From Polaribacter sp. WD7 (GTDB taxonomy: Bacteria > Bacteroidota > Bacteroidia > Flavobacteriales > Flavobacteriaceae), in NCBI RefSeq assembly GCF_003335085.1, contig NZ_QPEJ01000016.1, positions 124,001-188,000 on the forward strand: 64,000 nt of DNA, in the 5' to 3' direction. Below, piece by piece: positions 1 to 64,000 of the stretch (position 1 is the stretch's first letter; every line of letters starts with the position of its first letter). A program made the translations under genes and the position numbers. The notes beneath the pieces are model-generated. The model did not search any database. It had not been told where the DNA came from and was given only the letters and a program-made list of their open reading frames with translations.

Positions 1-1
1 T

Positions 2-322
2 ATGTCTTTAATTTTTACACAATTTACTCATGCCAATATTAAAATATCTCCTAAAATTGATAAGTTATTAAGTTATCTTATCGTATCTCCAGACATGCAC
101 AAAGTACACCATCATAATATGCTGCCTTATACAGACTCTAACTATGGTAACATTTTTTCTATTTGGGATAGAATATTTGGTACATATATGAAATTAGATC
201 GAGAAAAAATTGTGTATGGTGTAGACACATTTCCTAATGAAGCGACTAACTCTTCTTTAAAAGAGTTATTAAAACAACCATTTCAAGGGTATAGAAAACC
301 AACAGGCATTGAGAAGATGTAA
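2..322 (+). CDS. Sterol desaturase / fatty acid hydroxylase family protein (C-terminal fragment)
   Basis: This is the C-terminal part of a membrane di-iron hydroxylase; the gene enters from outside the window, so the ATG at base 2 need not be its start. A histidine box HKVHH (residues 33-37 of the fragment) and an earlier FTHANI histidine match the third and second His clusters that bind the two irons in this family. The following stretch with IWDRIFGTY is the usual family ending. Members oxidise lipids or carotenoids in the membrane; the substrate cannot be told from this fragment. It ends just before the convergent muramidase gene. Confidence 0.8.
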   Translation: MSLIFTQFTHANIKISPKIDKLLSYLIVSPDMHKVHHHNMLPYTDSNYGNIFSIWDRIFGTYMKLDREKIVYGVDTFPNEATNSSLKELLKQPFQGYRKPTGIEKM

Positions 323-347
323 TTTTACTCTTTTAAACATCAAATAT

Positions 348-1586
348 TTAATCGTAAATCAAATATTTTGTTCTAAGAACCTTAAACGCTTGCAAACCGT
401 TTTCCCAGGTTTTTCGAATTTCTTGTTCAGATAAACCTTGTTCTATTTGTTTTTGCAACGTTTCTGTACCTGCATGAATTGTAAAGGTCTTTCCAAAAAA
501 CAATTCTTTTTTAGGTGTTTTTTGGTATGCATCTATTAAAAAAGATAAGTCAATTTTAGACAAACGCTTTGTCTTTCTTAAATCTACACCATAGCATAAT
601 TTCTCTTTATGCTTGGGGTATTTGGCTCCTTCATTAGCTTTGGGTGTATAAGAAAAGGGCGTTTTATTAAAAAACGGAGCTCCATATCTTTGAAACTGAT
701 AAGCTGTTCCACGTCCCGCATTAATAGTGGTACCCTCAAAAAACCCTAAACTTGGGTATAAATTAATGCTTTTATCATTTGGTAAATTTGGTGAAGGTTT
801 TATAGGCAAACTATATGTAGAATTGTGTGTGTAGTTTCTTAATGGAATAACCGTTAGATCACATTGTATGCCATTCTTCAACCATTTTTCTCCATTTATC
901 ATTTGTCCATATTCGCCAATTGTCATTCCGTACACTACAGGAACTTCGTGCTTACCAACAAAACTTGAATGTTTTGCTTCTAAAACAGGGCCATCTATAT
1001 AGTGCGCATTGGGGTTGGGTCTGTCTAAAATTATTAACGGAATAGCATTTTCTGCACAAGCCTCCATAACATAATGAAGCGTAGAAATGTATGTATAAAA
1101 ACGAACACCAACATCTTGTATATCAAAAACCAAAACATCTACATCTTTTAAATGTATTTTAGATGGTTTTTTATGCTTACCATGTAAAGATAAAATGGGT
1201 AACCCAGTTTTGGCATCTATACCATCTTCTACATCTTCTCCTGCATCTGCTGTTCCTCTAAAGCCATGTTCTGGAGAAAACACTTTTTTTACTGAAAGAC
1301 CTAGATTTAGTAAAGAATCTACCAAATGTGTTGTTCTATTTTTTGTAACGTCTGTGTCCTTAAAAATTACAGATGTTTGGTTTGCTACCACTGCAATTTT
1401 TTTTCCCTTCAATAAATTAAGGTATTTAGAAGTTTGTACTGCTCCTACTTCAACTATTGTATCTGTACTTATTTCGTGTGTTTTTGTGTTTGATTTTTTA
1501 GCACTATTAGTACATGAGATCAACTGAAAATTCATCCCCAAAAACAAGAATAAATATGTACTTTTACGAAGGATAAAAACAATCAT
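348..1586 (-). CDS. namZ: DUF1343 family exo-beta-N-acetylmuramidase (NamZ-like), probable lipoprotein
   Basis: The 412-residue protein matches the DUF1343/YbbC family, whose characterised members (NamZ) release N-acetylmuramic acid from the non-reducing end of peptidoglycan chains. The N-terminus has a basic start, a hydrophobic stretch and the lipobox LISC at residues 22-25, so it is probably a lipoprotein in the cell envelope. The conserved NQTS, SPEHGFRG and VFDIQDVGVRFYTYISTL blocks of the family are present. The ATG at 1586 is chosen because the internal Met at residue 18 would destroy the signal peptide. Its start codon is only four bases from the divergent permease start. A MurNAc-6-phosphate etherase (murQ, about 30.1 kb) in the same window fits use of the released MurNAc. 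Confidence 0.85.
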   Translation of the reverse strand: MIVFILRKSTYLFLFLGMNFQLISCTNSAKKSNTKTHEISTDTIVEVGAVQTSKYLNLLKGKKIAVVANQTSVIFKDTDVTKNRTTHLVDSLLNLGLSVKKVFSPEHGFRGTADAGEDVEDGIDAKTGLPILSLHGKHKKPSKIHLKDVDVLVFDIQDVGVRFYTYISTLHYVMEACAENAIPLIILDRPNPNAHYIDGPVLEAKHSSFVGKHEVPVVYGMTIGEYGQMINGEKWLKNGIQCDLTVIPLRNYTHNSTYSLPIKPSPNLPNDKSINLYPSLGFFEGTTINAGRGTAYQFQRYGAPFFNKTPFSYTPKANEGAKYPKHKEKLCYGVDLRKTKRLSKIDLSFLIDAYQKTPKKELFFGKTFTIHAGTETLQKQIEQGLSEQEIRKTWENGLQAFKVLRTKYLIYD

Positions 1587-1590
1587 TAAT

Positions 1591-2826
1591 TTGAATTACG
1601 AGTTATTTATTGCAAAACGCATTATTGCTGGCAAAAAGTATAAAAATAGTATTTCATCACCAATAATAAAAATTGCCATTACTGCAATTTCATTGGGTAT
1701 TATTATTATGCTCATTGCTGTAGCTACTGGTGCAGGTTTGCAATACAAAATTCGTGATAAAATGGCGGGATTTAAAGGACATGTTCAAATTATCAATTAC
1801 GATACTAACAACTCTAATGTTTCTACAGTTTCTATTGATAAAAACCAAGAGTTTTATCCAAATTTTAAAGAGGTAGAAGGCATTAAAAATGTTCAAGTTT
1901 TTGCTAATAAAGGCGGAATTTTAAGAACTCAAACAGATTTTGAAGGTATTATTTTTAAAGGAGTTTCTACAGATTATGATTGGTCTTTTTTTCAGGAATA
2001 TATCACAGCAGGAAAAATCCCTAATTTTAAGCAACAACGTACTAAAGAAGTATTATTATCACAAACTGTAGTCAATCGTTTACAATTAAAATTGGGCGAC
2101 ACTATTTTAGCAACATTTCTAAAAACTGCTAATAGTAAATTACCATCTAACAGAAAATATACAATTGTTGGCATTTACAATTCTGGGTTTGCTGAATTTG
2201 ATAAATCGATGATGATTGGAGATCTTAGGGAGGTTCAAAAATTAAACAAATGGACTGAAAACCAAGTAGGTGGTTTTGAAGTTATTTTAGATAATTTTGA
2301 CAATATTGAAGCAAAAGGCGAAGAAATATATAGTGCTATTTCAGGAACTTTAAATGCAAAAACAATAATAGATAGTTATCCTAACGTTTTTGATTGGATT
2401 AAATTGTTTGACAATAATATTTGGTTCATTATTGGAATCATGATTCTTGTAGCGGGTATTAACATGATTACTGCATTATTAGTACTTATTTTAGAAAGAG
2501 TACAAATGATTGGTATTTTAAAAGCCTTAGGTAGCACCAACACAAGTATTAGAAAAGTATTTTTATACAATGCATCTTACCTAATTTTAAAAGGATTATT
2601 TTGGGGTAATATTATAGGTCTATCGCTTATTTTTATACAACACTATTTTAAAATAATTAGGTTGAATCCAGAAACCTATTATGTAAGTACAATGCCTGTA
2701 CATATCTCGTTAAACTATATTATTTTATTAAATGTTGGTACTTTAATTATGTGTTTTTTAATGTTGATACTTCCTTCTTTTATCATCACTAAAATTCAGC
2801 CTTCAAAATCTATAAAGTTTGCGTAA
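1591..2826 (+). CDS. ABC transporter permease, FtsX/LolC-LolE type
   Basis: A 411-residue inner-membrane permease with one N-terminal transmembrane segment (about residues 25-50), a large extracytoplasmic MacB_PCD-like domain and three C-terminal segments holding an FtsX-like domain. This is the arrangement of LolC/LolE and related lipoprotein-releasing permeases, which work with a separate ATPase not seen here. The start is TTG at 1591: the N-terminus MNYELFIAKRI is typical of flavobacterial homologues and no ATG lies nearby in frame. The gene is divergent from namZ with four bases between start codons, so its promoter must lie inside namZ. LolE-like is the best guess; other FtsX-domain exporters are possible. 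Confidence 0.8.
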   Translation: MNYELFIAKRIIAGKKYKNSISSPIIKIAITAISLGIIIMLIAVATGAGLQYKIRDKMAGFKGHVQIINYDTNNSNVSTVSIDKNQEFYPNFKEVEGIKNVQVFANKGGILRTQTDFEGIIFKGVSTDYDWSFFQEYITAGKIPNFKQQRTKEVLLSQTVVNRLQLKLGDTILATFLKTANSKLPSNRKYTIVGIYNSGFAEFDKSMMIGDLREVQKLNKWTENQVGGFEVILDNFDNIEAKGEEIYSAISGTLNAKTIIDSYPNVFDWIKLFDNNIWFIIGIMILVAGINMITALLVLILERVQMIGILKALGSTNTSIRKVFLYNASYLILKGLFWGNIIGLSLIFIQHYFKIIRLNPETYYVSTMPVHISLNYIILLNVGTLIMCFLMLILPSFIITKIQPSKSIKFA

Positions 2827-2914
2827 AATACAATTTTACAAAACTTCTTTTCTTAAAATTTGTCAAATTATAGTTAATCTTAACCTTCAGGTATTAAAAT
2901 CTTAAAAAATACTT

Positions 2915-2922
2915 TATTTTTG
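2915..2922 (+). promoter_or_regulatory. Bacteroidetes -7 box (TATTTTTG) for the CBS gene
   Basis: TATTTTTG matches TAnnTTTG exactly, 17 bases before the ATG, giving a short leader of roughly 14 bases. No convincing -33 element was identified. Confidence 0.55.
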
Positions 2923-2939
2923 TTGTAGAACATTAAGGT

Positions 2940-4310
2940 ATGAAATACGCAAAAAACATCTTAGAAACTATAGGTAATACCCCTTTGGTAAAACTAAACA
3001 CTTTAACCAAAGAATTACCTTGTTTGGTCTTATCTAAATATGAAACTTTTAACCCTGGAAACTCGGTTAAAGATAGAATGGCATTGCAAATGATTGAAGA
3101 TGCTGAAGCAGATGGTCGCCTAAAACCTGGTGGAACAATTATTGAAGGAACTTCTGGAAATACCGGAATGGGATTAGCCCTAGCAGCTATTGTAAAGGGG
3201 TACAAATGTATCTTTGTAATGGCAGACAAGCAGTCTAAAGAAAAGATAGATATTTTACGTGCTGTGGGTGCAGAAGTAGTAGTTTGTCCCACCAATGTAG
3301 AGCCTAATGATCCACGTTCTTATTATTCTGTTTCCAAAAGATTAGGAGAAGAAACTCCAAATTCTTGGTATGTTAACCAATACGATAACCCAAGTAATTG
3401 TAAAGCGCATTTTTTGAGTACAGGTCCAGAAATTTGGGAACAAACTGAAGGGAAAATTACTCATTTTGTTGTAGGTGTTGGCACTGGAGGAACAGTTTCT
3501 GGTGTTGGAAGTTATCTAAAAATGAAGGCCAAAGAAACAGGAAAGACTGTAAAAATCTGGGGAGTAGATACCTATGGATCTGTTTTTAAAAAATATCATG
3601 AAACTGGTATTTTTGATGAAAATGAAATCTATCCATACATTACAGAAGGAATTGGAGAAGATATTCTTCCTAAAAACGTAAATTTTAATGTCATAGATGG
3701 CTTTACAAAAGTTACGGATAAAGATGCTGCAATTTACACCCAAAAATTAGCCAAAGAAGAAGGTATGTTTTTAGGAAATTCTGCAGGAGCAGCCATAAAA
3801 GGAGTGTTGCAATTAAAAGAACATTTTAAACCAGATGATGTTGTTGTTGTATTGTTTCATGATCATGGTAGTAGATATGTTGGTAAAATGTTTAACAACG
3901 ATTGGATGCGAGAACGAGGCTTTTTAGAAGAAGAAATTAAAACTGCTGCAGATTTGATAAAGTCTCACAAAGAAAGACCTTTGGTAACCGCTCAAACAGA
4001 AGAGTTGGTTTCTCATGCAATAGAGCGCATGAAACAGTATAAAATTTCTCAATTACCCGTAAAAGATGCAGATGGTCTTGTGGGTTCTGTTGATGAAACT
4101 GATTTGTTAAGAAGTTTTATGAATGACAAAGAAATTGCAGAAAAACCTATTAAAGACATCATGGGAAAACCTTACCCAATTGTAAAAAAATCTGCAAAAT
4201 TAGAACATATTTCAAGGTTGATTTCCAAGAAAAATGAAGCTGTATTGGTAGATTTAGAAAATGGGAACCATCATATTATTACAAAATATGACATTATTAG
4301 CGCTATTTAA
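2940..4310 (+). CDS. Cystathionine beta-synthase (PLP enzyme with C-terminal CBS pair)
   Basis: The 456-residue enzyme has a type II PLP-dependent beta-family fold: PLP lysine K44 in NPGNSVKDR, a TSGNTG substrate and phosphate loop near residue 70, and a GVGTGGT glycine loop near residue 180. Residues from about 335 to the end form two CBS domains, as in cystathionine beta-synthase, which condenses serine and homocysteine in reverse transsulfuration. Cysteine synthases lack the CBS pair, so CBS is preferred, but O-acetylserine-type activity cannot be excluded. It is a single-gene unit with its own promoter box and a strong terminator. No cystathionine gamma-lyase gene is adjacent. Confidence 0.85.
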   Translation: MKYAKNILETIGNTPLVKLNTLTKELPCLVLSKYETFNPGNSVKDRMALQMIEDAEADGRLKPGGTIIEGTSGNTGMGLALAAIVKGYKCIFVMADKQSKEKIDILRAVGAEVVVCPTNVEPNDPRSYYSVSKRLGEETPNSWYVNQYDNPSNCKAHFLSTGPEIWEQTEGKITHFVVGVGTGGTVSGVGSYLKMKAKETGKTVKIWGVDTYGSVFKKYHETGIFDENEIYPYITEGIGEDILPKNVNFNVIDGFTKVTDKDAAIYTQKLAKEEGMFLGNSAGAAIKGVLQLKEHFKPDDVVVVLFHDHGSRYVGKMFNNDWMRERGFLEEEIKTAADLIKSHKERPLVTAQTEELVSHAIERMKQYKISQLPVKDADGLVGSVDETDLLRSFMNDKEIAEKPIKDIMGKPYPIVKKSAKLEHISRLISKKNEAVLVDLENGNHHIITKYDIISAI

Positions 4311-4363
4311 GGTTTTACAACTTTAAAAATATTGACTGTTTAAAACCATTAAAATTATCAAAT

Positions 4364-4394
4364 AAAAAACCATCTCTATCGAGATGGTTTTTTT
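4364..4394. terminator. Bidirectional rho-independent terminator
   Basis: ACCATCTC and GAGATGGT pair around a TATC loop, with a run of A before and T after. It lies between convergent genes (CBS-type enzyme on plus, cysteine-cluster protein on minus) and can serve both. Confidence 0.85.
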
Positions 4395-4515
4395 ACAATC
4401 AAACTAATTCAAATAATTTACACTATGAAAACAATTTACTACGTTGTTTCATTTTATTAGTAACAATCTATATGCCAAAAAATATCTGAATTTTAATTTT
4501 TGAAATTTTTAATAT

Positions 4516-5040
4516 TTATTTTCTTCTCATTTTTTTGTTAGATACCTGAGGCAAACGTTCTTTTAGTGCCTCTACTATATTATATGTTGCAGGACATACA
4601 AAAGTGTTTGCTACTGTTAAATCTGTAATTTGAATAAACTTTCTTCTATCTGTATGCGGGTATTCTGCACAAGCCTTTGGACGAACATCGTATATAAAAC
4701 AACTATTATCAGATGTATCTAAAAAAGCACAAGGTGCTGTTTTTAGCACCATAAAATCGTCTGAATCTCTTTCTAAATAGGTATTTATAAAATCTGAAAC
4801 CTTCATTTTTAAATGCTTAGAAATACGCTCTATGTCTTTATCTATAAAAATAGGACTTGTAGTTTTACAACAATTTCCACAATCTAAACAGTCTGTTTTA
4901 GCAAACTCTTTGTCATGTAATTCTTGCATTACATAGTCTAAATTTTTTGGTGTTCTGCGTTTCAAATTTGCAAAATATTTTTTGCTTTCTTTTTCTACTT
5001 CTGCTGCTAATTTAGGTAGTTGTTTTAAGCGTTCTTCCAT
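4516..5040 (-). CDS. YkgJ-type cysteine cluster protein (putative Zn/Fe chelating)
   Basis: The protein is 174 residues from the ATG at 5040. It has the signature of the YkgJ/UPF0153 family: CLDCGNCC followed about 45 residues later by spaced cysteines (APCAFL, NSCFIYD, RPKACAEYP) and a late VCPAT cysteine. These cysteines probably bind zinc or an iron-sulfur cluster; the molecular role of the family is unknown. A TTG at 5055 would add five residues but lies close to the divergent argS promoter box at 5087, so the ATG is preferred. It is divergent from argS and convergent with the CBS-type gene. Confidence 0.85.
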   Translation of the reverse strand: MEERLKQLPKLAAEVEKESKKYFANLKRRTPKNLDYVMQELHDKEFAKTDCLDCGNCCKTTSPIFIDKDIERISKHLKMKVSDFINTYLERDSDDFMVLKTAPCAFLDTSDNSCFIYDVRPKACAEYPHTDRRKFIQITDLTVANTFVCPATYNIVEALKERLPQVSNKKMRRK

Positions 5041-5086
5041 CTTCGAAAAATACAATTATTTCTACTAAAACTTACACTAAAATATG

Positions 5087-5094
5087 TAATTTTG
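5087..5094 (+). promoter_or_regulatory. Bacteroidetes -7 box (TAATTTTG) for argS
   Basis: TAATTTTG is an exact TAnnTTTG match. It covers the TTG at 5092 that could otherwise be taken for an upstream start codon. Transcription should begin near 5098, leaving a leader of about 18 bases to the ATG at 5116. Confidence 0.65.
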
Positions 5095-5115
5095 CATTTC
5101 AATTTTCGAGACTTT

Positions 5116-6891
5116 ATGAGCATTCAAAATAGTATAGAAACTAACGTAAAAGAAGCTTTTTTAGCTTTATACAATGTAGAAATTCCTAGTGTAGAGTTCC
5201 AAGCAACAAGAAAAGAATTTGAAGGAGATATAACTGTAGTTGTCTTTCCTATGTTGCGTTACAAAAAAGGCAACCCTGCGCAAATTGGTGAAGAATTAGG
5301 GCAATACATTGTAAAAAACTTGAAAGAAATTACAGCCTACAATGTGGTAAAGGGCTTCTTGAATTTGGTGATAGATGATGCTTTTTATAGTAATTCTTTT
5401 AATACGATATATGCTGATAGCAAATATGGTTTTAAAACGCCAAAAGTAAATGAAAAAGCCATAATGGTAGAGTACTCGTCTCCTAACACTAATAAACCAC
5501 TGCATTTAGGGCACGTTAGAAATAACTTGTTGGGTTATGGCGTTGCAGAAATTTTAAAAGCTGCTGGCCATAAAGTTTACAAGACCCAAATTATTAACGA
5601 TAGAGGAATTCATATTTGTAAATCTATGTTGGCTTGGGAAAAATTTGGGAATGGAGAAACTCCTGAATCTACAGGCCTAAAAGGCGATAAATTGGTTGGA
5701 AATTACTACGTAAAATTTGATCAAGAATATAAAAAACAAATTGCTGAATTAATAACATCTGGTAAAACTGAAGAAGAGGCTAAAAAAGAAGCACCTTTAT
5801 TTGTTGAAGCTCAACAAATGTTAAGAGACTGGGAAAATGGCTTACCTAAAGTAGTTGACTTATGGAAAAAAATGAACCAGTGGGTTTATGATGGTTTTGA
5901 TGTTACTTACAAAAATATGGGTGTCAATTTTGATAACTTGTATTATGAGAGTAATACCTATTTGTTAGGCAAAGATGTTGTTGCACAAGGTTTAAAAAAA
6001 GGTGTTTTTTATAAAAAAGAAGACGGCTCTGTCTGGTGTGATTTGACTGACGAAGGTTTAGATGAAAAAATTGTATTGCGTTCTGATGGAACAGCCGTTT
6101 ACATGACACAAGATATTGGTACTGCCATTCAACGTGTAAAAGATTACTCTGATGTTGGAGGCATGGTGTATACTGTTGGTAATGAACAAGATTACCACTT
6201 TCAAGTACTGTTTTTAATATTGAAAAAATTAGGATTCGATTGGGCTAAAAACTTATATCATTTAAGCTATGGTATGGTAGATTTACCATCAGGAAAAATG
6301 AAATCTAGAGAAGGTACGGTTGTAGATGCTGATGATTTAATGGTAGAAATGTCTGATACTGCAAAAACTATTTCTGAAGAATTGGGTAAGTTAGATGGTT
6401 ATTCTGATGAAGAAAAAGAAGAGCTGTACAACACTATTGGTTTAGGGGCATTAAAATATTTTATTTTAAAGGTAGATCCTAAAAAGAGAATATTATTTGA
6501 TCCAAAATCTTCTGTAGACTTTCAAGGAAATACAGGTCCTTTTATTCAGTATACCTATGCTAGAATTCAATCTATTATTAGAAAAGCTGCGTTTGATTAT
6601 GCTAGTCCTGTAACCACAGATTTACATGAAAAAGAAAAAGAATTGATAAAACAATTGGCTCTTTTTCCTGAAACAATACAACAAGCGGCAGCAAATTACT
6701 CTCCAGCAATTATTGCAAATTATACGTATGATTTGGTAAAAGAATTCAATTCTTTTTATCAAAACGTATCTATTTTAGGAGAAGAAAATCAAGATAAAAA
6801 AATATTTAGAGTGCAAATTTCTAAAAAGGTGGCAGACACTATTAAAGCTGCTTTTTCTTTGTTAGGAATTGATGTTCCAGAAAGAATGTAG
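5116..6891 (+). CDS. argS: Arginyl-tRNA synthetase
   Basis: This class I aminoacyl-tRNA synthetase (591 residues from the ATG at 5116) charges tRNA-Arg with arginine. Domains run in the usual order: N-terminal additional domain, catalytic Rossmann fold with the HLGH signature at residues 130-133, a KMSKS-equivalent KMKS at 394-397 followed by REGT, and a C-terminal DALR anticodon-binding domain. The length matches bacterial ArgS. The upstream TTG at 5092 is rejected because it lies inside the -7 promoter box. It is a monocistronic gene followed by a structured RNA element. Confidence 0.97.
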   Translation: MSIQNSIETNVKEAFLALYNVEIPSVEFQATRKEFEGDITVVVFPMLRYKKGNPAQIGEELGQYIVKNLKEITAYNVVKGFLNLVIDDAFYSNSFNTIYADSKYGFKTPKVNEKAIMVEYSSPNTNKPLHLGHVRNNLLGYGVAEILKAAGHKVYKTQIINDRGIHICKSMLAWEKFGNGETPESTGLKGDKLVGNYYVKFDQEYKKQIAELITSGKTEEEAKKEAPLFVEAQQMLRDWENGLPKVVDLWKKMNQWVYDGFDVTYKNMGVNFDNLYYESNTYLLGKDVVAQGLKKGVFYKKEDGSVWCDLTDEGLDEKIVLRSDGTAVYMTQDIGTAIQRVKDYSDVGGMVYTVGNEQDYHFQVLFLILKKLGFDWAKNLYHLSYGMVDLPSGKMKSREGTVVDADDLMVEMSDTAKTISEELGKLDGYSDEEKEELYNTIGLGALKYFILKVDPKKRILFDPKSSVDFQGNTGPFIQYTYARIQSIIRKAAFDYASPVTTDLHEKEKELIKQLALFPETIQQAAANYSPAIIANYTYDLVKEFNSFYQNVSILGEENQDKKIFRVQISKKVADTIKAAFSLLGIDVPERM

Positions 6892-6943
6892 TTAATATTT
6901 TACAGTTACAACAAAAAGTTAGCGGTTAACTCACAAAAGTTAG

Positions 6944-6951
6944 TAAATTTG
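6944..6951 (+). promoter_or_regulatory. Bacteroidetes -7 box (TAAATTTG) for the structured RNA / lpdA leader
   Basis: TAAATTTG is an exact TAnnTTTG match placed so that transcription would start at about 6955, the first base of the outermost helix of the RNA element. No other TAnnTTTG box lies between the element and lpdA. Confidence 0.6.
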
Positions 6952-6954
6952 CAT

Positions 6955-7081
6955 GCGTTAGGGATTGAACGGTCTGTTTGAGCTCTTTTTTAGATCTGTT
7001 CGAGTGAATTTACGAGGAAATCGTAAATTTGTATGTAGAACAGTCCTAAAAAAAGCGAGTAGTGAAAGCCCGTTAAAACGC
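6955..7081 (+). ncRNA. Structured RNA candidate, small RNA or lpdA leader
   Basis: The 127 bases fold as nested helices: GCGTT 6955-6959 with AACGC 7077-7081, GGG 6961-6963 with CCC 7069-7071, CTTTTTTAG 6985-6993 with the complementary A-rich strand 7046-7055 (one bulged A), CTGTTC 6996-7001 with GAACAG 7038-7043, and AATTTACG 7007-7014 with CGTAAATT 7022-7029 around an AGGAAAT loop. Large internal loops separate the outer and inner helices. A promoter box sits exactly upstream. From memory, flavobacterial genomes carry conserved RNAs such as 6S-Flavo and Flavo-1; this element may belong to one of them, but that assignment is unproven. It could act as an independent small RNA or as part of the lpdA 5' leader. 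Confidence 0.6.
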
Positions 7082-7118
7082 TCAAATAAAAAGAATAAAG
7101 AAAACAAACATCTATCAC

Positions 7119-8507
7119 ATGAAATACGATATTATTATAATTGGAAGTGGACCTGGAGGATATGTAACTGCTATTAGAGCATCTCAATTGGGTTTTAAAA
7201 CTGCTATTGTAGAAAAAGAATCTTTAGGAGGAATTTGCTTAAACTGGGGATGTATACCTACCAAAGCATTATTAAAATCTGCTCAGGTTTATGATTATTT
7301 GAAACATGTAGATGCTTATGGTTTAAAAGCAGAGGCTATAGATAAGGATTTTGATGCTGTTATTAAAAGAAGTCGTGGTGTTGCAGAAGGTATGAGCAAA
7401 GGTGTACAGTTTTTAATGAAGAAAAACAAAATTGACATTATTGACGGTTTTGGTAAAATTAAAGCTGGTAAAAAAGTAGACGTTACTGCAGAAGATGGTA
7501 ACATTACAGAATATAGTGCAGATAATATCATTATTGCTACCGGTGCACGTTCTCGTGTATTGCCTAATTTACCACAAGATGGTAAAAAAGTTATTGGCTA
7601 TAGAGAAGCCATGACCTTACCAAGTCAACCAAAATCTATGATTGTTGTAGGTTCTGGTGCAATTGGTGTAGAGTTTGCTCATTTTTATAATACTATGGGT
7701 ACAGAGGTAACTATTGTTGAATTTATGCCAAATATAGTACCTGTAGAGGATAAAGATATTTCTAAACAATTTGAGCGTTCTTTAAAGAAATCTGGAGTTA
7801 AGATCATGACAAATTCTTCTGTAGAATCTGTTGATACTTCTGGTGATGGTGTTAAAGCAGTTGTAAAAACTAAAAAAGGTGAAGAAGTTTTAGAGGCTGA
7901 TATTGTTCTTTCTGCTGTTGGTATTAAAACAAATATTGAAAATATAGGTCTAGAAGACGTTGGTATTATTACTGATAGAGATAAAATATTGGTTAACGAC
8001 TGGTACCAAACAAACATACCTGGCTACTATGCTATTGGAGATGTTGTACCAGGACCTGCATTAGCACACGTAGCTTCTGCTGAAGGAATTACTTGTGTAG
8101 AAAAATTAGCTGGTTTACATACAGAGGCTATTGATTACGGTAATATACCAGGTTGTACCTATGCTTCTCCAGAAATAGCTTCCGTTGGATTAACAGAAGA
8201 AAAAGCTAAAGAAGCTGGTTACGATTTAAAAATTGGAAAATTTCCATTTTCTGCATCAGGTAAAGCAAAAGCTGCAGGTACACCTGACGGTTTTGTAAAA
8301 GTTATTTTTGATGCCAAATATGGTGAGTGGTTAGGTTGCCACATGATTGGTGCTGGTGTTACAGACATGATTGCTGAAGCAGTTTTAGGACGTAAGTTAG
8401 AAACTACTGGTCATGAAGTATTAAAAACCATACATCCTCACCCTACAATGAGTGAAGCTGTTATGGAAGCTGTTGCTGATGCTTATGATGAAGTAATACA
8501 TTTATAA
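7119..8507 (+). CDS. lpdA: Dihydrolipoyl dehydrogenase (E3)
   Basis: This 462-residue FAD-dependent disulfide oxidoreductase reoxidises dihydrolipoamide in the 2-oxoacid dehydrogenase and glycine cleavage complexes, passing electrons to NAD+. It has the FAD-binding GSGPGG near the N-terminus, the redox-active pair C40/C45 in GGICLNWGCIPTK, a second nucleotide-binding GSGAIG, and the catalytic histidine in HPHPT at about residue 441. Length and motifs match E3 rather than glutathione or mercuric reductase. It lies alone behind the structured RNA element and ahead of a strong terminator. The E1 and E2 genes are not in the window. Confidence 0.95.
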   Translation: MKYDIIIIGSGPGGYVTAIRASQLGFKTAIVEKESLGGICLNWGCIPTKALLKSAQVYDYLKHVDAYGLKAEAIDKDFDAVIKRSRGVAEGMSKGVQFLMKKNKIDIIDGFGKIKAGKKVDVTAEDGNITEYSADNIIIATGARSRVLPNLPQDGKKVIGYREAMTLPSQPKSMIVVGSGAIGVEFAHFYNTMGTEVTIVEFMPNIVPVEDKDISKQFERSLKKSGVKIMTNSSVESVDTSGDGVKAVVKTKKGEEVLEADIVLSAVGIKTNIENIGLEDVGIITDRDKILVNDWYQTNIPGYYAIGDVVPGPALAHVASAEGITCVEKLAGLHTEAIDYGNIPGCTYASPEIASVGLTEEKAKEAGYDLKIGKFPFSASGKAKAAGTPDGFVKVIFDAKYGEWLGCHMIGAGVTDMIAEAVLGRKLETTGHEVLKTIHPHPTMSEAVMEAVADAYDEVIHL

Positions 8508-8574
8508 GACTGTATTTAAAGTAAAGGTGATCATTTTTTTATAAAATATTTCATCTTAAAATCATACAGACATA

Positions 8575-8615
8575 AAATATCTCAAATCTAAAAACAGGTT
8601 TGAGATATTTTTTTT
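8575..8615 (+). terminator. Rho-independent terminator of lpdA
   Basis: AAATATCTCAAA and TTTGAGATATTT form a 12-bp stem with a loop of about 12 bases, followed by a T run. Confidence 0.85.
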
Positions 8616-8703
8616 ATTGAAAATCAATAAGTTATTCTAAACTATTGGTATTCACTACAAAATTTTATCTACAAAAAGTGCTGATTAATCGAAAAACTGA
8701 AAA

Positions 8704-8730
8704 TTGTTTATTTCTGTTTTTGTATCTTTA
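8704..8730 (+). promoter_or_regulatory. Putative promoter of the LysM gene
   Basis: A TTG at 8704-8706 and TATCTTTA at 8723-8730 resemble the -33 and TAnnTTTG elements with a spacer of 16 bases; the last base of the -7 box is off consensus. It makes the in-frame TTG at 8704 an unlikely start codon. Confidence 0.4.
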
Positions 8731-8766
8731 AATCATATAAAAATTATCAATTGTAAAAATTATAAA

Positions 8767-9141
8767 ATGAAAGCAAAATATCAAAGTGTATTGGATCTAG
8801 GTGAACAATTAAATATTAAAAACGGTGATGTTAAAGAAGAGGACGGACAATTAAAAATTTATGGAACAGCAAAAACACCTTATGAAAAAGATTTAATTTG
8901 GGATGAGATAAAAAAAGCCGGAGGTGAAAACCCTACAGATATTATGGCAGACATACAAATAGAAGATGATTCTGTTTATGCAAGACATACTGTTGCTAGT
9001 GGAGAAACTTTAGGGAAAATTGCAAAAAAATACTACGGAAAACCAATGAAATATACTGCTATTTTTGAAGCAAATACAGATATTTTAAAAAACCCCGATG
9101 TTATTCATCCAGGGCAAGAGTTGGTCATTCCTAATTTATAA
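8767..9141 (+). CDS. LysM domain protein, Kbp/YgaU-like
   Basis: The 124-residue protein has an N-terminal BON-like region (about residues 1-68) and a C-terminal LysM domain (about 72-124) with HTVASGETLGKIAKKYYG and the closing HPGQELVIP. This is the BON-LysM architecture of E. coli Kbp (YgaU), a cytoplasmic potassium-binding protein. No signal peptide is visible, which fits a cytoplasmic protein rather than a wall-binding one. The ATG at 8767 is chosen over the TTG at 8704, which falls in the probable promoter. It is a single-gene unit with its own terminator. Potassium binding is inferred from family resemblance only. Confidence 0.8.
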   Translation: MKAKYQSVLDLGEQLNIKNGDVKEEDGQLKIYGTAKTPYEKDLIWDEIKKAGGENPTDIMADIQIEDDSVYARHTVASGETLGKIAKKYYGKPMKYTAIFEANTDILKNPDVIHPGQELVIPNL

Positions 9142-9157
9142 ACTTCTATAAATTATT

Positions 9158-9190
9158 AAAAAGCCGAAGCAATTTGCTTCGGTTTTTTTT
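9158..9190 (+). terminator. Rho-independent terminator of the LysM gene
   Basis: CCGAAGC and GCTTCGG form a 7-bp stem around AATTT, with A before and eight T after. Confidence 0.9.
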
Positions 9191-9197
9191 ATTTTTG
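9190..9197 (+). promoter_or_regulatory. Bacteroidetes -7 box (TATTTTTG) abutting the preceding terminator
   Basis: TATTTTTG matches TAnnTTTG and starts on the last T of the terminator tract. Transcription would start near 9201, ahead of the TTG start of the membrane protein at 9215. Confidence 0.45.
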
Positions 9198-9214
9198 ATC
9201 TTAAATACAACGCA

Positions 9215-9814
9215 TTGATTACCGATAAAAAACAATTTTTTAAAGAAATTTTAAAAGCACTATCTAAACTTATAGTTGCGGGTCTTTTAATTGGCTTTTT
9301 AAAACAATATGATCTTATTATTGCTATTCTTTTAGTTCTAAAAATTTGTCATAATATCTATGTTGAAGTTATAAAACCAAAACATAAAAACTGGTTACTT
9401 TTGATAGGAATGTTGCTGACGGGGTTTGGAGGAATTATTGGCGAAACTTGGGGTGTAACTAATGAGTATTGGGAATACCATAAAGTGTCTAGAGAGTTAC
9501 CCTTATGGTTACCTTTTGCTTGGATGCTTGCATTTCATTATTTATACAAATTAGAGCGTAATCTTATACCTTTATTACGAAAGCAATCACCGCAAAGTAA
9601 AATTATTCTAGCCATTATTCTAGCATTAATTTTACCTGCTTTTGGTGAAGTGATTACTATTTATATGGGAGTTTGGACTTACTATTGGCCTTATCAAATT
9701 TTTGGTGTTCCTTTATACGCCTTTTTGTGTTTATTGTTTGTACACATGCTAGTGTATACTATTTTACATTTTATTTGTAAAAAATATGAAATCAATGATG
9801 TTGTTTTTAATTGA
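9215..9814 (+). CDS. Integral membrane protein of unknown function
   Basis: I do not recognise the family. The 199-residue protein has about five or six hydrophobic segments, for example near residues 13-25, 28-46, 59-75, 95-110, 128-150 and 160-185. Between segments lie conserved-looking aromatic and acidic patches (GETWGVTNEYWEYH, GVWTYYWPYQIFGVP) that could line a pocket. The start is TTG at 9215; the next in-frame ATG would remove two membrane segments. It has its own promoter box and is convergent with rlmF, with only 14 bases between the stop codons. Confidence 0.65.
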   Translation: MITDKKQFFKEILKALSKLIVAGLLIGFLKQYDLIIAILLVLKICHNIYVEVIKPKHKNWLLLIGMLLTGFGGIIGETWGVTNEYWEYHKVSRELPLWLPFAWMLAFHYLYKLERNLIPLLRKQSPQSKIILAIILALILPAFGEVITIYMGVWTYYWPYQIFGVPLYAFLCLLFVHMLVYTILHFICKKYEINDVVFN

Positions 9815-9828
9815 TGCGTTTTTAAATA

Positions 9829-10683
9829 TTAAAACTGCCAACACACAATTCTGGTAACTTTATTACCCTGATTCATATGGATAACTCTAAATTGACTTAC
9901 CCCTAATTTTTTAGAGGAATCTCGCAAACTTTCTACATTTTCTTTTTTTGAAACTAAACTTGTAAACCATTTGCTTATTTTTGGATACAAAGAGCTTTCA
10001 TATAAATAATTATGTAAAAAAGCTTTTTCTCCTCCAATGTACCAAAGTTCATTATTATTCCCAGAAAAGTTTCTTACAGCATTGTTTCCTAAATTTCTTG
10101 TTTTTCTTCTGTTTGCACCTCTAGCCTCTTCTGCAGATTTGTAAAAAGGCGGATTACACATAGTGGCCGAAAAAGAATCATTTTCTTCTATAATTCCTTT
10201 TAAAATATGTTGTTCATCAAATTGTTGCCTCAGTTTAATAAACCCATCCAAATTATTATAATCTATAATATCTTGAGCAGTATCTAAAGAATCTAAATCA
10301 ATATCTGTGGCTACAAAATTCCATTTGTATTCTGCAACTCCTAATAAAGGATATATACATGTTGCACCTGTACCTATGTCTAAAATTTTGACTTGGTCTT
10401 CTGTTGAGAGTAAATCTGATATATGATGAATGTAATCTAAACGTCCTGGAATTGGTGGACATAGATTTTCATCTGGAAAATCCCAAACAAATATTTCATC
10501 ATAAGAAAATAATAATGCCTTATTTAACTCTTTTACTGCTTTCGGATTTGAAAAATCAATACTGAAGTTGCCATGTTTGTTTTTGGTTACAAACTGTTCT
10601 ATTTCTGGATTTTTTTGAATAAGTTCATCAAAATTATATCCTTTATTAAATTTGTTTTTTAAATGCAGCCCTTTATCCTTCAT
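9829..10683 (-). CDS. rlmF: 23S rRNA (adenine(1618)-N(6))-methyltransferase
   Basis: The 284-residue methyltransferase matches RlmF (YbiN), which makes m6A1618 in 23S rRNA. It contains the SAM-binding motif DIGTG at residues 102-106 and the N6-adenine catalytic motif NPPF at 177-180. The GGEKAFL and GRLDYIHH blocks are family-specific. Length is close to that of the E. coli enzyme. It lies 10 bases downstream of bshC on the same strand and may be transcribed with it. Confidence 0.92.
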   Translation of the reverse strand: MKDKGLHLKNKFNKGYNFDELIQKNPEIEQFVTKNKHGNFSIDFSNPKAVKELNKALLFSYDEIFVWDFPDENLCPPIPGRLDYIHHISDLLSTEDQVKILDIGTGATCIYPLLGVAEYKWNFVATDIDLDSLDTAQDIIDYNNLDGFIKLRQQFDEQHILKGIIEENDSFSATMCNPPFYKSAEEARGANRRKTRNLGNNAVRNFSGNNNELWYIGGEKAFLHNYLYESSLYPKISKWFTSLVSKKENVESLRDSSKKLGVSQFRVIHMNQGNKVTRIVCWQF

Positions 10684-10693
10684 AATTGCAAAC

Positions 10694-12286
10694 TTACAAC
10701 TCTAAGATTGTAAACTCCAATTGTAACGGTTTTAAAGCAGTTTTTAATGACGCTATAAACGAACTTCCGTATTCTAAATAATATTCAGAAAAATTACGCT
10801 GACGTTCCTCTAGACTCTGATTGGGTAATAACTCATTTTGCAACTTTGATATTCTTTCTACCAAATCTTTTTGCCTTCTTTTCTCTGCTCTTATCAACCT
10901 TTTTTGTAGATTTTCTAATCCTTTAATCTGCTTTATTTCTTGAGCTTCTACCGCTCCAATAAAAGAAGCATCAGTTTGTTTGGCAACTTTTTTTAACTCT
11001 GAAAATTGCTGTTCTAAAAAAAGAATTTTCTTATCAAAATCTACCTTAATATTAGCGTTTTCTATAACTTTTTTTGACAACAACTTGTTTTGATTTAAAA
11101 AGATTTCTTCTAATGAAATATTTAACTTGTCAAGTTTCTGTTTTTGTTTTGAAGAGATAACCTGCACAGAATTTCGAAGTAACAGAATAGGAAAAGGTAC
11201 TTTAACAGCATCAAAAAAGGTTTTTAACTCCAACCAATACGCTTGCTCTCCTCCACCTCCAATATAGCACAAGTTTGGCAATATAACCTCTTGATACAAA
11301 GGTCTTAGAATAACGTTTGGAGAAAATGCTTTAGGGTTTTTCGCTAATTCTTCTAAAATTGCTTTTTTTGTAAAAGTTATGTCTGTATTGTTAACTTTAT
11401 AAACCCCACCCTCATAAACAATACGTTCTCTAAAATTATTTCCTAAATAAAATAAATTAATCTCTCTAGGGTTTACCTGTATTTTATATTCTTTTTCTAA
11501 CGCTAAAATTGTTTTAGATACCGTTTTAAAAGCGGTTTTATTTTCAAGCTCTTCTTTGATGTATGGGGTAAACACTGTTTTTAATGCATAATCATCACCA
11601 TCTACTATAACCAAACCATATTTACCAAACAACTCATTAGCAATATAACGTGTTGCTTGTGCTAAATTTTGATGTTTTAAATATGCTTCTGAAAAAAGAC
11701 TCTTTAAATACTGGGCATTTTTAGAATTTCCTAAATGATTGGAGAACACTCTATAAACAGCTTCTAAACTTTTTGTAGAAAACCGTCCTACAGCACCACC
11801 ATCTTCACGTTTCCATTGCACTTTTTTTCCATCAAAATTAAAGTAATTGATTTCATCAAAATCATGATCTTCAGTCGCCATCCAATATACAGGTACAAAA
11901 TTTTGTTTAGGATATTGTTCTGTTAATTCTTCACACAAATTAATGGCTGATACAATCTTGTACAAGAAATACAAAGGACCAGTAAACAAATTTAATTGGT
12001 GTCCTGTTGTAATTGTAAATGTATTTTCTTGCTGTAAAAGATTGATATTATCTTTTGTTTTTTCAGTTGCCATGAAGTCAGAATATTGACTTTGCAAGGC
12101 TTCTGACAATATTTTTCTTGTTTCTAAACTAAAAGATTGTTTCTTTTCTTTTATTTGATCTTTAAAACCTTCAACATCAGAAAAATTTTTATAAAAAGGT
12201 TTTATAGCTTCTTTTTGTGCTAAGTAATCTAGCATTGTTTTTGAAAAAAAACCTGTTTTTTTAAAGGGTATATGTGTTACATTCAT
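10694..12286 (-). CDS. bshC: Bacillithiol biosynthesis cysteine-adding enzyme BshC
   Basis: The 530-residue protein matches BshC, which adds cysteine to glucosaminyl-malate in the last step of bacillithiol synthesis. Family hallmarks include TTGHQLNLFTGPLYFLYK near residue 93, YWMATEDHDFDEIN near residue 133 and YIGGGGEQAYWLEL in the core, plus the C-terminal coiled-coil region rich in K/E/Q (about residues 385-500). The start ATG at 12286 gives the usual MNVTHIPF N-terminus. bshA and bshB are not in this window. Bacillithiol is the low-molecular-weight thiol of many Bacteroidota, so glutathione-type chemistry is not expected here. Confidence 0.95.
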   Translation of the reverse strand: MNVTHIPFKKTGFFSKTMLDYLAQKEAIKPFYKNFSDVEGFKDQIKEKKQSFSLETRKILSEALQSQYSDFMATEKTKDNINLLQQENTFTITTGHQLNLFTGPLYFLYKIVSAINLCEELTEQYPKQNFVPVYWMATEDHDFDEINYFNFDGKKVQWKREDGGAVGRFSTKSLEAVYRVFSNHLGNSKNAQYLKSLFSEAYLKHQNLAQATRYIANELFGKYGLVIVDGDDYALKTVFTPYIKEELENKTAFKTVSKTILALEKEYKIQVNPREINLFYLGNNFRERIVYEGGVYKVNNTDITFTKKAILEELAKNPKAFSPNVILRPLYQEVILPNLCYIGGGGEQAYWLELKTFFDAVKVPFPILLLRNSVQVISSKQKQKLDKLNISLEEIFLNQNKLLSKKVIENANIKVDFDKKILFLEQQFSELKKVAKQTDASFIGAVEAQEIKQIKGLENLQKRLIRAEKRRQKDLVERISKLQNELLPNQSLEERQRNFSEYYLEYGSSFIASLKTALKPLQLEFTILEL

Positions 12287-12441
12287 AATTACTTACTAAT
12301 AACACGTTTTATATAACAGTCAGATTCTGAAAAAGAATTCATATGGTTTGATTAATTTTTGATAAAAGTACAAATATTTCACCCTTTTTGTCGAAAAGGA
12401 GAAATCAATCTAACAAAGTTTTAACAGGTTAATGTTTTTGT

Positions 12442-12475
12442 TTTGTTAGATAGAAATATATATTCCTTATTTTTG
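12442..12475 (+). promoter_or_regulatory. Promoter of the M14 peptidase gene
   Basis: TTTG at 12442-12445 and TATTTTTG at 12468-12475 match the Bacteroidetes -33 and -7 elements with a 22-base spacer; the leader to the ATG at 12493 is about 14 bases. Confidence 0.6.
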
Positions 12476-12492
12476 AAAATCAAACTTTTTTT

Positions 12493-14973
12493 ATGAAAAT
12501 TAAATCTCTTTTGTTAGTTGCTTTTCTTATTTCCGAAAGCCTATTTTCTCAAACAATACAATCTCCTTCAGAATTTTTGGGTTACGAAATTGGCTCTCGT
12601 TTTACAAGGCATCATAAGGTTGTAGAATATTTTACGCATGTTAGTAACTCATTATCTAACGTTGTGCTTGAAAAATATGGAGAAACCAATGAACGTAGGC
12701 CTTTGTATTTAAGCTATATTTCATCAGAAAAAAACATCTCTAATCTAGAAACGATTAGAACAAATAATCTTGCTCAGACTGGTATTATTTCTGGTAAAGC
12801 CACTAATAATATTGCTATAGTTTGGTTGAGTTATAATGTTCATGGAAACGAAGCATCTAGTACAGAAGCTGCTATGTTGACTCTTTATGAATTGGTGACA
12901 AAGAAAAAAGAATGGTTAAAAAACACTGTAGTTATTATAGATCCTTGTATAAATCCTGATGGAAGAGACAGGTATGTAAACTGGTATAATCAAGTAAAAA
13001 GTACCCCATTCAATACCAATCAAGATGCAAAAGAACATTCAGAGCCATGGCCTGGAGGTAGGCCAAATCATTATTTATTTGATTTGAATAGAGATTGGGC
13101 ATGGGCTACTCAAGTAGAATCTCAACAAAGAATAAAAATGTACAACAAATGGATGCCACATATTCATGTAGATTTTCATGAACAAGGAATTAATGATCCG
13201 TATTATTTTGCTCCTGCAGCAGAACCTTTTCATGAAATTATTTCTGATTGGCAGCGTAACTTTCAAAACGAAATTGGAAAAAATCATGCAAAATATTTTG
13301 ACAAAGAAGGCTGGTTATATTTTACCAAAGAGAGTTTCGATTTATTATACCCAAGTTATGGAGATACTTACCCAACCTACATGGGTGCTATTGGAATGAC
13401 TTATGAACAAGCAGGACATGGAAGAGCCGGTTTAGGCATAAAAACTGACGAAGGTGAGATATTAACACTTAAAGATAGAGCTTTACACCACATGACAACT
13501 GGTTTATCTACGGTAGAAATTTCTTCTCAAAATGCTGATCAATTGAATATTGAATTTAAAAATTTTTTTAATAACAACTCTTTACAATATAAAAGTTATG
13601 TTTTAAAAAATGATAATGTAGACAAAACAAATCGTCTAAAAGCACTCTTAGATCTCCATGAAATTGAATATGAAGTTGCTAAAAACGGAACTGTTAAAGG
13701 CTACAATTATATGAGCCAAAAAGAAGAGAAAATGATTGTTTCTACTTCTGATTTGGTTATTCATACCCAACAACCCAAAGGAAAAATGGTAAAAGTATTG
13801 TTTGAACCAAAAACAAAATTAGTAGATTCGTTAACGTACGATATTACAGCTTGGTCTTTACCCTATGCCCATGGTCTTAAAGCCGTTGCTTCTACTACTA
13901 AGGTAGCTTCATCAAAAAGTACTATACCCCAATCAACAACAAATACTATTGACACAAATGCTTATGCTTATATTTCAAAATGGAATAGTATTGATGATGC
14001 AACTTTTTTAGGAGCATTATTGCAAGCTGATATTACACCTCGTTTTTCTAATCAAGCATTTACAATTGATAAAAAGGTATACGCTGCTGGGAGTTTAATT
14101 ATTTTAAGAAATGACAATAGAAGTGAAGATTTTGACTCTAAATTAGTTGCTATTGCAAATACGCATAAAAGAAGATTACAGCCTGTTACTACTGGTTTTG
14201 TAGACAAAGGTGTAGATTTTGGTTCTTATGCTGTAAACCCCATAAACAAACAAAGAATTGCTGTGTTGTCTGGTAAAGAAACTTCTTCTTTAAGTTTTGG
14301 TGAAGTATGGCACTTTTTTGAGACTCAATTACAATACCCTATTACAACCTTGAATTCTGATTATTTTAGTAAAGTAAACTTTTCTAATTATGATGTCATT
14401 ATTATTCCTAGTGGATACTACAGTAAGGTTTTAAGTAAAACTATTTTAGAAAAATTTGTAAAATGGACCCAATCTGGAGGAACTTTACTGGTTATTGGAG
14501 AGGCTCTAAATAGTTTTGCGGATCACAAAAGTTTTGCATTGAAAAAGAAAAAAAATAGAACTAAAATAGAAGAACCCAATTTAACTCCTTATGCAGATAG
14601 AGAGCGTAACAATGTTAAAAATTTTATTACTGGAAGCATATTTAACAGCACGCTAGACCACACACATCCTTTGGCTTTTGGTTATGACAAAGAATACTTT
14701 TCTTTAAAATTAAGCGGAACGTCTTATGAACTGCTACAAAAAGGAAATAACGTAGGTTATTTTGGAAATTATACTACAAATGTTTCTGGTTTTGCAGGTA
14801 ACGATGCTTTAAAGAACGTACCTAAATCTTTACTTTTTGGTGAAGAAAAGAAGGGAAGCGGAAGTATTATTTATATGGTAGATAATCCGCTATTTAGATC
14901 ATTTTGGGAAAACGGAAAACTTTTTGTTGCTAACGCTGTATTTTTACTAAATTCTGATATCTTAAAACATTAG
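12493..14973 (+). CDS. Secreted M14 family zinc metallopeptidase
   Basis: The 826-residue protein starts with a signal peptide ending in LFSQ (residue 20). The M14 carboxypeptidase domain follows, with zinc ligands H117 and E120 in HGNEASSTE, the arginine-rich PDGRDRY loop and the third ligand His in VDFHEQG (about residue 229). The catalytic glutamate should be in GMTYEQAG near residue 310. Long C-terminal regions of about 500 residues include a class I glutaminase-like segment (NYDVIIIPSGYYS, then SGGTLLVIGE), as in many Bacteroidota M14 proteins. It probably trims peptides in the envelope or outside the cell. No T9SS sorting domain is seen at the C-terminus. It is convergent with the Dph6-like gene with a 16-base gap. 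Confidence 0.9.
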   Translation: MKIKSLLLVAFLISESLFSQTIQSPSEFLGYEIGSRFTRHHKVVEYFTHVSNSLSNVVLEKYGETNERRPLYLSYISSEKNISNLETIRTNNLAQTGIISGKATNNIAIVWLSYNVHGNEASSTEAAMLTLYELVTKKKEWLKNTVVIIDPCINPDGRDRYVNWYNQVKSTPFNTNQDAKEHSEPWPGGRPNHYLFDLNRDWAWATQVESQQRIKMYNKWMPHIHVDFHEQGINDPYYFAPAAEPFHEIISDWQRNFQNEIGKNHAKYFDKEGWLYFTKESFDLLYPSYGDTYPTYMGAIGMTYEQAGHGRAGLGIKTDEGEILTLKDRALHHMTTGLSTVEISSQNADQLNIEFKNFFNNNSLQYKSYVLKNDNVDKTNRLKALLDLHEIEYEVAKNGTVKGYNYMSQKEEKMIVSTSDLVIHTQQPKGKMVKVLFEPKTKLVDSLTYDITAWSLPYAHGLKAVASTTKVASSKSTIPQSTTNTIDTNAYAYISKWNSIDDATFLGALLQADITPRFSNQAFTIDKKVYAAGSLIILRNDNRSEDFDSKLVAIANTHKRRLQPVTTGFVDKGVDFGSYAVNPINKQRIAVLSGKETSSLSFGEVWHFFETQLQYPITTLNSDYFSKVNFSNYDVIIIPSGYYSKVLSKTILEKFVKWTQSGGTLLVIGEALNSFADHKSFALKKKKNRTKIEEPNLTPYADRERNNVKNFITGSIFNSTLDHTHPLAFGYDKEYFSLKLSGTSYELLQKGNNVGYFGNYTTNVSGFAGNDALKNVPKSLLFGEEKKGSGSIIYMVDNPLFRSFWENGKLFVANAVFLLNSDILKH

Positions 14974-14989
14974 AAACATATTTTGGAAA

Positions 14990-15724
14990 TTATTCTAAAG
15001 CTAAATCGCAATACCAAAAATAAGTGTTAAAACTCTTCATTTCTTGGTCTGTAGAGTTGTGATTGGAATCTTTATCATTTTCATTTAAAGTATAAGAGCG
15101 TAATACTTTTTCTCCTATTTTAAAGGGAATCGGTTTTGAAAACAAAGGGCCATCAAAAACAAAAGTATGAAACTCTCCATTTTCTCCGCAAACATCTACA
15201 GATTCTGGAAGTTCTTCTAAAAATTGTTCGTCTATAATTCTGCCCACAAACTCTTTACCTAACAATGTGGCATTTACACATACCGTTATTGCTTTAAAAC
15301 CAAGATTTAAAAATTCATTTATGATGTGTTTGGTATCTTTTTTCCATAAAGGATAAACCCCCTTAATACCAACTTGAGTTAATTTAGTATCTCTGTATTT
15401 TTTTAAGTCTTCAAGAAAAATATCCCCAAAAACACTATGTGTATAATTTTCCAATACTAAAGAGCTCATGTTTTCCTCCATGATTTCTGAGTAATCATCC
15501 ATCGTTACTTTTGCAGAAAACGCAATTGTTTTTAACGGTATACCTATTGATTTTACTTGTGCATACAGCAATTCATTTCGCAAACCATGCATAGAAACAC
15601 GATTAAAATCTTTATTTATAGTAGTTACTAATAAGTCTATTTTATAAGTTTTATGTTGAAGTGTCTTGTAAAGTGCTAATGCAGAATCTTTACCCGTACT
15701 CCAATTAAAATAGGCTTTATGCAT
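14990..15724 (-). CDS. Dph6-like PP-loop ATPase (diphthine-ammonia ligase family)
   Basis: The 244-residue protein has an N-terminal PP-loop SxGKDS (WSTGKDS, residues 8-14) and the GVYPLWKKDT and GENGEFHTFVFDGPLF blocks of the Dph_synthase / MJ0570 family. In eukaryotes and archaea this domain amidates diphthine on EF2. Bacteria lack diphthamide, so the bacterial members have a different, unknown amidation or thiolation-like role. It starts eight bases after the rimO stop on the same strand and is probably co-transcribed with it. The family assignment is firm; the reaction is not known. Confidence 0.85.
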   Translation of the reverse strand: MHKAYFNWSTGKDSALALYKTLQHKTYKIDLLVTTINKDFNRVSMHGLRNELLYAQVKSIGIPLKTIAFSAKVTMDDYSEIMEENMSSLVLENYTHSVFGDIFLEDLKKYRDTKLTQVGIKGVYPLWKKDTKHIINEFLNLGFKAITVCVNATLLGKEFVGRIIDEQFLEELPESVDVCGENGEFHTFVFDGPLFSKPIPFKIGEKVLRSYTLNENDKDSNHNSTDQEMKSFNTYFWYCDLALE

Positions 15725-15731
15725 ACAATAT

Positions 15732-17093
15732 TTACTTTTTAATCTTTAATTTTTGATGTAAACTTTTAGGCTTTTCTTGTACGGTAATGGGTGTACCATA
15801 CAAATCATAATCTCCTGCTTCATGTATTTTTATATCTACAAACTCGCCAATTTTAATGTAATGCGCTCTTGCATCAACTAAAACGTCATTATCTACATCA
15901 GGAGAGTCATACTCTGTTCTTCCATAAAAATATTCTCCATCTTTTCTATCAAACAAGCATCTAAATGTTTTTCCTATTTTTTGTTGATTCAGTTCCCAAG
16001 AAATTTGAGATTGAATTTCCATAATTTCATTTACTCTTCTAAACTTAACCTCTTCAGGAACATCATCCTCTAAAACATAAGCACCCGTATTTTCTTCGTG
16101 AGAATATTCAAAAGCTCCTAAACGCTCAAAGCGCATTTCTTCTACCCAATCTTTCAATTCTTGAAATTTCTCTTCTGTTTCTCCAGGATAACCTACAATT
16201 AGTGTAGTTCTAATTGCCATTTCTGGTACAACCTCTCTAAATTTATGTATTAAAGCCGTAGTTTTTTCATGAGTTGTTCCTCTCTTCATAGACTTTAACA
16301 GCGCCGTGTTAATATGTTGCAAAGGTATATCTAGGTAATTACAAACTTTAGGCTCTCGCTTCATTACTTCTAAAACATCCATAGGAAAACCTGTAGGAAA
16401 TGCGTAATGTAAACGAATCCATTCTATACCATCTACTTTAACCAATGCTTCTAATAAAGCTGCTAAAGCCCTTTTTTTGTAGATATCTAAACCGTAATAT
16501 GTTAAATCTTGCGCAATTAACATAATCTCTTTGATACCGTTAGCGGCTAATTTTTCTGCTTCTGTAACAACATCTTCTATAGGTGTAGATCTGTGTTTAC
16601 CACGCATTAACGGAATCGCACAAAACGAACAAGGTCTGTCACAACCTTCTGCAATCTTTAAGTATGCATAGTGTTTTGGAGTTGTTGTTAAGCGTTCTCC
16701 TATCAATTCATGTTTGTAATCTGCTTCTAATACTTTTAATAAATTTGGTAAATCATGCGTACCAAAATATTGATCTACATTCGGAATTTCTCTCTCTAAA
16801 TCAGGTTTGTAACGCTCACTCAAACATCCTGATACAAAAACTTTATCTACTTCTCCTGCTTCTTTTTTTTGTGCATAATGCAATATGGTATCTACACTTT
16901 CTTCTTTTGCTTTACCTATAAAGCCACATGTATTTATAACAACAATATTTCCATCATCATTTTCATCTTCATGTACTACATTTTTTCCGTTAGCTTTTAA
17001 CTGCCCCATTAACACCTCACTATCGTAGATGTTTTTAGAGCAACCAAGAGTTACTACATTAATTTTATTTTTTTTGATGGATTTTGTACGCAT
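15732..17093 (-). CDS. rimO: Ribosomal protein uS12 methylthiotransferase
   Basis: This radical SAM enzyme (453 residues) methylthiolates the conserved aspartate of ribosomal protein S12. The N-terminal MTTase domain has cluster cysteines C18, C56 and C90, the radical SAM CxxxCxxC is C151, C155 and C158, and a TRAM-like domain covers the last 70 or so residues. The motif pattern and length separate RimO from MiaB. The start is the ATG at 17093: the TTG at 17117 lies inside the -7 promoter box. It probably forms an operon with the downstream Dph6-like gene. Confidence 0.94.
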   Translation of the reverse strand: MRTKSIKKNKINVVTLGCSKNIYDSEVLMGQLKANGKNVVHEDENDDGNIVVINTCGFIGKAKEESVDTILHYAQKKEAGEVDKVFVSGCLSERYKPDLEREIPNVDQYFGTHDLPNLLKVLEADYKHELIGERLTTTPKHYAYLKIAEGCDRPCSFCAIPLMRGKHRSTPIEDVVTEAEKLAANGIKEIMLIAQDLTYYGLDIYKKRALAALLEALVKVDGIEWIRLHYAFPTGFPMDVLEVMKREPKVCNYLDIPLQHINTALLKSMKRGTTHEKTTALIHKFREVVPEMAIRTTLIVGYPGETEEKFQELKDWVEEMRFERLGAFEYSHEENTGAYVLEDDVPEEVKFRRVNEIMEIQSQISWELNQQKIGKTFRCLFDRKDGEYFYGRTEYDSPDVDNDVLVDARAHYIKIGEFVDIKIHEAGDYDLYGTPITVQEKPKSLHQKLKIKK

Positions 17094-17114
17094 TACATTG
17101 TTTTTAAGCAATTG

Positions 17115-17122
17115 CAAATATA
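17115..17122 (-). promoter_or_regulatory. Bacteroidetes -7 box (TATATTTG) for rimO
   Basis: On the minus strand TATATTTG matches TAnnTTTG exactly, about 22 bases before the ATG at 17093. It decides the rimO start against the upstream TTG. Confidence 0.6.
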
Positions 17123-17298
17123 CGTTAATACAGTTCTTTTTTAGGTTAAGTTGTTAAAAACAATTAAGATAAAAAAAGAAAAACTAACTATACAAATTAT
17201 ATATAAAATCTAAAATTCAATATTCTTTGGATAATTTTTGTTGGTATATTGAAAACTGATTTCTATTTTCATACGGTAGCCTATCAATGCGAAAACAG

Positions 17299-17706
17299 TT
17301 ATTTTGTATTTAGATGTTCTTCAATATCAGCAATATGGTGTTGCAGTGCCTGAGATGAAATCTGGATTTCTTTGATTAATAACCCTAAAGAAATAATTAA
17401 TAAAATTAAGGCCAAACCAAATACATAGACTGCAATATCTTGTTGATGTATATAAATTAACAACATGGTAACCACGCAAAATAACAGACTTGTAATTCCA
17501 AAAATCTGCATCCAACGTGTTAAATTTAAACGTAACTTTAAATTTTTTATTTGTCGTATTAAAGATGCTTCTTTTCGTTCTAAGTAAATGTCATGTAAAT
17601 TTCTAATGACAGCTGAATATGCTAAAAACCGATTGGTATATGCTAGCATAATTAAAGAAATTGCAGAAAATAATAATGCTGGTGTAGTTAGTGTTAGTGC
17701 CTCCAT
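17299..17706 (-). CDS. DUF2721 family membrane protein
   Basis: The 135-residue protein fits DUF2721: an N-terminal hydrophobic segment (about residues 8-28), a charged central helix with a basic and acidic pattern (residues 42-65), two further membrane segments (about 68-88 and 92-112), and a short hydrophilic tail. The function of the family is unknown. It is divergent from the RimK operon; both units have a -7 box very close to the start codon. The gene is followed by about 200 bases without a recognisable gene before rimO. Confidence 0.8.
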   Translation of the reverse strand: MEALTLTTPALLFSAISLIMLAYTNRFLAYSAVIRNLHDIYLERKEASLIRQIKNLKLRLNLTRWMQIFGITSLLFCVVTMLLIYIHQQDIAVYVFGLALILLIISLGLLIKEIQISSQALQHHIADIEEHLNTK

Positions 17707-17714
17707 AGTTACTG

Positions 17715-17722
17715 CAAAAATA
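17715..17722 (-). promoter_or_regulatory. Bacteroidetes -7 box (TATTTTTG) for the DUF2721 gene
   Basis: TATTTTTG on the minus strand ends nine bases before the ATG at 17706, so the transcript would have a leader of only a few bases. Confidence 0.5.
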
Positions 17723-17796
17723 CAGAATAATAAAATTGGAAAGAAAAAAAATCTATTTCTTCACTCAATTTATTATTCTATAAATGACAAAAATGA

Positions 17797-17804
17797 TACA
17801 TTTG
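17797..17804 (+). promoter_or_regulatory. Bacteroidetes -7 box (TACATTTG) for the RimK operon
   Basis: TACATTTG matches TAnnTTTG and ends only five bases before the ATG at 17810, which predicts an almost leaderless transcript. Confidence 0.5.
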
Positions 17805-17809
17805 TATGT

Positions 17810-18259
17810 ATGCCTAATTTTAAAAACAAGTTGACAATTGGTCGTTTAGACAAAGTAGATTTTCCTGAATTTAATTTAGAGGATCTTGAAGTAAAAATAG
17901 ACTCTGGCGCTTATACTTCTTCTATTCATTGTGTTAACATTATTGAAGCAAATAACGGAGCTAAAAAACACATTAAATTTACGTTATTAGACCAAAATCA
18001 TCCTCAATACAGTGGTAAAGAATTTGTTTTTAAAGAATACGATGTTAAAATTGTAAAAAGTTCTAATGGAATATCTGAAAAAAGATTTTTAATTAAAACA
18101 AAAATTATTCTTTTTGACACCGAATTCCCTATATATTTGACACTTACTGAACGTAGTAATATGAAGTTTCCTGTTTTATTAGGAAGAAAATTTTTAAATA
18201 AAAAATTTGTGATAGACACCTCAAAAAAAGAACTATCTCACGTATCAAAATATAAATAA
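17810..18259 (+). CDS. RimK-associated aspartyl-protease-like protein (ATP-dependent zinc protease family)
   Basis: The 149-residue protein belongs to the retropepsin-like family found beside rimK (COG4067; RimB-like in Pseudomonas). The active-site motif is [12 protein letters not shown] near residue 30 (D-S-G), and the end of the domain has [10 protein letters not shown] near residue 127. Homologues begin just before an IIGR block, which fits the ATG at 17810 ([12 protein letters not shown]). Longer upstream reading is rejected because the promoter box lies there. It is separated by two bases from rimK. The proposed role is partnership in glutamate ligation or removal by RimK, inferred from context. 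Confidence 0.85.
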
Positions 18260-18261
18260 TT

Positions 18262-19137
18262 ATGAAAATTGTTATCCTTTCTAGAAATCCAAAACTTTAT
18301 TCTACCAAAAGATTGATAGAAGCTGCAGAAAAAAGAAAGCATCAAATAATTGTAGTAGACCACTTAAAGTGCAATATAGAAATAGAAAAAAAAGCGCCAA
18401 AAATATTTTACAAAGGAGAATATTTGACAGATATAGACGCAATTATTCCTAGAATTGGAGCCTCTGTTACATTTTATGGTACTGCTGTTATTCGTCAATT
18501 TGAGATGATGAAAGTTTTTACTTCTGTATCATCTCAAGCACTAACAAGGTCTAGAGATAAATTAAGTAGTTTGCAAATTTTAGCGAGGGCTGGTGTAGGC
18601 TTACCCAAAACAGTATTTACCAATTATACAAAAGACGTAGAGCATGTTGTTAAATCTGTGGGTGGAGCTCCAATGGTTTTAAAATTGTTAGAAGGCACAC
18701 AAGGTTTAGGAGTTGTTTTAGCAGAAACAAAAAACGCTGCAACTTCTGTACTAGAAGCCTTTAACGGTTTGGGAGCTAGAGTAATTGCTCAAGAGTTTAT
18801 TAAAGAAGCTGGTGGTGCAGATATTAGAGCTTTTATTATAGACGGAAAAGTCATAGGCGCCATGAAACGCCAAGGTAAAGAAGGCGAGTTTCGTTCAAAT
18901 TTACATAGAGGTGGTAATGCCACGGTTATAGAGTTAACAGATGAGGAAGAAAAAACAGCTATTAAAGCTGCTAAAGCATTAGGACTAGGAGTTGCAGGTG
19001 TAGATATGTTACAATCTTCTAAAGGACCATTGGTATTAGAGGTAAATTCTTCTCCTGGTTTAGAAGGTATAGAAACCGCTACTGGTAAAGATATTGCTAA
19101 AGAAATCATCCGTTATTTAGAGATTCATGTCGAATAA
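18262..19137 (+). CDS. rimK: RimK-family alpha-L-glutamate ligase (ATP-grasp)
   Basis: The 291-residue ATP-grasp ligase matches RimK, which adds glutamates to the C-terminus of ribosomal protein S6 in E. coli. The N-terminal pre-ATP-grasp domain (to about residue 95) precedes an ATP-grasp core with LEGTQGLGV (residues 140-150), the [20 protein letters not shown] strand and the Mg-binding [13 protein letters not shown] near the end. Length matches the E. coli enzyme. It is the middle gene of the protease-like/RimK/AspA-like operon and overlaps the next gene by 11 bases. Its substrate here could be S6 or another acceptor. Confidence 0.92.
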
Positions 19138-20074
19138 ACCTTTTGTACTTCTCGGTAAAGAAATTCCGAAAGGAAAACGAACTGTAATTGATTTAAAAAT
19201 TGCAAAACTACACACAAGAACTACTGTAAATGTTCCTGTGATTATAGAACATTCACACAACCCAGGCCCTGTAGTTTTATTGTTGGCAGGTATACATGGT
19301 GATGAAACCAATGGTGTAGGTATTGTTAGAGAAGTTATCAATCAAAAACTAAATAAGCCTAAAAACGGAACTATTATTTGTATTCCTGTTTTTAATATTT
19401 TTGGTTACTTGATTCAAACAAGAGAATTCCCTGACGGACGAGATTTAAATAGAATGTTTCCAGGAACTCAAAACGGTTCTTTAGCTAGTCAGTTTGCTTA
19501 TCAGTTTTCAGAAAAAATAGCCCCTTTTGTAGATTATGTAATCGATTTTCATACAGGTGGAGGAGAACGAGATAACGTAGCTCAGATTAGATGCAACAAA
19601 GATGACGAAAGAGGTTTAGAATTGGCTAAAGTTTTTAATCCACCTATCATTGTATTTTCTAATAACATCGTAAAATCTTTAAGAGAAACGCTTTATAAAA
19701 TGGGCAAAACCGTTTTGCTTTTTGAAGGTGGAAAAACCAAAGAATTGAATCCTGCCATTATTAATGAAGGTGTTAACGGAACACGAAATGTTTTAATTCA
19801 TTTGGGTTTACTAGAAGGAGAGCTTAATGTTAAAGCAACACCTATTTTTGTAAAAAAAGCAAAATGGTTGCGCGCTCCTGATTCTGGAATGTTTAAAGTT
19901 AGAGCTAGCAATGGTACTTTTGTGAAAAAGAAAGAGGTTTTGGGCGTAATACAAGATCCTTTTGGTGAATTTAATAAAAAAATATATGCTCCTTTTGATG
20001 GTCATATTTTCTGCATCAACAAAACTCCAATAGTAAATAAGGGTGACGCTTTGTTTCATTTGAGTATTATTTAA
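19127..20074 (+). CDS. Succinylglutamate desuccinylase / aspartoacylase family protein
   Basis: The 315-residue zinc hydrolase is of the M14-related AstE/AspA type. Zinc ligands are visible in GIHGDETNG (H and E about residues 51-54) and in the [12 protein letters not shown] strand near residue 140; a C-terminal barrel-sandwich region ends with APFDGHIF. Such genes are regularly linked to rimK and the retropepsin-like gene. The natural substrate of this RimK-linked clade is unknown; removal of acyl or glutamyl groups from a RimK product is plausible. Its ATG overlaps the end of rimK, and its stop overlaps a possible ATG of the next gene, so the operon is tight. Confidence 0.87.
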
Positions 20075-20109
20075 TGAAGAGTACTTATGTTTATAGCAAA
20101 AATATAGAA

Positions 20110-21534
20110 ATGAAAAAAATAATTATTTTACTCTTATTTTTTATTTCCTCCTGCCTTTTTAGTCAAAACTCAGTTTATAAAGCTAATGTAAATGAAGAAT
20201 TAACAAGATACTTTGAGCAAAAGATATCCAAAGAACTTTTAAAAAACATTACTTACCCTAAAAACGGTTCTAGTATAGAAATCGTTTTTTATGTAAACAA
20301 AGAAAATATTCCTTATAATATTCAAATAAGTTATAGTAGAAATTCTAATCTTAACAAAGCACTAAAAAAGGCTTTTGAAGAATATCCAACCGAAGATTTA
20401 AAAATAAATTTTGATACCAAAAAAAAATATTCTTTTCAGATTATAAAAAGAGTTTCAGGTTCAAATGTTATTAGTGTCAGCAATTCATTTACCGAAGTTA
20501 CTCCCCCAAATTGTAATACCTGTAAAGATTTAGACTTTTTTTCTGATATACAAACCTGTATTAACTCTAAATTAAAAAATTATTTTAACGAAACAATTGA
20601 TTATACTCTTGTCAATAAAAAAAATAAAAGCTCAAATATTTCTTTAGAAATTCATGTATTTATAGATCAAAATGGGTTTTTAAAACTTAAAAAACTAAAA
20701 GTTCCTATAGAGTTTGAAGAGCACATTAAACATATTGTAGATCAATATCCAGTTGTGTTTACCCCAAAAACAGTGAATAACAACTCAGAAACTTACAGTT
20801 ATAGTTTTTATCAATCTTTTGAAGTTGGAAAAAAACCTGAGTTAGACACTAATTTTAATAATTTCGATTCTATTTTTGTTCCTTCTTATACTAACAAATT
20901 TGCAAAATACCTTCAAAAAAATCTAACCGAAAAAGAATTAAATTACGCAAATTTAAACAGAATCAACCAAAGGTTATCTTTGTATTTTGAATTGGATAAA
21001 AATGGTAATCTTATAGAGATATCTACAAATTCAAGATCAAAAACATTAGAAAAAAAAATAATTACATTATTTAAAAAGTTCGATTTAAATGAGCTTAATT
21101 TTATAAACAAAAACCGTTTGAATCGTTATTTTTCTCCAATAATAATTTTTGAAGATGGTAAAAATGTTGTAAAAACATACAATACTATTGGATATAGTAG
21201 AATTCCTATCTTTTCAGCTTGTAAAAACATGAAAACCTCTAAAGAAGCAAAAGCTTGCTTTAGTAGAAAAGTACAAATTCATTTTTCAAAAAAATTCAAC
21301 CCTAAGTTAATTAACAGATTGGGGTTAAGTTCAGGTAGAAAAAGAATTTTTATACAATTTAGGGTCGACAAAAAAGGAAATATTGCAGACATTAAGGCCA
21401 AATCTCCTCATAAAAAAATAGAAGAAGAAGTTGTTAGAGTGATGAAAACACTGCCTAAAGCATCTCCAGCCGTTTTTGGCAATAAGCCCGCTAACATAAA
21501 ATTTTCTATTCCTTTTACGATTATCGTAGAATAA
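20110..21534 (+). CDS. Secreted protein with four tandem TonB-C-terminal-like repeats
   Basis: I know no named family for the whole protein. The ATG at 20110 gives a good signal sequence (MKKIIILLLFFISSC), with a possible lipobox ISSC at residues 12-15; an upstream ATG at 20074 overlaps the previous stop but puts twelve polar residues before it. The mature part contains four diverged repeats at about residues 30-113, 148-238, 262-347 and 383-473. Each has a strand, a turn like VDKKGN or IDQNGF, and a helix resembling the TonB C-terminal domain. The proline-rich region and membrane anchor of a true TonB are absent. It is the last gene of the RimK operon or a read-through neighbour. Confidence 0.7.
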   Translation: MKKIIILLLFFISSCLFSQNSVYKANVNEELTRYFEQKISKELLKNITYPKNGSSIEIVFYVNKENIPYNIQISYSRNSNLNKALKKAFEEYPTEDLKINFDTKKKYSFQIIKRVSGSNVISVSNSFTEVTPPNCNTCKDLDFFSDIQTCINSKLKNYFNETIDYTLVNKKNKSSNISLEIHVFIDQNGFLKLKKLKVPIEFEEHIKHIVDQYPVVFTPKTVNNNSETYSYSFYQSFEVGKKPELDTNFNNFDSIFVPSYTNKFAKYLQKNLTEKELNYANLNRINQRLSLYFELDKNGNLIEISTNSRSKTLEKKIITLFKKFDLNELNFINKNRLNRYFSPIIIFEDGKNVVKTYNTIGYSRIPIFSACKNMKTSKEAKACFSRKVQIHFSKKFNPKLINRLGLSSGRKRIFIQFRVDKKGNIADIKAKSPHKKIEEEVVRVMKTLPKASPAVFGNKPANIKFSIPFTIIVE

Positions 21535-21536
21535 TT

Positions 21537-21544
21537 TAGATTTG
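21537..21544 (+). promoter_or_regulatory. Bacteroidetes -7 box (TAGATTTG) for trmD
   Basis: TAGATTTG matches TAnnTTTG immediately after the stop codon of the repeat protein and 20 bases before the trmD ATG. Confidence 0.5.
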
Positions 21545-21564
21545 TAATTTGTAGTAAAATTCTT

Positions 21565-22242
21565 ATGAGAATAGACATCATTTCCGTAGTTCCTAATTTA
21601 TTAGAAAGCCCATTTAATCATTCTATTGTTAAACGAGCAAAAGATAAAGGTTTGGTAGAAATTGTAGTACATGATTTAAGAGAATACGGTTTAGGAAACT
21701 ATAAACAAATTGATGATACTCAATTTGGTGGTGGTGCTGGTATGGTAATGATGATAGAGCCTATTGTTAACTGTATAAAAAAATTACAATTGCAACGTAG
21801 TTATGATGAAATTATTTACATGACTCCAGATGCCCAAACACTAAATCAAGCTACTGCAAACACCCTTTCTCTCAAAGAAAATATAGTAATTTTAACTGGG
21901 CATTATAAAGGTGTAGACCAACGTATTAGAGACAAGTACATCACTAAAGAAATTTCTATTGGAGATTATGTCTTAACAGGTGGCGAGTTAGCTGCTGCAG
22001 TACTTGTAGATGCCACTATTCGCTTAATACCTGGTGTTATTGGTGATGAGCAATCTGCTCTAACAGATTCTTTTCAAGACAATCTATTATCTCCTCCTGT
22101 ATATACTAGACCTGCCAATTTTGAAGGCATGAAAGTACCAGATATTTTATTGTCTGGCAACTTCCCAAAAATAGAAGACTGGAGAAGCGATAAGGCATAC
22201 GAAAGAACACAACAAATAAGACCAGATTTGCTAAATGAATAA
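21565..22242 (+). CDS. trmD: tRNA (guanosine(37)-N1)-methyltransferase
   Basis: The 225-residue SPOUT methyltransferase makes m1G37 next to the anticodon and prevents frameshifting. The knot region carries the family motifs [21 protein letters not shown] and [15 protein letters not shown], which bind SAM in TrmD. Length is normal. It overlaps the next gene by eight bases and lies in the conserved trmD-rplS neighbourhood, here interrupted by a glycosyltransferase gene. Confidence 0.97.
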
Positions 22243-23713
22243 ATTTCTATCTTTCGTAAATACAAACAAAGCAATTTCTTGGGTTTTCGGTTTTCAAATC
22301 TTCAGATTATTGCTCCTTCCTTTTATGGGTTTAATGCCTCAAGATGCCTATTATTATTTGTACGGACAAAACCTATCTTTATCTTATTTTGATCACCCTG
22401 GTATGATTGGATATATTTTACGGTTCTTTTCTGAAATTTTTGGTCAATCTGTATTTGTCATAAAACTCGCTGATTATACAATAACATCACTTACTATCTT
22501 AAGCTTTTACAAATTAGCCTCTTACTTTTTATCCAAAGAAAAAATAAAAAGAGCTTTAGTTTTATTAATTTCTACCATTTTTATCTCCATCTTATCATTT
22601 AACTCTACCCCAGATGTCCCCTTACTACTGTTCTGGACGTTGAGTTTAATTTGTCTATACAAGGCTATTTTTGAAGAAAAAAATTGGTTTTGGATATTAG
22701 CCGGAATCTCAATGGGGTTAGCTTTTAACAGCAAGTACACTGCGCTTACCCTGCAAATAGGGCTTATAGCTTATCTTTTATTTTCTAATAAACATAGAAA
22801 ATTAATAGTATCTCCATGGTTATGGTTAAGCCTTTTGATTTCTATAGCCATTACTTTTCCTGTTTGGTATTGGAATATTCAAAACAACTTTGCCTCGTTT
22901 GCTTTTCAATCTTCAGAAAGAACAAGTTCTATTACAAAGTTTAAATTTTATCCTAATTTCTTTTTTGGGGCTATAGCACACCAAATTTTTATACTGTTGC
23001 CAGTTTTATTTGTCATTTTTATAACTTTTACTTTCAAGTATATAAAACGAGCTTTATTAAAATTTAAACTTCCGAAAGCTAAAACCCTTTTTTTACTCGC
23101 TTTTTTTATTCCTACGTTTGTTGGTTTTTTTAGTTTGACTCCTATTTATTGGGTAAAATTGAACTGGATGATGCCTTCTTATATTACAGGAATCATTTTA
23201 GCAGCTATGTTTATCAGTAAAAAATTATTGAAAACTCAAATTATCATAGCTATAGTTTTTCACATTTTACTAGGTATACAGGTTTTATTTTATGTAGTAC
23301 CTATTAAAAGTGATGATACTTGGGTGGGTTGGAAAGATTTATCTACAGAAATTAACAAACTTCAAGAAAAACATTCTAATACATTTGTGTTTTCAGATGA
23401 TAATTATAAAACAGCTGCCTGTTTAAACTTTTATATGAATCAAAAAGTATATGCACAAAATATTATTGGTTTGCCTGCTTTACATTTTGATTATTTAGGT
23501 GATGATTTATCAGACTTAACTTCAAAAAACGCACTATTTATTGATTCTGACAAACGTTTTAAAAACAACAAAAAAAAAGGAACACACCTTAATTTATTAA
23601 ATAATTATTTTGATACGATTACAGAATTACATCCAATAATAATTAAAGTTAACGGTAGAGAGGTTCGTAAATTTTGGGTCTACTATTGTACTAATTACCA
23701 AGCTAAAAAATAA
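22235..23713 (+). CDS. Glycosyltransferase family 39-like (ArnT/PMT superfamily) membrane protein
   Basis: The 492-residue polytopic protein resembles bacterial PMT/ArnT-type transferases, which move a sugar from a polyprenyl-phosphate donor to a lipid or protein outside the inner membrane. The first periplasmic loop contains the acidic [10 protein letters not shown] followed by [11 protein letters not shown], the usual catalytic region of this superfamily, and about ten to eleven membrane segments follow. A soluble C-terminal part starts near residue 355. The acceptor is unknown; lipid A, other lipids and surface protein glycans are all possible. The ATG at 22235 overlaps trmD by eight bases, so the two are translated together. 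Confidence 0.82.
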
Positions 23714-23746
23714 TTAATTTTTATTTTTTCAACTCAAAAAAAGTAC

Positions 23747-23754
23747 TATTTTTG
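23747..23754 (+). promoter_or_regulatory. Bacteroidetes -7 box (TATTTTTG) for rplS
   Basis: TATTTTTG matches TAnnTTTG, with transcription expected near 23758 and a leader of about 67 bases to the rplS ATG. Confidence 0.6.
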
Positions 23755-23757
23755 CAA

Positions 23758-23824
23758 CCGCTAAATTAACCTCTGACGAAGAAATCGTGAATGTTGTTTT
23801 AGAAAAACTATTAAATTAAAAGAT
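23758..23824 (+). promoter_or_regulatory. rplS 5' leader with a short open frame
   Basis: The leader contains an open reading frame that ends in TAA seven bases before the rplS ATG and, read from a GTG at 23787, would encode MNVVLEKLLN. Upstream codons in the same frame (TSDEEI) also look protein-like. There is no ATG. It may be a coding relict, a leader peptide, or chance; no strong hairpin was seen. Confidence 0.3.
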
Positions 23825-24175
23825 ATGGAATCTTTAATAAAATTTGTTCAAGACGAATTTGTAACAAAAAAAGAATTTGCAGAATTTGCTGCTGGAGATA
23901 CAATTACTGTATACTACGAAATTAAGGAAGGTGAAAAAGTAAGAACTCAGTTTTTTAGAGGCGTAGTATTACAAAGAAGAGGTGCTGGTCTTTCTGAAAC
24001 TTTTACAATTAGAAAAATGTCTGGTACTGTTGGTGTAGAAAGAATTTTTCCTGTAAACTTACCTTCTATACAAAAAATTGAAGTTAACAAAAGAGGTAAA
24101 GTACGTAGAGCTCGTATCTTTTACTTTAGAGGCCTTACTGGTAAGAAAGCTAGAATTGCTGAAAAAAGAAGATAA
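23825..24175 (+). CDS. rplS: Large ribosomal subunit protein bL19
   Basis: The 116-residue protein is L19, which lies at the interface of the 50S and 30S subunits. It shows the family core RTQFFRGVVLQRRGAG, TFTIRKMS and the basic C-terminal RRARIFYFRGLTGKKARI. Length matches the family. It has its own promoter box and a perfect-stem terminator although it follows the trmD-glycosyltransferase unit. Confidence 0.98.
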   Translation: MESLIKFVQDEFVTKKEFAEFAAGDTITVYYEIKEGEKVRTQFFRGVVLQRRGAGLSETFTIRKMSGTVGVERIFPVNLPSIQKIEVNKRGKVRRARIFYFRGLTGKKARIAEKRR

Positions 24176-24194
24176 TCTCTTTACAAATAACATT

Positions 24195-24230
24195 AAAAAA
24201 GGCGTTGTGAAATTTCACAACGCCTTTTTT
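24195..24230 (+). terminator. Rho-independent terminator of rplS
   Basis: GGCGTTGTGAAATTTCACAACGCC at 24201-24224 is a perfect inverted repeat flanked by A before and six T after. Confidence 0.95.
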
Positions 24231-24283
24231 AATGTATGATTGTTCAATTTATATTAAAATAACGTATTAGAAAATAACTTTAT

Positions 24284-24322
24284 AAAACCATATCATTCTA
24301 TGAATTTGTATGATATGGCTTT
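24284..24322. repeat. Inverted repeat in the rplS-icd intergenic region
   Basis: CCATATCAT (24288-24296) and ATGATATGG (24310-24318) form a perfect 9-bp stem, extended by AAA/TTT beyond one mismatch. It lies in a 328-base gap that otherwise holds the rplS terminator and the icd promoter box. It may be a second terminator or a protein-binding site. Confidence 0.55.
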
Positions 24323-24423
24323 AATTTTTGTTAATTTAATAAACCTTTAAAAATATTAACAAAAACATAAAAAAACTAACTAATTAATAGCATTTTACCA
24401 TTAAAAAACTCAAAGAGAATTCA

Positions 24424-24431
24424 TAAATTTG
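24424..24431 (+). promoter_or_regulatory. Bacteroidetes -7 box (TAAATTTG) for icd
   Basis: TAAATTTG matches TAnnTTTG; the predicted leader to the icd ATG is about 69 bases. Confidence 0.5.
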
Positions 24432-24485
24432 CTCGCTTTCATAATGATGAAATATTTCTTATGAATGCCTATTAAAATCACTTAA

Positions 24486-26717
<2,232 letters not shown>

Positions 26718-26738
26718 ACAAAATACATATATAACTCT

Positions 26739-26773
26739 TATAAAAGTCGGTATTAGAAATACCGACTTTTATA
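26739..26773 (+). terminator. Terminator hairpin after icd
   Basis: A perfect 16-bp stem (TATAAAAGTCGGTATT with its complement) closes on a three-base AGA loop. The downstream T run is only four bases, so it is less canonical than the other terminators here. Confidence 0.75.
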
Positions 26774-26829
26774 TATACAACAATTCGGTTTTACAACCCA
26801 TTTTAACGTTTTCTTAAAATTTAGAGTTG

Positions 26830-26837
26830 TACTTTTG
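26830..26837 (+). promoter_or_regulatory. Bacteroidetes -7 box (TACTTTTG) for the TonB receptor gene
   Basis: TACTTTTG matches TAnnTTTG, 30 bases before the ATG at 26868. Confidence 0.55.
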
Positions 26838-26867
26838 TTGAGTAATTAAATTTAATCATTAAACAAA

Positions 26868-29246
26868 ATGTCAAACGCAAAAAAATTGCTCTTTTTGCTA
26901 TCTTTATATACAATATCTCTTTTTAGTCAAGAAAAACATACTATTAGTGGAACTGTTTATGATGATAGTAGTAATGAAACCCTTATTGGTGTTTCTATTT
27001 ATTTTCCTGAAGCAAATGCAGGTACCACTACTAATGAATATGGGTTCTATTCTATTACTTTACCAGAAGGAAATTATCAAATTCAAATCAGTTATTTAGG
27101 GTTCTCAACGATCACAGAAACTATTGAACTAAATCAGAAGATCACAAAAAACTACAAATTAAAAGAAGCGTCAGAAAGTTTAGATGAAATTATTATAGAG
27201 GGCAATATAGAAAAGCTAAACGTTAGAACTCCACAAATGAGTGTAAACAAATTAACTGCCTCTACTATAAAACAAATTCCTGTTGTTTTAGGAGAAGCAG
27301 ATGTTATCAAATCTATTATTTTATTACCAGGGGTTACAAGTGCTGGTGAAGGTGCATCTGGTTTTAATGTACGTGGAGGAGCTGCAGATCAAAATTTAAT
27401 TTTACTAGATGAAGCTATTGTATTCAATTCTTCACATTTGTTTGGTTTTTTCTCGGTATTCAATCCTGATGTTATTAAAGATATTCGTCTTTACAAAGGT
27501 GGTATTCCTGCTAAATACGGAGGGAGATTATCATCTGTTTTAGATATATATCAAAAAGAAGGAAATAGTAAAGACCTTAAAGTTACCGGAGGTATTGGTT
27601 TAATTTCTAGTAGATTGTTAATAGAAGGCCCTATTAAAGAAGAAAAAGTATCGTTTTTAATTGGTGGTAGATCTTCTTATGCGCATTTATTTTTACCTTT
27701 ATTTAATAATGATAATACAGCTTTTTTTTATGACTTAAACACCAAAATAAATTATAGAATCAACGATAGAAACAATCTTTTCTTTTCAGGTTATTTTGGT
27801 AAAGATGTATTTGGTATTAGTGATAACTTTGTAAACGACTACGGAAATCAAGTAGCTAATTTACGATGGAACCATCTATTTTCTGATAAATTATTTTCAA
27901 ACCTTTCTTTAATTTACTCAGATTATTTTTATGGTTTAACATTAGATTTTGTTGGTTTTGAATGGGATTCTGGAATAACAAACTATAATCTGAAATACGA
28001 TTTTAATCACTTTGTTAGCGAAAAATTGAAATTGAGCTATGGTATTAACAATATCTATACTAAGTTTAACCCTGGAAACATTGCTCCAAATAGAGATGAC
28101 TCTGGTATTGTTGCAGAAAAATTAATAGACAAATATGCAAACGAGTTTGCTGCTTATGTAGATGTAGAACAGAAAATAAGCAATAATTTTAGATTACAAT
28201 ATGGTATCCGCTTTAGTAATTTTACAAGGCTAGGACAAGATGAATTAAATGTCTATCAAAATGACCAAGCTGTAGTTTACAATTCGCAATTTAGAGTTTA
28301 TGAATCTGCAGAACCTATTGGAATTGAAACTTTTGATAGAAGTGATGTACTTGCCAGTTTTAATAACTTTGAACCGCGTCTTTCTATGTCTTATATTTTA
28401 GACAATAAGACCTCTATCAAAGCAAGTTATAACAGAATGGCACAGTATTTACATTTGCTTTCTAATACAGCATCTCCTACTCCTTTAGATGTTTGGGCTC
28501 CAAGTGGCAGATTTATCAAACCCCAACTTTTAGATCAATATGCACTTGGTTATTTTAAATCTATAAAAGATGGAGATTATTCTTTAGAAACAGAAGTTTT
28601 TTACAAAGACATTAAAAATAGAATAGATTATATTAACGGGGCAAACTTAATAGCTAATAATGAAATTGAAACTGTTATTTTAAATGGCGAGGCAAGAGCC
28701 TACGGTTTAGAGGTGCTTTTTAAAAAAAATGAAGGTAATTTTAAAGGTTGGCTGGCCTATACCCTATCTAGATCAGAACAACGTACACCTGGAAGAACTT
28801 CTGAAGAACCTGGTATAAATCAAGGTGAATGGTACAGTACTCCTTTTGATAAAACACATGATATTTCTTTAAATGCAAGTTACGAATTAAATAAAAAGTG
28901 GACATTTAATAGCAATTTCTTGTTTCAAACTGGGCAACCTACCAATTACCCTGTTGGACAATACCAATTGCAAGGTTTAACAGTACCAATTTTTGATGAT
29001 GATAGAAGAAATGCAGATCGTTTACCTGCTTATCATAGGTTAGATATATCTGCCACTTTAACACCCGAAAAAAATAAAAATAGAAGCTGGCAAGCAGAAT
29101 GGGTATTTGGTATTTATAATTTATATAGTAGACAAAATGCGGCATCTATAAATTTTAGACAAAATAGAGAAACCTTAAGAAATGAAGCTGTACAAACTTC
29201 TATTTTCGGTATTGTGCCTTCAGTTACTTATAATTTTAAATTCTAA
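26868..29246 (+). CDS. TonB-dependent receptor with CarboxypepD_reg-like N-terminal domain
   Basis: The 792-residue outer-membrane receptor imports a ligand using TonB energy. After a signal peptide ending SLFSQ (residue 21) comes a carboxypeptidase regulatory-like fold (about 24-105; ISGTVYDDSSNETLIGVSIYF, split here as the usual IxGxVxDxxxxxxLxGVxV pattern), then a plug with GFNVRGGAADQNLILLDEA (about 165-185) and a beta-barrel to the C-terminal aromatic residue. It lacks the longer SusC length of about 1000 residues. It is followed by a DUF4249 lipoprotein gene four bases downstream, a common flavobacterial pair. The transported ligand is unknown. Confidence 0.93.
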   Translation: MSNAKKLLFLLSLYTISLFSQEKHTISGTVYDDSSNETLIGVSIYFPEANAGTTTNEYGFYSITLPEGNYQIQISYLGFSTITETIELNQKITKNYKLKEASESLDEIIIEGNIEKLNVRTPQMSVNKLTASTIKQIPVVLGEADVIKSIILLPGVTSAGEGASGFNVRGGAADQNLILLDEAIVFNSSHLFGFFSVFNPDVIKDIRLYKGGIPAKYGGRLSSVLDIYQKEGNSKDLKVTGGIGLISSRLLIEGPIKEEKVSFLIGGRSSYAHLFLPLFNNDNTAFFYDLNTKINYRINDRNNLFFSGYFGKDVFGISDNFVNDYGNQVANLRWNHLFSDKLFSNLSLIYSDYFYGLTLDFVGFEWDSGITNYNLKYDFNHFVSEKLKLSYGINNIYTKFNPGNIAPNRDDSGIVAEKLIDKYANEFAAYVDVEQKISNNFRLQYGIRFSNFTRLGQDELNVYQNDQAVVYNSQFRVYESAEPIGIETFDRSDVLASFNNFEPRLSMSYILDNKTSIKASYNRMAQYLHLLSNTASPTPLDVWAPSGRFIKPQLLDQYALGYFKSIKDGDYSLETEVFYKDIKNRIDYINGANLIANNEIETVILNGEARAYGLEVLFKKNEGNFKGWLAYTLSRSEQRTPGRTSEEPGINQGEWYSTPFDKTHDISLNASYELNKKWTFNSNFLFQTGQPTNYPVGQYQLQGLTVPIFDDDRRNADRLPAYHRLDISATLTPEKNKNRSWQAEWVFGIYNLYSRQNAASINFRQNRETLRNEAVQTSIFGIVPSVTYNFKF

Positions 29247-29250
29247 AGAC

Positions 29251-30084
29251 ATGAAAAAGATATACGTACTTCTAATTTTATTCTTAATCTTTTTATATAG
29301 TTGCGAAAAAGTAGTTGATGTTGATCTACCCTCAATTCCTCCAAAATTAATTGTAGACGCGTCTTTTGAAGTCTTCTTTAATGAAAACCCTGTTACTGCA
29401 AATACTACTGTTAAACTAAGATTGTCTGCAGATTTTTTTGAAGAAACAGTACCCACTGTAACAAATGCAACCGTTTTGCTTACAAATTTATCTGACAATT
29501 CCATCATTAATTTTACAGATGATAATGCAGACGGAGATTATGAACCAACTATTAGTTTTATTCCTGCAGATGATGTTTTGTATGAACTAACAATCGTTTA
29601 TGAAAATGAAACATATAAAGCAATAGCTTCAAAAATAAAATCAACACCAATTACTAGTATAACCCAAGGAGATAAAACCTTGTTTTCAGGTACAGAAACA
29701 GAAGTAGACGTTAATTTTACTGATGATGGCACTGTAGATAACTATTATCTTTTTGATTTTACCAACAATTTATTTTTACCCATAGAAGATCGTTTCTTTA
29801 ACGGTTCAGACTACAACTTCTCTTATTTTTATAATGAAGATGACCTAGAGTTACCTGCTACTGTTACTATAAAAATGTCAGGAATTAGCAGAGAATATTT
29901 TACATATTTTAGAGTTTTAGTTAGTCAAAGCGGACAAAATGCAGGAGGCCCTTTTGAAACTGTACCCTCGTCACTTTTAGGTAATATTGTAAATACTAGC
30001 AACCAAGACAACTTCCCTTTAGGGTATTTTCATATTTCAGAAACAGATACTTTTACTATTAGTTTAGAGGATAAAGAAGAATAA
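29251..30084 (+). CDS. DUF4249 family lipoprotein, partner of the TonB receptor
   Basis: The 277-residue protein starts with a lipoprotein signal (lipobox near LYSC, residues 15-18) and the DUF4249 hallmark EKVVDVDLP followed by PPKLIVDASF. DUF4249 proteins are beta-rich lipoproteins encoded next to TonB-dependent receptors, probably binding ligand at the outer surface in the way SusD does for SusC; that role is inferred. The ATG at 29251 is preferred to an in-frame upstream start inside the receptor gene because it gives a clean signal peptide. Confidence 0.85.
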   Translation: MKKIYVLLILFLIFLYSCEKVVDVDLPSIPPKLIVDASFEVFFNENPVTANTTVKLRLSADFFEETVPTVTNATVLLTNLSDNSIINFTDDNADGDYEPTISFIPADDVLYELTIVYENETYKAIASKIKSTPITSITQGDKTLFSGTETEVDVNFTDDGTVDNYYLFDFTNNLFLPIEDRFFNGSDYNFSYFYNEDDLELPATVTIKMSGISREYFTYFRVLVSQSGQNAGGPFETVPSSLLGNIVNTSNQDNFPLGYFHISETDTFTISLEDKEE

Positions 30085-30124
30085 TCTTATCTAAAAATCA
30101 TCACTCAAAATGCAATAAAAATAG

Positions 30125-30132
30125 TATTTTTG
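30125..30132 (+). promoter_or_regulatory. Bacteroidetes -7 box (TATTTTTG) for murQ
   Basis: TATTTTTG ends one base before the ATGATG that begins murQ, so transcription should start at about the second ATG (30137). Confidence 0.5.
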
Positions 30133-30133
30133 A

Positions 30134-30946
30134 ATGATGATTTTCACAAAAACTACAGAGCAAGATTCTCATTACAACCATCTAGAAAAGATGTCTGTAT
30201 CAGATTTATTAGTACATATTAATAATGAAGATAAAACAGTGCCTATAGCTGTAGAAAAATCATTACCGCAAATAGAAAAACTTACCAAACAGATTGTAAA
30301 ACAATTGCAGCTTGGTGGTCGTTTATTTTATCTAGGAGCAGGTACTTCTGGAAGATTGGGCATTGTAGATGCATCAGAGTGCCCGCCTACATTTGGTGTG
30401 CCTCATGAATTGGTAGTAGGTCTCATTGCTGGTGGAGATTCTGCTATTAGAAAAGCCGTTGAATTTGCTGAAGATTCTAAAAATCAAGGTTGGTTAGATT
30501 TAAAAGAACACAAGATTTCTGAGAAAGATATTGTTGTAGGTATTGCAGCTTCTGGAACAACACCTTATGTAATAAGTGCTCTTATAAAATGTAATGCTAA
30601 AAAAATACCAACAGGCTGTATTACTTGTAACAAAAACAGCCCACTTGCAAACACTGCAAAATTTCCTGTAGAGGTAATTGTAGGTCCTGAGTTTGTTACT
30701 GGTAGTTCTAGAATGAAAGCGGGTACAGCTCAAAAACTAGTACTAAACATGTTGTCTACAGCTACCATGATTCAATTGGGTAAGGTAAAAGGAAATAAAA
30801 TGGTTGATATGCAACTCTCTAACAATAAATTGGTACAAAGAGCACAAAATATGTTAGTAAAAGAGTTAAACATCGACTTAGAAAAAGCAAAAGAATTATT
30901 AGAAAAATTCGGGAATGTGAGAAATGCCATTAAAAACCATAAGTAA
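30134..30946 (+). CDS. murQ: N-acetylmuramic acid 6-phosphate etherase
   Basis: MurQ cleaves the lactyl ether of MurNAc-6-phosphate to GlcNAc-6-phosphate and D-lactate in cell-wall recycling. The 270-residue protein has a SIS fold with GAGTSGRLGIVDASECPPTF, split across residues 73-93, GLIAGGD and the ASGTTPYV and GSSRMKAGTAQK blocks. It is shorter than the E. coli enzyme (about 298) because the C-terminal helical tail is short. Two start codons are adjacent (ATGATG, 30134 and 30137); the promoter box favours the second and a leaderless transcript. It overlaps the next gene by one base. The NamZ-like muramidase at 0.3-1.6 kb could supply the MurNAc. Confidence 0.94.
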   Translation: MMIFTKTTEQDSHYNHLEKMSVSDLLVHINNEDKTVPIAVEKSLPQIEKLTKQIVKQLQLGGRLFYLGAGTSGRLGIVDASECPPTFGVPHELVVGLIAGGDSAIRKAVEFAEDSKNQGWLDLKEHKISEKDIVVGIAASGTTPYVISALIKCNAKKIPTGCITCNKNSPLANTAKFPVEVIVGPEFVTGSSRMKAGTAQKLVLNMLSTATMIQLGKVKGNKMVDMQLSNNKLVQRAQNMLVKELNIDLEKAKELLEKFGNVRNAIKNHK

Positions 30947-31203
30947 TGAGTACAAATGTTAACATATTGGCAAAAGGATTAAAAAGGCTGGCTATTTTAA
31001 TCCTTTTATTTATCATTTCTCCTATTTCTCTTACTATGGGATTCAAGGGGCTAAAAGAATATCAAAATTCTCCTAAAGCTATTTTCTCTTACATTTTAAT
31101 AAGTGTAGCTGGTTTGTTAATCATATACACCATTTTTTTTGCTATAAGAACATTTAAAATATTATTAAACGCTTTTTTTAACGATAAAAATGCCAAATTC
31201 TGA
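30946..31203 (+). CDS. Small membrane protein, DUF6095-like
   Basis: The 85-residue protein has two transmembrane segments (about residues 14-33 and 46-68) joined by a short loop GFKGLKEYQNSP. It resembles the flavobacterial DUF6095 family from memory; no function is known. Its ATG overlaps the murQ stop (TAATG), and its end overlaps the next gene by 14 bases, so the three genes form a translationally coupled unit. Confidence 0.7.
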   Translation: MSTNVNILAKGLKRLAILILLFIISPISLTMGFKGLKEYQNSPKAIFSYILISVAGLLIIYTIFFAIRTFKILLNAFFNDKNAKF

Positions 31204-32188
31204 CGGAATTATTGTCATCCTTTCTTATCCAGATACAGTAGTAAGACCTGCTTATTCTGAGTTTTCTAGTAAAATTTGGCCATTAATTGGTGTAGGTGGT
31301 AAACATGCTGTACAAGCTGGTCACGCTGCACTTTTGCTCATAAAAAAAGGAGAGTCTGAAATTAATTATTTTGATTTTGGAAGATACATTACCAGTTTTG
31401 GAAATGGTAGAGTCCGATCGAAAGAAACTGACCCTGAACTGGTTGTTCCTGTTAAAGCAAAGTTTGAAAAAGGCACATTGATAAATCTAGATGACATCTT
31501 ACTTTGGTTAGATAAACATCCTGAAAAAACTCATGGAGAAGGAAGATTAATTGCATCAACAAACACAAAGATTGATTACACTAAAGCATCAATATTTATA
31601 AAAAAACTGATAGCCCAAAAAGAGGTTCCTTATGGTGCATTTGTAAAGAACGGAACCAATTGCGCTCGTTTTGTTACTGATACTATTGTAAACTCTACAA
31701 AAAATAAAAAAATAAAGAAACAGTTAAAAACTTCAAATTTACTAACCCCTAGCCCTATAGGGAATGTAATTAAAGGAAGTTCAAACAACAAAATTTTTGA
31801 AGTTAACAATCAAAAAATAGATAGCTACAAAAATAGATCTATACTTAAAGAATACAAAGAATGTTTCTTAAAAAGAATAGACATAGCACCTAATTTGATA
31901 GGAACAGAAAAACCAAATACTACCGTTTTTTCTCCAAAAAATGCAACTTGGTTAGGAGGCATAGGTAGTGGTGCTTGGTTTAAAGTAGGAAATCAAATTG
32001 ATGAAAGAACCTTTACAATTTTTAGATATACATCTGAAGGTATTAAAGATTCAGAAGGTATTTATACAGCCAATTGCACCTCTTTTGATGCTAGCAAAAA
32101 GCATAAATTTATATACCCTACAAACTGCAAAGAAGCTTACATATATCAGCATCAAAAAAGATTTGTTTTAACGTTAAACAGTAAGTAA
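31190..32188 (+). CDS. Putative cysteine-hydrolase-like protein (DUF6695-like)
   Basis: This 332-residue protein resembles a flavobacterial family that I recall as DUF6695, without assigned function. The first half has a histidine in QAGHAALLLI (about residue 46) followed about 110 residues later by a cysteine in GTNCARFVTDTI (about residue 160). That His-before-Cys order is seen in permuted NlpC/P60 and LRAT-like papain folds, which act on amides or lipids; this is a prediction. No signal peptide is visible. It is the third gene of the murQ unit, overlapping the DUF6095-like gene, which suggests a cell-wall or envelope role. Confidence 0.65.
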   Translation: MPNSDGIIVILSYPDTVVRPAYSEFSSKIWPLIGVGGKHAVQAGHAALLLIKKGESEINYFDFGRYITSFGNGRVRSKETDPELVVPVKAKFEKGTLINLDDILLWLDKHPEKTHGEGRLIASTNTKIDYTKASIFIKKLIAQKEVPYGAFVKNGTNCARFVTDTIVNSTKNKKIKKQLKTSNLLTPSPIGNVIKGSSNNKIFEVNNQKIDSYKNRSILKEYKECFLKRIDIAPNLIGTEKPNTTVFSPKNATWLGGIGSGAWFKVGNQIDERTFTIFRYTSEGIKDSEGIYTANCTSFDASKKHKFIYPTNCKEAYIYQHQKRFVLTLNSK

Positions 32189-32347
32189 TTGCATCATATT
32201 GTTTGACATAAAACCACGTTAATCATATAAATTAACAATTACACCTAAGACAATACACAATTCTAAATCTGTAAAAAAATTTTAGCTCTTATCAATTTTA
32301 AGTGAACTCAATTGCATTATTAGCCAATCTTTATAAAAAATAAAGCC

Positions 32348-32355
32348 TAAATTTG
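32348..32355 (+). promoter_or_regulatory. Bacteroidetes -7 box (TAAATTTG) for the dikinase-like gene
   Basis: TAAATTTG matches TAnnTTTG 20 bases before the ATG at 32376, in a 187-base intergenic region. Confidence 0.55.
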
Positions 32356-32375
32356 TTTACATCAATTTATATAAA

Positions 32376-35285
32376 ATGGCTAAAAATTATATTGTATTTT
32401 TTCTTTTCCTTTTTTTTATTAACCAAAAATACTCAGCTCAAGATTATTCTACAAAACAAATACAAGAGCTCGTAGACGCTTATAAAAATGATATTAGAGG
32501 TCCTTATTATAGAATAAAATGGTTTTGTAAAGATGGTAGTATTCGCGATGCCAAAGATCCTTGTCCTGATGATATAGGAGGTGGTATACAGCACGCAAGT
32601 TTTAAAACATCTGCTTTAGAATTGAGAGATAAAAATCACCTGTTTTTTGGAGAAATTTTAGCTGCAAACAATCAGATTGAATTTTTAGATCAAAAGAACA
32701 ATTATAGTCGTTTAAAACAATACCAAATAAATAATTATTTAAAAAGTATTGATGACGGATGGATTTTAAGAAAAGGACAATACTATAGAGGTGCTATACA
32801 GTCTGAGGACGAAGAGGCTTGGGGAAAAGGTTTTTTTGAAACCGTATTAAAAAATGATGACTTTATTACATCTAATTATTATTTAATTAAACAAATCTTA
32901 AAAGACGTACCGCATAATGGAGAAACCAATTTAGGTCAATTGATGCGTAGCGAGTCTAAAATTTTAGCAGAAGATATTCCTGAATTTATGAATATTCGTA
33001 TTAAAATTCATGGTAATCCGCAAGAAAGTGATATCAATTTAGTACAAGACTTTGTTTCAAAAAACAAGGCAAATCTATCTCTACAACAACAAAAAGATTT
33101 ACAGAATCTAGTTTTAACAATGCAAAAGTTTTATGCGCCCCTAGATTTTAAATCAATTGATAGCGTTGTGGCAAACTTTACCGAAAAGAATATTGTAGTA
33201 GAAGAACTGAAAAACTTTTCTAAATATTTTAATGAATACAAAACATCAAAAACGATAACAGAAAAATCAGCAAACCTTTTGGTTACTATTAGAAAAAGTA
33301 TTTTAGACTTTAACTCTTCAAAAGATCGATTACAGCTCTTAGATATTAGCAATCAAATAGATAATATATTACTCATAGAAACTCAAAACTGGAAAACAGA
33401 AACACTTCAAGAAACCATAGGAAAAATCAAAACACTTTCATGTGCTGCTTTGGGTAATGGTCTTATAGAATTTTGGGAATATAATGAAGTAGAAAAAAGG
33501 TTTGATGACCTTTTGAAAAAAGAGACTACTACCATAGAAGAATTGAATAGTATATTAAATACTGCAAGAAGTATTGTTGAATGGAGTGCCTCTTTGATAA
33601 AAGCAAATTACAATCATGACGTCTTAAATTATACAAAGTTTGAGCACCTTGCATATGGTTTTATAGACGACAGAGTGCGTAACAGTATAGCCCTTAATTT
33701 GGGTGAAACCGTTAGTAAGCTTGGTACTTTTGTAGCCCAAATTTCTAATATTAATAATGATGTAATGTCTATTAAAAACCAGAGTTCTATTAGAGGTTTA
33801 AATCCTGGATATGCTTTTGGAAAGTTGGTAGTGGTAGATGGAAACCCAGACGAGGTTGAAGTCAATACGAACAATATTTATATTTTTCAAAACCCTCCAT
33901 CAGATTTGAAACCAGTGGCAGGAATTATGACTGTTTCTGAAGGAAACTTGGTTTCTCATGTACAATTGTTGGCTAGAAATTTAGGAATACCAAATGCAGC
34001 ATTATCAAATAAAAATCTTGTTGATCTAGCAAAATACAACGGTAAACAGGTATTTTACGCAGTTTCTCATAAAGGAAATGTGATTTTAAAATCTGAAGAT
34101 GATATGACCAATGAAGAGCAGCTTCTTTTTGTAAAAAAAGAAAAAAGTAAAAACATGATTGAAGTGCCTACAAAAGAGATTCGTTTAGATGTTGCTAAAA
34201 TCATAAACATGAATCAAGTTAATGCTTCAGATTCAGGCAAGTTATGTGGGCCAAAAGCAGCTAATCTAGGGGAATTGAAACAACTTTTTCCTAATCAAGT
34301 TGTAGAAGGTTTAATTATACCTTTTGGAGTTTTTAAAGCTCATATGAATTTAGAAATGCCCAATGAAAATAAAAGTTACTGGAGTTTTTTAAATGATACC
34401 TTTAAAGAAGCAAAATATAAAAAAGAAAACGGAATTTCTGAAGATCAAATAGAAACTTATCTCTTAGAATCTCTAGGAAAATTACACAAAGCCATTTTGG
34501 ATATACCGTTAAATGATGCATTTATAGGCGATTTAAAGAATAGTTTTAAAACTATTTTTAAAAACGAAATTGGCAATATACCTGTATTTTTAAGGAGTGA
34601 TACCAACATGGAGGATTTAAAAGAATTTACAGGAGCTGGTTTAAATTTAACACTATTCAATATAAAAAAAGAAAACGAAATAATACAAGGGATTAAACGC
34701 GTTTGGGCATCTGCATACACAGACAGAAGTTTTAAATGGAGGCAAAAATATTTGTTAAATCCAGAAAATGTATACCCTTCTATTTTAATAATACCAAGTG
34801 TAGATGTAGATTATTCTGGCGTTATGATAACAAAAGGAATAAATGTTGGTACAGATCAAGACCTAACCGTCGCTTTTTCTAGAGGTGCAGGTGGTGCTGT
34901 AGACGGGCAATCTGCAGAAACTAGGTTAATTACCCAAGAATCAGATTACTTACTTGCCCCTGCAAGACAATCAAACTACATTCGTTTACCCAATTATGGA
35001 GGCACAAAACAATATTTTACAACCTTTGAAAAAGAAATCTTAAATAAAGAAAATATACAAGACATCCGAGAATTGGCTAAAACCATTCGAAAAAAAATTG
35101 GTGAAAAAACAGATGATAAAAATCAAGCCTTTGACGTTGAGTTTGGTTTTAGAGATAATAAGTTATGGCTGTTTCAAATAAGACCATTTGTAGAAAACAA
35201 ACAAGCCAAAAGTTCTGATTATTTAAACTCCATTACTCCAAAAATATCGGGTAACAAACAAATTAAGATTACTGAAAAAATATAA
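32376..35285 (+). CDS. Exported dikinase-like protein: phosphohistidine domain followed by PPDK-type ATP-grasp
   Basis: The 969-residue protein starts with a classical signal peptide (MAKNY, a 12-residue hydrophobic core, cleavage after YSAQ near residue 22). About 440 residues without recognised domains follow. A PEP-utiliser mobile (swivel) domain covers about 470-590 with the phosphorylatable H528 in LVSHVQLLARNLGIPNA, and a PPDK/PEP-synthase ATP-grasp domain covers about 618-945 with KAANLGEL, FLRSDTNMEDL, DVEFGF and the closing FQIRPF, so nucleotide and metal-binding residues are present. The TIM-barrel PEP/pyruvate domain is missing. The order His domain then ATP-grasp is that of glucan water dikinases, not of PpsA or PPDK. 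A serine hydrolase gene follows after two bases. Confidence 0.82.
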   Translation: MAKNYIVFFLFLFFINQKYSAQDYSTKQIQELVDAYKNDIRGPYYRIKWFCKDGSIRDAKDPCPDDIGGGIQHASFKTSALELRDKNHLFFGEILAANNQIEFLDQKNNYSRLKQYQINNYLKSIDDGWILRKGQYYRGAIQSEDEEAWGKGFFETVLKNDDFITSNYYLIKQILKDVPHNGETNLGQLMRSESKILAEDIPEFMNIRIKIHGNPQESDINLVQDFVSKNKANLSLQQQKDLQNLVLTMQKFYAPLDFKSIDSVVANFTEKNIVVEELKNFSKYFNEYKTSKTITEKSANLLVTIRKSILDFNSSKDRLQLLDISNQIDNILLIETQNWKTETLQETIGKIKTLSCAALGNGLIEFWEYNEVEKRFDDLLKKETTTIEELNSILNTARSIVEWSASLIKANYNHDVLNYTKFEHLAYGFIDDRVRNSIALNLGETVSKLGTFVAQISNINNDVMSIKNQSSIRGLNPGYAFGKLVVVDGNPDEVEVNTNNIYIFQNPPSDLKPVAGIMTVSEGNLVSHVQLLARNLGIPNAALSNKNLVDLAKYNGKQVFYAVSHKGNVILKSEDDMTNEEQLLFVKKEKSKNMIEVPTKEIRLDVAKIINMNQVNASDSGKLCGPKAANLGELKQLFPNQVVEGLIIPFGVFKAHMNLEMPNENKSYWSFLNDTFKEAKYKKENGISEDQIETYLLESLGKLHKAILDIPLNDAFIGDLKNSFKTIFKNEIGNIPVFLRSDTNMEDLKEFTGAGLNLTLFNIKKENEIIQGIKRVWASAYTDRSFKWRQKYLLNPENVYPSILIIPSVDVDYSGVMITKGINVGTDQDLTVAFSRGAGGAVDGQSAETRLITQESDYLLAPARQSNYIRLPNYGGTKQYFTTFEKEILNKENIQDIRELAKTIRKKIGEKTDDKNQAFDVEFGFRDNKLWLFQIRPFVENKQAKSSDYLNSITPKISGNKQIKITEKI

Positions 35286-35287
35286 AT

Positions 35288-36601
35288 ATGAAAAAAATAT
35301 ACGTTTTAATCATTGCCTCAATAATCATTTCTTTAGGTTTTATAAAATATCCCATAGATGGTTACGAATATTCTGGTATCAAACGCTTATATCAAATAAG
35401 ACAATTTCAAAAAGACAGTGTTAGGTATAATAGAATACCCAATGGCGCTTACAAAAAACTACAAGACATTAAGCTAAACCTGTTGCATAAAACAACCGAT
35501 AGTGTAAACGATTTATTAGTTTTAGACGAAAATTTTGATCGAAAAATAAAGAAAATTACTCCTAGCGGAAACTACTCATTGGCAATTATGGATATGAGTA
35601 ACCCTGATGCCTTACGATATGCAGAGCATAGAGAAAACATAGGCTATCAACCAGGTAGTGTAGGTAAAATAGCGGTTTTACTGGCGGTTTTTGACCAACT
35701 TGCAAAACTTTGTCCAGACTCTTTTGAAGAGAGAATAGCCTACTTAAAAAAAATAAAAGTGAATAGTAGATACTGGGGTCTAGGAGACCATCATACCATA
35801 CCTATATACGATATTGAAAAAGACAGACTAAGCAAAAGACAAGTAATAGCAAGTGATGAGTTTTCACTTTTTGAATGGTTAGATCATATGGTTTCGGTTA
35901 GCAATAATGGTGCTGCAAGTATTATGTATAGAGAAGCGATGCTTATGGCTGCTTTTGGTCAAGACTATTTTTTCTTAAATGAAGAAAAGGCCGAAAAGTA
36001 TTTTAAAGAAACGCCTAGAGATTCTTTAACCAACTTAGCAAACAGCGTGGTAAACCAACCTTTACGAAATTTAGGTATTGGAGAAAATGAATGGAGATTG
36101 GGTGGGTTGTTTACAAGACCTCCGGGGAAATACGTGGGTAGAAAAGGTGGTAGTATAGGCACTCCAAAAGGATTGATGAAATTTTTAGTAAAACTAGAAC
36201 AAGGAAAAGTTGTAGACGAAAAATCAAGCTTAGAAATGAAACGTTTATTGTATTTAACAGACAGAAGAATCAGATATGCCAAATCTTCTAGATTGGATGA
36301 TGCAGCTGTCTATTTTAAATCTGGTAGTTATTATAAGTGCGATAGAGAAAAAGACCCAAATTGTGCGAGTTATGCTGGTAACGTTTTTAATTATATGAAC
36401 TCTGTCATTATTGTAGAGCACGACAACGGAATTAAATATATTGTGTGCTTAATGTCTAATGTTTTAAATAAGAATTCTGCTGGGGCTCATATGTATTTGG
36501 CTAGTAAAATTGACGACGTTGTTAACGAAACTGCAAACTTGAACAAGCCTAAAATACAAGAAGAAGAATACAAATCTGATAAAGACGAACAAGACAATTA
36601 A
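35288..36601 (+). CDS. Serine hydrolase, class A beta-lactamase/PBP-like, membrane-anchored
   Basis: The 437-residue protein has an N-terminal hydrophobic segment (residues 4-19) acting as signal or anchor. The penicilloyl-serine transferase triad is present: SVGK at residues 124-127 (nucleophile S124), SNN in VSVSNNGAAS, and KSG in FKSGSYYKC. Its last about 25 residues are charged. The fold resembles class A beta-lactamases, but proteins of this sort in Bacteroidota are often of unknown substrate. It begins two bases after the dikinase-like gene (one operon) and its stop overlaps the convergent transporter stop by four bases. Confidence 0.8.
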   Translation: MKKIYVLIIASIIISLGFIKYPIDGYEYSGIKRLYQIRQFQKDSVRYNRIPNGAYKKLQDIKLNLLHKTTDSVNDLLVLDENFDRKIKKITPSGNYSLAIMDMSNPDALRYAEHRENIGYQPGSVGKIAVLLAVFDQLAKLCPDSFEERIAYLKKIKVNSRYWGLGDHHTIPIYDIEKDRLSKRQVIASDEFSLFEWLDHMVSVSNNGAASIMYREAMLMAAFGQDYFFLNEEKAEKYFKETPRDSLTNLANSVVNQPLRNLGIGENEWRLGGLFTRPPGKYVGRKGGSIGTPKGLMKFLVKLEQGKVVDEKSSLEMKRLLYLTDRRIRYAKSSRLDDAAVYFKSGSYYKCDREKDPNCASYAGNVFNYMNSVIIVEHDNGIKYIVCLMSNVLNKNSAGAHMYLASKIDDVVNETANLNKPKIQEEEYKSDKDEQDN

Positions 36602-39423
36602 TTCATATTTTTTAATAATTTCACATAAGTATCGTAAGCAAATTGTCCTACAATTCTATTACGATACTTTTTTAATGGAAGTAACACAGGAATAAATTCT
36701 CTGCTGTTAGAAATATTCACATAACTTATAACAAGATGTTTTATACCACTTCCACTAATATTCATGATTTTTTTTAGATAATCAACTTCTTTTAAAGTAG
36801 TTAAATTTAAAAACAATGTATTAACTGTATTCTTTTCTGCTACCTGATATTCTAGTAAAGGTAAAATTACCGCTCTTAAATTTCTTTCTAACAAATTTTC
36901 TAACAACTCTATAGCATTTATTTTAGCTTCTCTTACGCCACTGTTTATAGCTTTTTGAATTATTTTAACATCATTCTCATTATACAATAAGCTTAATAGA
37001 TTAAACAGTGTAGTAAAAGATTTTTTCACTTCAATTTCTAAAACACTATAAATTTTCTTACGTGCCTCTATTAATTGTTTATTATGCTCTTTATCATCCA
37101 TTAATTCTAGATTCATATGATGCTCAATAGAACTCATGATTTCTAAAATACTTTTATGATAAATACATTCTTTATAAATGCTTCTTTTTATGATTTTAGC
37201 AGAAATTAACAAATTCTCATCATTCCTTTTTAATCTTCTAAAAGCTTTGGAGGTCTCTAATCTAGTAGTTGTATTCTTACTTTTTAAAGTTATTTTTAAT
37301 ATTTTTAAAGCATTTCTATTTTTAAAAGCAGCAACTATTTTAGGTATATTTTTTTTAATATCGGGTTCAAGCTCATCCTTATATTCTAAATCTAACAATA
37401 CGTTTATAATTCTTGGTCCATAACTTTTTAAAGCTTTTATCCCCTTTTTTCTGTGTTGTTTAGTTTTAAGAAGTTTTAATAAATCATCTATAAAAATTTT
37501 ATGAGATGTTATACCCGCTGCAATTGTTGCAAACTTTATATTATATGGTTCTTCTGATTTTAAATTATCAGTTATTAAACTATAATAATTTGTAAACCTA
37601 GTATATGCAATACTTAGCAATAGTCCTGCAATAATTTCTTTTCTAGCATTACCTTCTTCTGTAGTGTAAAACTCTATTTTACTCTTCAAGCGATTTTTTA
37701 AACTATAGGTATTTGCTAATTTTTGGTTATGTTGACTTTGTTTGGCTAATGCCAAAATAGCTCCGTTTGCTACGTATTCGTCTTGATGATCTAAATAGGT
37801 GTTAAAAAAAGTTTTTTCGGTAATTGGAGAGTGCACTAAAATATATTCTAAGGCCACATACACCAAAACATCATCTTTTTTTGACACCAAAGAAGTAATC
37901 TTATTTAAAATATTATTATCATCAAAAGCATCTAAATAACTAATTGCAGCAACCTTTATTTTGTTTGAAGGGTGGTCTAGTAACTCTATAACCAAAGGTT
38001 GTAATACCTTTAATTTATAATCTTTTAACTGATTGAACATCTTTAAAATAGCTTCATCATCATCAGATTTCAAGACGTTTTTAATATGTAACAAACTGTC
38101 TTGTTTTTTTAGTTTATCTTTATTATAATTTACATTTTCTAATGTTGCTTGTATATTAGCTTTAAATGACTCAAAATAAGCTTCTCTTAATTTGTAGATC
38201 AACACAATCCAAACAAAAACAAAGAAGAGAATAATTACGGAAATATAAGAGGTACTTAAATTTAATTTTTTGATGAAAAAAATCAGTAAAAAACCCGCTA
38301 CCCCAGTTGCTATACTATCTACAGCAACATCTATGTATGATTTTGCTTGATTTTTGACCTGAAGTGGAATAGGCATAATAGACAACTCTATAGCAGCTTT
38401 ATTTAAACTTTGTTTGAAACTACCATCTATTCCTTTTACAATAACAAGTACCCACAATTCTGGGAATGTTAAAAAAAGTAGACCTCCTAGTCCTAAAGCT
38501 AATGGCAACAATAGAAGAGAAGAAGAAACACCAAGTTTTGTGATAACCTTATTGGTAAAAAATAACTGAATTATTAAGGCTATTACATTAAAAGTAGAAA
38601 ACCAAAACCCAAAAAAAGCGGTTAAATCATCAGAATTTGATATGGCTTTGTTTGCAAAATCGCTAAATTGATAGTCTACTAGTTTGGCTACAATTACACT
38701 TATTCCAACAATAAAGGCTAAAAAGGTTAAATGTTTCGATTTAAAAATGAGTCTAACAGAGGAATTTTCTAATTGATCCTGACGCTCTATTATTTGTTTT
38801 CGCTTAAATGTGTTTAAATAACGTATTCTTAAATTGTAAACTTTTTTTAATATAGGAATACAAAATAACAGTAAAATTGAAGCTATAAAAATGGTGTATT
38901 CTTTACCAAAAGTACTTGCTACTAAACTAGTTAAGTATCCTCCAAAAATACCACCTGCTATAGCCCCAGCTCCAATAAAACCAAAAATTCTTTTAGCTTC
39001 TCTTGCATTAAAAACCATATTTGCAAAAATCCAAAACTGAGATGTAGCTAAGACTGCAAATAAAGAAACAAATATGTAATAGAAAAAAAGAAAAAAGGTG
39101 CTTGTAAAGTTATATTTGAGTAAAAACCCTAATAAAGCAAAAACAATACTAAATGTTAGGAGTGATAAAACAGTTATTTTAACCAATGAAAACTTTCTGA
39201 TAGCTTTACTATAAAAATAAGTAGTGATTACCGCCGTAACTGCAACAAGAAGGTAGCCGTATGGTAATTGATCTGCCCCTAAATTAGAAATAAATAATGC
39301 ATTTATTGAGGGTTTAACAATTAGTAAAACTGTTATGATAATAAAAATATATAATTGCATTAAAAAAGAGATGAATATTTCTCCATCTCTTAATCCTAAT
39401 GTTTTATTTATAATTTTTCTCAA
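36598..39423 (-). CDS. ATP/ADP translocase-like (NTT/Npt family) transporter fused to HEAT repeats
   Basis: The first about 420 residues of this 941-residue protein form about twelve membrane segments and resemble Npt1/Npt2-type nucleotide transporters, with KPSINALFISNLGADQLPY, given here in part as the PSxNALFxxxLGxxxLPY block near residues 38-55. The remaining 500 or so residues are a series of helical HEAT-like repeats (for example SNKIKVAAISYL and DEYVANGAILAL), probably cytoplasmic and binding a partner. Known NTT proteins exchange ATP/ADP or import nucleotides in intracellular bacteria and plastids; free-living Bacteroidota carry homologues of unknown substrate. It follows a class A serine hydrolase gene by 19 bases on the same strand. 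Confidence 0.75.
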   Translation of the reverse strand: MRKIINKTLGLRDGEIFISFLMQLYIFIIITVLLIVKPSINALFISNLGADQLPYGYLLVAVTAVITTYFYSKAIRKFSLVKITVLSLLTFSIVFALLGFLLKYNFTSTFFLFFYYIFVSLFAVLATSQFWIFANMVFNAREAKRIFGFIGAGAIAGGIFGGYLTSLVASTFGKEYTIFIASILLLFCIPILKKVYNLRIRYLNTFKRKQIIERQDQLENSSVRLIFKSKHLTFLAFIVGISVIVAKLVDYQFSDFANKAISNSDDLTAFFGFWFSTFNVIALIIQLFFTNKVITKLGVSSSLLLLPLALGLGGLLFLTFPELWVLVIVKGIDGSFKQSLNKAAIELSIMPIPLQVKNQAKSYIDVAVDSIATGVAGFLLIFFIKKLNLSTSYISVIILFFVFVWIVLIYKLREAYFESFKANIQATLENVNYNKDKLKKQDSLLHIKNVLKSDDDEAILKMFNQLKDYKLKVLQPLVIELLDHPSNKIKVAAISYLDAFDDNNILNKITSLVSKKDDVLVYVALEYILVHSPITEKTFFNTYLDHQDEYVANGAILALAKQSQHNQKLANTYSLKNRLKSKIEFYTTEEGNARKEIIAGLLLSIAYTRFTNYYSLITDNLKSEEPYNIKFATIAAGITSHKIFIDDLLKLLKTKQHRKKGIKALKSYGPRIINVLLDLEYKDELEPDIKKNIPKIVAAFKNRNALKILKITLKSKNTTTRLETSKAFRRLKRNDENLLISAKIIKRSIYKECIYHKSILEIMSSIEHHMNLELMDDKEHNKQLIEARKKIYSVLEIEVKKSFTTLFNLLSLLYNENDVKIIQKAINSGVREAKINAIELLENLLERNLRAVILPLLEYQVAEKNTVNTLFLNLTTLKEVDYLKKIMNISGSGIKHLVISYVNISNSREFIPVLLPLKKYRNRIVGQFAYDTYVKLLKNMN

Positions 39424-39442
39424 TCTAGATTGTATTTACAAA

Positions 39443-40375
39443 CTATAAAGAACGTGATTTTTTTAATACTTTTTCTAATGGTTTTACTAAATTTCTAATT
39501 AATTGCTCTCCATAGTCATAGTCTATTAGTGCTACGATGATGTATTTTCTATCAGGTCCCCAAACTAAAGCGGAGTCAGAATGGTAATTTCTCCAAGAAC
39601 CAGATTTTCTATAAATATCAGCCTTTGGAGCCACTTTATCTAAAGTATTTACAAATTTATGGTGTAGCTCTGGATTTTTCATAATTTCTAACATTTCTTT
39701 AGAACGCTCTGTACTAATTAAATTTCCTAGGGCCAATTGATAGTAAAAACTACATACTTGTCTTGTAGTTGCTGCATGACTCAAACCTTTAATTGGGTCT
39801 GGGTATCTTTTACCCTTAGCCGCATAACGTTTTCCAACCCATAAACCTCCACCAACTTCTTCGTCATAAAGTTTATATTTCGGTGCTCTTAAAACATCTT
39901 CAATTTTTTTGTAACCTACCCTGTCTATCATTCGTGTAGATGCCTTATTGTTTGATTTACTTATCATTAATCGTAAATCTTTTTTTACTTCACTTGTATA
40001 CGCTAATTCTCCTTTATCTATGGCATCCATAGAGGCTAATAAAATGGCAATTTTTGGTAAACTTGCCGCATACATCATAAAGTCATCGTTTAATCCTGCG
40101 TATTTAAAATTGGTACTATCACTCATATCTACAATACCTATAGACATTTGTTTTCCTTTAATCAAACGTTTCCAAGTTTTGTTAGCGTTTACCTCATCCT
40201 CTAGTATCGTTTGTAAATTAGCATTTTGAATTTCTTTAATTGGTTTAATCTCCTCGTTTAATTCAATCGGCAATGCCACTTTAGAGTTTTTATATGTATT
40301 TTGCCCTAAAATGCAGATAGAAAAAGTTAATAGTAAAATTGTAAAAATATTAGTTTTTTGTTTTTTTAAAATCAT
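39443..40375 (-). CDS. Class A beta-lactamase-like serine hydrolase
   Basis: The 310-residue exported protein has a signal peptide (hydrophobic residues 10-22) and the class A motif set: SLPK at residues 105-108 (nucleophile S105), SNN in ISKSNNKAS, and KSG in YRKSGSW. The glutamate of the omega loop is not evident from inspection. It could be a beta-lactamase or a peptidoglycan-acting relative. It lies 19 bases upstream of the NTT-HEAT gene and is probably co-transcribed with it. Together with the facing operon this puts one serine hydrolase beside each half of the cluster. Confidence 0.82.
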   Translation of the reverse strand: MILKKQKTNIFTILLLTFSICILGQNTYKNSKVALPIELNEEIKPIKEIQNANLQTILEDEVNANKTWKRLIKGKQMSIGIVDMSDSTNFKYAGLNDDFMMYAASLPKIAILLASMDAIDKGELAYTSEVKKDLRLMISKSNNKASTRMIDRVGYKKIEDVLRAPKYKLYDEEVGGGLWVGKRYAAKGKRYPDPIKGLSHAATTRQVCSFYYQLALGNLISTERSKEMLEIMKNPELHHKFVNTLDKVAPKADIYRKSGSWRNYHSDSALVWGPDRKYIIVALIDYDYGEQLIRNLVKPLEKVLKKSRSL

Positions 40376-40483
40376 ATCTGTTTTTTCTATTTATATACTT
40401 ATATATTATACAAAATAAATGCCAGAATACAAATTATGAACACTTATTTTTTTAAAAAATAGTAGATTTTAAAACAAAGGGAC

Positions 40484-40978
40484 TTAAGAAGCTTTTTTCT
40501 TTTTAGGTGTAGTTGGGTTAAATCCAAAACTTGAATCTGGTAGTTGAATTCCTAATTGATATATAATATAACCAATACTGGCAAAATGATGTATGGCATG
40601 ACTGTGTGCTTGCATTAGTATAGCTCCTAAAGTATAATTAGCACCTACAACTCCTAATCCCATATCATCTTTAACAATAATATTTTTTTCTAAATCTGAT
40701 TGTGATAATTTATGAAGTTGATTTAGTATTGTATCAAAATATTGCAAACCGTAAGTGGTCTGAATTTCTGCAGATTTATCTCTATTTCTTTTATTCAAAA
40801 ATACCATATCTTCTTCCAAACCTTCAAAAACACATGAAAACACATCTAAAATATGTCTTATATGACATCCTATACTAGAATAATAAGGTGCTACAGAAGC
40901 ATCTGAATATTGATCGTCTGAAATTGCGTTTATTAATTTGATTCCTTTTTGTAAGTTTTTTTCTATTGCTTCAATCAT
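40484..40978 (-). CDS. DinB-like four-helix protein
   Basis: The 164-residue protein (from the ATG at 40978) looks like a DinB/YfiT superfamily member: a four-helix bundle with metal-binding histidines in IGCHIRHILD and in HSHAIHHFASIGYII. Members bind a divalent metal and some are thiol-dependent transferases; in bacteria that make bacillithiol some use that thiol. A TTG start at 41029 would add 17 residues not typical of the fold and is rejected. The C-terminus is short and basic (KKKKAS). The substrate is unknown. Confidence 0.75.
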   Translation of the reverse strand: MIEAIEKNLQKGIKLINAISDDQYSDASVAPYYSSIGCHIRHILDVFSCVFEGLEEDMVFLNKRNRDKSAEIQTTYGLQYFDTILNQLHKLSQSDLEKNIIVKDDMGLGVVGANYTLGAILMQAHSHAIHHFASIGYIIYQLGIQLPDSSFGFNPTTPKKKKAS

Positions 40979-41143
40979 AATAGCATTTGTAAAGCTTTTC
41001 AGTCGTAAAAATTTTGTCCAATTTACCAAAAGTTATTGATTTTTTTAAATTTATTTGAATCCTTTTTTAAAGTTTTGAAAATCATAGAATTATATATATA
41101 TCAAAATACAACATAATCGTTTATAAAACTTCCTTTTTGGTTT

Positions 41144-41160
41144 TTGGCATGCTCTTTGAA
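41144..41160 (+). promoter_or_regulatory. Possible sigma-54 (RpoN) promoter
   Basis: TTGGCATGCTCTTTGAA resembles TGGCAY-N5-TTGCW with one mismatch (TTGAA for TTGCA) and the correct spacing. It lies 66 bases before the ATG at 41227, where no TAnnTTTG box was found. Confidence 0.4.
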
Positions 41161-41226
41161 ATTATATTATCAAATGCGAAAGCCGAAAAGCAATTAGAGT
41201 AGGCAAAACTTTTAAAACCATATATT

Positions 41227-42051
41227 ATGAAAAAAGGTATACTTTTATTATTTGGATTATTTATGATGGTTTCTACTGTTGAAGCTAGTCATAACAACAA
41301 ACTACTGATAAGAAACGGGTTTGACTACTCTTACACAAATGCTGTAAATTTTGTAGAACGTGGTATAGAATTCTATGTTTTTACGAATGGCGAATTTGAT
41401 TTTGATACCAATTACAGAAACAGAGGAGTTAGAATACACAGAGATTACAGAGGTAGAATTAGAAATATTGGCAACGTATTTGTAAATTATGATAGATATG
41501 GAAATGTATCTAGAATTGGAAATATTTTTATAAGATATCACAGAGGAAGACTAGCTAGAGTTGGAAATTTACGAGTTGATTATGACAGATGGGGACTTCC
41601 TGTATTTAGAGGATATGTGAATGACAATTTTTATTACCATAATGGAGTTAGGTTTAGCATAAATTTTGGCGATGTTTGTAATTATGATGATGCTTATTTT
41701 TACGGAAGAGATTTTAGAAGAAATTATTCTCAAATTAGAGAAGACCGTAACTTTTATTATTACAGAGCAAACACTAATGCTAGAATTGGCAGTAGAAGTA
41801 AAATTTTAAGAAGAAAAAAACCATCTGTTACCAATAATAGAAGAACTATAGAAAATGCTACTAGAGATTATAGTTATAGGAGGTCTAATACAACAACCTC
41901 AACTAGAAAAAGTTCTGTAAAACGCAGTAATATAGGAAATACGAGATCTAGTAATTATAAAAAATCGAACATTACTAAAAGGAACGATAAAGACCTTACT
42001 AAACGTGGTAAGAGAAAAGGTATTAATGATACTAGATCTCGTAGAAACTAA
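41227..42051 (+). CDS. Secreted basic protein with short tandem repeats, unknown function
   Basis: I do not know a functional family. The 274-residue protein has a signal peptide ending near VEASH (residues 1-21). Residues about 72-130 hold three related units of about 20 residues (NIGNVFVNYDRYG, RIGNIFIRYHRG, RVGNLRVDYDRWG), reminiscent of beta-strand repeats. The C-terminal 90 residues are very basic and low in complexity, rich in R, K, S, T and N. Such a tail could bind polyanions or the cell wall. The gene stands alone with a possible sigma-54 promoter and a strong terminator. Confidence 0.65.
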   Translation: MKKGILLLFGLFMMVSTVEASHNNKLLIRNGFDYSYTNAVNFVERGIEFYVFTNGEFDFDTNYRNRGVRIHRDYRGRIRNIGNVFVNYDRYGNVSRIGNIFIRYHRGRLARVGNLRVDYDRWGLPVFRGYVNDNFYYHNGVRFSINFGDVCNYDDAYFYGRDFRRNYSQIREDRNFYYYRANTNARIGSRSKILRRKKPSVTNNRRTIENATRDYSYRRSNTTTSTRKSSVKRSNIGNTRSSNYKKSNITKRNDKDLTKRGKRKGINDTRSRRN

Positions 42052-42166
42052 AACAGGTGTTTACACGTATTTACATTAAAGAGTAGTTTTATATTTTTGA
42101 TATTATAAATGTTTGAATTTGAAAATTTAACTAACTACTCATTGTGATAGGAAAAAGTAGAAGTTA

Positions 42167-42202
42167 AAAGCCCCATTTCTAAAAAAGGAAATGGGGCTTT
42201 TT
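42167..42202. terminator. Bidirectional rho-independent terminator
   Basis: AAAAGCCCCATTTC pairs with GAAATGGGGCTTTT around a short A/G loop between convergent genes (basic secreted protein and ettA). Confidence 0.9.
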
Positions 42203-42235
42203 ATTTTTTGTTTGAATTGTAAAAATAGTAAAGAA

Positions 42236-43927
42236 TTATCGAATTAATTTTTTGTACTTGATACGTTTTGGCATTAAATCTCCTCCCAAACGTTTCTTTT
42301 TATTCTCTTCGTAATCTGAGAAAGATCCTTCAAAGAAATAAACCTGACTATCTCCCTCAAAAGCTAAAATGTGGGTACAGATTCTATCTAAAAACCATCT
42401 ATCGTGAGAAATAACTACGGCACAACCTGCAAAGTTTTCTAAACCTTCTTCTAATGCTCTTAATGTATTTACATCTAAATCATTGGTAGGCTCATCTAAT
42501 AACAACACATTTCCTTCTTCTTTTAGGGTCATTGCCAAATGCAAGCGGTTACGCTCTCCACCAGATAAGGTAGCTACTTTTTTATTTTGCTCGCTACCTG
42601 AAAAATTAAATCTACTTAAATAAGCTCTAGAGTTTACTTGCTTACCTCCCATCATTACCAAATCTTGCCCATCAGAAAAATTTTCCCAAATGGTTTTTTC
42701 TGGATCTATATTAGAATGTGATTGATCTACGTATGCAATTTTAGCAGTTTCTCCAACATTAAAACTTCCTTTATCAGGGTTTTCTTCGTCCATAATCATC
42801 TTAAAGATTGTGGTTTTTCCTGCTCCATTGGGTCCTATAATACCAACAATTCCTGCTTGAGGTAAATTAAATTCTAAATTTTCATACAATAATTTATCTC
42901 CATAAGCTTTAGAAACTCCATTAGCTTCTATTACATTGGTTCCTAATCGTGGTCCGTTTGGAATATAAATTTCTAGTTTTTCGTCTACTTGTTTTTGGTC
43001 TTGACTCATTAACTTTTCATAGTTCTTCAAACGTGCTTTCTGCTTTGTTTGACGACCTTTAGCTCCTTGGCGCACCCAATCTAACTCACGTTCTAGTGTT
43101 TTTTGACGCTTAGAAGCTGTTTTACTCTCTTGTGCCAAACGTTGCGATTTTTGATCTAACCATGACGAGTAGTTTCCTTTCCAAGGAATACCTTCTCCTC
43201 TATCCAACTCTAAAATCCAACCAGCTACATTATCTAAGAAATACCTATCATGCGTTACAGCAATTACAGTACCTTTATATTGTGCTAAATGATGCTCTAA
43301 CCAATGTACAGATTCAGCATCTAAATGGTTGGTAGGCTCATCTAACAATAAAATTTCAGGTTCTTGTAATAACAATCTGCATAAAGCTACACGTCTTTTT
43401 TCTCCACCAGAAAGTACTCCAATTTTCTTATCAGAATCTGGAGTTCTTAAAGCATCCATTGCTATTTCTAATTTGGTATCTAATTCCCAAGCATTCACTG
43501 CATCAATTTTATCTTGTAGATCTGCTTGTTGGTTCATCAATTTTTCCATTTTATCTGCATCAGAATACACTTCTTCTAAACCAAACATATCGTTGATTTT
43601 ATTGTACTCATCTAAAATGGCTACTGTTTCTGCTACCCCTTCTCTAACAACTTCTATTACTGTTTTTTCTGGATCTAGTTGTGGTTCTTGTTCTAGATAT
43701 CCTACTTTATAGCCAGGTGAAAAAGTAACATCTCCTTGAAAATTCTTTTCAACACCAGCAATTATTTTCAACAAAGTAGATTTACCGGATCCATTTAAAC
43801 CAAGAATACCAATTTTGGCTCCGTAAAAAAAGCTTAAATAAATATCTTTTAAAACTTGTTTACCTGTAGATTGATAGGTTTTAGAAACCTTATTCATAGA
43901 AAAAATGACTTTTTTATCGTCTGACAT
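42236..43927 (-). CDS. ettA: Energy-dependent translational throttle protein EttA (ABC-F)
   Basis: The 563-residue ABC-F ATPase binds the ribosomal E site and gates entry into elongation according to ATP/ADP. Two ABC domains are seen, each with Walker A (GLNGSGKST at 43-51; GPNGAGKTT in the second half), signature (LSGGEKRRV; LSGGERNRL) and Walker B (LLLDEPTNHLD; LLLDEPTNDLD). The linker contains the basic QGAKGRQTKQKARL region. No transmembrane domain is present. It lies 52 bases downstream of the CAL67264-type gene, probably in one transcript. Confidence 0.95.
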   Translation of the reverse strand: MSDDKKVIFSMNKVSKTYQSTGKQVLKDIYLSFFYGAKIGILGLNGSGKSTLLKIIAGVEKNFQGDVTFSPGYKVGYLEQEPQLDPEKTVIEVVREGVAETVAILDEYNKINDMFGLEEVYSDADKMEKLMNQQADLQDKIDAVNAWELDTKLEIAMDALRTPDSDKKIGVLSGGEKRRVALCRLLLQEPEILLLDEPTNHLDAESVHWLEHHLAQYKGTVIAVTHDRYFLDNVAGWILELDRGEGIPWKGNYSSWLDQKSQRLAQESKTASKRQKTLERELDWVRQGAKGRQTKQKARLKNYEKLMSQDQKQVDEKLEIYIPNGPRLGTNVIEANGVSKAYGDKLLYENLEFNLPQAGIVGIIGPNGAGKTTIFKMIMDEENPDKGSFNVGETAKIAYVDQSHSNIDPEKTIWENFSDGQDLVMMGGKQVNSRAYLSRFNFSGSEQNKKVATLSGGERNRLHLAMTLKEEGNVLLLDEPTNDLDVNTLRALEEGLENFAGCAVVISHDRWFLDRICTHILAFEGDSQVYFFEGSFSDYEENKKKRLGGDLMPKRIKYKKLIR

Positions 43928-43979
43928 TTTTTGTGATTTTATATTATAAATTTGAATTTGCTACTGAAAAAAGTAGACT

Positions 43980-44162
43980 TTATACTCTTCCTTTTAGGGC
44001 ATTAAAAACCCAAGCTATACAGAAAAAGCCAATACCAACAGTTGCAAAACCCCAACCAGCAACATCCTTATATCTGTATGCGCCCATTAAGATTAAAATA
44101 ACTCCCATAATAATCATTAAAAAAGTTGCCCAACCAAGGACAGTATTTTTATTCATTGTCAT
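43980..44162 (-). CDS. CAL67264-type small membrane protein
   Basis: The 60-residue protein has two hydrophobic helices (about residues 8-27 and 34-54) ending in ALKGRV. It matches the small flavobacterial family known as CAL67264 family membrane protein, usually found just upstream of ettA. ATG codons at 44162 and 44156 are both possible; homologues mostly begin MNKNT, which favours the second. The function is unknown; constant linkage to ettA is the main clue. Confidence 0.85.
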   Translation of the reverse strand: MTMNKNTVLGWATFLMIIMGVILILMGAYRYKDVAGWGFATVGIGFFCIAWVFNALKGRV

Positions 44163-44188
44163 AAATCCGTAATTAATTAGTTAATGAG

Positions 44189-44196
44189 CAAATATC
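44189..44196 (-). promoter_or_regulatory. Putative -7 box (GATATTTG) for the CAL67264-ettA unit
   Basis: On the minus strand GATATTTG differs from TAnnTTTG at the first T and second base register only weakly; it is placed about 27 bases before the ATG. Confidence 0.3.
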
Positions 44197-44377
44197 GATA
44201 AATTATTTGAATTTAGTAAAATTTATATCATAGATAAGCACCTTAGATTGACATCTACTTTTTGATTTTTTTGTTTATAAATCATATGAATTTGTCTTTT
44301 ATAACAAAGAGAAAATGACCCATTATAATTTTATACTAAATTAAACTTTATGCTTAAATCACAAATAATTAGATGCT

Positions 44378-44989
44378 TTAAAAACCTCCTCTTTGTCTAT
44401 TTCCTCTTTGTCCTTGACCTTGATTATTATTTCTTTGAGGTCTTTTAGGTTTTAATTTATCTTTTTTTGCTTTTTGATATTTCACCCATTTTTTTAGTTC
44501 TTTTTCAGTTAAGATATCTTTTAACCCGTTGTTTAAGTTTTTTTCATTTTTACGTACTTTTTGTCTAATGGGTCTAATTATTTCTTGCGCTTTTTCTCTA
44601 GTTAAACCTCTTTGATTGTTAACGCGATTGTTTCCTTGAGCACGTATTGATTTCATTTCTGCATTTACAATTTTATTCAAGTTTGTAAAAGTATCAGCAT
44701 TTGAAAATTCTATTTCTTTAATTTGTGTATTGTACTTTTTTAAAAGACTTACAACTAAAGGTTTGGATTTGTCGTTTTTTAAGTTTAGTTTTTTTAATAC
44801 CTTATCTATATCGTAAAAAAACAAGCCAGCAACTTCGCTTGCTTTAAACGCTCTAGGTTTTCTGTTCTGTTGATTTAGACGTTGTTGATCTGGTCTTACT
44901 CTTTCTTGACCTCTCCCTGCTCCTTGAGCTTGAGCGTGCATACTTACGCCTATTAAAATAATTATGAGGTAAACTATTTTTTTCATCAT
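44378..44989 (-). CDS. Secreted basic protein, possibly Spy/CpxP-like
   Basis: The 203-residue protein has a signal peptide ending HAQAQ (residue 22), low-complexity Q/R/N-rich ends, and a helical middle (about residues 48-165) with an LTxEKxQEIIRPIRQKVRKN pattern and a LTEKELKKWVKY ending. Helical periplasmic proteins with such LTxxQ-like motifs occur in the Spy/CpxP group, but the similarity is weak. The C-terminal GQGQRGNRQRGGF is typical of low-complexity tails. It is monocistronic as far as can be seen. Confidence 0.6.
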   Translation of the reverse strand: MMKKIVYLIIILIGVSMHAQAQGAGRGQERVRPDQQRLNQQNRKPRAFKASEVAGLFFYDIDKVLKKLNLKNDKSKPLVVSLLKKYNTQIKEIEFSNADTFTNLNKIVNAEMKSIRAQGNNRVNNQRGLTREKAQEIIRPIRQKVRKNEKNLNNGLKDILTEKELKKWVKYQKAKKDKLKPKRPQRNNNQGQGQRGNRQRGGF

Positions 44990-45067
44990 TAATATTTAGT
45001 GGATTATACTCTATTAGATGTAAAACATAAGAAAAACTTGCTATAAATTCTTATATTTTTCAAAATC

Positions 45068-47149
<2,082 letters not shown>

Positions 47150-47239
47150 TTATGAGAATAAAAAATAGCCACAAAAATCAGAATAATTACTTGTTTAAGC
47201 GTATCTAAAATTTTGTAGCCAAAGTAAATTTAAGTTTTT

Positions 47240-47947
47240 TTAATTTAATGGAACATCAATGACCAATAACTTACTTTTTGATGTTGCTTTAATATGAATT
47301 TTGTCTGTATCTGTAATACCAATTGCATCTCTTTTTTCTAGAATTTCTTTTGCTATAAGAACTTCACCATCAATTAAGAAAAAATACGCAGCATTTTTTA
47401 AACTGTACGCTGTTTCAAAATCTTTATCTAAATCTATTAGAGAGATATATGCTTGCTGATTAATAGGTAAAGAACCTTCTATCTGGTTGCTCTTAGGTGA
47501 AACCAATGTTTGAAATTGATTTTTTCTACCAGTCTCTTCAAAAAACTTTTGATTATAATATGGAGTTACCTCATTTTTTTCTGGGATAATCCAAAGTTGT
47601 AAAAAATTAGTTTCTTCAGTTTTGCTATCATTAAATTCTGAATGTGTTATACCAGTACCCGCACTCATTACCTGCACTTCACCTACTTCTATAGAGCGTT
47701 TATTATTCATACTATCTTTATGAGATAGAGCTCCTGAAATGGGTATAGAAATGATTTCCATATTTTTATGAGGGTGTGTTCCAAAACCCATTTTGGGTTG
47801 CACCACGTCGTCATTTAAAACTCTTAGCATCCCGAAATTCATCCTTTCAGGATTTTGATAACTTGAAAAACTAAAGGTATGATGTGATTTTAGCCAACCA
47901 TGATTTACGTATCCTCTAGTGTTTGCTTTATGAATTGCTTTTATCAT
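47240..47947 (-). CDS. Pirin family protein (bicupin)
   Basis: The 235-residue protein is a pirin of the YhhW type. The N-terminal cupin has the metal-binding histidines and glutamate in GTHPHKNMEIISIPISG and HKDSM, then QVMSAGTGITHSE. YhhW-type pirins cleave quercetin in vitro; their physiological substrate is unclear. It starts 27 bases after the first pirin gene on the same strand, so the two are likely one unit. The adjacent oxidoreductase and MarR genes fit a role in handling aromatic or quinone-like compounds. Confidence 0.9.
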   Translation of the reverse strand: MIKAIHKANTRGYVNHGWLKSHHTFSFSSYQNPERMNFGMLRVLNDDVVQPKMGFGTHPHKNMEIISIPISGALSHKDSMNNKRSIEVGEVQVMSAGTGITHSEFNDSKTEETNFLQLWIIPEKNEVTPYYNQKFFEETGRKNQFQTLVSPKSNQIEGSLPINQQAYISLIDLDKDFETAYSLKNAAYFFLIDGEVLIAKEILEKRDAIGITDTDKIHIKATSKSKLLVIDVPLN

Positions 47948-47974
47948 AATATATTTTTTTAAATTTTTTGATTA

Positions 47975-48844
47975 TTAATATAAATACCCCATTTTTCCTT
48001 GTTGATAATCGCGCATTGCTTCAAGAATTTCAGTTTGAGTGTTCATAACATATGGTCCGTATTGAGTAACTTTTTCTTGAATAGGTGCTCCTGATAAAAT
48101 CAGTAGGGTACTTTTAGATTTTGCATTAAAGTGAATTGTATTTCCATCTTGGTTAAAAGTAACCATTTGGTTGTTTCCTTTTTTTAGAGTTTCTTGTCCG
48201 TTAACCACCACCTCTCCTTCTAATAGGTACAGTAATGATTGGTGATGTTTTGGCACCTCAATTTCTAGGTTTCCATTTTCTTCAGCTTTAGCTGTAAAAA
48301 CGTATACTTCAGTTTGTGTTTTAATTTTACCAGTTGCCTCTTTTTGAGTGCCTGCAATAATGTTTAGCTGAACTTTTTTATCATCTGAAAAGATTTTTGG
48401 TATTTCTTCATCTTCTAAATGTTGATAATTAGGTGTTATCATTTTGTCTTTTGCAGGCAAATTTAACCACAATTGAATCCCTTCTAAATCTCCTCCTTTT
48501 TTAACAAAAGTTTTGGTTGGGGCCTCTGCATGAATAATACCTCTTCCTGCTGTTGTCCATTGCACTCCACCTGCTTTAACCACCATTTCATTACCTAAAG
48601 AATCTCTATGAAGCTGCTCTCCTTTAAATAAAAGTGTAATGGGTTCAAAACCTCTGTGAGGATGAGGCCCTAAATCAAAAGGATTGTTAAACTCTGATAT
48701 TGCATAAGGACCATAATGATGTAGTAATAAAAACGGATCTACATTTTCTATACCTTGAGTGGGTAAAGGCTGCCTTAATTTAATTGGCCCCATATTTACC
48801 AAAGGACTTGTAACGATATGCCGTATTGTTTTTTGTGTTTTCAT
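47975..48844 (-). CDS. Pirin family protein
   Basis: The 289-residue bicupin has the pirin iron-binding site in LGPHPHRGFEPITLLFKG and HRDS, followed by VQWTTAGRGIIHAE, and a C-terminal pirin domain (about residues 180-285). It is longer than the downstream pirin and belongs to the classical pirin group. Its upstream region holds a 21-bp motif shared with the doxX promoter, which suggests joint control by the MarR protein encoded immediately upstream. Confidence 0.9.
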   Translation of the reverse strand: MKTQKTIRHIVTSPLVNMGPIKLRQPLPTQGIENVDPFLLLHHYGPYAISEFNNPFDLGPHPHRGFEPITLLFKGEQLHRDSLGNEMVVKAGGVQWTTAGRGIIHAEAPTKTFVKKGGDLEGIQLWLNLPAKDKMITPNYQHLEDEEIPKIFSDDKKVQLNIIAGTQKEATGKIKTQTEVYVFTAKAEENGNLEIEVPKHHQSLLYLLEGEVVVNGQETLKKGNNQMVTFNQDGNTIHFNAKSKSTLLILSGAPIQEKVTQYGPYVMNTQTEILEAMRDYQQGKMGYLY

Positions 48845-48954
48845 TTTAGATATTATAATCCTGTACTCTTAGGGTTTATTATTACAACTATGCTGTATTA
48901 TTTTTAAAAGCAAAAAATACATAGTGCTTTTCAATATGTATTTAAAGTACTCTT

Positions 48955-48975
48955 ATTTTATTTTCCAAGGAAAAT
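48955..48975 (-). promoter_or_regulatory. Putative MarR operator upstream of the pirin genes
   Basis: The minus strand reads ATTTTCCTTGG, A, then AAATAAAAT. The same 21 positions occur at 50625-50645 with one difference. The centre CCTTGG is symmetric and is extended by AAAA/TTTT arms. Confidence 0.6.
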
Positions 48976-48991
48976 ATTATTATAATTTTTT

Positions 48992-49429
48992 TTACCTTAT
49001 TTTATCTAGCAAACTAGATAGTAATATAGCTTCTTCTTCTGTGAGGTTTTCTAAAAAAGATAGGTTTTTATTTACATCTATTGTCTCTAATAAAGTTAAT
49101 CCCTCTCTTTTAATTTTAACATAAACTACTCTTCTATCATGATCGCAACGTTCTCTTTCTATTAAATTTTTGTCACATAACTTATCCATTAAACGCGTTG
49201 CATTAGGTGCTCTTTCTATCATTATGTCTTTTACAATTTGCACCTTTACCTTATCTTTTGCCCCTCTTAAAATTCTTAAAATGTTGAACTGTTGCGGAGA
49301 TATTCCGTAAGGTTTAAAAAACTCATTTTCTTTACTGTTTAACCAATTTGAAGTATATTTAATATTAATTAAAGCCTTTAATTTATTGTTCTTAAAGCTC
49401 GTTTTTATGTCTTTAGAAATGTCACCCAT
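48992..49429 (-). CDS. MarR family transcriptional regulator
   Basis: The 145-residue protein is a winged-helix MarR regulator: an N-terminal dimerisation helix, a helix-turn-helix near residues 50-85 (FNILRILRGA, IVKDIMIERAPNATRLMDKL), the wing RERCDHDRRVVYVKI and a C-terminal helix. No cysteine is prominent in the N-terminal sensing region, apart from one in LCDKNLI and one in CDHDRR. It closes the doxX/FMN reductase/glutaredoxin-like operon (gaps of two to five bases), and probably represses it through the shared CCAAGG motif. Confidence 0.92.
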   Translation of the reverse strand: MGDISKDIKTSFKNNKLKALINIKYTSNWLNSKENEFFKPYGISPQQFNILRILRGAKDKVKVQIVKDIMIERAPNATRLMDKLCDKNLIERERCDHDRRVVYVKIKREGLTLLETIDVNKNLSFLENLTEEEAILLSSLLDKIR

Positions 49430-49431
49430 GC

Positions 49432-49680
49432 TTATGCTCTTAATTTTAAGTCTTGCATTATTTTATTAAATTCTTCTGTTGTTGGGGTTACATATACTTT
49501 ATCATCAACAAACAGGGTTGGAAATTTAACAACTCCGTTGTACAACTCTTTACTATGCGCTCTTGCTTCTTCATCCTTAGAAATATCTTTGTAAGTGTAA
49601 GAAACACCTGTAGAATTTAAAAAGTTTTTAAAGGCAACAGTGTATGCATGCCCTTGTTTGCCATATAAGGTAATTTTCAT
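49432..49680 (-). CDS. Glutaredoxin-fold protein without cysteines (UXX-star-like)
   Basis: The 82-residue protein has a thioredoxin-like fold pattern (MKITLYGK, a helix, YKDISKDEEA, then the cis-proline VKFPTLFVDD and a last helix). It resembles the UXX-star group of glutaredoxin-like proteins. The normal redox site CPYT (or UPYT) is replaced by HAYT at residues 11-14, coded by CAT at the first position, and the protein contains no cysteine at all. So it cannot do thiol exchange; ligand binding, a structural role, or FMN reductase partnership are possible. It sits in the marR operon with four- and two-base gaps. Confidence 0.75.
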   Translation of the reverse strand: MKITLYGKQGHAYTVAFKNFLNSTGVSYTYKDISKDEEARAHSKELYNGVVKFPTLFVDDKVYVTPTTEEFNKIMQDLKLRA

Positions 49681-49684
49681 TTTT

Positions 49685-50221
49685 TTATTGATTTACAAAG
49701 TCTTCAAATGCTTGTGTTTTTTTTAGTAAAACATCTAATAAACCTTGATTTATTACTTTTTCTTCTTTGAAGTTGTCATAAAAATTAGGAAAAGAAAAAC
49801 TTACCAATTCTTTAGCACCCATTCTAGAAAATCTTGCTATACCAGCTTCTAAAACAGATATACCTCCTCTGGCTCCAGGTGAAGCTGCCATTAATAGAAG
49901 TGGTTTATCTCTAAAAACGTTACCTTCTACTCTAGAACCCCAATCATAAATATTTTTAAATGCTGCTGTGTAAGAACTGTTATGTTCTGCTAGAGATACA
50001 ATAAAACCATCATACTCATCAAACAAAGCAGAAAATTTCTTTGCATCTTCTGGAAGACCGTTTTCTTTTTCTTCATCTTCACTATAAATTGGGAGACTAA
50101 AATCTCTTAAATCTATAACTTCAAAAGCTGTATTTCTCAAATTTTGAGCCGCAAAAATTGCCAATTGTTTATTTATAGATGTTGAGCTTGTACTACCCGC
50201 AAATGCCAGTATTTTTTTCAT
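49685..50221 (-). CDS. NADPH-dependent FMN reductase family oxidoreductase
   Basis: The 178-residue flavodoxin-fold protein starts with the FMN phosphate loop AGSTSSTSINKQLA, then has LPIYSEDEE, the loop SLAEHNSSYTAAFKNIYDW and MAASPGARGG, all typical of the NADPH_dep_FMN_red family (azoreductase, chromate or quinone reductase). It probably reduces quinones or other electrophiles with two electrons. It is the second gene of the doxX operon under likely MarR control. Confidence 0.88.
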   Translation of the reverse strand: MKKILAFAGSTSSTSINKQLAIFAAQNLRNTAFEVIDLRDFSLPIYSEDEEKENGLPEDAKKFSALFDEYDGFIVSLAEHNSSYTAAFKNIYDWGSRVEGNVFRDKPLLLMAASPGARGGISVLEAGIARFSRMGAKELVSFSFPNFYDNFKEEKVINQGLLDVLLKKTQAFEDFVNQ

Positions 50222-50226
50222 ATCAA

Positions 50227-50580
50227 TTATTGTAATTTTTTATTTGTAAAATAAGAAGTCAATAATAAAATAATTGCCACTATTGCTCCCCCTTGTTCTC
50301 CATCATTAGTCATAACATGTGCAAAAAACGCTAGCAAAAATGCAAAGAAAAAACCTGAATACGCCCATTCTTTTAATGCTCTATTACCTGCAAACCATAT
50401 TACTATAATTCCTGAAATTTTTAAAATAGCATATGGATAAATTATATAGGTAGGGTATCCAAAATTTGTGAATAATTTTGCCACCTCTTCATGATTAAAA
50501 AAATACATACCTGCAGAAAATAACATCAACAAAGTTAAAAGCCCAGTAGCGATATAATAAGTTATTCTTATTGCTTTCAT
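50227..50580 (-). CDS. DoxX family membrane protein
   Basis: The 117-residue protein has four transmembrane segments, roughly residues 8-27, 43-62, 68-87 and 95-112, as in DoxX-like (DoxX_2) proteins. Members are often encoded beside redox enzymes of quinone or thiol stress systems; the mechanism is not settled. It is the first gene of the MarR operon, with a TAACTTTG -7 box and an operator-like site upstream. Confidence 0.85.
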   Translation of the reverse strand: MKAIRITYYIATGLLTLLMLFSAGMYFFNHEEVAKLFTNFGYPTYIIYPYAILKISGIIVIWFAGNRALKEWAYSGFFFAFLLAFFAHVMTNDGEQGGAIVAIILLLTSYFTNKKLQ

Positions 50581-50607
50581 TTTACATTATTTTTTAGAAT
50601 TAGATTA

Positions 50608-50655
50608 CAAAGTTACTAAATAAAATTTTATTTACCAAGGAAAATAAATCCAAGG
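50608..50655 (-). promoter_or_regulatory. doxX operon promoter with overlapping operators
   Basis: The minus-strand -7 box TAACTTTG is at 50608-50615. The TTG of a CCTTGG core at 50635-50640 stands about 20 bases upstream as the -33 element. Between them lies a perfect 18-bp palindrome TAAATAAAATTTTATTTA (50617-50634). A second CCTTGG is at 50650-50655, 15 bases further. The segment 50625-50645 is the shared 21-bp motif. Confidence 0.65.
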
Positions 50656-50662
50656 AAATAAA

Positions 50663-51247
50663 CTACAACTTTTCTAATTTTAAATACTGCAAAAGCAGTA
50701 TAGTTCTAGCATCTATAATCTTTTGTGTTGCTATCATTTTAAAAGCTTCTGCAAAAGAAAACTCTAGTACTTCTATCTCTTCATTTTCAGATTCAAGCCC
50801 CCCTCCGTTCTTAGTTTTGTTTACCTCTTTATATGCTCCTATAAAAAGATGAACTCTTTCTTTTACCAAACCTGGCGATAGAAAAACGGTACTTATTTTG
50901 GTAATCTTATCAATTTTATACCCTACCTCTTCCTCTGTCTCACGAATAACACAATCTTCAGGAGATTCTCCTTCATCTAAAGCACCACCAACAACTTCTA
51001 TAGAAAAACCATTAGAAACACCAGCAACAAAAACAGGCATTCTAAACTGTTTAGATAAAATAACTTTTTTAGTTTCTAAATTGTATAACAAAATAGCCAC
51101 TCCGTCGTTTTTACCATAAACCTCATGCGTTAAGTTTTCAGTTTTACCGTTTTTAAAGGTAAAATTAAAGTTTACGTGTTCTAATGTTCCCCAAAAATTT
51201 GAAACAATTTTAGATGAGAGTATTTTTATCTTTTGATCTATATTCAT
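50663..51247 (-). CDS. NUDIX hydrolase, ADP-ribose/sugar-nucleotide pyrophosphatase type
   Basis: The 194-residue protein has a complete Nudix box at residues 88-110: G88, E94, R102-E103, E105-E106-E107 and G109, matching GX5EX7REUXEEXGU. The N-terminal strand region (NFTFKNGKTENLTHEVYGKNDGVAILL) resembles NudK and NudF, which hydrolyse GDP-mannose and ADP-ribose. The choice between the two is not possible by eye. It is upstream of doxX on the same strand but separated by the doxX promoter, so it is probably an independent gene. Confidence 0.85.
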   Translation of the reverse strand: MNIDQKIKILSSKIVSNFWGTLEHVNFNFTFKNGKTENLTHEVYGKNDGVAILLYNLETKKVILSKQFRMPVFVAGVSNGFSIEVVGGALDEGESPEDCVIRETEEEVGYKIDKITKISTVFLSPGLVKERVHLFIGAYKEVNKTKNGGGLESENEEIEVLEFSFAEAFKMIATQKIIDARTILLLQYLKLEKL

Positions 51248-51421
51248 GTGTTAAGTTTTTAAGAGCAATTTCGTTAAAAGTTTTAGAAATAAAGAATAAT
51301 TTTACAATTAGATACCATTTTAAACTTTCTACAATTTTTTAGGTCTAATATTTTAATACAATACTATGTTATAACTAAATTCTTTCTATTTTTATACAAT
51401 ATCTAAATAACAAATAAAGCA

Positions 51422-54400
51422 TTGAAATCTAAATTATATATATTCTTACTTTTATGCTCTTTTATATGCATAAAAAAAGTTAATGCACAGTTAAGCCAAA
51501 AACATTATATACCACCATTAACTACAGCAGATTCAAATAGTTCTAACCCTAATGAACAGTTTATATACATTTCTACACCCAGCAATCAAAATATAAATTA
51601 CACCATAAAACAGATTGGTTCTAATAATGATATTACAGGAGTAGTATCAAAAACTAACCCTATAGAATTTTTTATTGGTGATGGGGCAAGCCAATTATTT
51701 GTCAATGCTAATGAAACCAGTAGAGTTCATAACAACAAAGGGTATATTATAGAGGCAGAAGGTGGTCAAATTTATGTTTCTGTTAGAGCAATTGGTGGTG
51801 GAGGTTCTCAAGCAGGAGCCTTAGTTAGTAAAGGTAATGCTGCTTTAGGAACAACTTTTAGAGCGGGTATGTTTGACAGTCAGAATCCGCAAGACAACTA
51901 TTTAAATTTTATTTCTGTAATGGCTACAGAAGATGACACTAAAGTTAATTTTTCTGATTTACCTAGCGGAATTTCAATTACTAATTTTAATGGAGGAGCA
52001 AACATTCCTGAAATAACATTAAATGAGGGTGAAAGTTATATTGTAGCTACAAATTCTGATGAAAACCTTGTTAATAGAGATGCATTAATTGGTACCTTAA
52101 TTCAAGCCGATAAAAATATTGTCGTAAATTCTGGTTCTGCCAATGGTAGTTTTGGTTCTGGACAAGCTAGAGATTATGGTATAGATCAAATTGTAGATGT
52201 TTCTAAAGTTGGTACAGAATATATTTTTGTAAGAGGTTTAGGTGCTGATGAATGGGAAAATGTATTAATTGTTGCCCATGAAGACAACACCAGAATAAAC
52301 GTTAATGGCAACTTTTTTGACAGCATAAATGCGGGTGAGTTTGCTATTATAGAGGGAGACCGATATTCTAGTAATGAAAATATGTATGTTGCTACAAGTA
52401 GACCTGCATTTGCTTATCAAGGTGTTGGTGGTTTAAATAGAAATGGTAGCCCAAGTGAAGCTAACCAAGGTATGTTTTTTGTGCCCCCATTAAGTTGCGA
52501 AAGTAGAGGTAATGTAGACAATATTGCAGCTATAGATCAAATAGGTAATGTCACTTTTGATGGTGGTATTACTATTGTTACCAATAGTGGAGCTAACATA
52601 CTTATTAACGGACAACCAATTAGTGCATTTTCTCCTGATGGACCTAGTACTGTTACCGGAAACAATGCCTATGTAACCTATAAAGTTACTGGTCTTTCTG
52701 GTAATGTAAGTGTAGAAAGTAGTGAAGAATTGTATTGTGCCTACTTTAATCAAAATGGAGCTGCTACTTCAGGGAGTTTTTACTCAGGTTTTTTAACGGC
52801 TCCAGAAATCAATTTTAGCACCACCATAACCTCTCTTGGAAACTGTATACCTAACGTTACATTAAGTGCTTCTAACACCAATTTATTTGATAGTTTTAGA
52901 TGGGAGTTTTTAAATGAAATTACAAATATTTGGGAATCCAGAAGTACATCCTCTTCTTACATTCCTGATGTTCCTGGTAGGTATCGTTTGGTAGGTAATG
53001 TAGACTGTAATCCTACAGAAGATTTTATTTCTGATGAAATACCTGTTAGTGCTTGTCCTGATGATTTTGATAATGACTTAATCATCGATAATTTAGACTT
53101 AGATTTAGATAATGACGGTATTATAAACGATGTAGAATCTCTAGGTAACGCTTTTATTAACCTACTTGATATTGAAAATCCTGAAATAATTTTTCAAGAT
53201 AACTCAACAAATAATAGTATTATTTCTAGTCAATACAGAGATAGTGAACCCAGTAATTCTCTTACCGGAGACAATAACGGTAATTTTCAATCTACTATTA
53301 CTCCTGCTGTAAATTCTAATTTAGAATATGTACTAAACTTTACGCAAAATGTAAATTTTACAATAACACAAGATATTGCTAGAGACCACGAGATTACAGA
53401 AGGTGAATTTTTTATTATAAAAATTGGTCCAAATAACAAAAACGTTACGTTATTAGACCCAGATGATCAACTTTTAGTAGATACTAATTTTGATGGAGAA
53501 TTTGAAACTGGTGTTACCACAATTTCTGCTTCAGAAATTCATTTTAAATACAAAGCAAATACTATAGGTGCAACAAGTTCTTTTGAGTTTTTAGCAGATC
53601 AAGTAAGTAGCATAGAATTTATACATCAATCTACAGGTATTACAAATACCTCAACTTTTAATGGAACAATTCAACTAACCTATTTTTTTAGAGATTCTGA
53701 CGGAGATGGTATAGAAGACGCTAGAGATAATGATTCTGATAATGATGGTATTCCAGATTTTTTTGAATCAGTAGCAATTTCTGGCATCACTTTAAGTAAT
53801 TTAGACATTAACCAAGATGGTATAGATGATATTTTTGATACCCTTACTTCAAACCAAGATACAGATAATGATGGTGTAGCTAATTATTTAGATTTAGATG
53901 CTGATAACGATGGTGTTTATGATCTTATAGAAAGCGGTGTAAACAACACACTTGATACTAATAATGATGGAATTATTGATGATGCAATCTCAAATTCTGG
54001 AACAAACGGACTATACAATCCTATAGAAGATACTATAGATTCTGGAACTATCAACTTTACACTAAGAAATTCAGACGCTAACTCAGAAATTGTTGCTAAT
54101 AGAGATAGTTTATTTGATTTTGTAGATTTAGATGCAGATGGTGATGACTGTTTTGATGTTACAGAAGCTGGTTTTACAGGAAATGGTTCTGGTGTTTTAG
54201 CGCCTAATCCTCTAGATGTAGATGCTAGTGGTAAGGTAAATAATACAGACGGATATAACAACCCAAATAGTGATTATAGTACTTCTGCTCCTATTATTGT
54301 CACATCCTTTAATGATACTGTTATTTGTGAAAATAATTCAGGAAGTATCACTATCCAGACAAATGCAAATAACGAAATGCAATTTAGTTGGGAACAATCT

Positions 54401-57049
54401 ACAGATGGTACAAATTGGAACGTATTAAGTAATAACGCTACTTTTATGGGGGTTACTACCAATATATTACAAATAACAAATACGCCAATAAGCTTAACAA
54501 ACACTCAATACAGAGTTGTATTAACAAGAACAGGAAATAGTTGCCCTAGAACATCAGACCCTGTAACACTCACTGTTAATGCTTTACCTAATATTATAAA
54601 TAACCCATCTACTTTACAACAATGTATTAGTGCTTCTAATGCAAATCCTACAGTAAACTTGACAAATGCCGAGGTTAATATTTCAGACACTTCTAACGTT
54701 ACTTTTGAGTATTACACAGACGCTAGTGCTACTTCTAGAATTACAGACCCAACCGCTTACCCTGTTGCAGTAAATACAACAGAAACAGTATTTGTTAGAG
54801 TTATTTCTGACGAAGGGTGTTTTGATACTGCTGTACAGCTTGATGTTAATGTTGCTCAAGTTTCTGATAACCCATATAATGATCTACAACCCCCTGTTTG
54901 TGATGATTTTTTACAAGCAGATGGTACAAATGGTCCAAACAATAGCGATACAGATAACATTACAACGTTTATGTTAGACAAAACGAGTATTGAAAATGGA
55001 ATAAATCCACCAGCGAATACAATAATTACGTATTATGAAAACATACAAGATAGAGCCAATACATTAAATGAAATTAATATTACCAATTTTAGAAATGATA
55101 TTACTAAAAATGATGTAACTACTATTAATGGAGGCATTCAATTTCCTATTTACTATAGAATTACAAGTACGCTTAACAATAATTGTGCTGGTCTTGGACA
55201 GTTTATTGTTCAAATAAATAGTGTCCCAATAGTAAGTAGTCCTGTTTTAACGCCTATTGAAGATTGTGATACTGGCGCCATTGATGGCAATCAAAATAAC
55301 GGACGTAATTCTGGTATAGATTTAACCATAAAAATTAACGAAGCTTTATCTGGTACTGGTCAAAATACTACAGATTTCCCTGTAGAATTTTATAAATCTC
55401 AATCTGCAGCATTTATAGGAGATACTAGTAGCAACGATTTTATTGCAAACCCTAGTGATTACACAAATGATGTTCCAACAAATTTTACTCCAGGAAACAT
55501 ATCTGTGCAAACTATATACTTAAGAGTAGAAAATACAGCAACAGGGTGTTTTAATGCAAACGCAAGTTTCGATATTATTATCAATCCCGCACCTGTGGTT
55601 CCTAACGTTATTACGCCTTTAGAAGTTTGTGATATTGGCTCTAATGATGGTGCAACAAGAAATGGTTTGGCACAAAATATAGATGTTAGTCAAAAAGATA
55701 TTGAATTAACAGGCAGCGTAAACGCTTCTAATTTTACAGTAACCTATCATAAAACCATAACCGATTTACAAGATTTAAATTCAACAGGAATAGACAAATT
55801 TAGTTACGAATCAGATTTAAATAGAGTTACTATAAATACAACCACAAACGTTAGTGAAGAAAATCTATTTGTTCGTATTGTTAACAATAGTACAGGTTGT
55901 ATTTTTGATGAAGGACAAATAACAATTATTGTTAATCCAGAACCAGAAAGTCAAGTTGTATCTAACCTTGCTACTTGTGATAATAATGAGGATGGAAATG
56001 ACACCAACGGAATAGTTCAAAATATAGATTTAAATGGAAAAATTCCTGAAATTCTTGGACCAAATCAAAACCCAAATGATTTTACAGTAAGTTTTCACTT
56101 GAGTCCTGCTGATGCAGCTACGGGTTCAAGTAGTCTTTCTTCTCCATATCAAAATTCAGCTCCTCTAGAAACAATTTATGTACGTATTCAGAATAAAAGA
56201 ACAAGTTGTGTAAATAGTGATGCTTTTTTTCAAGTCATAGTCAATCCTTTACCTGATTTTGATATCACAACTCCGCAAATATTGTGTTTAAATGATATTC
56301 CTCTACGAATAAACGTCGAAAACCCAGCTGATGCTTATAGTTATGTTTGGAAAGATGACCAAGACAACACTATAAGTACCTCAGAATTTGCAGATATTTC
56401 TGCTGGAGGAATCTACACTGTTACAGCAACTACTACAAACGGAACATTATGTTCTAGAGAAAGAGAAATTGAAATCATAGAATCTAACCCTGCTCTTTTA
56501 AACGAAAGTTTGATAACTATTATTGATGAATCTAACAACATTGGCTCAGAAGATAAAATTTCTGTAATTATCAACAATACAAATAATGCTCTCGGAATAG
56601 GAGATTATCAATTTGCCATTAGAAATGATGATACCAACACAAGAATCCCTTTTGTTGGGTTTCAAGCAGAACCTATTTTTGAAAACTTAGAAGGAGGTAT
56701 ATATACCGTAATTGTAAATGATAAAAATGGTTGTGTGCCTGATGCCGAATTGCAAATTTCTGTAATTCAGTTTCCTAAGTTTTTCACTCCAAATGGAGAC
56801 AACACAAATGATACTTGGACTGTTAGAGGAGCAAACCAAACATTTTTTCCGAATAGTAGTATAAACATTTTTAACAGATACGGACAGTTAATTGCAAAAG
56901 TAGCTATAGATAGTGCTGGTTGGGATGGTATCTACAATGGCAAAGTACTACCTTCTGATGATTATTGGTATAGTGTTCAATTAATACCTGTAGATACTAC
57001 CAAACCACCCATCTTAAAAAAAGGACATTTCTCATTATTAAGAAGATAA
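51422..57049 (+). CDS. Giant T9SS type B surface protein (gliding-motility-associated C-terminal domain)
   Basis: The 1875-residue protein has a signal peptide ending VNAQ (residue 23) that depends on a TTG start at 51422; no ATG start fits. The first about 480 residues resemble IgGFc-binding-like domains found in flavobacterial adhesins. Ca-binding thrombospondin type 3-like runs follow (DxDNDGIxD, about residues 545-565, 757-790 and 800-905), then several Ig-like/PKD-type repeats of about 110 residues, each with an invariant pair of cysteines. The last about 95 residues start FPKFFTPNGDNTNDTW and form a type B sorting domain for the Por/T9SS machinery. It is a likely cell-surface adhesin or motility accessory. 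Confidence 0.87.
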   Translation: MKSKLYIFLLLCSFICIKKVNAQLSQKHYIPPLTTADSNSSNPNEQFIYISTPSNQNINYTIKQIGSNNDITGVVSKTNPIEFFIGDGASQLFVNANETSRVHNNKGYIIEAEGGQIYVSVRAIGGGGSQAGALVSKGNAALGTTFRAGMFDSQNPQDNYLNFISVMATEDDTKVNFSDLPSGISITNFNGGANIPEITLNEGESYIVATNSDENLVNRDALIGTLIQADKNIVVNSGSANGSFGSGQARDYGIDQIVDVSKVGTEYIFVRGLGADEWENVLIVAHEDNTRINVNGNFFDSINAGEFAIIEGDRYSSNENMYVATSRPAFAYQGVGGLNRNGSPSEANQGMFFVPPLSCESRGNVDNIAAIDQIGNVTFDGGITIVTNSGANILINGQPISAFSPDGPSTVTGNNAYVTYKVTGLSGNVSVESSEELYCAYFNQNGAATSGSFYSGFLTAPEINFSTTITSLGNCIPNVTLSASNTNLFDSFRWEFLNEITNIWESRSTSSSYIPDVPGRYRLVGNVDCNPTEDFISDEIPVSACPDDFDNDLIIDNLDLDLDNDGIINDVESLGNAFINLLDIENPEIIFQDNSTNNSIISSQYRDSEPSNSLTGDNNGNFQSTITPAVNSNLEYVLNFTQNVNFTITQDIARDHEITEGEFFIIKIGPNNKNVTLLDPDDQLLVDTNFDGEFETGVTTISASEIHFKYKANTIGATSSFEFLADQVSSIEFIHQSTGITNTSTFNGTIQLTYFFRDSDGDGIEDARDNDSDNDGIPDFFESVAISGITLSNLDINQDGIDDIFDTLTSNQDTDNDGVANYLDLDADNDGVYDLIESGVNNTLDTNNDGIIDDAISNSGTNGLYNPIEDTIDSGTINFTLRNSDANSEIVANRDSLFDFVDLDADGDDCFDVTEAGFTGNGSGVLAPNPLDVDASGKVNNTDGYNNPNSDYSTSAPIIVTSFNDTVICENNSGSITIQTNANNEMQFSWEQSTDGTNWNVLSNNATFMGVTTNILQITNTPISLTNTQYRVVLTRTGNSCPRTSDPVTLTVNALPNIINNPSTLQQCISASNANPTVNLTNAEVNISDTSNVTFEYYTDASATSRITDPTAYPVAVNTTETVFVRVISDEGCFDTAVQLDVNVAQVSDNPYNDLQPPVCDDFLQADGTNGPNNSDTDNITTFMLDKTSIENGINPPANTIITYYENIQDRANTLNEINITNFRNDITKNDVTTINGGIQFPIYYRITSTLNNNCAGLGQFIVQINSVPIVSSPVLTPIEDCDTGAIDGNQNNGRNSGIDLTIKINEALSGTGQNTTDFPVEFYKSQSAAFIGDTSSNDFIANPSDYTNDVPTNFTPGNISVQTIYLRVENTATGCFNANASFDIIINPAPVVPNVITPLEVCDIGSNDGATRNGLAQNIDVSQKDIELTGSVNASNFTVTYHKTITDLQDLNSTGIDKFSYESDLNRVTINTTTNVSEENLFVRIVNNSTGCIFDEGQITIIVNPEPESQVVSNLATCDNNEDGNDTNGIVQNIDLNGKIPEILGPNQNPNDFTVSFHLSPADAATGSSSLSSPYQNSAPLETIYVRIQNKRTSCVNSDAFFQVIVNPLPDFDITTPQILCLNDIPLRINVENPADAYSYVWKDDQDNTISTSEFADISAGGIYTVTATTTNGTLCSREREIEIIESNPALLNESLITIIDESNNIGSEDKISVIINNTNNALGIGDYQFAIRNDDTNTRIPFVGFQAEPIFENLEGGIYTVIVNDKNGCVPDAELQISVIQFPKFFTPNGDNTNDTWTVRGANQTFFPNSSINIFNRYGQLIAKVAIDSAGWDGIYNGKVLPSDDYWYSVQLIPVDTTKPPILKKGHFSLLRR

Positions 57050-57056
57050 ATAACAC

Positions 57057-57088
57057 AAAAGAGGTTTTGCAAAAAGCCTCTTTTTTTT
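57057..57088 (+). terminator. Rho-independent terminator of the T9SS type B gene
   Basis: AAAAGAGG and CCTCTTTT pair around a loop containing TTTTGCAAAA, followed by a T run. Confidence 0.85.
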
Positions 57089-57144
57089 ATGGTATCTTTA
57101 AGAAGATTATTTCTTAATTTAGCTACAAATTACAAATCAATTCT

Positions 57145-58773
57145 ATGGATTTAAACTTCAATAAAAACGAAGATCACAACAAACTTTTAGTTTCAGATTT
57201 ACGCAAACGTTTTGTAAAAGTAAAATTAGGTGGAGGTCAAAAAAGAATAGACAAACATCATGAAAAAGGAAAACTAACAGCACGAGAAAGAATTGATTAC
57301 TTGTTAGACAACAATACTAAATCTATAGAAATTGCAGCTTTTGCTGGTGAAGATATGTATATCGAACACGGAGGATGCCCTTCTGGTGGTGTCGTTGTAA
57401 AAATAGGATATATAAAAGGCAAGCAATGTATTGTTGTTGCCAATGACGCTACTGTTAAAGCAGGGGCATGGTTTCCTATTACAGGAAAAAAGAATCTTAG
57501 AGCTCAGGAAATAGCTATCGAAAATAAAATCCCAATTATTTATTTGGTAGATTCTGCAGGGGTATATTTACCTATGCAAGATGAAATTTTTCCTGATAAA
57601 GAACATTTTGGTCGTATTTTTAGAAACAACGCCATCATGAGTAGTATGGGTATAACGCAAATATCTGCTGTTATGGGCAGTTGTGTTGCTGGTGGTGCAT
57701 ACTTACCTATTATGAGTGATGAAGCCATGATTGTAGATAAAACAGCTAGTATTTTTCTTGCAGGTAGCTATTTAGTTAAAGCTGCTATTGGAGAGTCTAT
57801 AGACAATGAAACCTTAGGAGGAGCTACAACACATTGTGAAATTTCTGGAGTTACAGACTATAAGGCTAAAGATGATAAAGATGCATTAGATAAATTAAAG
57901 TTTATTGTAGATAAAATAGGTGATTTTGAAAAAGCTGGTTTTAGTAAAACAGAAGCTTTTCCTCCTAAAGAAAATGAAGAAGATATTTTTGGAATTTTGC
58001 CAAGAGAAAGAAATGCTCAATATGATATGTTAGAGATCATAAAGCGTTTGGTAGACAATTCTGAATTTGAACAATATAAAGAAGGCTACGGAAAAACCAT
58101 TTTAACGGGTTATGCAAGAATAGATGGTTGGGCAGTTGGTATTGTTGCTAACCAAAGAAATTTAGTAAAAACTAAAAAAGGAGAAATGCAGTTTGGTGGT
58201 GTCATTTATAATGATTCTGCAGATAAAGCTACTCGTTTTATTGCCAATTGCAATCAGAAAAAAATTCCTTTGGTATTTTTACAAGACGTTACTGGTTTTA
58301 TGGTTGGTTCTAAGTCTGAACATGGCGGAATCATAAAAGACGGCGCTAAAATGGTAAATGCAGTTAGCAATTCTGTAGTTCCAAAATTTACCATAATAAT
58401 AGGTAATTCTTATGGAGCCGGCAACTATGCTATGTGTGGTAAAGCATATGACCCAAGATTAATTGTTGCATGGCCTAGTGCAGAATTAGCTGTAATGAGT
58501 GGTAATTCTGCTGCGAAAGTTTTATTACAAATTGAAACCGCTTCCTTAAAAAAGAAAGGAGAAGAGATTACCCCAGAAAAAGAAAAAGCACTTTTTGATA
58601 AAATCAAGTCGCGTTATGACAAACAAATCTCTCCGTATTATGCTGCTGCTAGAATATGGACTGATGCCGTGATTAACCCTTTAGAAACCAGAACATGGAT
58701 TTCTATGGGTATTGAAGCCGCAAACCATGCTCCTATTGAAAAACAATTTAATATGGGTGTTTTACAAGTTTAA
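57145..58773 (+). CDS. Acyl-CoA carboxylase beta subunit (carboxyltransferase)
   Basis: The 542-residue protein is a carboxyltransferase of the propionyl/methylcrotonyl-CoA carboxylase type with two crotonase-like halves. Conserved motifs include KLTARERI near residue 45, the oxyanion region GGAYLP and a second half with GGxI-KDGAKM and GNSYGAGNYAMCGKAYDP. It transfers CO2 from carboxybiotin to an acyl-CoA. The biotin carboxylase and carrier subunits are not encoded next to it. The AMCGKAYDP and AYLPIMSD blocks resemble the methylcrotonyl-CoA carboxylase beta type, but substrate is uncertain. Confidence 0.88.
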   Translation: MDLNFNKNEDHNKLLVSDLRKRFVKVKLGGGQKRIDKHHEKGKLTARERIDYLLDNNTKSIEIAAFAGEDMYIEHGGCPSGGVVVKIGYIKGKQCIVVANDATVKAGAWFPITGKKNLRAQEIAIENKIPIIYLVDSAGVYLPMQDEIFPDKEHFGRIFRNNAIMSSMGITQISAVMGSCVAGGAYLPIMSDEAMIVDKTASIFLAGSYLVKAAIGESIDNETLGGATTHCEISGVTDYKAKDDKDALDKLKFIVDKIGDFEKAGFSKTEAFPPKENEEDIFGILPRERNAQYDMLEIIKRLVDNSEFEQYKEGYGKTILTGYARIDGWAVGIVANQRNLVKTKKGEMQFGGVIYNDSADKATRFIANCNQKKIPLVFLQDVTGFMVGSKSEHGGIIKDGAKMVNAVSNSVVPKFTIIIGNSYGAGNYAMCGKAYDPRLIVAWPSAELAVMSGNSAAKVLLQIETASLKKKGEEITPEKEKALFDKIKSRYDKQISPYYAAARIWTDAVINPLETRTWISMGIEAANHAPIEKQFNMGVLQV

Positions 58774-58861
58774 AACTGAGTTTTTTTTATTTAAATGACA
58801 AACATCACATGTAGAGATTTTGTCATCCTTTATTTTTATCTAAACCTAACACACTAAGCAA

Positions 58862-60955
58862 ATGAGTAAAGCAATCTATGTAACTACCATAGAGTCTAAT
58901 AGCGGAAAGTCTCTAATTTCTTTGGGTTTATTAAGAATGATGCTAACCCGTTCTTCTAAAGTAGGCTACTTTAGACCTATTATCAATACCAATACAACTG
59001 ATGCTATTGATCATCATACCAATACCGCAATAAACTTTTTTAACCTGCAAACTAGTCATGATGAATGTTTTGCTTATCATCAGTATGAAATTGTTAACTT
59101 ACTCAGTGACGGTAAACAAGATGAAATTATTCATAATATCATCAAAAAATATAAAGAACTTGAAAAAAAGTTTGATTATGTTCTAGTCGAAGGCACAGAT
59201 TTTTCTGGTGAAGGTGGTTTTACAGAAGTTGATGTAAATTTAATGATTGCCAAAAATTTAGGCATACCTGTATTAATTGTTGGCGCTGGAAATGGTAAAA
59301 AGAAAAAAGATTTTATCAATACCATGCAAATTACCTATAACGCTTTTATTCAAAAAGAAGTAGATGTGGTTGGGGTTATTGCTAATAAAATTGAGGCTGA
59401 TGAAGTTGATTTTATTCAAAATGAGCTCAATGCATTTATACCAAGTTCTGTTTCAATAGACATCATTCCAAACATAAAGTTTTTAGCCTATCCTACTGTA
59501 AAAGAAGTTGTAGAGGCTTTAGAGGGCACTATTTTATTTGGAGAACAATTTATAGATAATTCTATAGGTAGTTATAGTATTGGTGCAATGCAATTGCGCA
59601 ATTACTTAACTAGAATTAAAGAAAATGCGCTTGTAGTTACCCCTGGAGATAGAGCAGATATTATTTTAGGTGCTTTGCAAGCCAATGCCTCTAGCAACTA
59701 TCCTAAAATTTCAGGAATTATTTTAACAGGAAGCTTGGTTCCTGAAAAATCTATTTTAAAATTGATAGAAGGTGTAGAATCTACGATACCTATCATTTCT
59801 GTTAAAGGGGGTACTTTTGGTATTTCTAATAAAATTGCTGCTGTACAACCAAAAATATATGCTACCAATAATCGTAAAATTTTGTTGGCATTAGATACGT
59901 TTGACAATTATGTAAATGTAGAACGTTTAACAGATATTCTTTCTACTTTTCATTCAGAAAGATTAACCCCAAGCATGTTTCAATATAGTTTGTTACAAAA
60001 AGCAAAAACCAATCGTAAACATATTGTATTGCCAGAAGGCTATGACAATCGTATTATTAAAGCAGCAGCTCGTTTACAGCTTTTAAATATTGTAGATTTA
60101 ACGCTATTGGGAGATAAAAAACAGATTCAACAAAAAGCAGATCAATTGGGTTTACAAATTGATTTAGAAAAAATAAAGATCTTAAATCCAGAAGACTCAA
60201 TTCATAATGAAGATTTTGGAAAAACCTTATACAATGCCAGAAAACATAAGGGTATGACAGAAACTACTGCACATGATTTAACAAGAGATGTTTCTTATTA
60301 CGGTACCTTAATGATACTAAACGGTTTAGCAGATGGTATGGTTTCTGGTGCTGTACATACTACAATGCACACTATAAAGCCTGCTTTACAAATTATAAAA
60401 ACCAAACCAGGTGTTTCTGTGGTGTCATCTGTATTTTTTATGTGCCTTTCAGATAGAGTTTCTGTTATGGGTGATTGTGCTGTAAACCCAAATCCTAATG
60501 CAGAACAATTGGCAGAAATTGCACTTTCTTCTGCTGCCTCTGCTGCTGCCTTTGGTATAGAGCCTAAGGTAGCAATGCTATCTTATTCTTCTGGTAGTTC
60601 TGGAAAAGGAGAAGAGGTAGAAAAAGTTAGAAAAGCTACAGAAATTGCGAAAGCAAAAAATTCGCAATTAAAAATTGAAGGTCCTATACAATATGATGCT
60701 GCTGTAGATATGTCTGTTGCCAAAACTAAAATGCCAAATTCTTTAGTTGCAGGACAAGCATCTGTACTTATTTTTCCTGATTTAAATACAGGAAACAATA
60801 CCTATAAAGCTATTCAAAGAGAAACAGGTGCATTAGCAATTGGGCCAATGTTACAGGGTTTAAATAAACCAGTTAACGACTTAAGTAGAGGTTGTACAGT
60901 AGATGATATTTTTAATACAGTTTTACTAACAGCCATACAGGCAAATCAACAATAA
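58862..60955 (+). CDS. pta: Phosphate acetyltransferase (long form)
   Basis: The 697-residue enzyme interconverts acetyl-CoA and acetyl phosphate. Domains in order are an N-terminal BioD-like P-loop-type domain (about 1-200, IESNSGKSLISLGL), a DRTGG domain (about 215-320) and the catalytic PTA domain (about 370-690) with VSGAVHTT and SYSSGSSGKG. The long form with regulatory N-terminus matches E. coli Pta. ackA follows after one base, the usual pta-ackA operon, which gives ATP by acetate formation or allows acetate use. Confidence 0.96.
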   Translation: MSKAIYVTTIESNSGKSLISLGLLRMMLTRSSKVGYFRPIINTNTTDAIDHHTNTAINFFNLQTSHDECFAYHQYEIVNLLSDGKQDEIIHNIIKKYKELEKKFDYVLVEGTDFSGEGGFTEVDVNLMIAKNLGIPVLIVGAGNGKKKKDFINTMQITYNAFIQKEVDVVGVIANKIEADEVDFIQNELNAFIPSSVSIDIIPNIKFLAYPTVKEVVEALEGTILFGEQFIDNSIGSYSIGAMQLRNYLTRIKENALVVTPGDRADIILGALQANASSNYPKISGIILTGSLVPEKSILKLIEGVESTIPIISVKGGTFGISNKIAAVQPKIYATNNRKILLALDTFDNYVNVERLTDILSTFHSERLTPSMFQYSLLQKAKTNRKHIVLPEGYDNRIIKAAARLQLLNIVDLTLLGDKKQIQQKADQLGLQIDLEKIKILNPEDSIHNEDFGKTLYNARKHKGMTETTAHDLTRDVSYYGTLMILNGLADGMVSGAVHTTMHTIKPALQIIKTKPGVSVVSSVFFMCLSDRVSVMGDCAVNPNPNAEQLAEIALSSAASAAAFGIEPKVAMLSYSSGSSGKGEEVEKVRKATEIAKAKNSQLKIEGPIQYDAAVDMSVAKTKMPNSLVAGQASVLIFPDLNTGNNTYKAIQRETGALAIGPMLQGLNKPVNDLSRGCTVDDIFNTVLLTAIQANQQ

Positions 60956-60956
60956 C

Positions 60957-62141
60957 ATGAACATTTTAGTCTTAAACGCAGGATCATCATCATTAAAATA
61001 TCAATTGATAGAAATGCCTTCTCAAAAAGTAAAATGTGTAGGTTTGATAGAAAAAATAGGTTTTGATGATGCTATTTTTACTCATCAAAAAAATAGTGAA
61101 AAATATACTAAAATATTACCCATAACAGATCATAAACTAGGTTTACAAAAAATTACAGCAACGTTGTTAGATACATCAATTGGGGTAATTAGTACTGTTG
61201 ATGATATAACAGCGGTTGGACACAGAGTGGTTCATGGTGGCAATAAATTTAGTAAAACTACCTTGGTAACTCAAGAAGTAAAAGACAACATTAGAGAATT
61301 GTTTGATTTAGCTCCACTACATAACCCTGTAAATTTAACAGGAATAGAAATTGCAGAAACCATTTTTACCTCCGCAAAACAAATTGCAGTTTTTGACACC
61401 GCTTTTCATCAAACAATGCCACAAAAAGCATATCAATATGCAATTAAGAATGTGTTTTTACATAAACATCATATTAGAGCTTATGGTTTTCATGGTACAA
61501 GCCATAAATATGTTTCTGAAAAAGCTATTGATTTAGTAAATAAAAAATCTTCTAAAATTATTACCATACATTTAGGTAATGGCTGTAGTATGGCAGCAAT
61601 AAAAGACGGAAAAACAATTGATACTTCTATGGGATTTGGTCCTATGAACGGATTGATTATGGGAACTCGCTCTGGAGATATAGACCCTTCTGTAATTTTC
61701 TTTTTAATGAAAAAGTTAGACAAAACTGCCCAAGAAGTAAATACTCTTTTGCAAAAAGAATCTGGAATGTTAGGTTTATCAGGATTTTCTGATTTACGCG
61801 AAATTTCTAAAAAAGCATCTGATGGCAATGAAGATTGCAAAAACGCCCTACAACTTGCCGCTTACAGAATTCAAAAATACATTGGGGCTTTTGCCGCTGC
61901 TTTAAACGGTTTGGATGCCATTGTTTTTACAGCAGGAATTGGAGAAAACTCTGATTTAATGCGAAAATTAGTCTGCCAAAATTTAGATTTTTTAGGAATT
62001 GATTTAGATGAAGAAAAAAACTGCCTTAGATCTAAAGAAATAAGAGAAATTCAAAAAGATTTAGGAAAAGTAAAAATAGTTGTGATTCCAACCAATGAAG
62101 AAGTTGAAATTGCAAAACAATCTTATGATTTACTAAAATAA
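60957..62141 (+). CDS. ackA: Acetate kinase
   Basis: The 394-residue ASKHA-fold kinase makes acetyl phosphate from acetate and ATP, or the reverse. Motifs are the N-terminal VLNAGSSSLKYQL, the HRVVHGG loop near residue 83, AVFDTAFHQTMP, GFHGTSHKYV and the nucleotide-binding ITIHLGNGCS, GTRSGDIDP and FTAGIGENS blocks. Length is normal. It is the second gene of the pta-ackA operon and ends before a hairpin shared with the convergent gene. Confidence 0.97.
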   Translation: MNILVLNAGSSSLKYQLIEMPSQKVKCVGLIEKIGFDDAIFTHQKNSEKYTKILPITDHKLGLQKITATLLDTSIGVISTVDDITAVGHRVVHGGNKFSKTTLVTQEVKDNIRELFDLAPLHNPVNLTGIEIAETIFTSAKQIAVFDTAFHQTMPQKAYQYAIKNVFLHKHHIRAYGFHGTSHKYVSEKAIDLVNKKSSKIITIHLGNGCSMAAIKDGKTIDTSMGFGPMNGLIMGTRSGDIDPSVIFFLMKKLDKTAQEVNTLLQKESGMLGLSGFSDLREISKKASDGNEDCKNALQLAAYRIQKYIGAFAAALNGLDAIVFTAGIGENSDLMRKLVCQNLDFLGIDLDEEKNCLRSKEIREIQKDLGKVKIVVIPTNEEVEIAKQSYDLLK

Positions 62142-62161
62142 GTACGTCTCATTTTTCAAAA

Positions 62162-62203
62162 AAAAAGACCATCCAGGATTTTAAAATCGTGAATAGTCTT
62201 TTT
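62162..62203. terminator. Bidirectional terminator-like hairpin with regular mismatches
   Basis: AAAAAGAC pairs with GTCTTTTT and a core GATTTTAAAATC is palindromic; between them two-base pairs (AT/AT, CA/TG) alternate with single mismatches. It lies between the convergent ackA and the T9SS type A gene. Confidence 0.7.
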
Positions 62204-62220
62204 CATCATAAAATTTTTCT

Positions 62221-63348
62221 CTATTTTTTTACAATTCTTTTTGTAGCAATTCTCCCATCAATCGTATTTACTTTTAAGATATATAGCCCGCTATCAATAT
62301 CTTCTAGGTTTATGCTATTAGAGAAAGATGACATAATTTTCTTTCCTAAAATATTATAAACTTCCATATTTTCTAAAGAAAAACCTGTATCATCAATAGT
62401 TAATTTAGAAGTTGTTGGATTTGGGTATACTTTAAATGCAAATGAATTAAATTCGTCTCTACTAGCTGTAGCTCCGTTATAGTTATAAATTATTCTACTG
62501 TCTTCAGATGTTTTATTTAGAATCTTGTTTACAAAATTATCGCTCTCCTCAGGAAAAATTTCAACACCATACTTATCATTAAAAGGATGTATAACATTAC
62601 TCATTAAAACAGTTGTATCGTATTGGTATGTATCAGGTTTAAAATTCACAATAGTTCCTCGATCAGAGTATCCACCAGTTTCTCTTATAACATTGTTATT
62701 AGAATCGTAAGAATAATTATAAAATTCTTCTAATTTAAAAGAACCATTATCATCACTACTAAAAAATTCTTCTTTAATTAATCTATTATTAGTATCGTAA
62801 GTATATTCATCTTTCCCTCCATTAACCCATTTTCCATCTTCATAATCCTCAGAGGTTATCATCGTTAAATTAACTCCCGTATAAATATATTTTAATCTTT
62901 CAGATTTTTCATCCTCTAAAACCCATGCTTGCCCATTCCAACCATATAATATGTAACTATCTATTCTATTTTGATTATAAGAAATCTCTATTCTAGACTC
63001 TCGTACCCAATTACCATCTTCTAACTCAAAAGAAATTACTAGTGTTGGTAAATTATTCGTATATGTATATTCATTTCTAAAATCTCCAAAATTTTCTTCT
63101 ATCACTCTATTTGAACTATTATAAGTATATGTAGTTGTTTCTAATACATCAAGGTTACCGTCAGCATTATTATCGCTTAAATATTTCTCTATAACTACGT
63201 TACCTTTAGTATCATAAGTATACTCTGTTTTAGAGTTTATAGTCCATGTAGAACCATCAAAAAATTCATCAGTAGTAGATGTTAAAACGTCTTGGGCAAA
63301 CACTGAAAAAGCCGCCAAAGACAAAAATAAAAATGTAATTTTTTTCAT
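62221..63348 (-). CDS. T9SS type A sorting domain protein with YD-like repeats
   Basis: The 375-residue secreted protein has a signal peptide ending SVFAQ (residue 19). The middle (about 25-235) contains five or six units with patterns such as EYTYDTKGNVV, TYTYNSSNRVI and YSYDSNNNVI, which resemble the YD/RHS-type repeat but lack the toxin features of RHS proteins. The last about 72 residues (FKVYPNPTTSKLTI to the end KRIVKK) are a typical type A Por sorting domain, so export is through the type IX system. A binding or surface role is likely; no enzyme domain is seen. Confidence 0.85.
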   Translation of the reverse strand: MKKITFLFLSLAAFSVFAQDVLTSTTDEFFDGSTWTINSKTEYTYDTKGNVVIEKYLSDNNADGNLDVLETTTYTYNSSNRVIEENFGDFRNEYTYTNNLPTLVISFELEDGNWVRESRIEISYNQNRIDSYILYGWNGQAWVLEDEKSERLKYIYTGVNLTMITSEDYEDGKWVNGGKDEYTYDTNNRLIKEEFFSSDDNGSFKLEEFYNYSYDSNNNVIRETGGYSDRGTIVNFKPDTYQYDTTVLMSNVIHPFNDKYGVEIFPEESDNFVNKILNKTSEDSRIIYNYNGATASRDEFNSFAFKVYPNPTTSKLTIDDTGFSLENMEVYNILGKKIMSSFSNSINLEDIDSGLYILKVNTIDGRIATKRIVKK

Positions 63349-63375
63349 GATTAGTTAAGTTTGAATTATTTTTTT

Positions 63376-63383
63376 CAAACATA
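63376..63383 (-). promoter_or_regulatory. Bacteroidetes -7 box (TATGTTTG) for the T9SS type A gene
   Basis: On the minus strand TATGTTTG matches TAnnTTTG, about 28 bases before the ATG at 63348. Confidence 0.55.
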
Positions 63384-63424
63384 ACTACTACCACTCATTT
63401 TTTTGATACCTACAAATAGGTAAA

Positions 63425-63632
63425 TTAACGTGAGTTCGATATAACTTTTCTATTATACAAGTGTTATTTAACTGAAAAATAGATGATTGTCATTTTTAAC
63501 TAAACAAAGTGTAGTTGAGAAATCTCATATCCATAGCAAAATTTCTCCATTTCAATCAAAATGGCATTCGTCTTAAACCATAAAAATAGTAATGACCAGA
63601 TAAACAAAGTTTTTTATACAAACTCACGTTAA
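63425..63632. repeat. 208-bp element bounded by perfect 12-bp inverted repeats
   Basis: TTAACGTGAGTT at 63425-63436 and AACTCACGTTAA at 63621-63632 are exact inverted copies; the repeat continues imperfectly inwards (TTCGATATAA versus TTTGTATAAA). The outer TTAA could be either part of the repeat or a target duplication. No open frame is inside. It occupies most of the 323-base gap between the T9SS type A gene and the DUF1080 gene and looks like a small non-autonomous mobile element. Confidence 0.5.
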
Positions 63633-63637
63633 ATCAT

Positions 63638-63666
63638 AAAAAAGCCCTCTTAACAGTAAAAGGGCT
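63638..63666 (-). terminator. Rho-independent terminator of the DUF1080 gene
   Basis: AGCCCT and AGGGCT pair with a loop of 12 bases; on the minus strand a T run follows directly. Confidence 0.75.
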
Positions 63667-63671
63667 ATAAA

Positions 63672-64000
63672 TTATAATTTAGCTTGTCTTTTGTATTTTT
63701 TTGGAAACTTTACTATCGGCTTAATAATGATATCTTTATAATAAGCTTCTGCAGCCTCAGATTGAATTTGAATTTTACCGCTGCTAATAGATCTTGTTTT
63801 TCCATCAATATCATAACGTGCATTTTTAACAACATTAACTACATGACCGTTTACGATATGCAAACTGGTATCTTCTACACAAATCAATTCAAAAGTATTC
63901 CATTCTCCATTTGGCTTTTCAAAAGATTTATTTCTTTTTACATAAGAAGAAGCAAATTTTTTACTTTTAAAAGAATGTAATTTTGCCTTAGGATTATACA
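63672..64000 (-). CDS. DUF1080 / 3-keto-disaccharide hydrolase-like protein (C-terminal fragment)
   Basis: The reading frame is open to the window edge, so only the C-terminal about 109 residues are seen. They match the end of the DUF1080 domain: NGEWNTFELICVED, HIVNGHVVNVV, then SGKIQIQSEAAEAYYKDIIIKPI. DUF1080 proteins have a concanavalin-like fold and several members hydrolyse 3-keto-disaccharides in sugar degradation. Residues before the internal Met (for example KPNGEWNTF) continue the domain, which shows the shorter frame starting at 63887 is not the real gene. Its terminator lies just downstream. Confidence 0.85.
   Translation of the reverse strand, partial: YNPKAKLHSFKSKKFASSYVKRNKSFEKPNGEWNTFELICVEDTSLHIVNGHVVNVVKNARYDIDGKTRSISSGKIQIQSEAAEAYYKDIIIKPIVKFPKKYKRQAKL

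Follow-up and report, generated by a model that had tools for sequence, protein, structure and literature searches.

The results obtained here lead us to propose, with a probability of roughly 0.6, that the protein DIK of the marine bacterium Polaribacter sp. WD7 is an exported ATP-dependent phosphotransferase of the dikinase type that acts in the cell envelope and stands at the centre of a fixed enzyme set completed by two exported serine hydrolases. Its gene (positions 32376–35285, plus strand, of the 64,000-nucleotide stretch analysed, hereafter the window) is an open reading frame with an ATG start that encodes 969 amino acids and has 47 full-length relatives. It heads a cassette in which it is followed by BLAC_A and then by the convergent genes NTT-HEAT and BLAC_B. 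The usual place for an ATP-driven enzyme is the cytoplasm, and to our knowledge the bacterial periplasm is not generally expected to contain ATP. A dikinase that is both conserved and exported makes one ask where its ATP comes from. The partnership with NTT-HEAT, a protein of the ATP/ADP-carrier family, bears directly on the possible source and makes the question testable. The exported dikinase and its cassette partners in related genomes suggest that ATP-fuelled reactions take place outside the cytoplasm in some bacteria. An earlier note on this DNA had reported a signal peptide on a dikinase-type protein; this observation was confirmed, but the partner genes, which lie on both strands and include the one for the ATP/ADP-carrier-family protein, escaped the note. 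A literature search at the title and abstract level turned up neither an exported dikinase nor the DIK cassette.

The predicted signal peptide comprises residues 1–22 (32376–32441, plus strand; cleavage site judged by eye) and was recognised by hydropathy and by conservation among relatives. An export-type N-terminus was found on all 48 full-length DIK proteins examined (the window protein and its 47 relatives), whose start codons were set from the alignment. A 12-residue hydropathy peak above 2.0 lies near the N-terminus in 44 of them, three peak lower (1.85–1.97), and the DIK of locus L018 begins at a GTG codon and carries a signal sequence. The median N-terminal peak was 2.63 vs. 2.09 for the strongest peak elsewhere in each protein, so the case for export rests on position, pattern and conservation together with hydropathy. 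The next in-frame ATG, GTG or TTG codons up to residue 230 are found at residues 83, 189, 190 and 205, all past the conserved block 37–73. A start beyond the hydrophobic stretch, the objection raised in advance by the earlier note, thus finds no codon ahead of this block, and since the signal is common to 48 proteins, a wrong start or a frame artefact was rejected. Proteins with this N-terminus come from assemblies as far apart as Flavobacteriaceae, Bryobacterales and Burkholderiales. Searches with PHROGs and PADLOC for a phage or defence origin gave no match at E ≤ 0.1.

The ATP-grasp domain (residues 605–945; 34188–35210, plus strand) was delimited by Pfam, structure alignment and conservation, and bears K627, R740, T759, E922, Q934 and R936. 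PF01326 (PPDK_N) covers residues 623–948 (E 4e-29) as the sole Pfam family of DIK at E ≤ 0.01 and was found in 47/47 DIK-family sequences; DIK is the only PPDK_N protein of its genome, and it scores far under the cut-offs of the NCBIfam equivalogs. In the predicted model, residues 605–940 align with the AMPPNP-bound ATP-grasp domain of rifampin phosphotransferase (RPH) at Z 28.3 (rmsd 3.5, 307 residues) and with HpeI (9goj) at Z 25.0. The putative swivelling phosphohistidine domain precedes it (residues 461–577; 33756–34106, plus strand) and carries H528, the predicted phospho-acceptor (codon 33957–33959, plus strand). Its structure alignment to the pyruvate-kinase C-terminal and Enzyme I domains is modest (Z ~9), and the assignment is backed by a second match of the DIK-family profile to PEP synthase 8a8e (i-Evalue 5.4e-4). 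In the window protein this domain stays under the Pfam thresholds (PF00391, E 0.1; PF22973, E 0.18); PF00391 matches 47/47 family sequences at E < 1, the best value being 1.2e-4. No PEP/pyruvate barrel family appeared when the window protein was scanned with Pfam, and the chain ends at residue 969. The layout described in the earlier note is borne out, the swivel His domain ahead of the ATP-grasp domain by the structure model and the missing barrel by the Pfam scan. Its remark that the first ~440 residues hold no recognised domain also stands: neither Pfam (E ≤ 0.01) nor NCBIfam (E ≤ 0.1) matches residues 1 to ~440. The N-terminal helical region (residues 23–460; 32442–33755, plus strand), which we presume to be the acceptor-binding domain, has invariant charged residues and C51 and was modelled at pLDDT 83.4. 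A Foldseek comparison with PDB folds found no significant match (best E 0.36), and the best VIA score (Z 9.2, rmsd 11.2) lies at the noise level for helical models, so we make no fold claim for this region either way.

This domain order invites comparison with glucan water dikinases (GWD), in which the His domain is followed by a C-terminal ATP-grasp domain. It might mean that DIK is a secreted analogue phosphorylating a storage, capsular or dietary polysaccharide, which we regard as unlikely but the least so of the alternatives. The shared order is joined by PF22973 (GWD1_pHisD), which matches 21/47 DIK-family sequences at E < 1 (best 0.011) and reaches 6.6e-4 in a related exported 642-aa protein, still under the cut-off, and by a type IX sorting domain in a relative family. 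Against this, the Pfam list of the window DIK contains no carbohydrate-binding family, and the conserved cassette no recognised carbohydrate enzyme. A starch-binding module was absent from the window protein (Pfam, E < 1) and from the matches listed for the 47 family sequences (25 of 42 families). No GWD entry was among the Foldseek/VIA matches listed for the N-terminal model, which at the noise level of helical models speaks neither way. Of the earlier proposal of an envelope phosphotransferase acting on a glycan or other polymer, a probable activity outside the cytoplasm holds up, but the glycan or polymer acceptor draws no backing from the Pfam list.

In the preferred reading, the products of two partner genes complete a fixed envelope enzyme set. 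BLAC_A (35288–36601, plus strand) starts 2 bases downstream of DIK and adjoins it in 49/49 loci, the window's own locus counted. Both it and BLAC_B (39443–40375, minus strand; PF13354, 1e-19), assigned from alignment and neighbourhoods and counted in relatives from the fetched loci, are predicted beta-lactamase-fold serine hydrolases with export-type N-termini. The motifs SxxK, SxN and KxG are those of class A beta-lactamases, and ExxLN is the motif of their omega-loop glutamate. Alignments showed the first three to be kept in both families (S124xxK, S205xN and K344SG in BLAC_A, which also matches PF13354; S105xxK, S141xN and K257SG in BLAC_B), and ExxLN to be missing from both consensuses. 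DIK and the two hydrolases are retained as a three-enzyme set over several phyla. Of the alignments built, A1 and A6 each contain 19 DIK sequences out of 48; the L018 protein is N-terminally truncated in A1, A2 and A6; A2 leaves out L020 (broken frames) and L023 (GTG start), A3 leaves out L020 and L062 (broken or cut), and A5 leaves out L014 (cut by the contig end). The upstream genes for a TseH-like protein, a MurNAc-6P etherase and a TonB receptor were rejected as members of the system, since among the 49 loci, the window's own aside, they adjoin DIK only in the Polaribacter loci L002–L006 and L013. The TonB receptor lies near DIK in L004–L006 and L013, the window's own locus aside, and a TseH-like gene is also present in L014 on the other strand.

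Could the cassette instead be a mobile protection island, with DIK inactivating a periplasmic toxin or antibiotic like an exported RPH and the BLAC proteins serving as further detoxifying hydrolases? RPH is indeed the closest solved ATP-grasp fold, the partners are beta-lactamase-like, and the distribution is patchy even within the window's own genus (DIK present in G000, absent from G131 and G283). Nevertheless, a three-enzyme set kept over several phyla is more in keeping with a single pathway than with independent defences, the hydrolase consensuses depart from class A enzymes in the ExxLN motif, and no rifampin-binding-type fold was among the matches listed for the N-terminal model, though these lie within the noise of helical models. 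We therefore hold this explanation to be improbable, about one chance in seven.

NTT-HEAT (36598–39423, minus strand) encodes a membrane protein of the ATP/ADP-carrier family fused to HEAT repeats. It was identified by PF03219 (1e-9, 38.2 bits vs. a cut-off of 21), HEAT_2, profile matches to 9j3j and 9j3n, co-occurrence, and topology (~12 transmembrane segments in residues 1–415, N-in and C-in, read by eye from hydropathy and charge). PF03219 points to the carrier family; ATP would be the presumed cargo. In the family sample of 199 genomes, DIK was found in 39, and BLAC_A and NTT-HEAT in the same 39, with three further genomes carrying short NTTs; the association of DIK with NTT-HEAT gave a Fisher value of 2.8e-38, relatedness ignored. 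In the phylum sample of 296 genomes, DIK occurred in 11 and BLAC_A in the same 11; NTT profile matches were found in 11/11 DIK-positive vs. 13/285 DIK-negative genomes (Fisher 7.9e-14, relatedness ignored). The NTT profile A3 was made from cassette loci, so the high scores of cassette members are partly by construction. The co-occurrence persists without linkage: the genes lie on different contigs in G144, the NTT is 2 Mb off in G108, and DIK, BLAC_A and NTT-HEAT are apart in G368. The same profile search found full-length NTT-HEAT in five DIK-negative genomes, and the only NTT of G372 is a 441-aa protein without HEAT repeats.

Outside Bacteroidota, a specificity of the NTT for DIK was not supported. 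In the phylum of L017, PF03219 was present in 3/4 DIK-positive vs. 5/20 DIK-negative genomes (Fisher 0.09); the loci keep DIK and both hydrolases with no NTT adjacent, and in three of them the fetched DNA (5.1, 10.7 and 19 kb) holds no NTT. G485, the genome of L018, has DIK and lacks a PF03219 match; PF03219 also missed the NTT-HEAT of G257 and G259, so its misses are weak evidence. Exported dikinases of two further families are present in 9/199 family genomes, and only 1 of these genomes has an NTT match. An exported dikinase thus does not need the NTT-HEAT carrier, and a general dependence of exported dikinases on an NTT was rejected. The L017-phylum loci also bear on nucleotide salvage, in which the carrier would import nucleotides freed outside by DIK or the hydrolases. 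Import of nucleotides by NTTs of intracellular parasites (PMC5381601) and the strict co-occurrence in the family sample speak for it; yet a dikinase running forward consumes ATP, ATP synthesis in reverse needs a high-energy phosphate donor, and the L017-phylum loci hold the three enzymes with no adjacent NTT, which makes salvage quite improbable.

The predicted activity of DIK is supported by its residues. H528, K627, R740, E922, Q934 and R936 are invariant, and T759 nearly so, across alignment A2 (47 sequences, window DIK included), down to 29% identity, in line with the earlier claim that H528 and the ATP-grasp key residues are kept. In RPH-Lm, K22, R117, T136 and E297 were named or mutated (PMC4844700); the alignment of 5fbs residues 111–313 with DIK 734–938 equates R117, T136 and E297 with R740, T759 and E922, and K22 matches K627 within one residue only, at the start of the structure alignment. 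The E297A variant of RPH-Lm retained activity (PMC4844700), so the conservation of E922 says little. Four proteins from the two other exported dikinase families retain the nucleotide-site and H528 positions as well. Together with the export signal and the domain order, the conserved residues indicate that DIK is likely an active phosphotransferase outside the cytoplasm. That the domain is a catalytically dead envelope scaffold, as the odd location for an ATP enzyme and the GN (not GG) ahead of the histidine (N524, invariant in all 47 sequences, replaces the usual second glycine) might hint, is very improbable in view of this invariance and of the four proteins of other families.

Sequence directly shows the export-type N-termini, the domain order, the conserved active-site residues, the cassette and the co-occurrence; the catalysis, the acceptor, the hydrolase targets, and the direction and substrate of the carrier we infer as follows. 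The ATP-grasp domain would bind ATP, and H528 of the swivel would take the beta-phosphate, leaving AMP and Pi; the swivel would then turn toward the N-terminal helical domain, where the phosphate may be passed to a bound acceptor. BLAC_A and BLAC_B would use their active-site serines to cleave or transfer acyl groups of the DIK substrate or its precursor. In Bacteroidota, ATP for DIK is probably supplied by NTT-HEAT. This carrier would sit in the inner membrane, its HEAT domain facing the cytoplasm, and move ATP outward into the periplasm, probably against a spent nucleotide. The full scheme, in which NTT-HEAT of some Bacteroidota pumps ATP to the periplasm and the exported dikinase and two hydrolases act on an envelope polymer, we offer tentatively, at odds of about one in three. 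If true, a clade of NTT-HEAT fusions would gain a function, and the periplasm would have a dedicated source of energy. The cassette provides a functional lead for these fusions, as well as for the exported dikinase family, including a predicted type IX secretion cargo.

Among known systems, PEP synthase and pyruvate phosphate dikinase share the PPDK_N ATP-grasp domain with DIK, but their His domain follows it and a C-terminal barrel is present. Glucan and phosphoglucan water dikinases resemble DIK in domain order and weak PF22973 matches, and differ in that DIK is a bacterial exported protein with no starch-binding module found. Secreted CotH-type kinases are likewise kinase-like enzymes of Bacteroidota with export signals and an unclear ATP source, but have an unrelated fold. 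RPH shares the ATP-grasp fold, the His swivel and the nucleotide-site residues, but its catalytic His lies at the C-terminus, after the ATP-grasp and drug-binding domains (PMC4844700), whereas in DIK it precedes the ATP-grasp domain and is accompanied by an N-terminal region of no recognised fold and an export signal. The two-polypeptide dikinases HpeHI, CreHI and PpsAB act on phenols, with the substrate domain and a T/SxxGGxxxH swivel in one protein and an RPH-like ATP-grasp in the other (PMC12167813); fused in tandem, the two would give an order like that of DIK, a single polypeptide whose motif, TVSEGNLVSH, departs from theirs. Finally, the partner gene resembles known NTT-HEAT fusion transporters in combining PF03219 with HEAT repeats; a 2017 survey called the functions of such fusions unknown, and the available part of its text mentions no fixed enzyme partner (PMC5381601), whereas the cassette described here has one.

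The open reading frame at 32376-35285 (plus strand) of the window encodes DIK, a dikinase-type protein of 969 aa, where PPDK_N (residues 623-948, E 4e-29) is the sole Pfam family at E<=0.01. An AlphaFold2 model built from 19 sequences (mean pLDDT 81.7, pTM 0.75) predicts three parts: a helical N-terminal region up to about residue 460, a swivel phosphohistidine domain (461-577) and an ATP-grasp domain (605-940). Upon structure alignment of the model, the ATP-grasp domain matched rifampin phosphotransferase (RPH; 5hv1, Z 28.3, rmsd 3.5 over 307 residues) and HpeI (9goj, Z 25.0). For the swivel domain, alignment with the C-terminal domain of pyruvate kinase and with Enzyme I domains gave a Z of about 9, a score modest taken alone; its assignment gains support from PEP synthase 8a8e, found in a profile search, and from PF00391 in relatives. 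The protein stops after the ATP-grasp domain and the Pfam lists for the window's DIK contain no PEP barrel; the layout described in the earlier note (His domain before ATP-grasp, barrel absent) holds. The same note saw no recognised domain in the first 440 or so residues; indeed, the N-terminal part, folded also by itself (pLDDT 83.4), gave nothing significant in Foldseek (best E 0.36) and only noise-level matches in VIA.

The residues H528, K627, R740, E922, Q934 and R936 are invariant in all 47 aligned DIK sequences, down to 29% identity to that of the window, which supports the claim that H528 and the ATP-grasp key residues are kept. By alignment, R740, T759 and E922 correspond to R117, T136 and E297 of RPH-Lm; for K22 the start of the structure alignment places the counterpart at K627 to within one residue. 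All four RPH-Lm residues are named or mutated in the study of that enzyme (PMC4844700). Since the E297A variant is reported there as still active, E922 alone is no evidence of catalysis in DIK. The motif of related dikinases is T/SxxGGxxxH, as given in PMC12167813, whereas DIK deviates from it with TVSEGNLVSH, N524 being present in 47/47 sequences. The N-terminal domain bears its own invariant charged residues (K37, D53, H73, R138, E144, D145, E146, R191, R208, K210, H212 and D219, with R41 nearly invariant), which suggest a polar acceptor.

A hydrophobic export-type N-terminus was found by hydropathy in all 48 full-length DIK proteins examined, including the window's. The 12-residue hydropathy exceeds 2.0 in 44 of them and reaches 1.85-1.97 in three; the remaining one (L018) has a GTG start and a signal sequence. 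A start codon beyond the hydrophobic stretch, the alternative raised earlier, does not fit, as the next ATG/GTG/TTG codons (83, 189, 190 and 205) lie past the conserved block 37-73. Furthermore, C51 is invariant in the alignment and C63 nearly so, and this pair would suit an extracytoplasmic disulfide.

DIK belongs to a gene cassette. The gene for BLAC_A, a beta-lactamase-fold serine hydrolase, adjoins DIK in 49/49 loci of the neighbourhood set, the window's own counted, with a 2-base gap in the window; in genome G368 it lies elsewhere on the same contig. Among the 39 longer stretches compared (L002-L020, L061-L080), 31 carry a gene for NTT-HEAT, an ATP/ADP-carrier-family membrane protein with HEAT repeats, and 29 of these also carry DIK; there it occupies the strand opposite to DIK/BLAC_A in 28 stretches and directly neighbours BLAC_A in 27. 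NTT-HEAT and a second hydrolase, BLAC_B, are adjacent ORFs in 27/29 stretches holding both. The two adjacency exceptions are L020, with a broken NTT frame, and L074, where one gene intervenes. The flanking genes vary from genus to genus; just upstream of DIK, a TseH-like protein (31190-32188, plus strand; PF25218, 2e-62) with a DUF6695 C-terminus is kept in Polaribacter loci. Both hydrolases possess SxxK, SxN and KSG motifs and export-type N-termini (an uncleaved anchor is possible for the window's BLAC_A), and ExxLN is absent from either consensus. NTT-HEAT exceeds the PF03219 cut-off, profile comparison links it to ADP/ATP carriers of plant (9j3j, E 5.2e-11) and chlamydial (9j3n, E 5.2e-9) origin, and its hydropathy and charge distribution suggest about 12 membrane segments with both termini inside. 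Because some loci (L017, L019 and those of G372, G388, G585, G517 and G487) hold DIK and both hydrolases while the DNA retrieved around them shows no NTT, the three exported enzymes appear to form the core, and the carrier appears to be a Bacteroidota addition.

DIK relatives occur in Polaribacter, Dokdonia, Winogradskyella, Aquimarina, Kordia and Lacinutrix, and distant ones (30-31% identity) in one Bryobacterales and two Burkholderiales assemblies. Full-length DIK was found in 39/199 genomes of the window's family, nine more giving weak matches only, and BLAC_A and NTT-HEAT in those same 39; three further genomes encode NTTs about 440 aa long. In the phylum sample, DIK is present in 11/296 genomes spread over six families, BLAC_A in the same 11, and NTT profile matches in 24, all 11 included. 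The top nine NTT-scoring genomes there are all DIK-positive, partly by construction, as the profile was drawn from cassette loci. Thirteen DIK-negative genomes gave a match, which in eight covers mainly the NTT part and in five is a full-length, lower-scoring fusion (G276, G341, G384, G438, G474). The only NTT of DIK-positive G372 has 441 aa, and in G144, G108 and G368 the genes are unlinked but nonetheless present. These co-occurrence tests take no account of shared ancestry. The spread is patchy: DIK, the sole PPDK_N match in the window genome, is absent from both other sampled genomes of its genus. In the complete Lacinutrix neustonica genome the DIK and NTT-HEAT frames (L020:6001-8898 and 10224-13054) are in several pieces, reflecting either pseudogenes or sequencing errors, and DIK at G487:C6:40553-43297 (L094, L097) has two in-frame TAG codons beside open BLAC_A and BLAC_B.

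The same bacterial family contains two further families of exported dikinases, with the same active-site residues in the four proteins aligned. Those of about 640 aa combine His and ATP-grasp domains (L087:3778-5667, plus; L088:995-2920, minus; L105-L107, the frame of L107 being longer with an ambiguous start), and the L088 protein matches the phosphohistidine domain of glucan water dikinase (GWD; 6.6e-4). Those of about 1460 aa combine His and PPDK_N ATP-grasp domains (L089:402-4781 and L090:2910-7277, both minus; L101-L104); the L089 and L090 proteins also match CARDB, SprB, lamin-tail and the type IX sorting domain Por_Secre_tail, making this enzyme a predicted type IX secretion cargo. Elsewhere in the window, a 1875-aa protein (51422-57049, plus) carries a CHU_C type IX secretion signal and an IgGFc_binding domain. 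The two further dikinase families occur in 9/199 family-sample genomes, just one of which has an NTT match. In the phylum of L017, which we take to be Acidobacteriota from the order name in the record, DIK occurs in 4/199 genomes; PF03219, an insensitive probe that failed to detect NTT-HEAT in G257 and G259, matched 3/4 DIK-positive and 5/20 DIK-negative genomes (24 of the 199 examined). Exported dikinases thus do not generally require an NTT.

From the observed export-type N-termini, domains, residues, cassette and co-occurrence we infer the catalytic steps and the ATP supply. The ATP-grasp domain probably puts the beta-phosphate of ATP on H528, releasing AMP and Pi, and the swivel domain passes the phosphate to an acceptor bound by the N-terminal domain. 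The hydrolases BLAC_A and BLAC_B probably work on the same material as DIK, with ATP probably brought by NTT-HEAT in Bacteroidota.

A search of the open-access subset of the literature listed no study of either an exported dikinase or the present cassette; PMC5381601 describes NTT-HEAT fusions as widespread among bacteria and calls their function unknown. Domain order excludes DIK as an RPH and, together with the missing barrel, as a PEP synthase or PPDK. In layout DIK comes closest to GWD, but membership of that family is not established, because DIK lacks the starch-binding module and its PF22973 scores are weak. DIK thus falls within the broad PPDK_N dikinase superfamily but into none of the named families tested.
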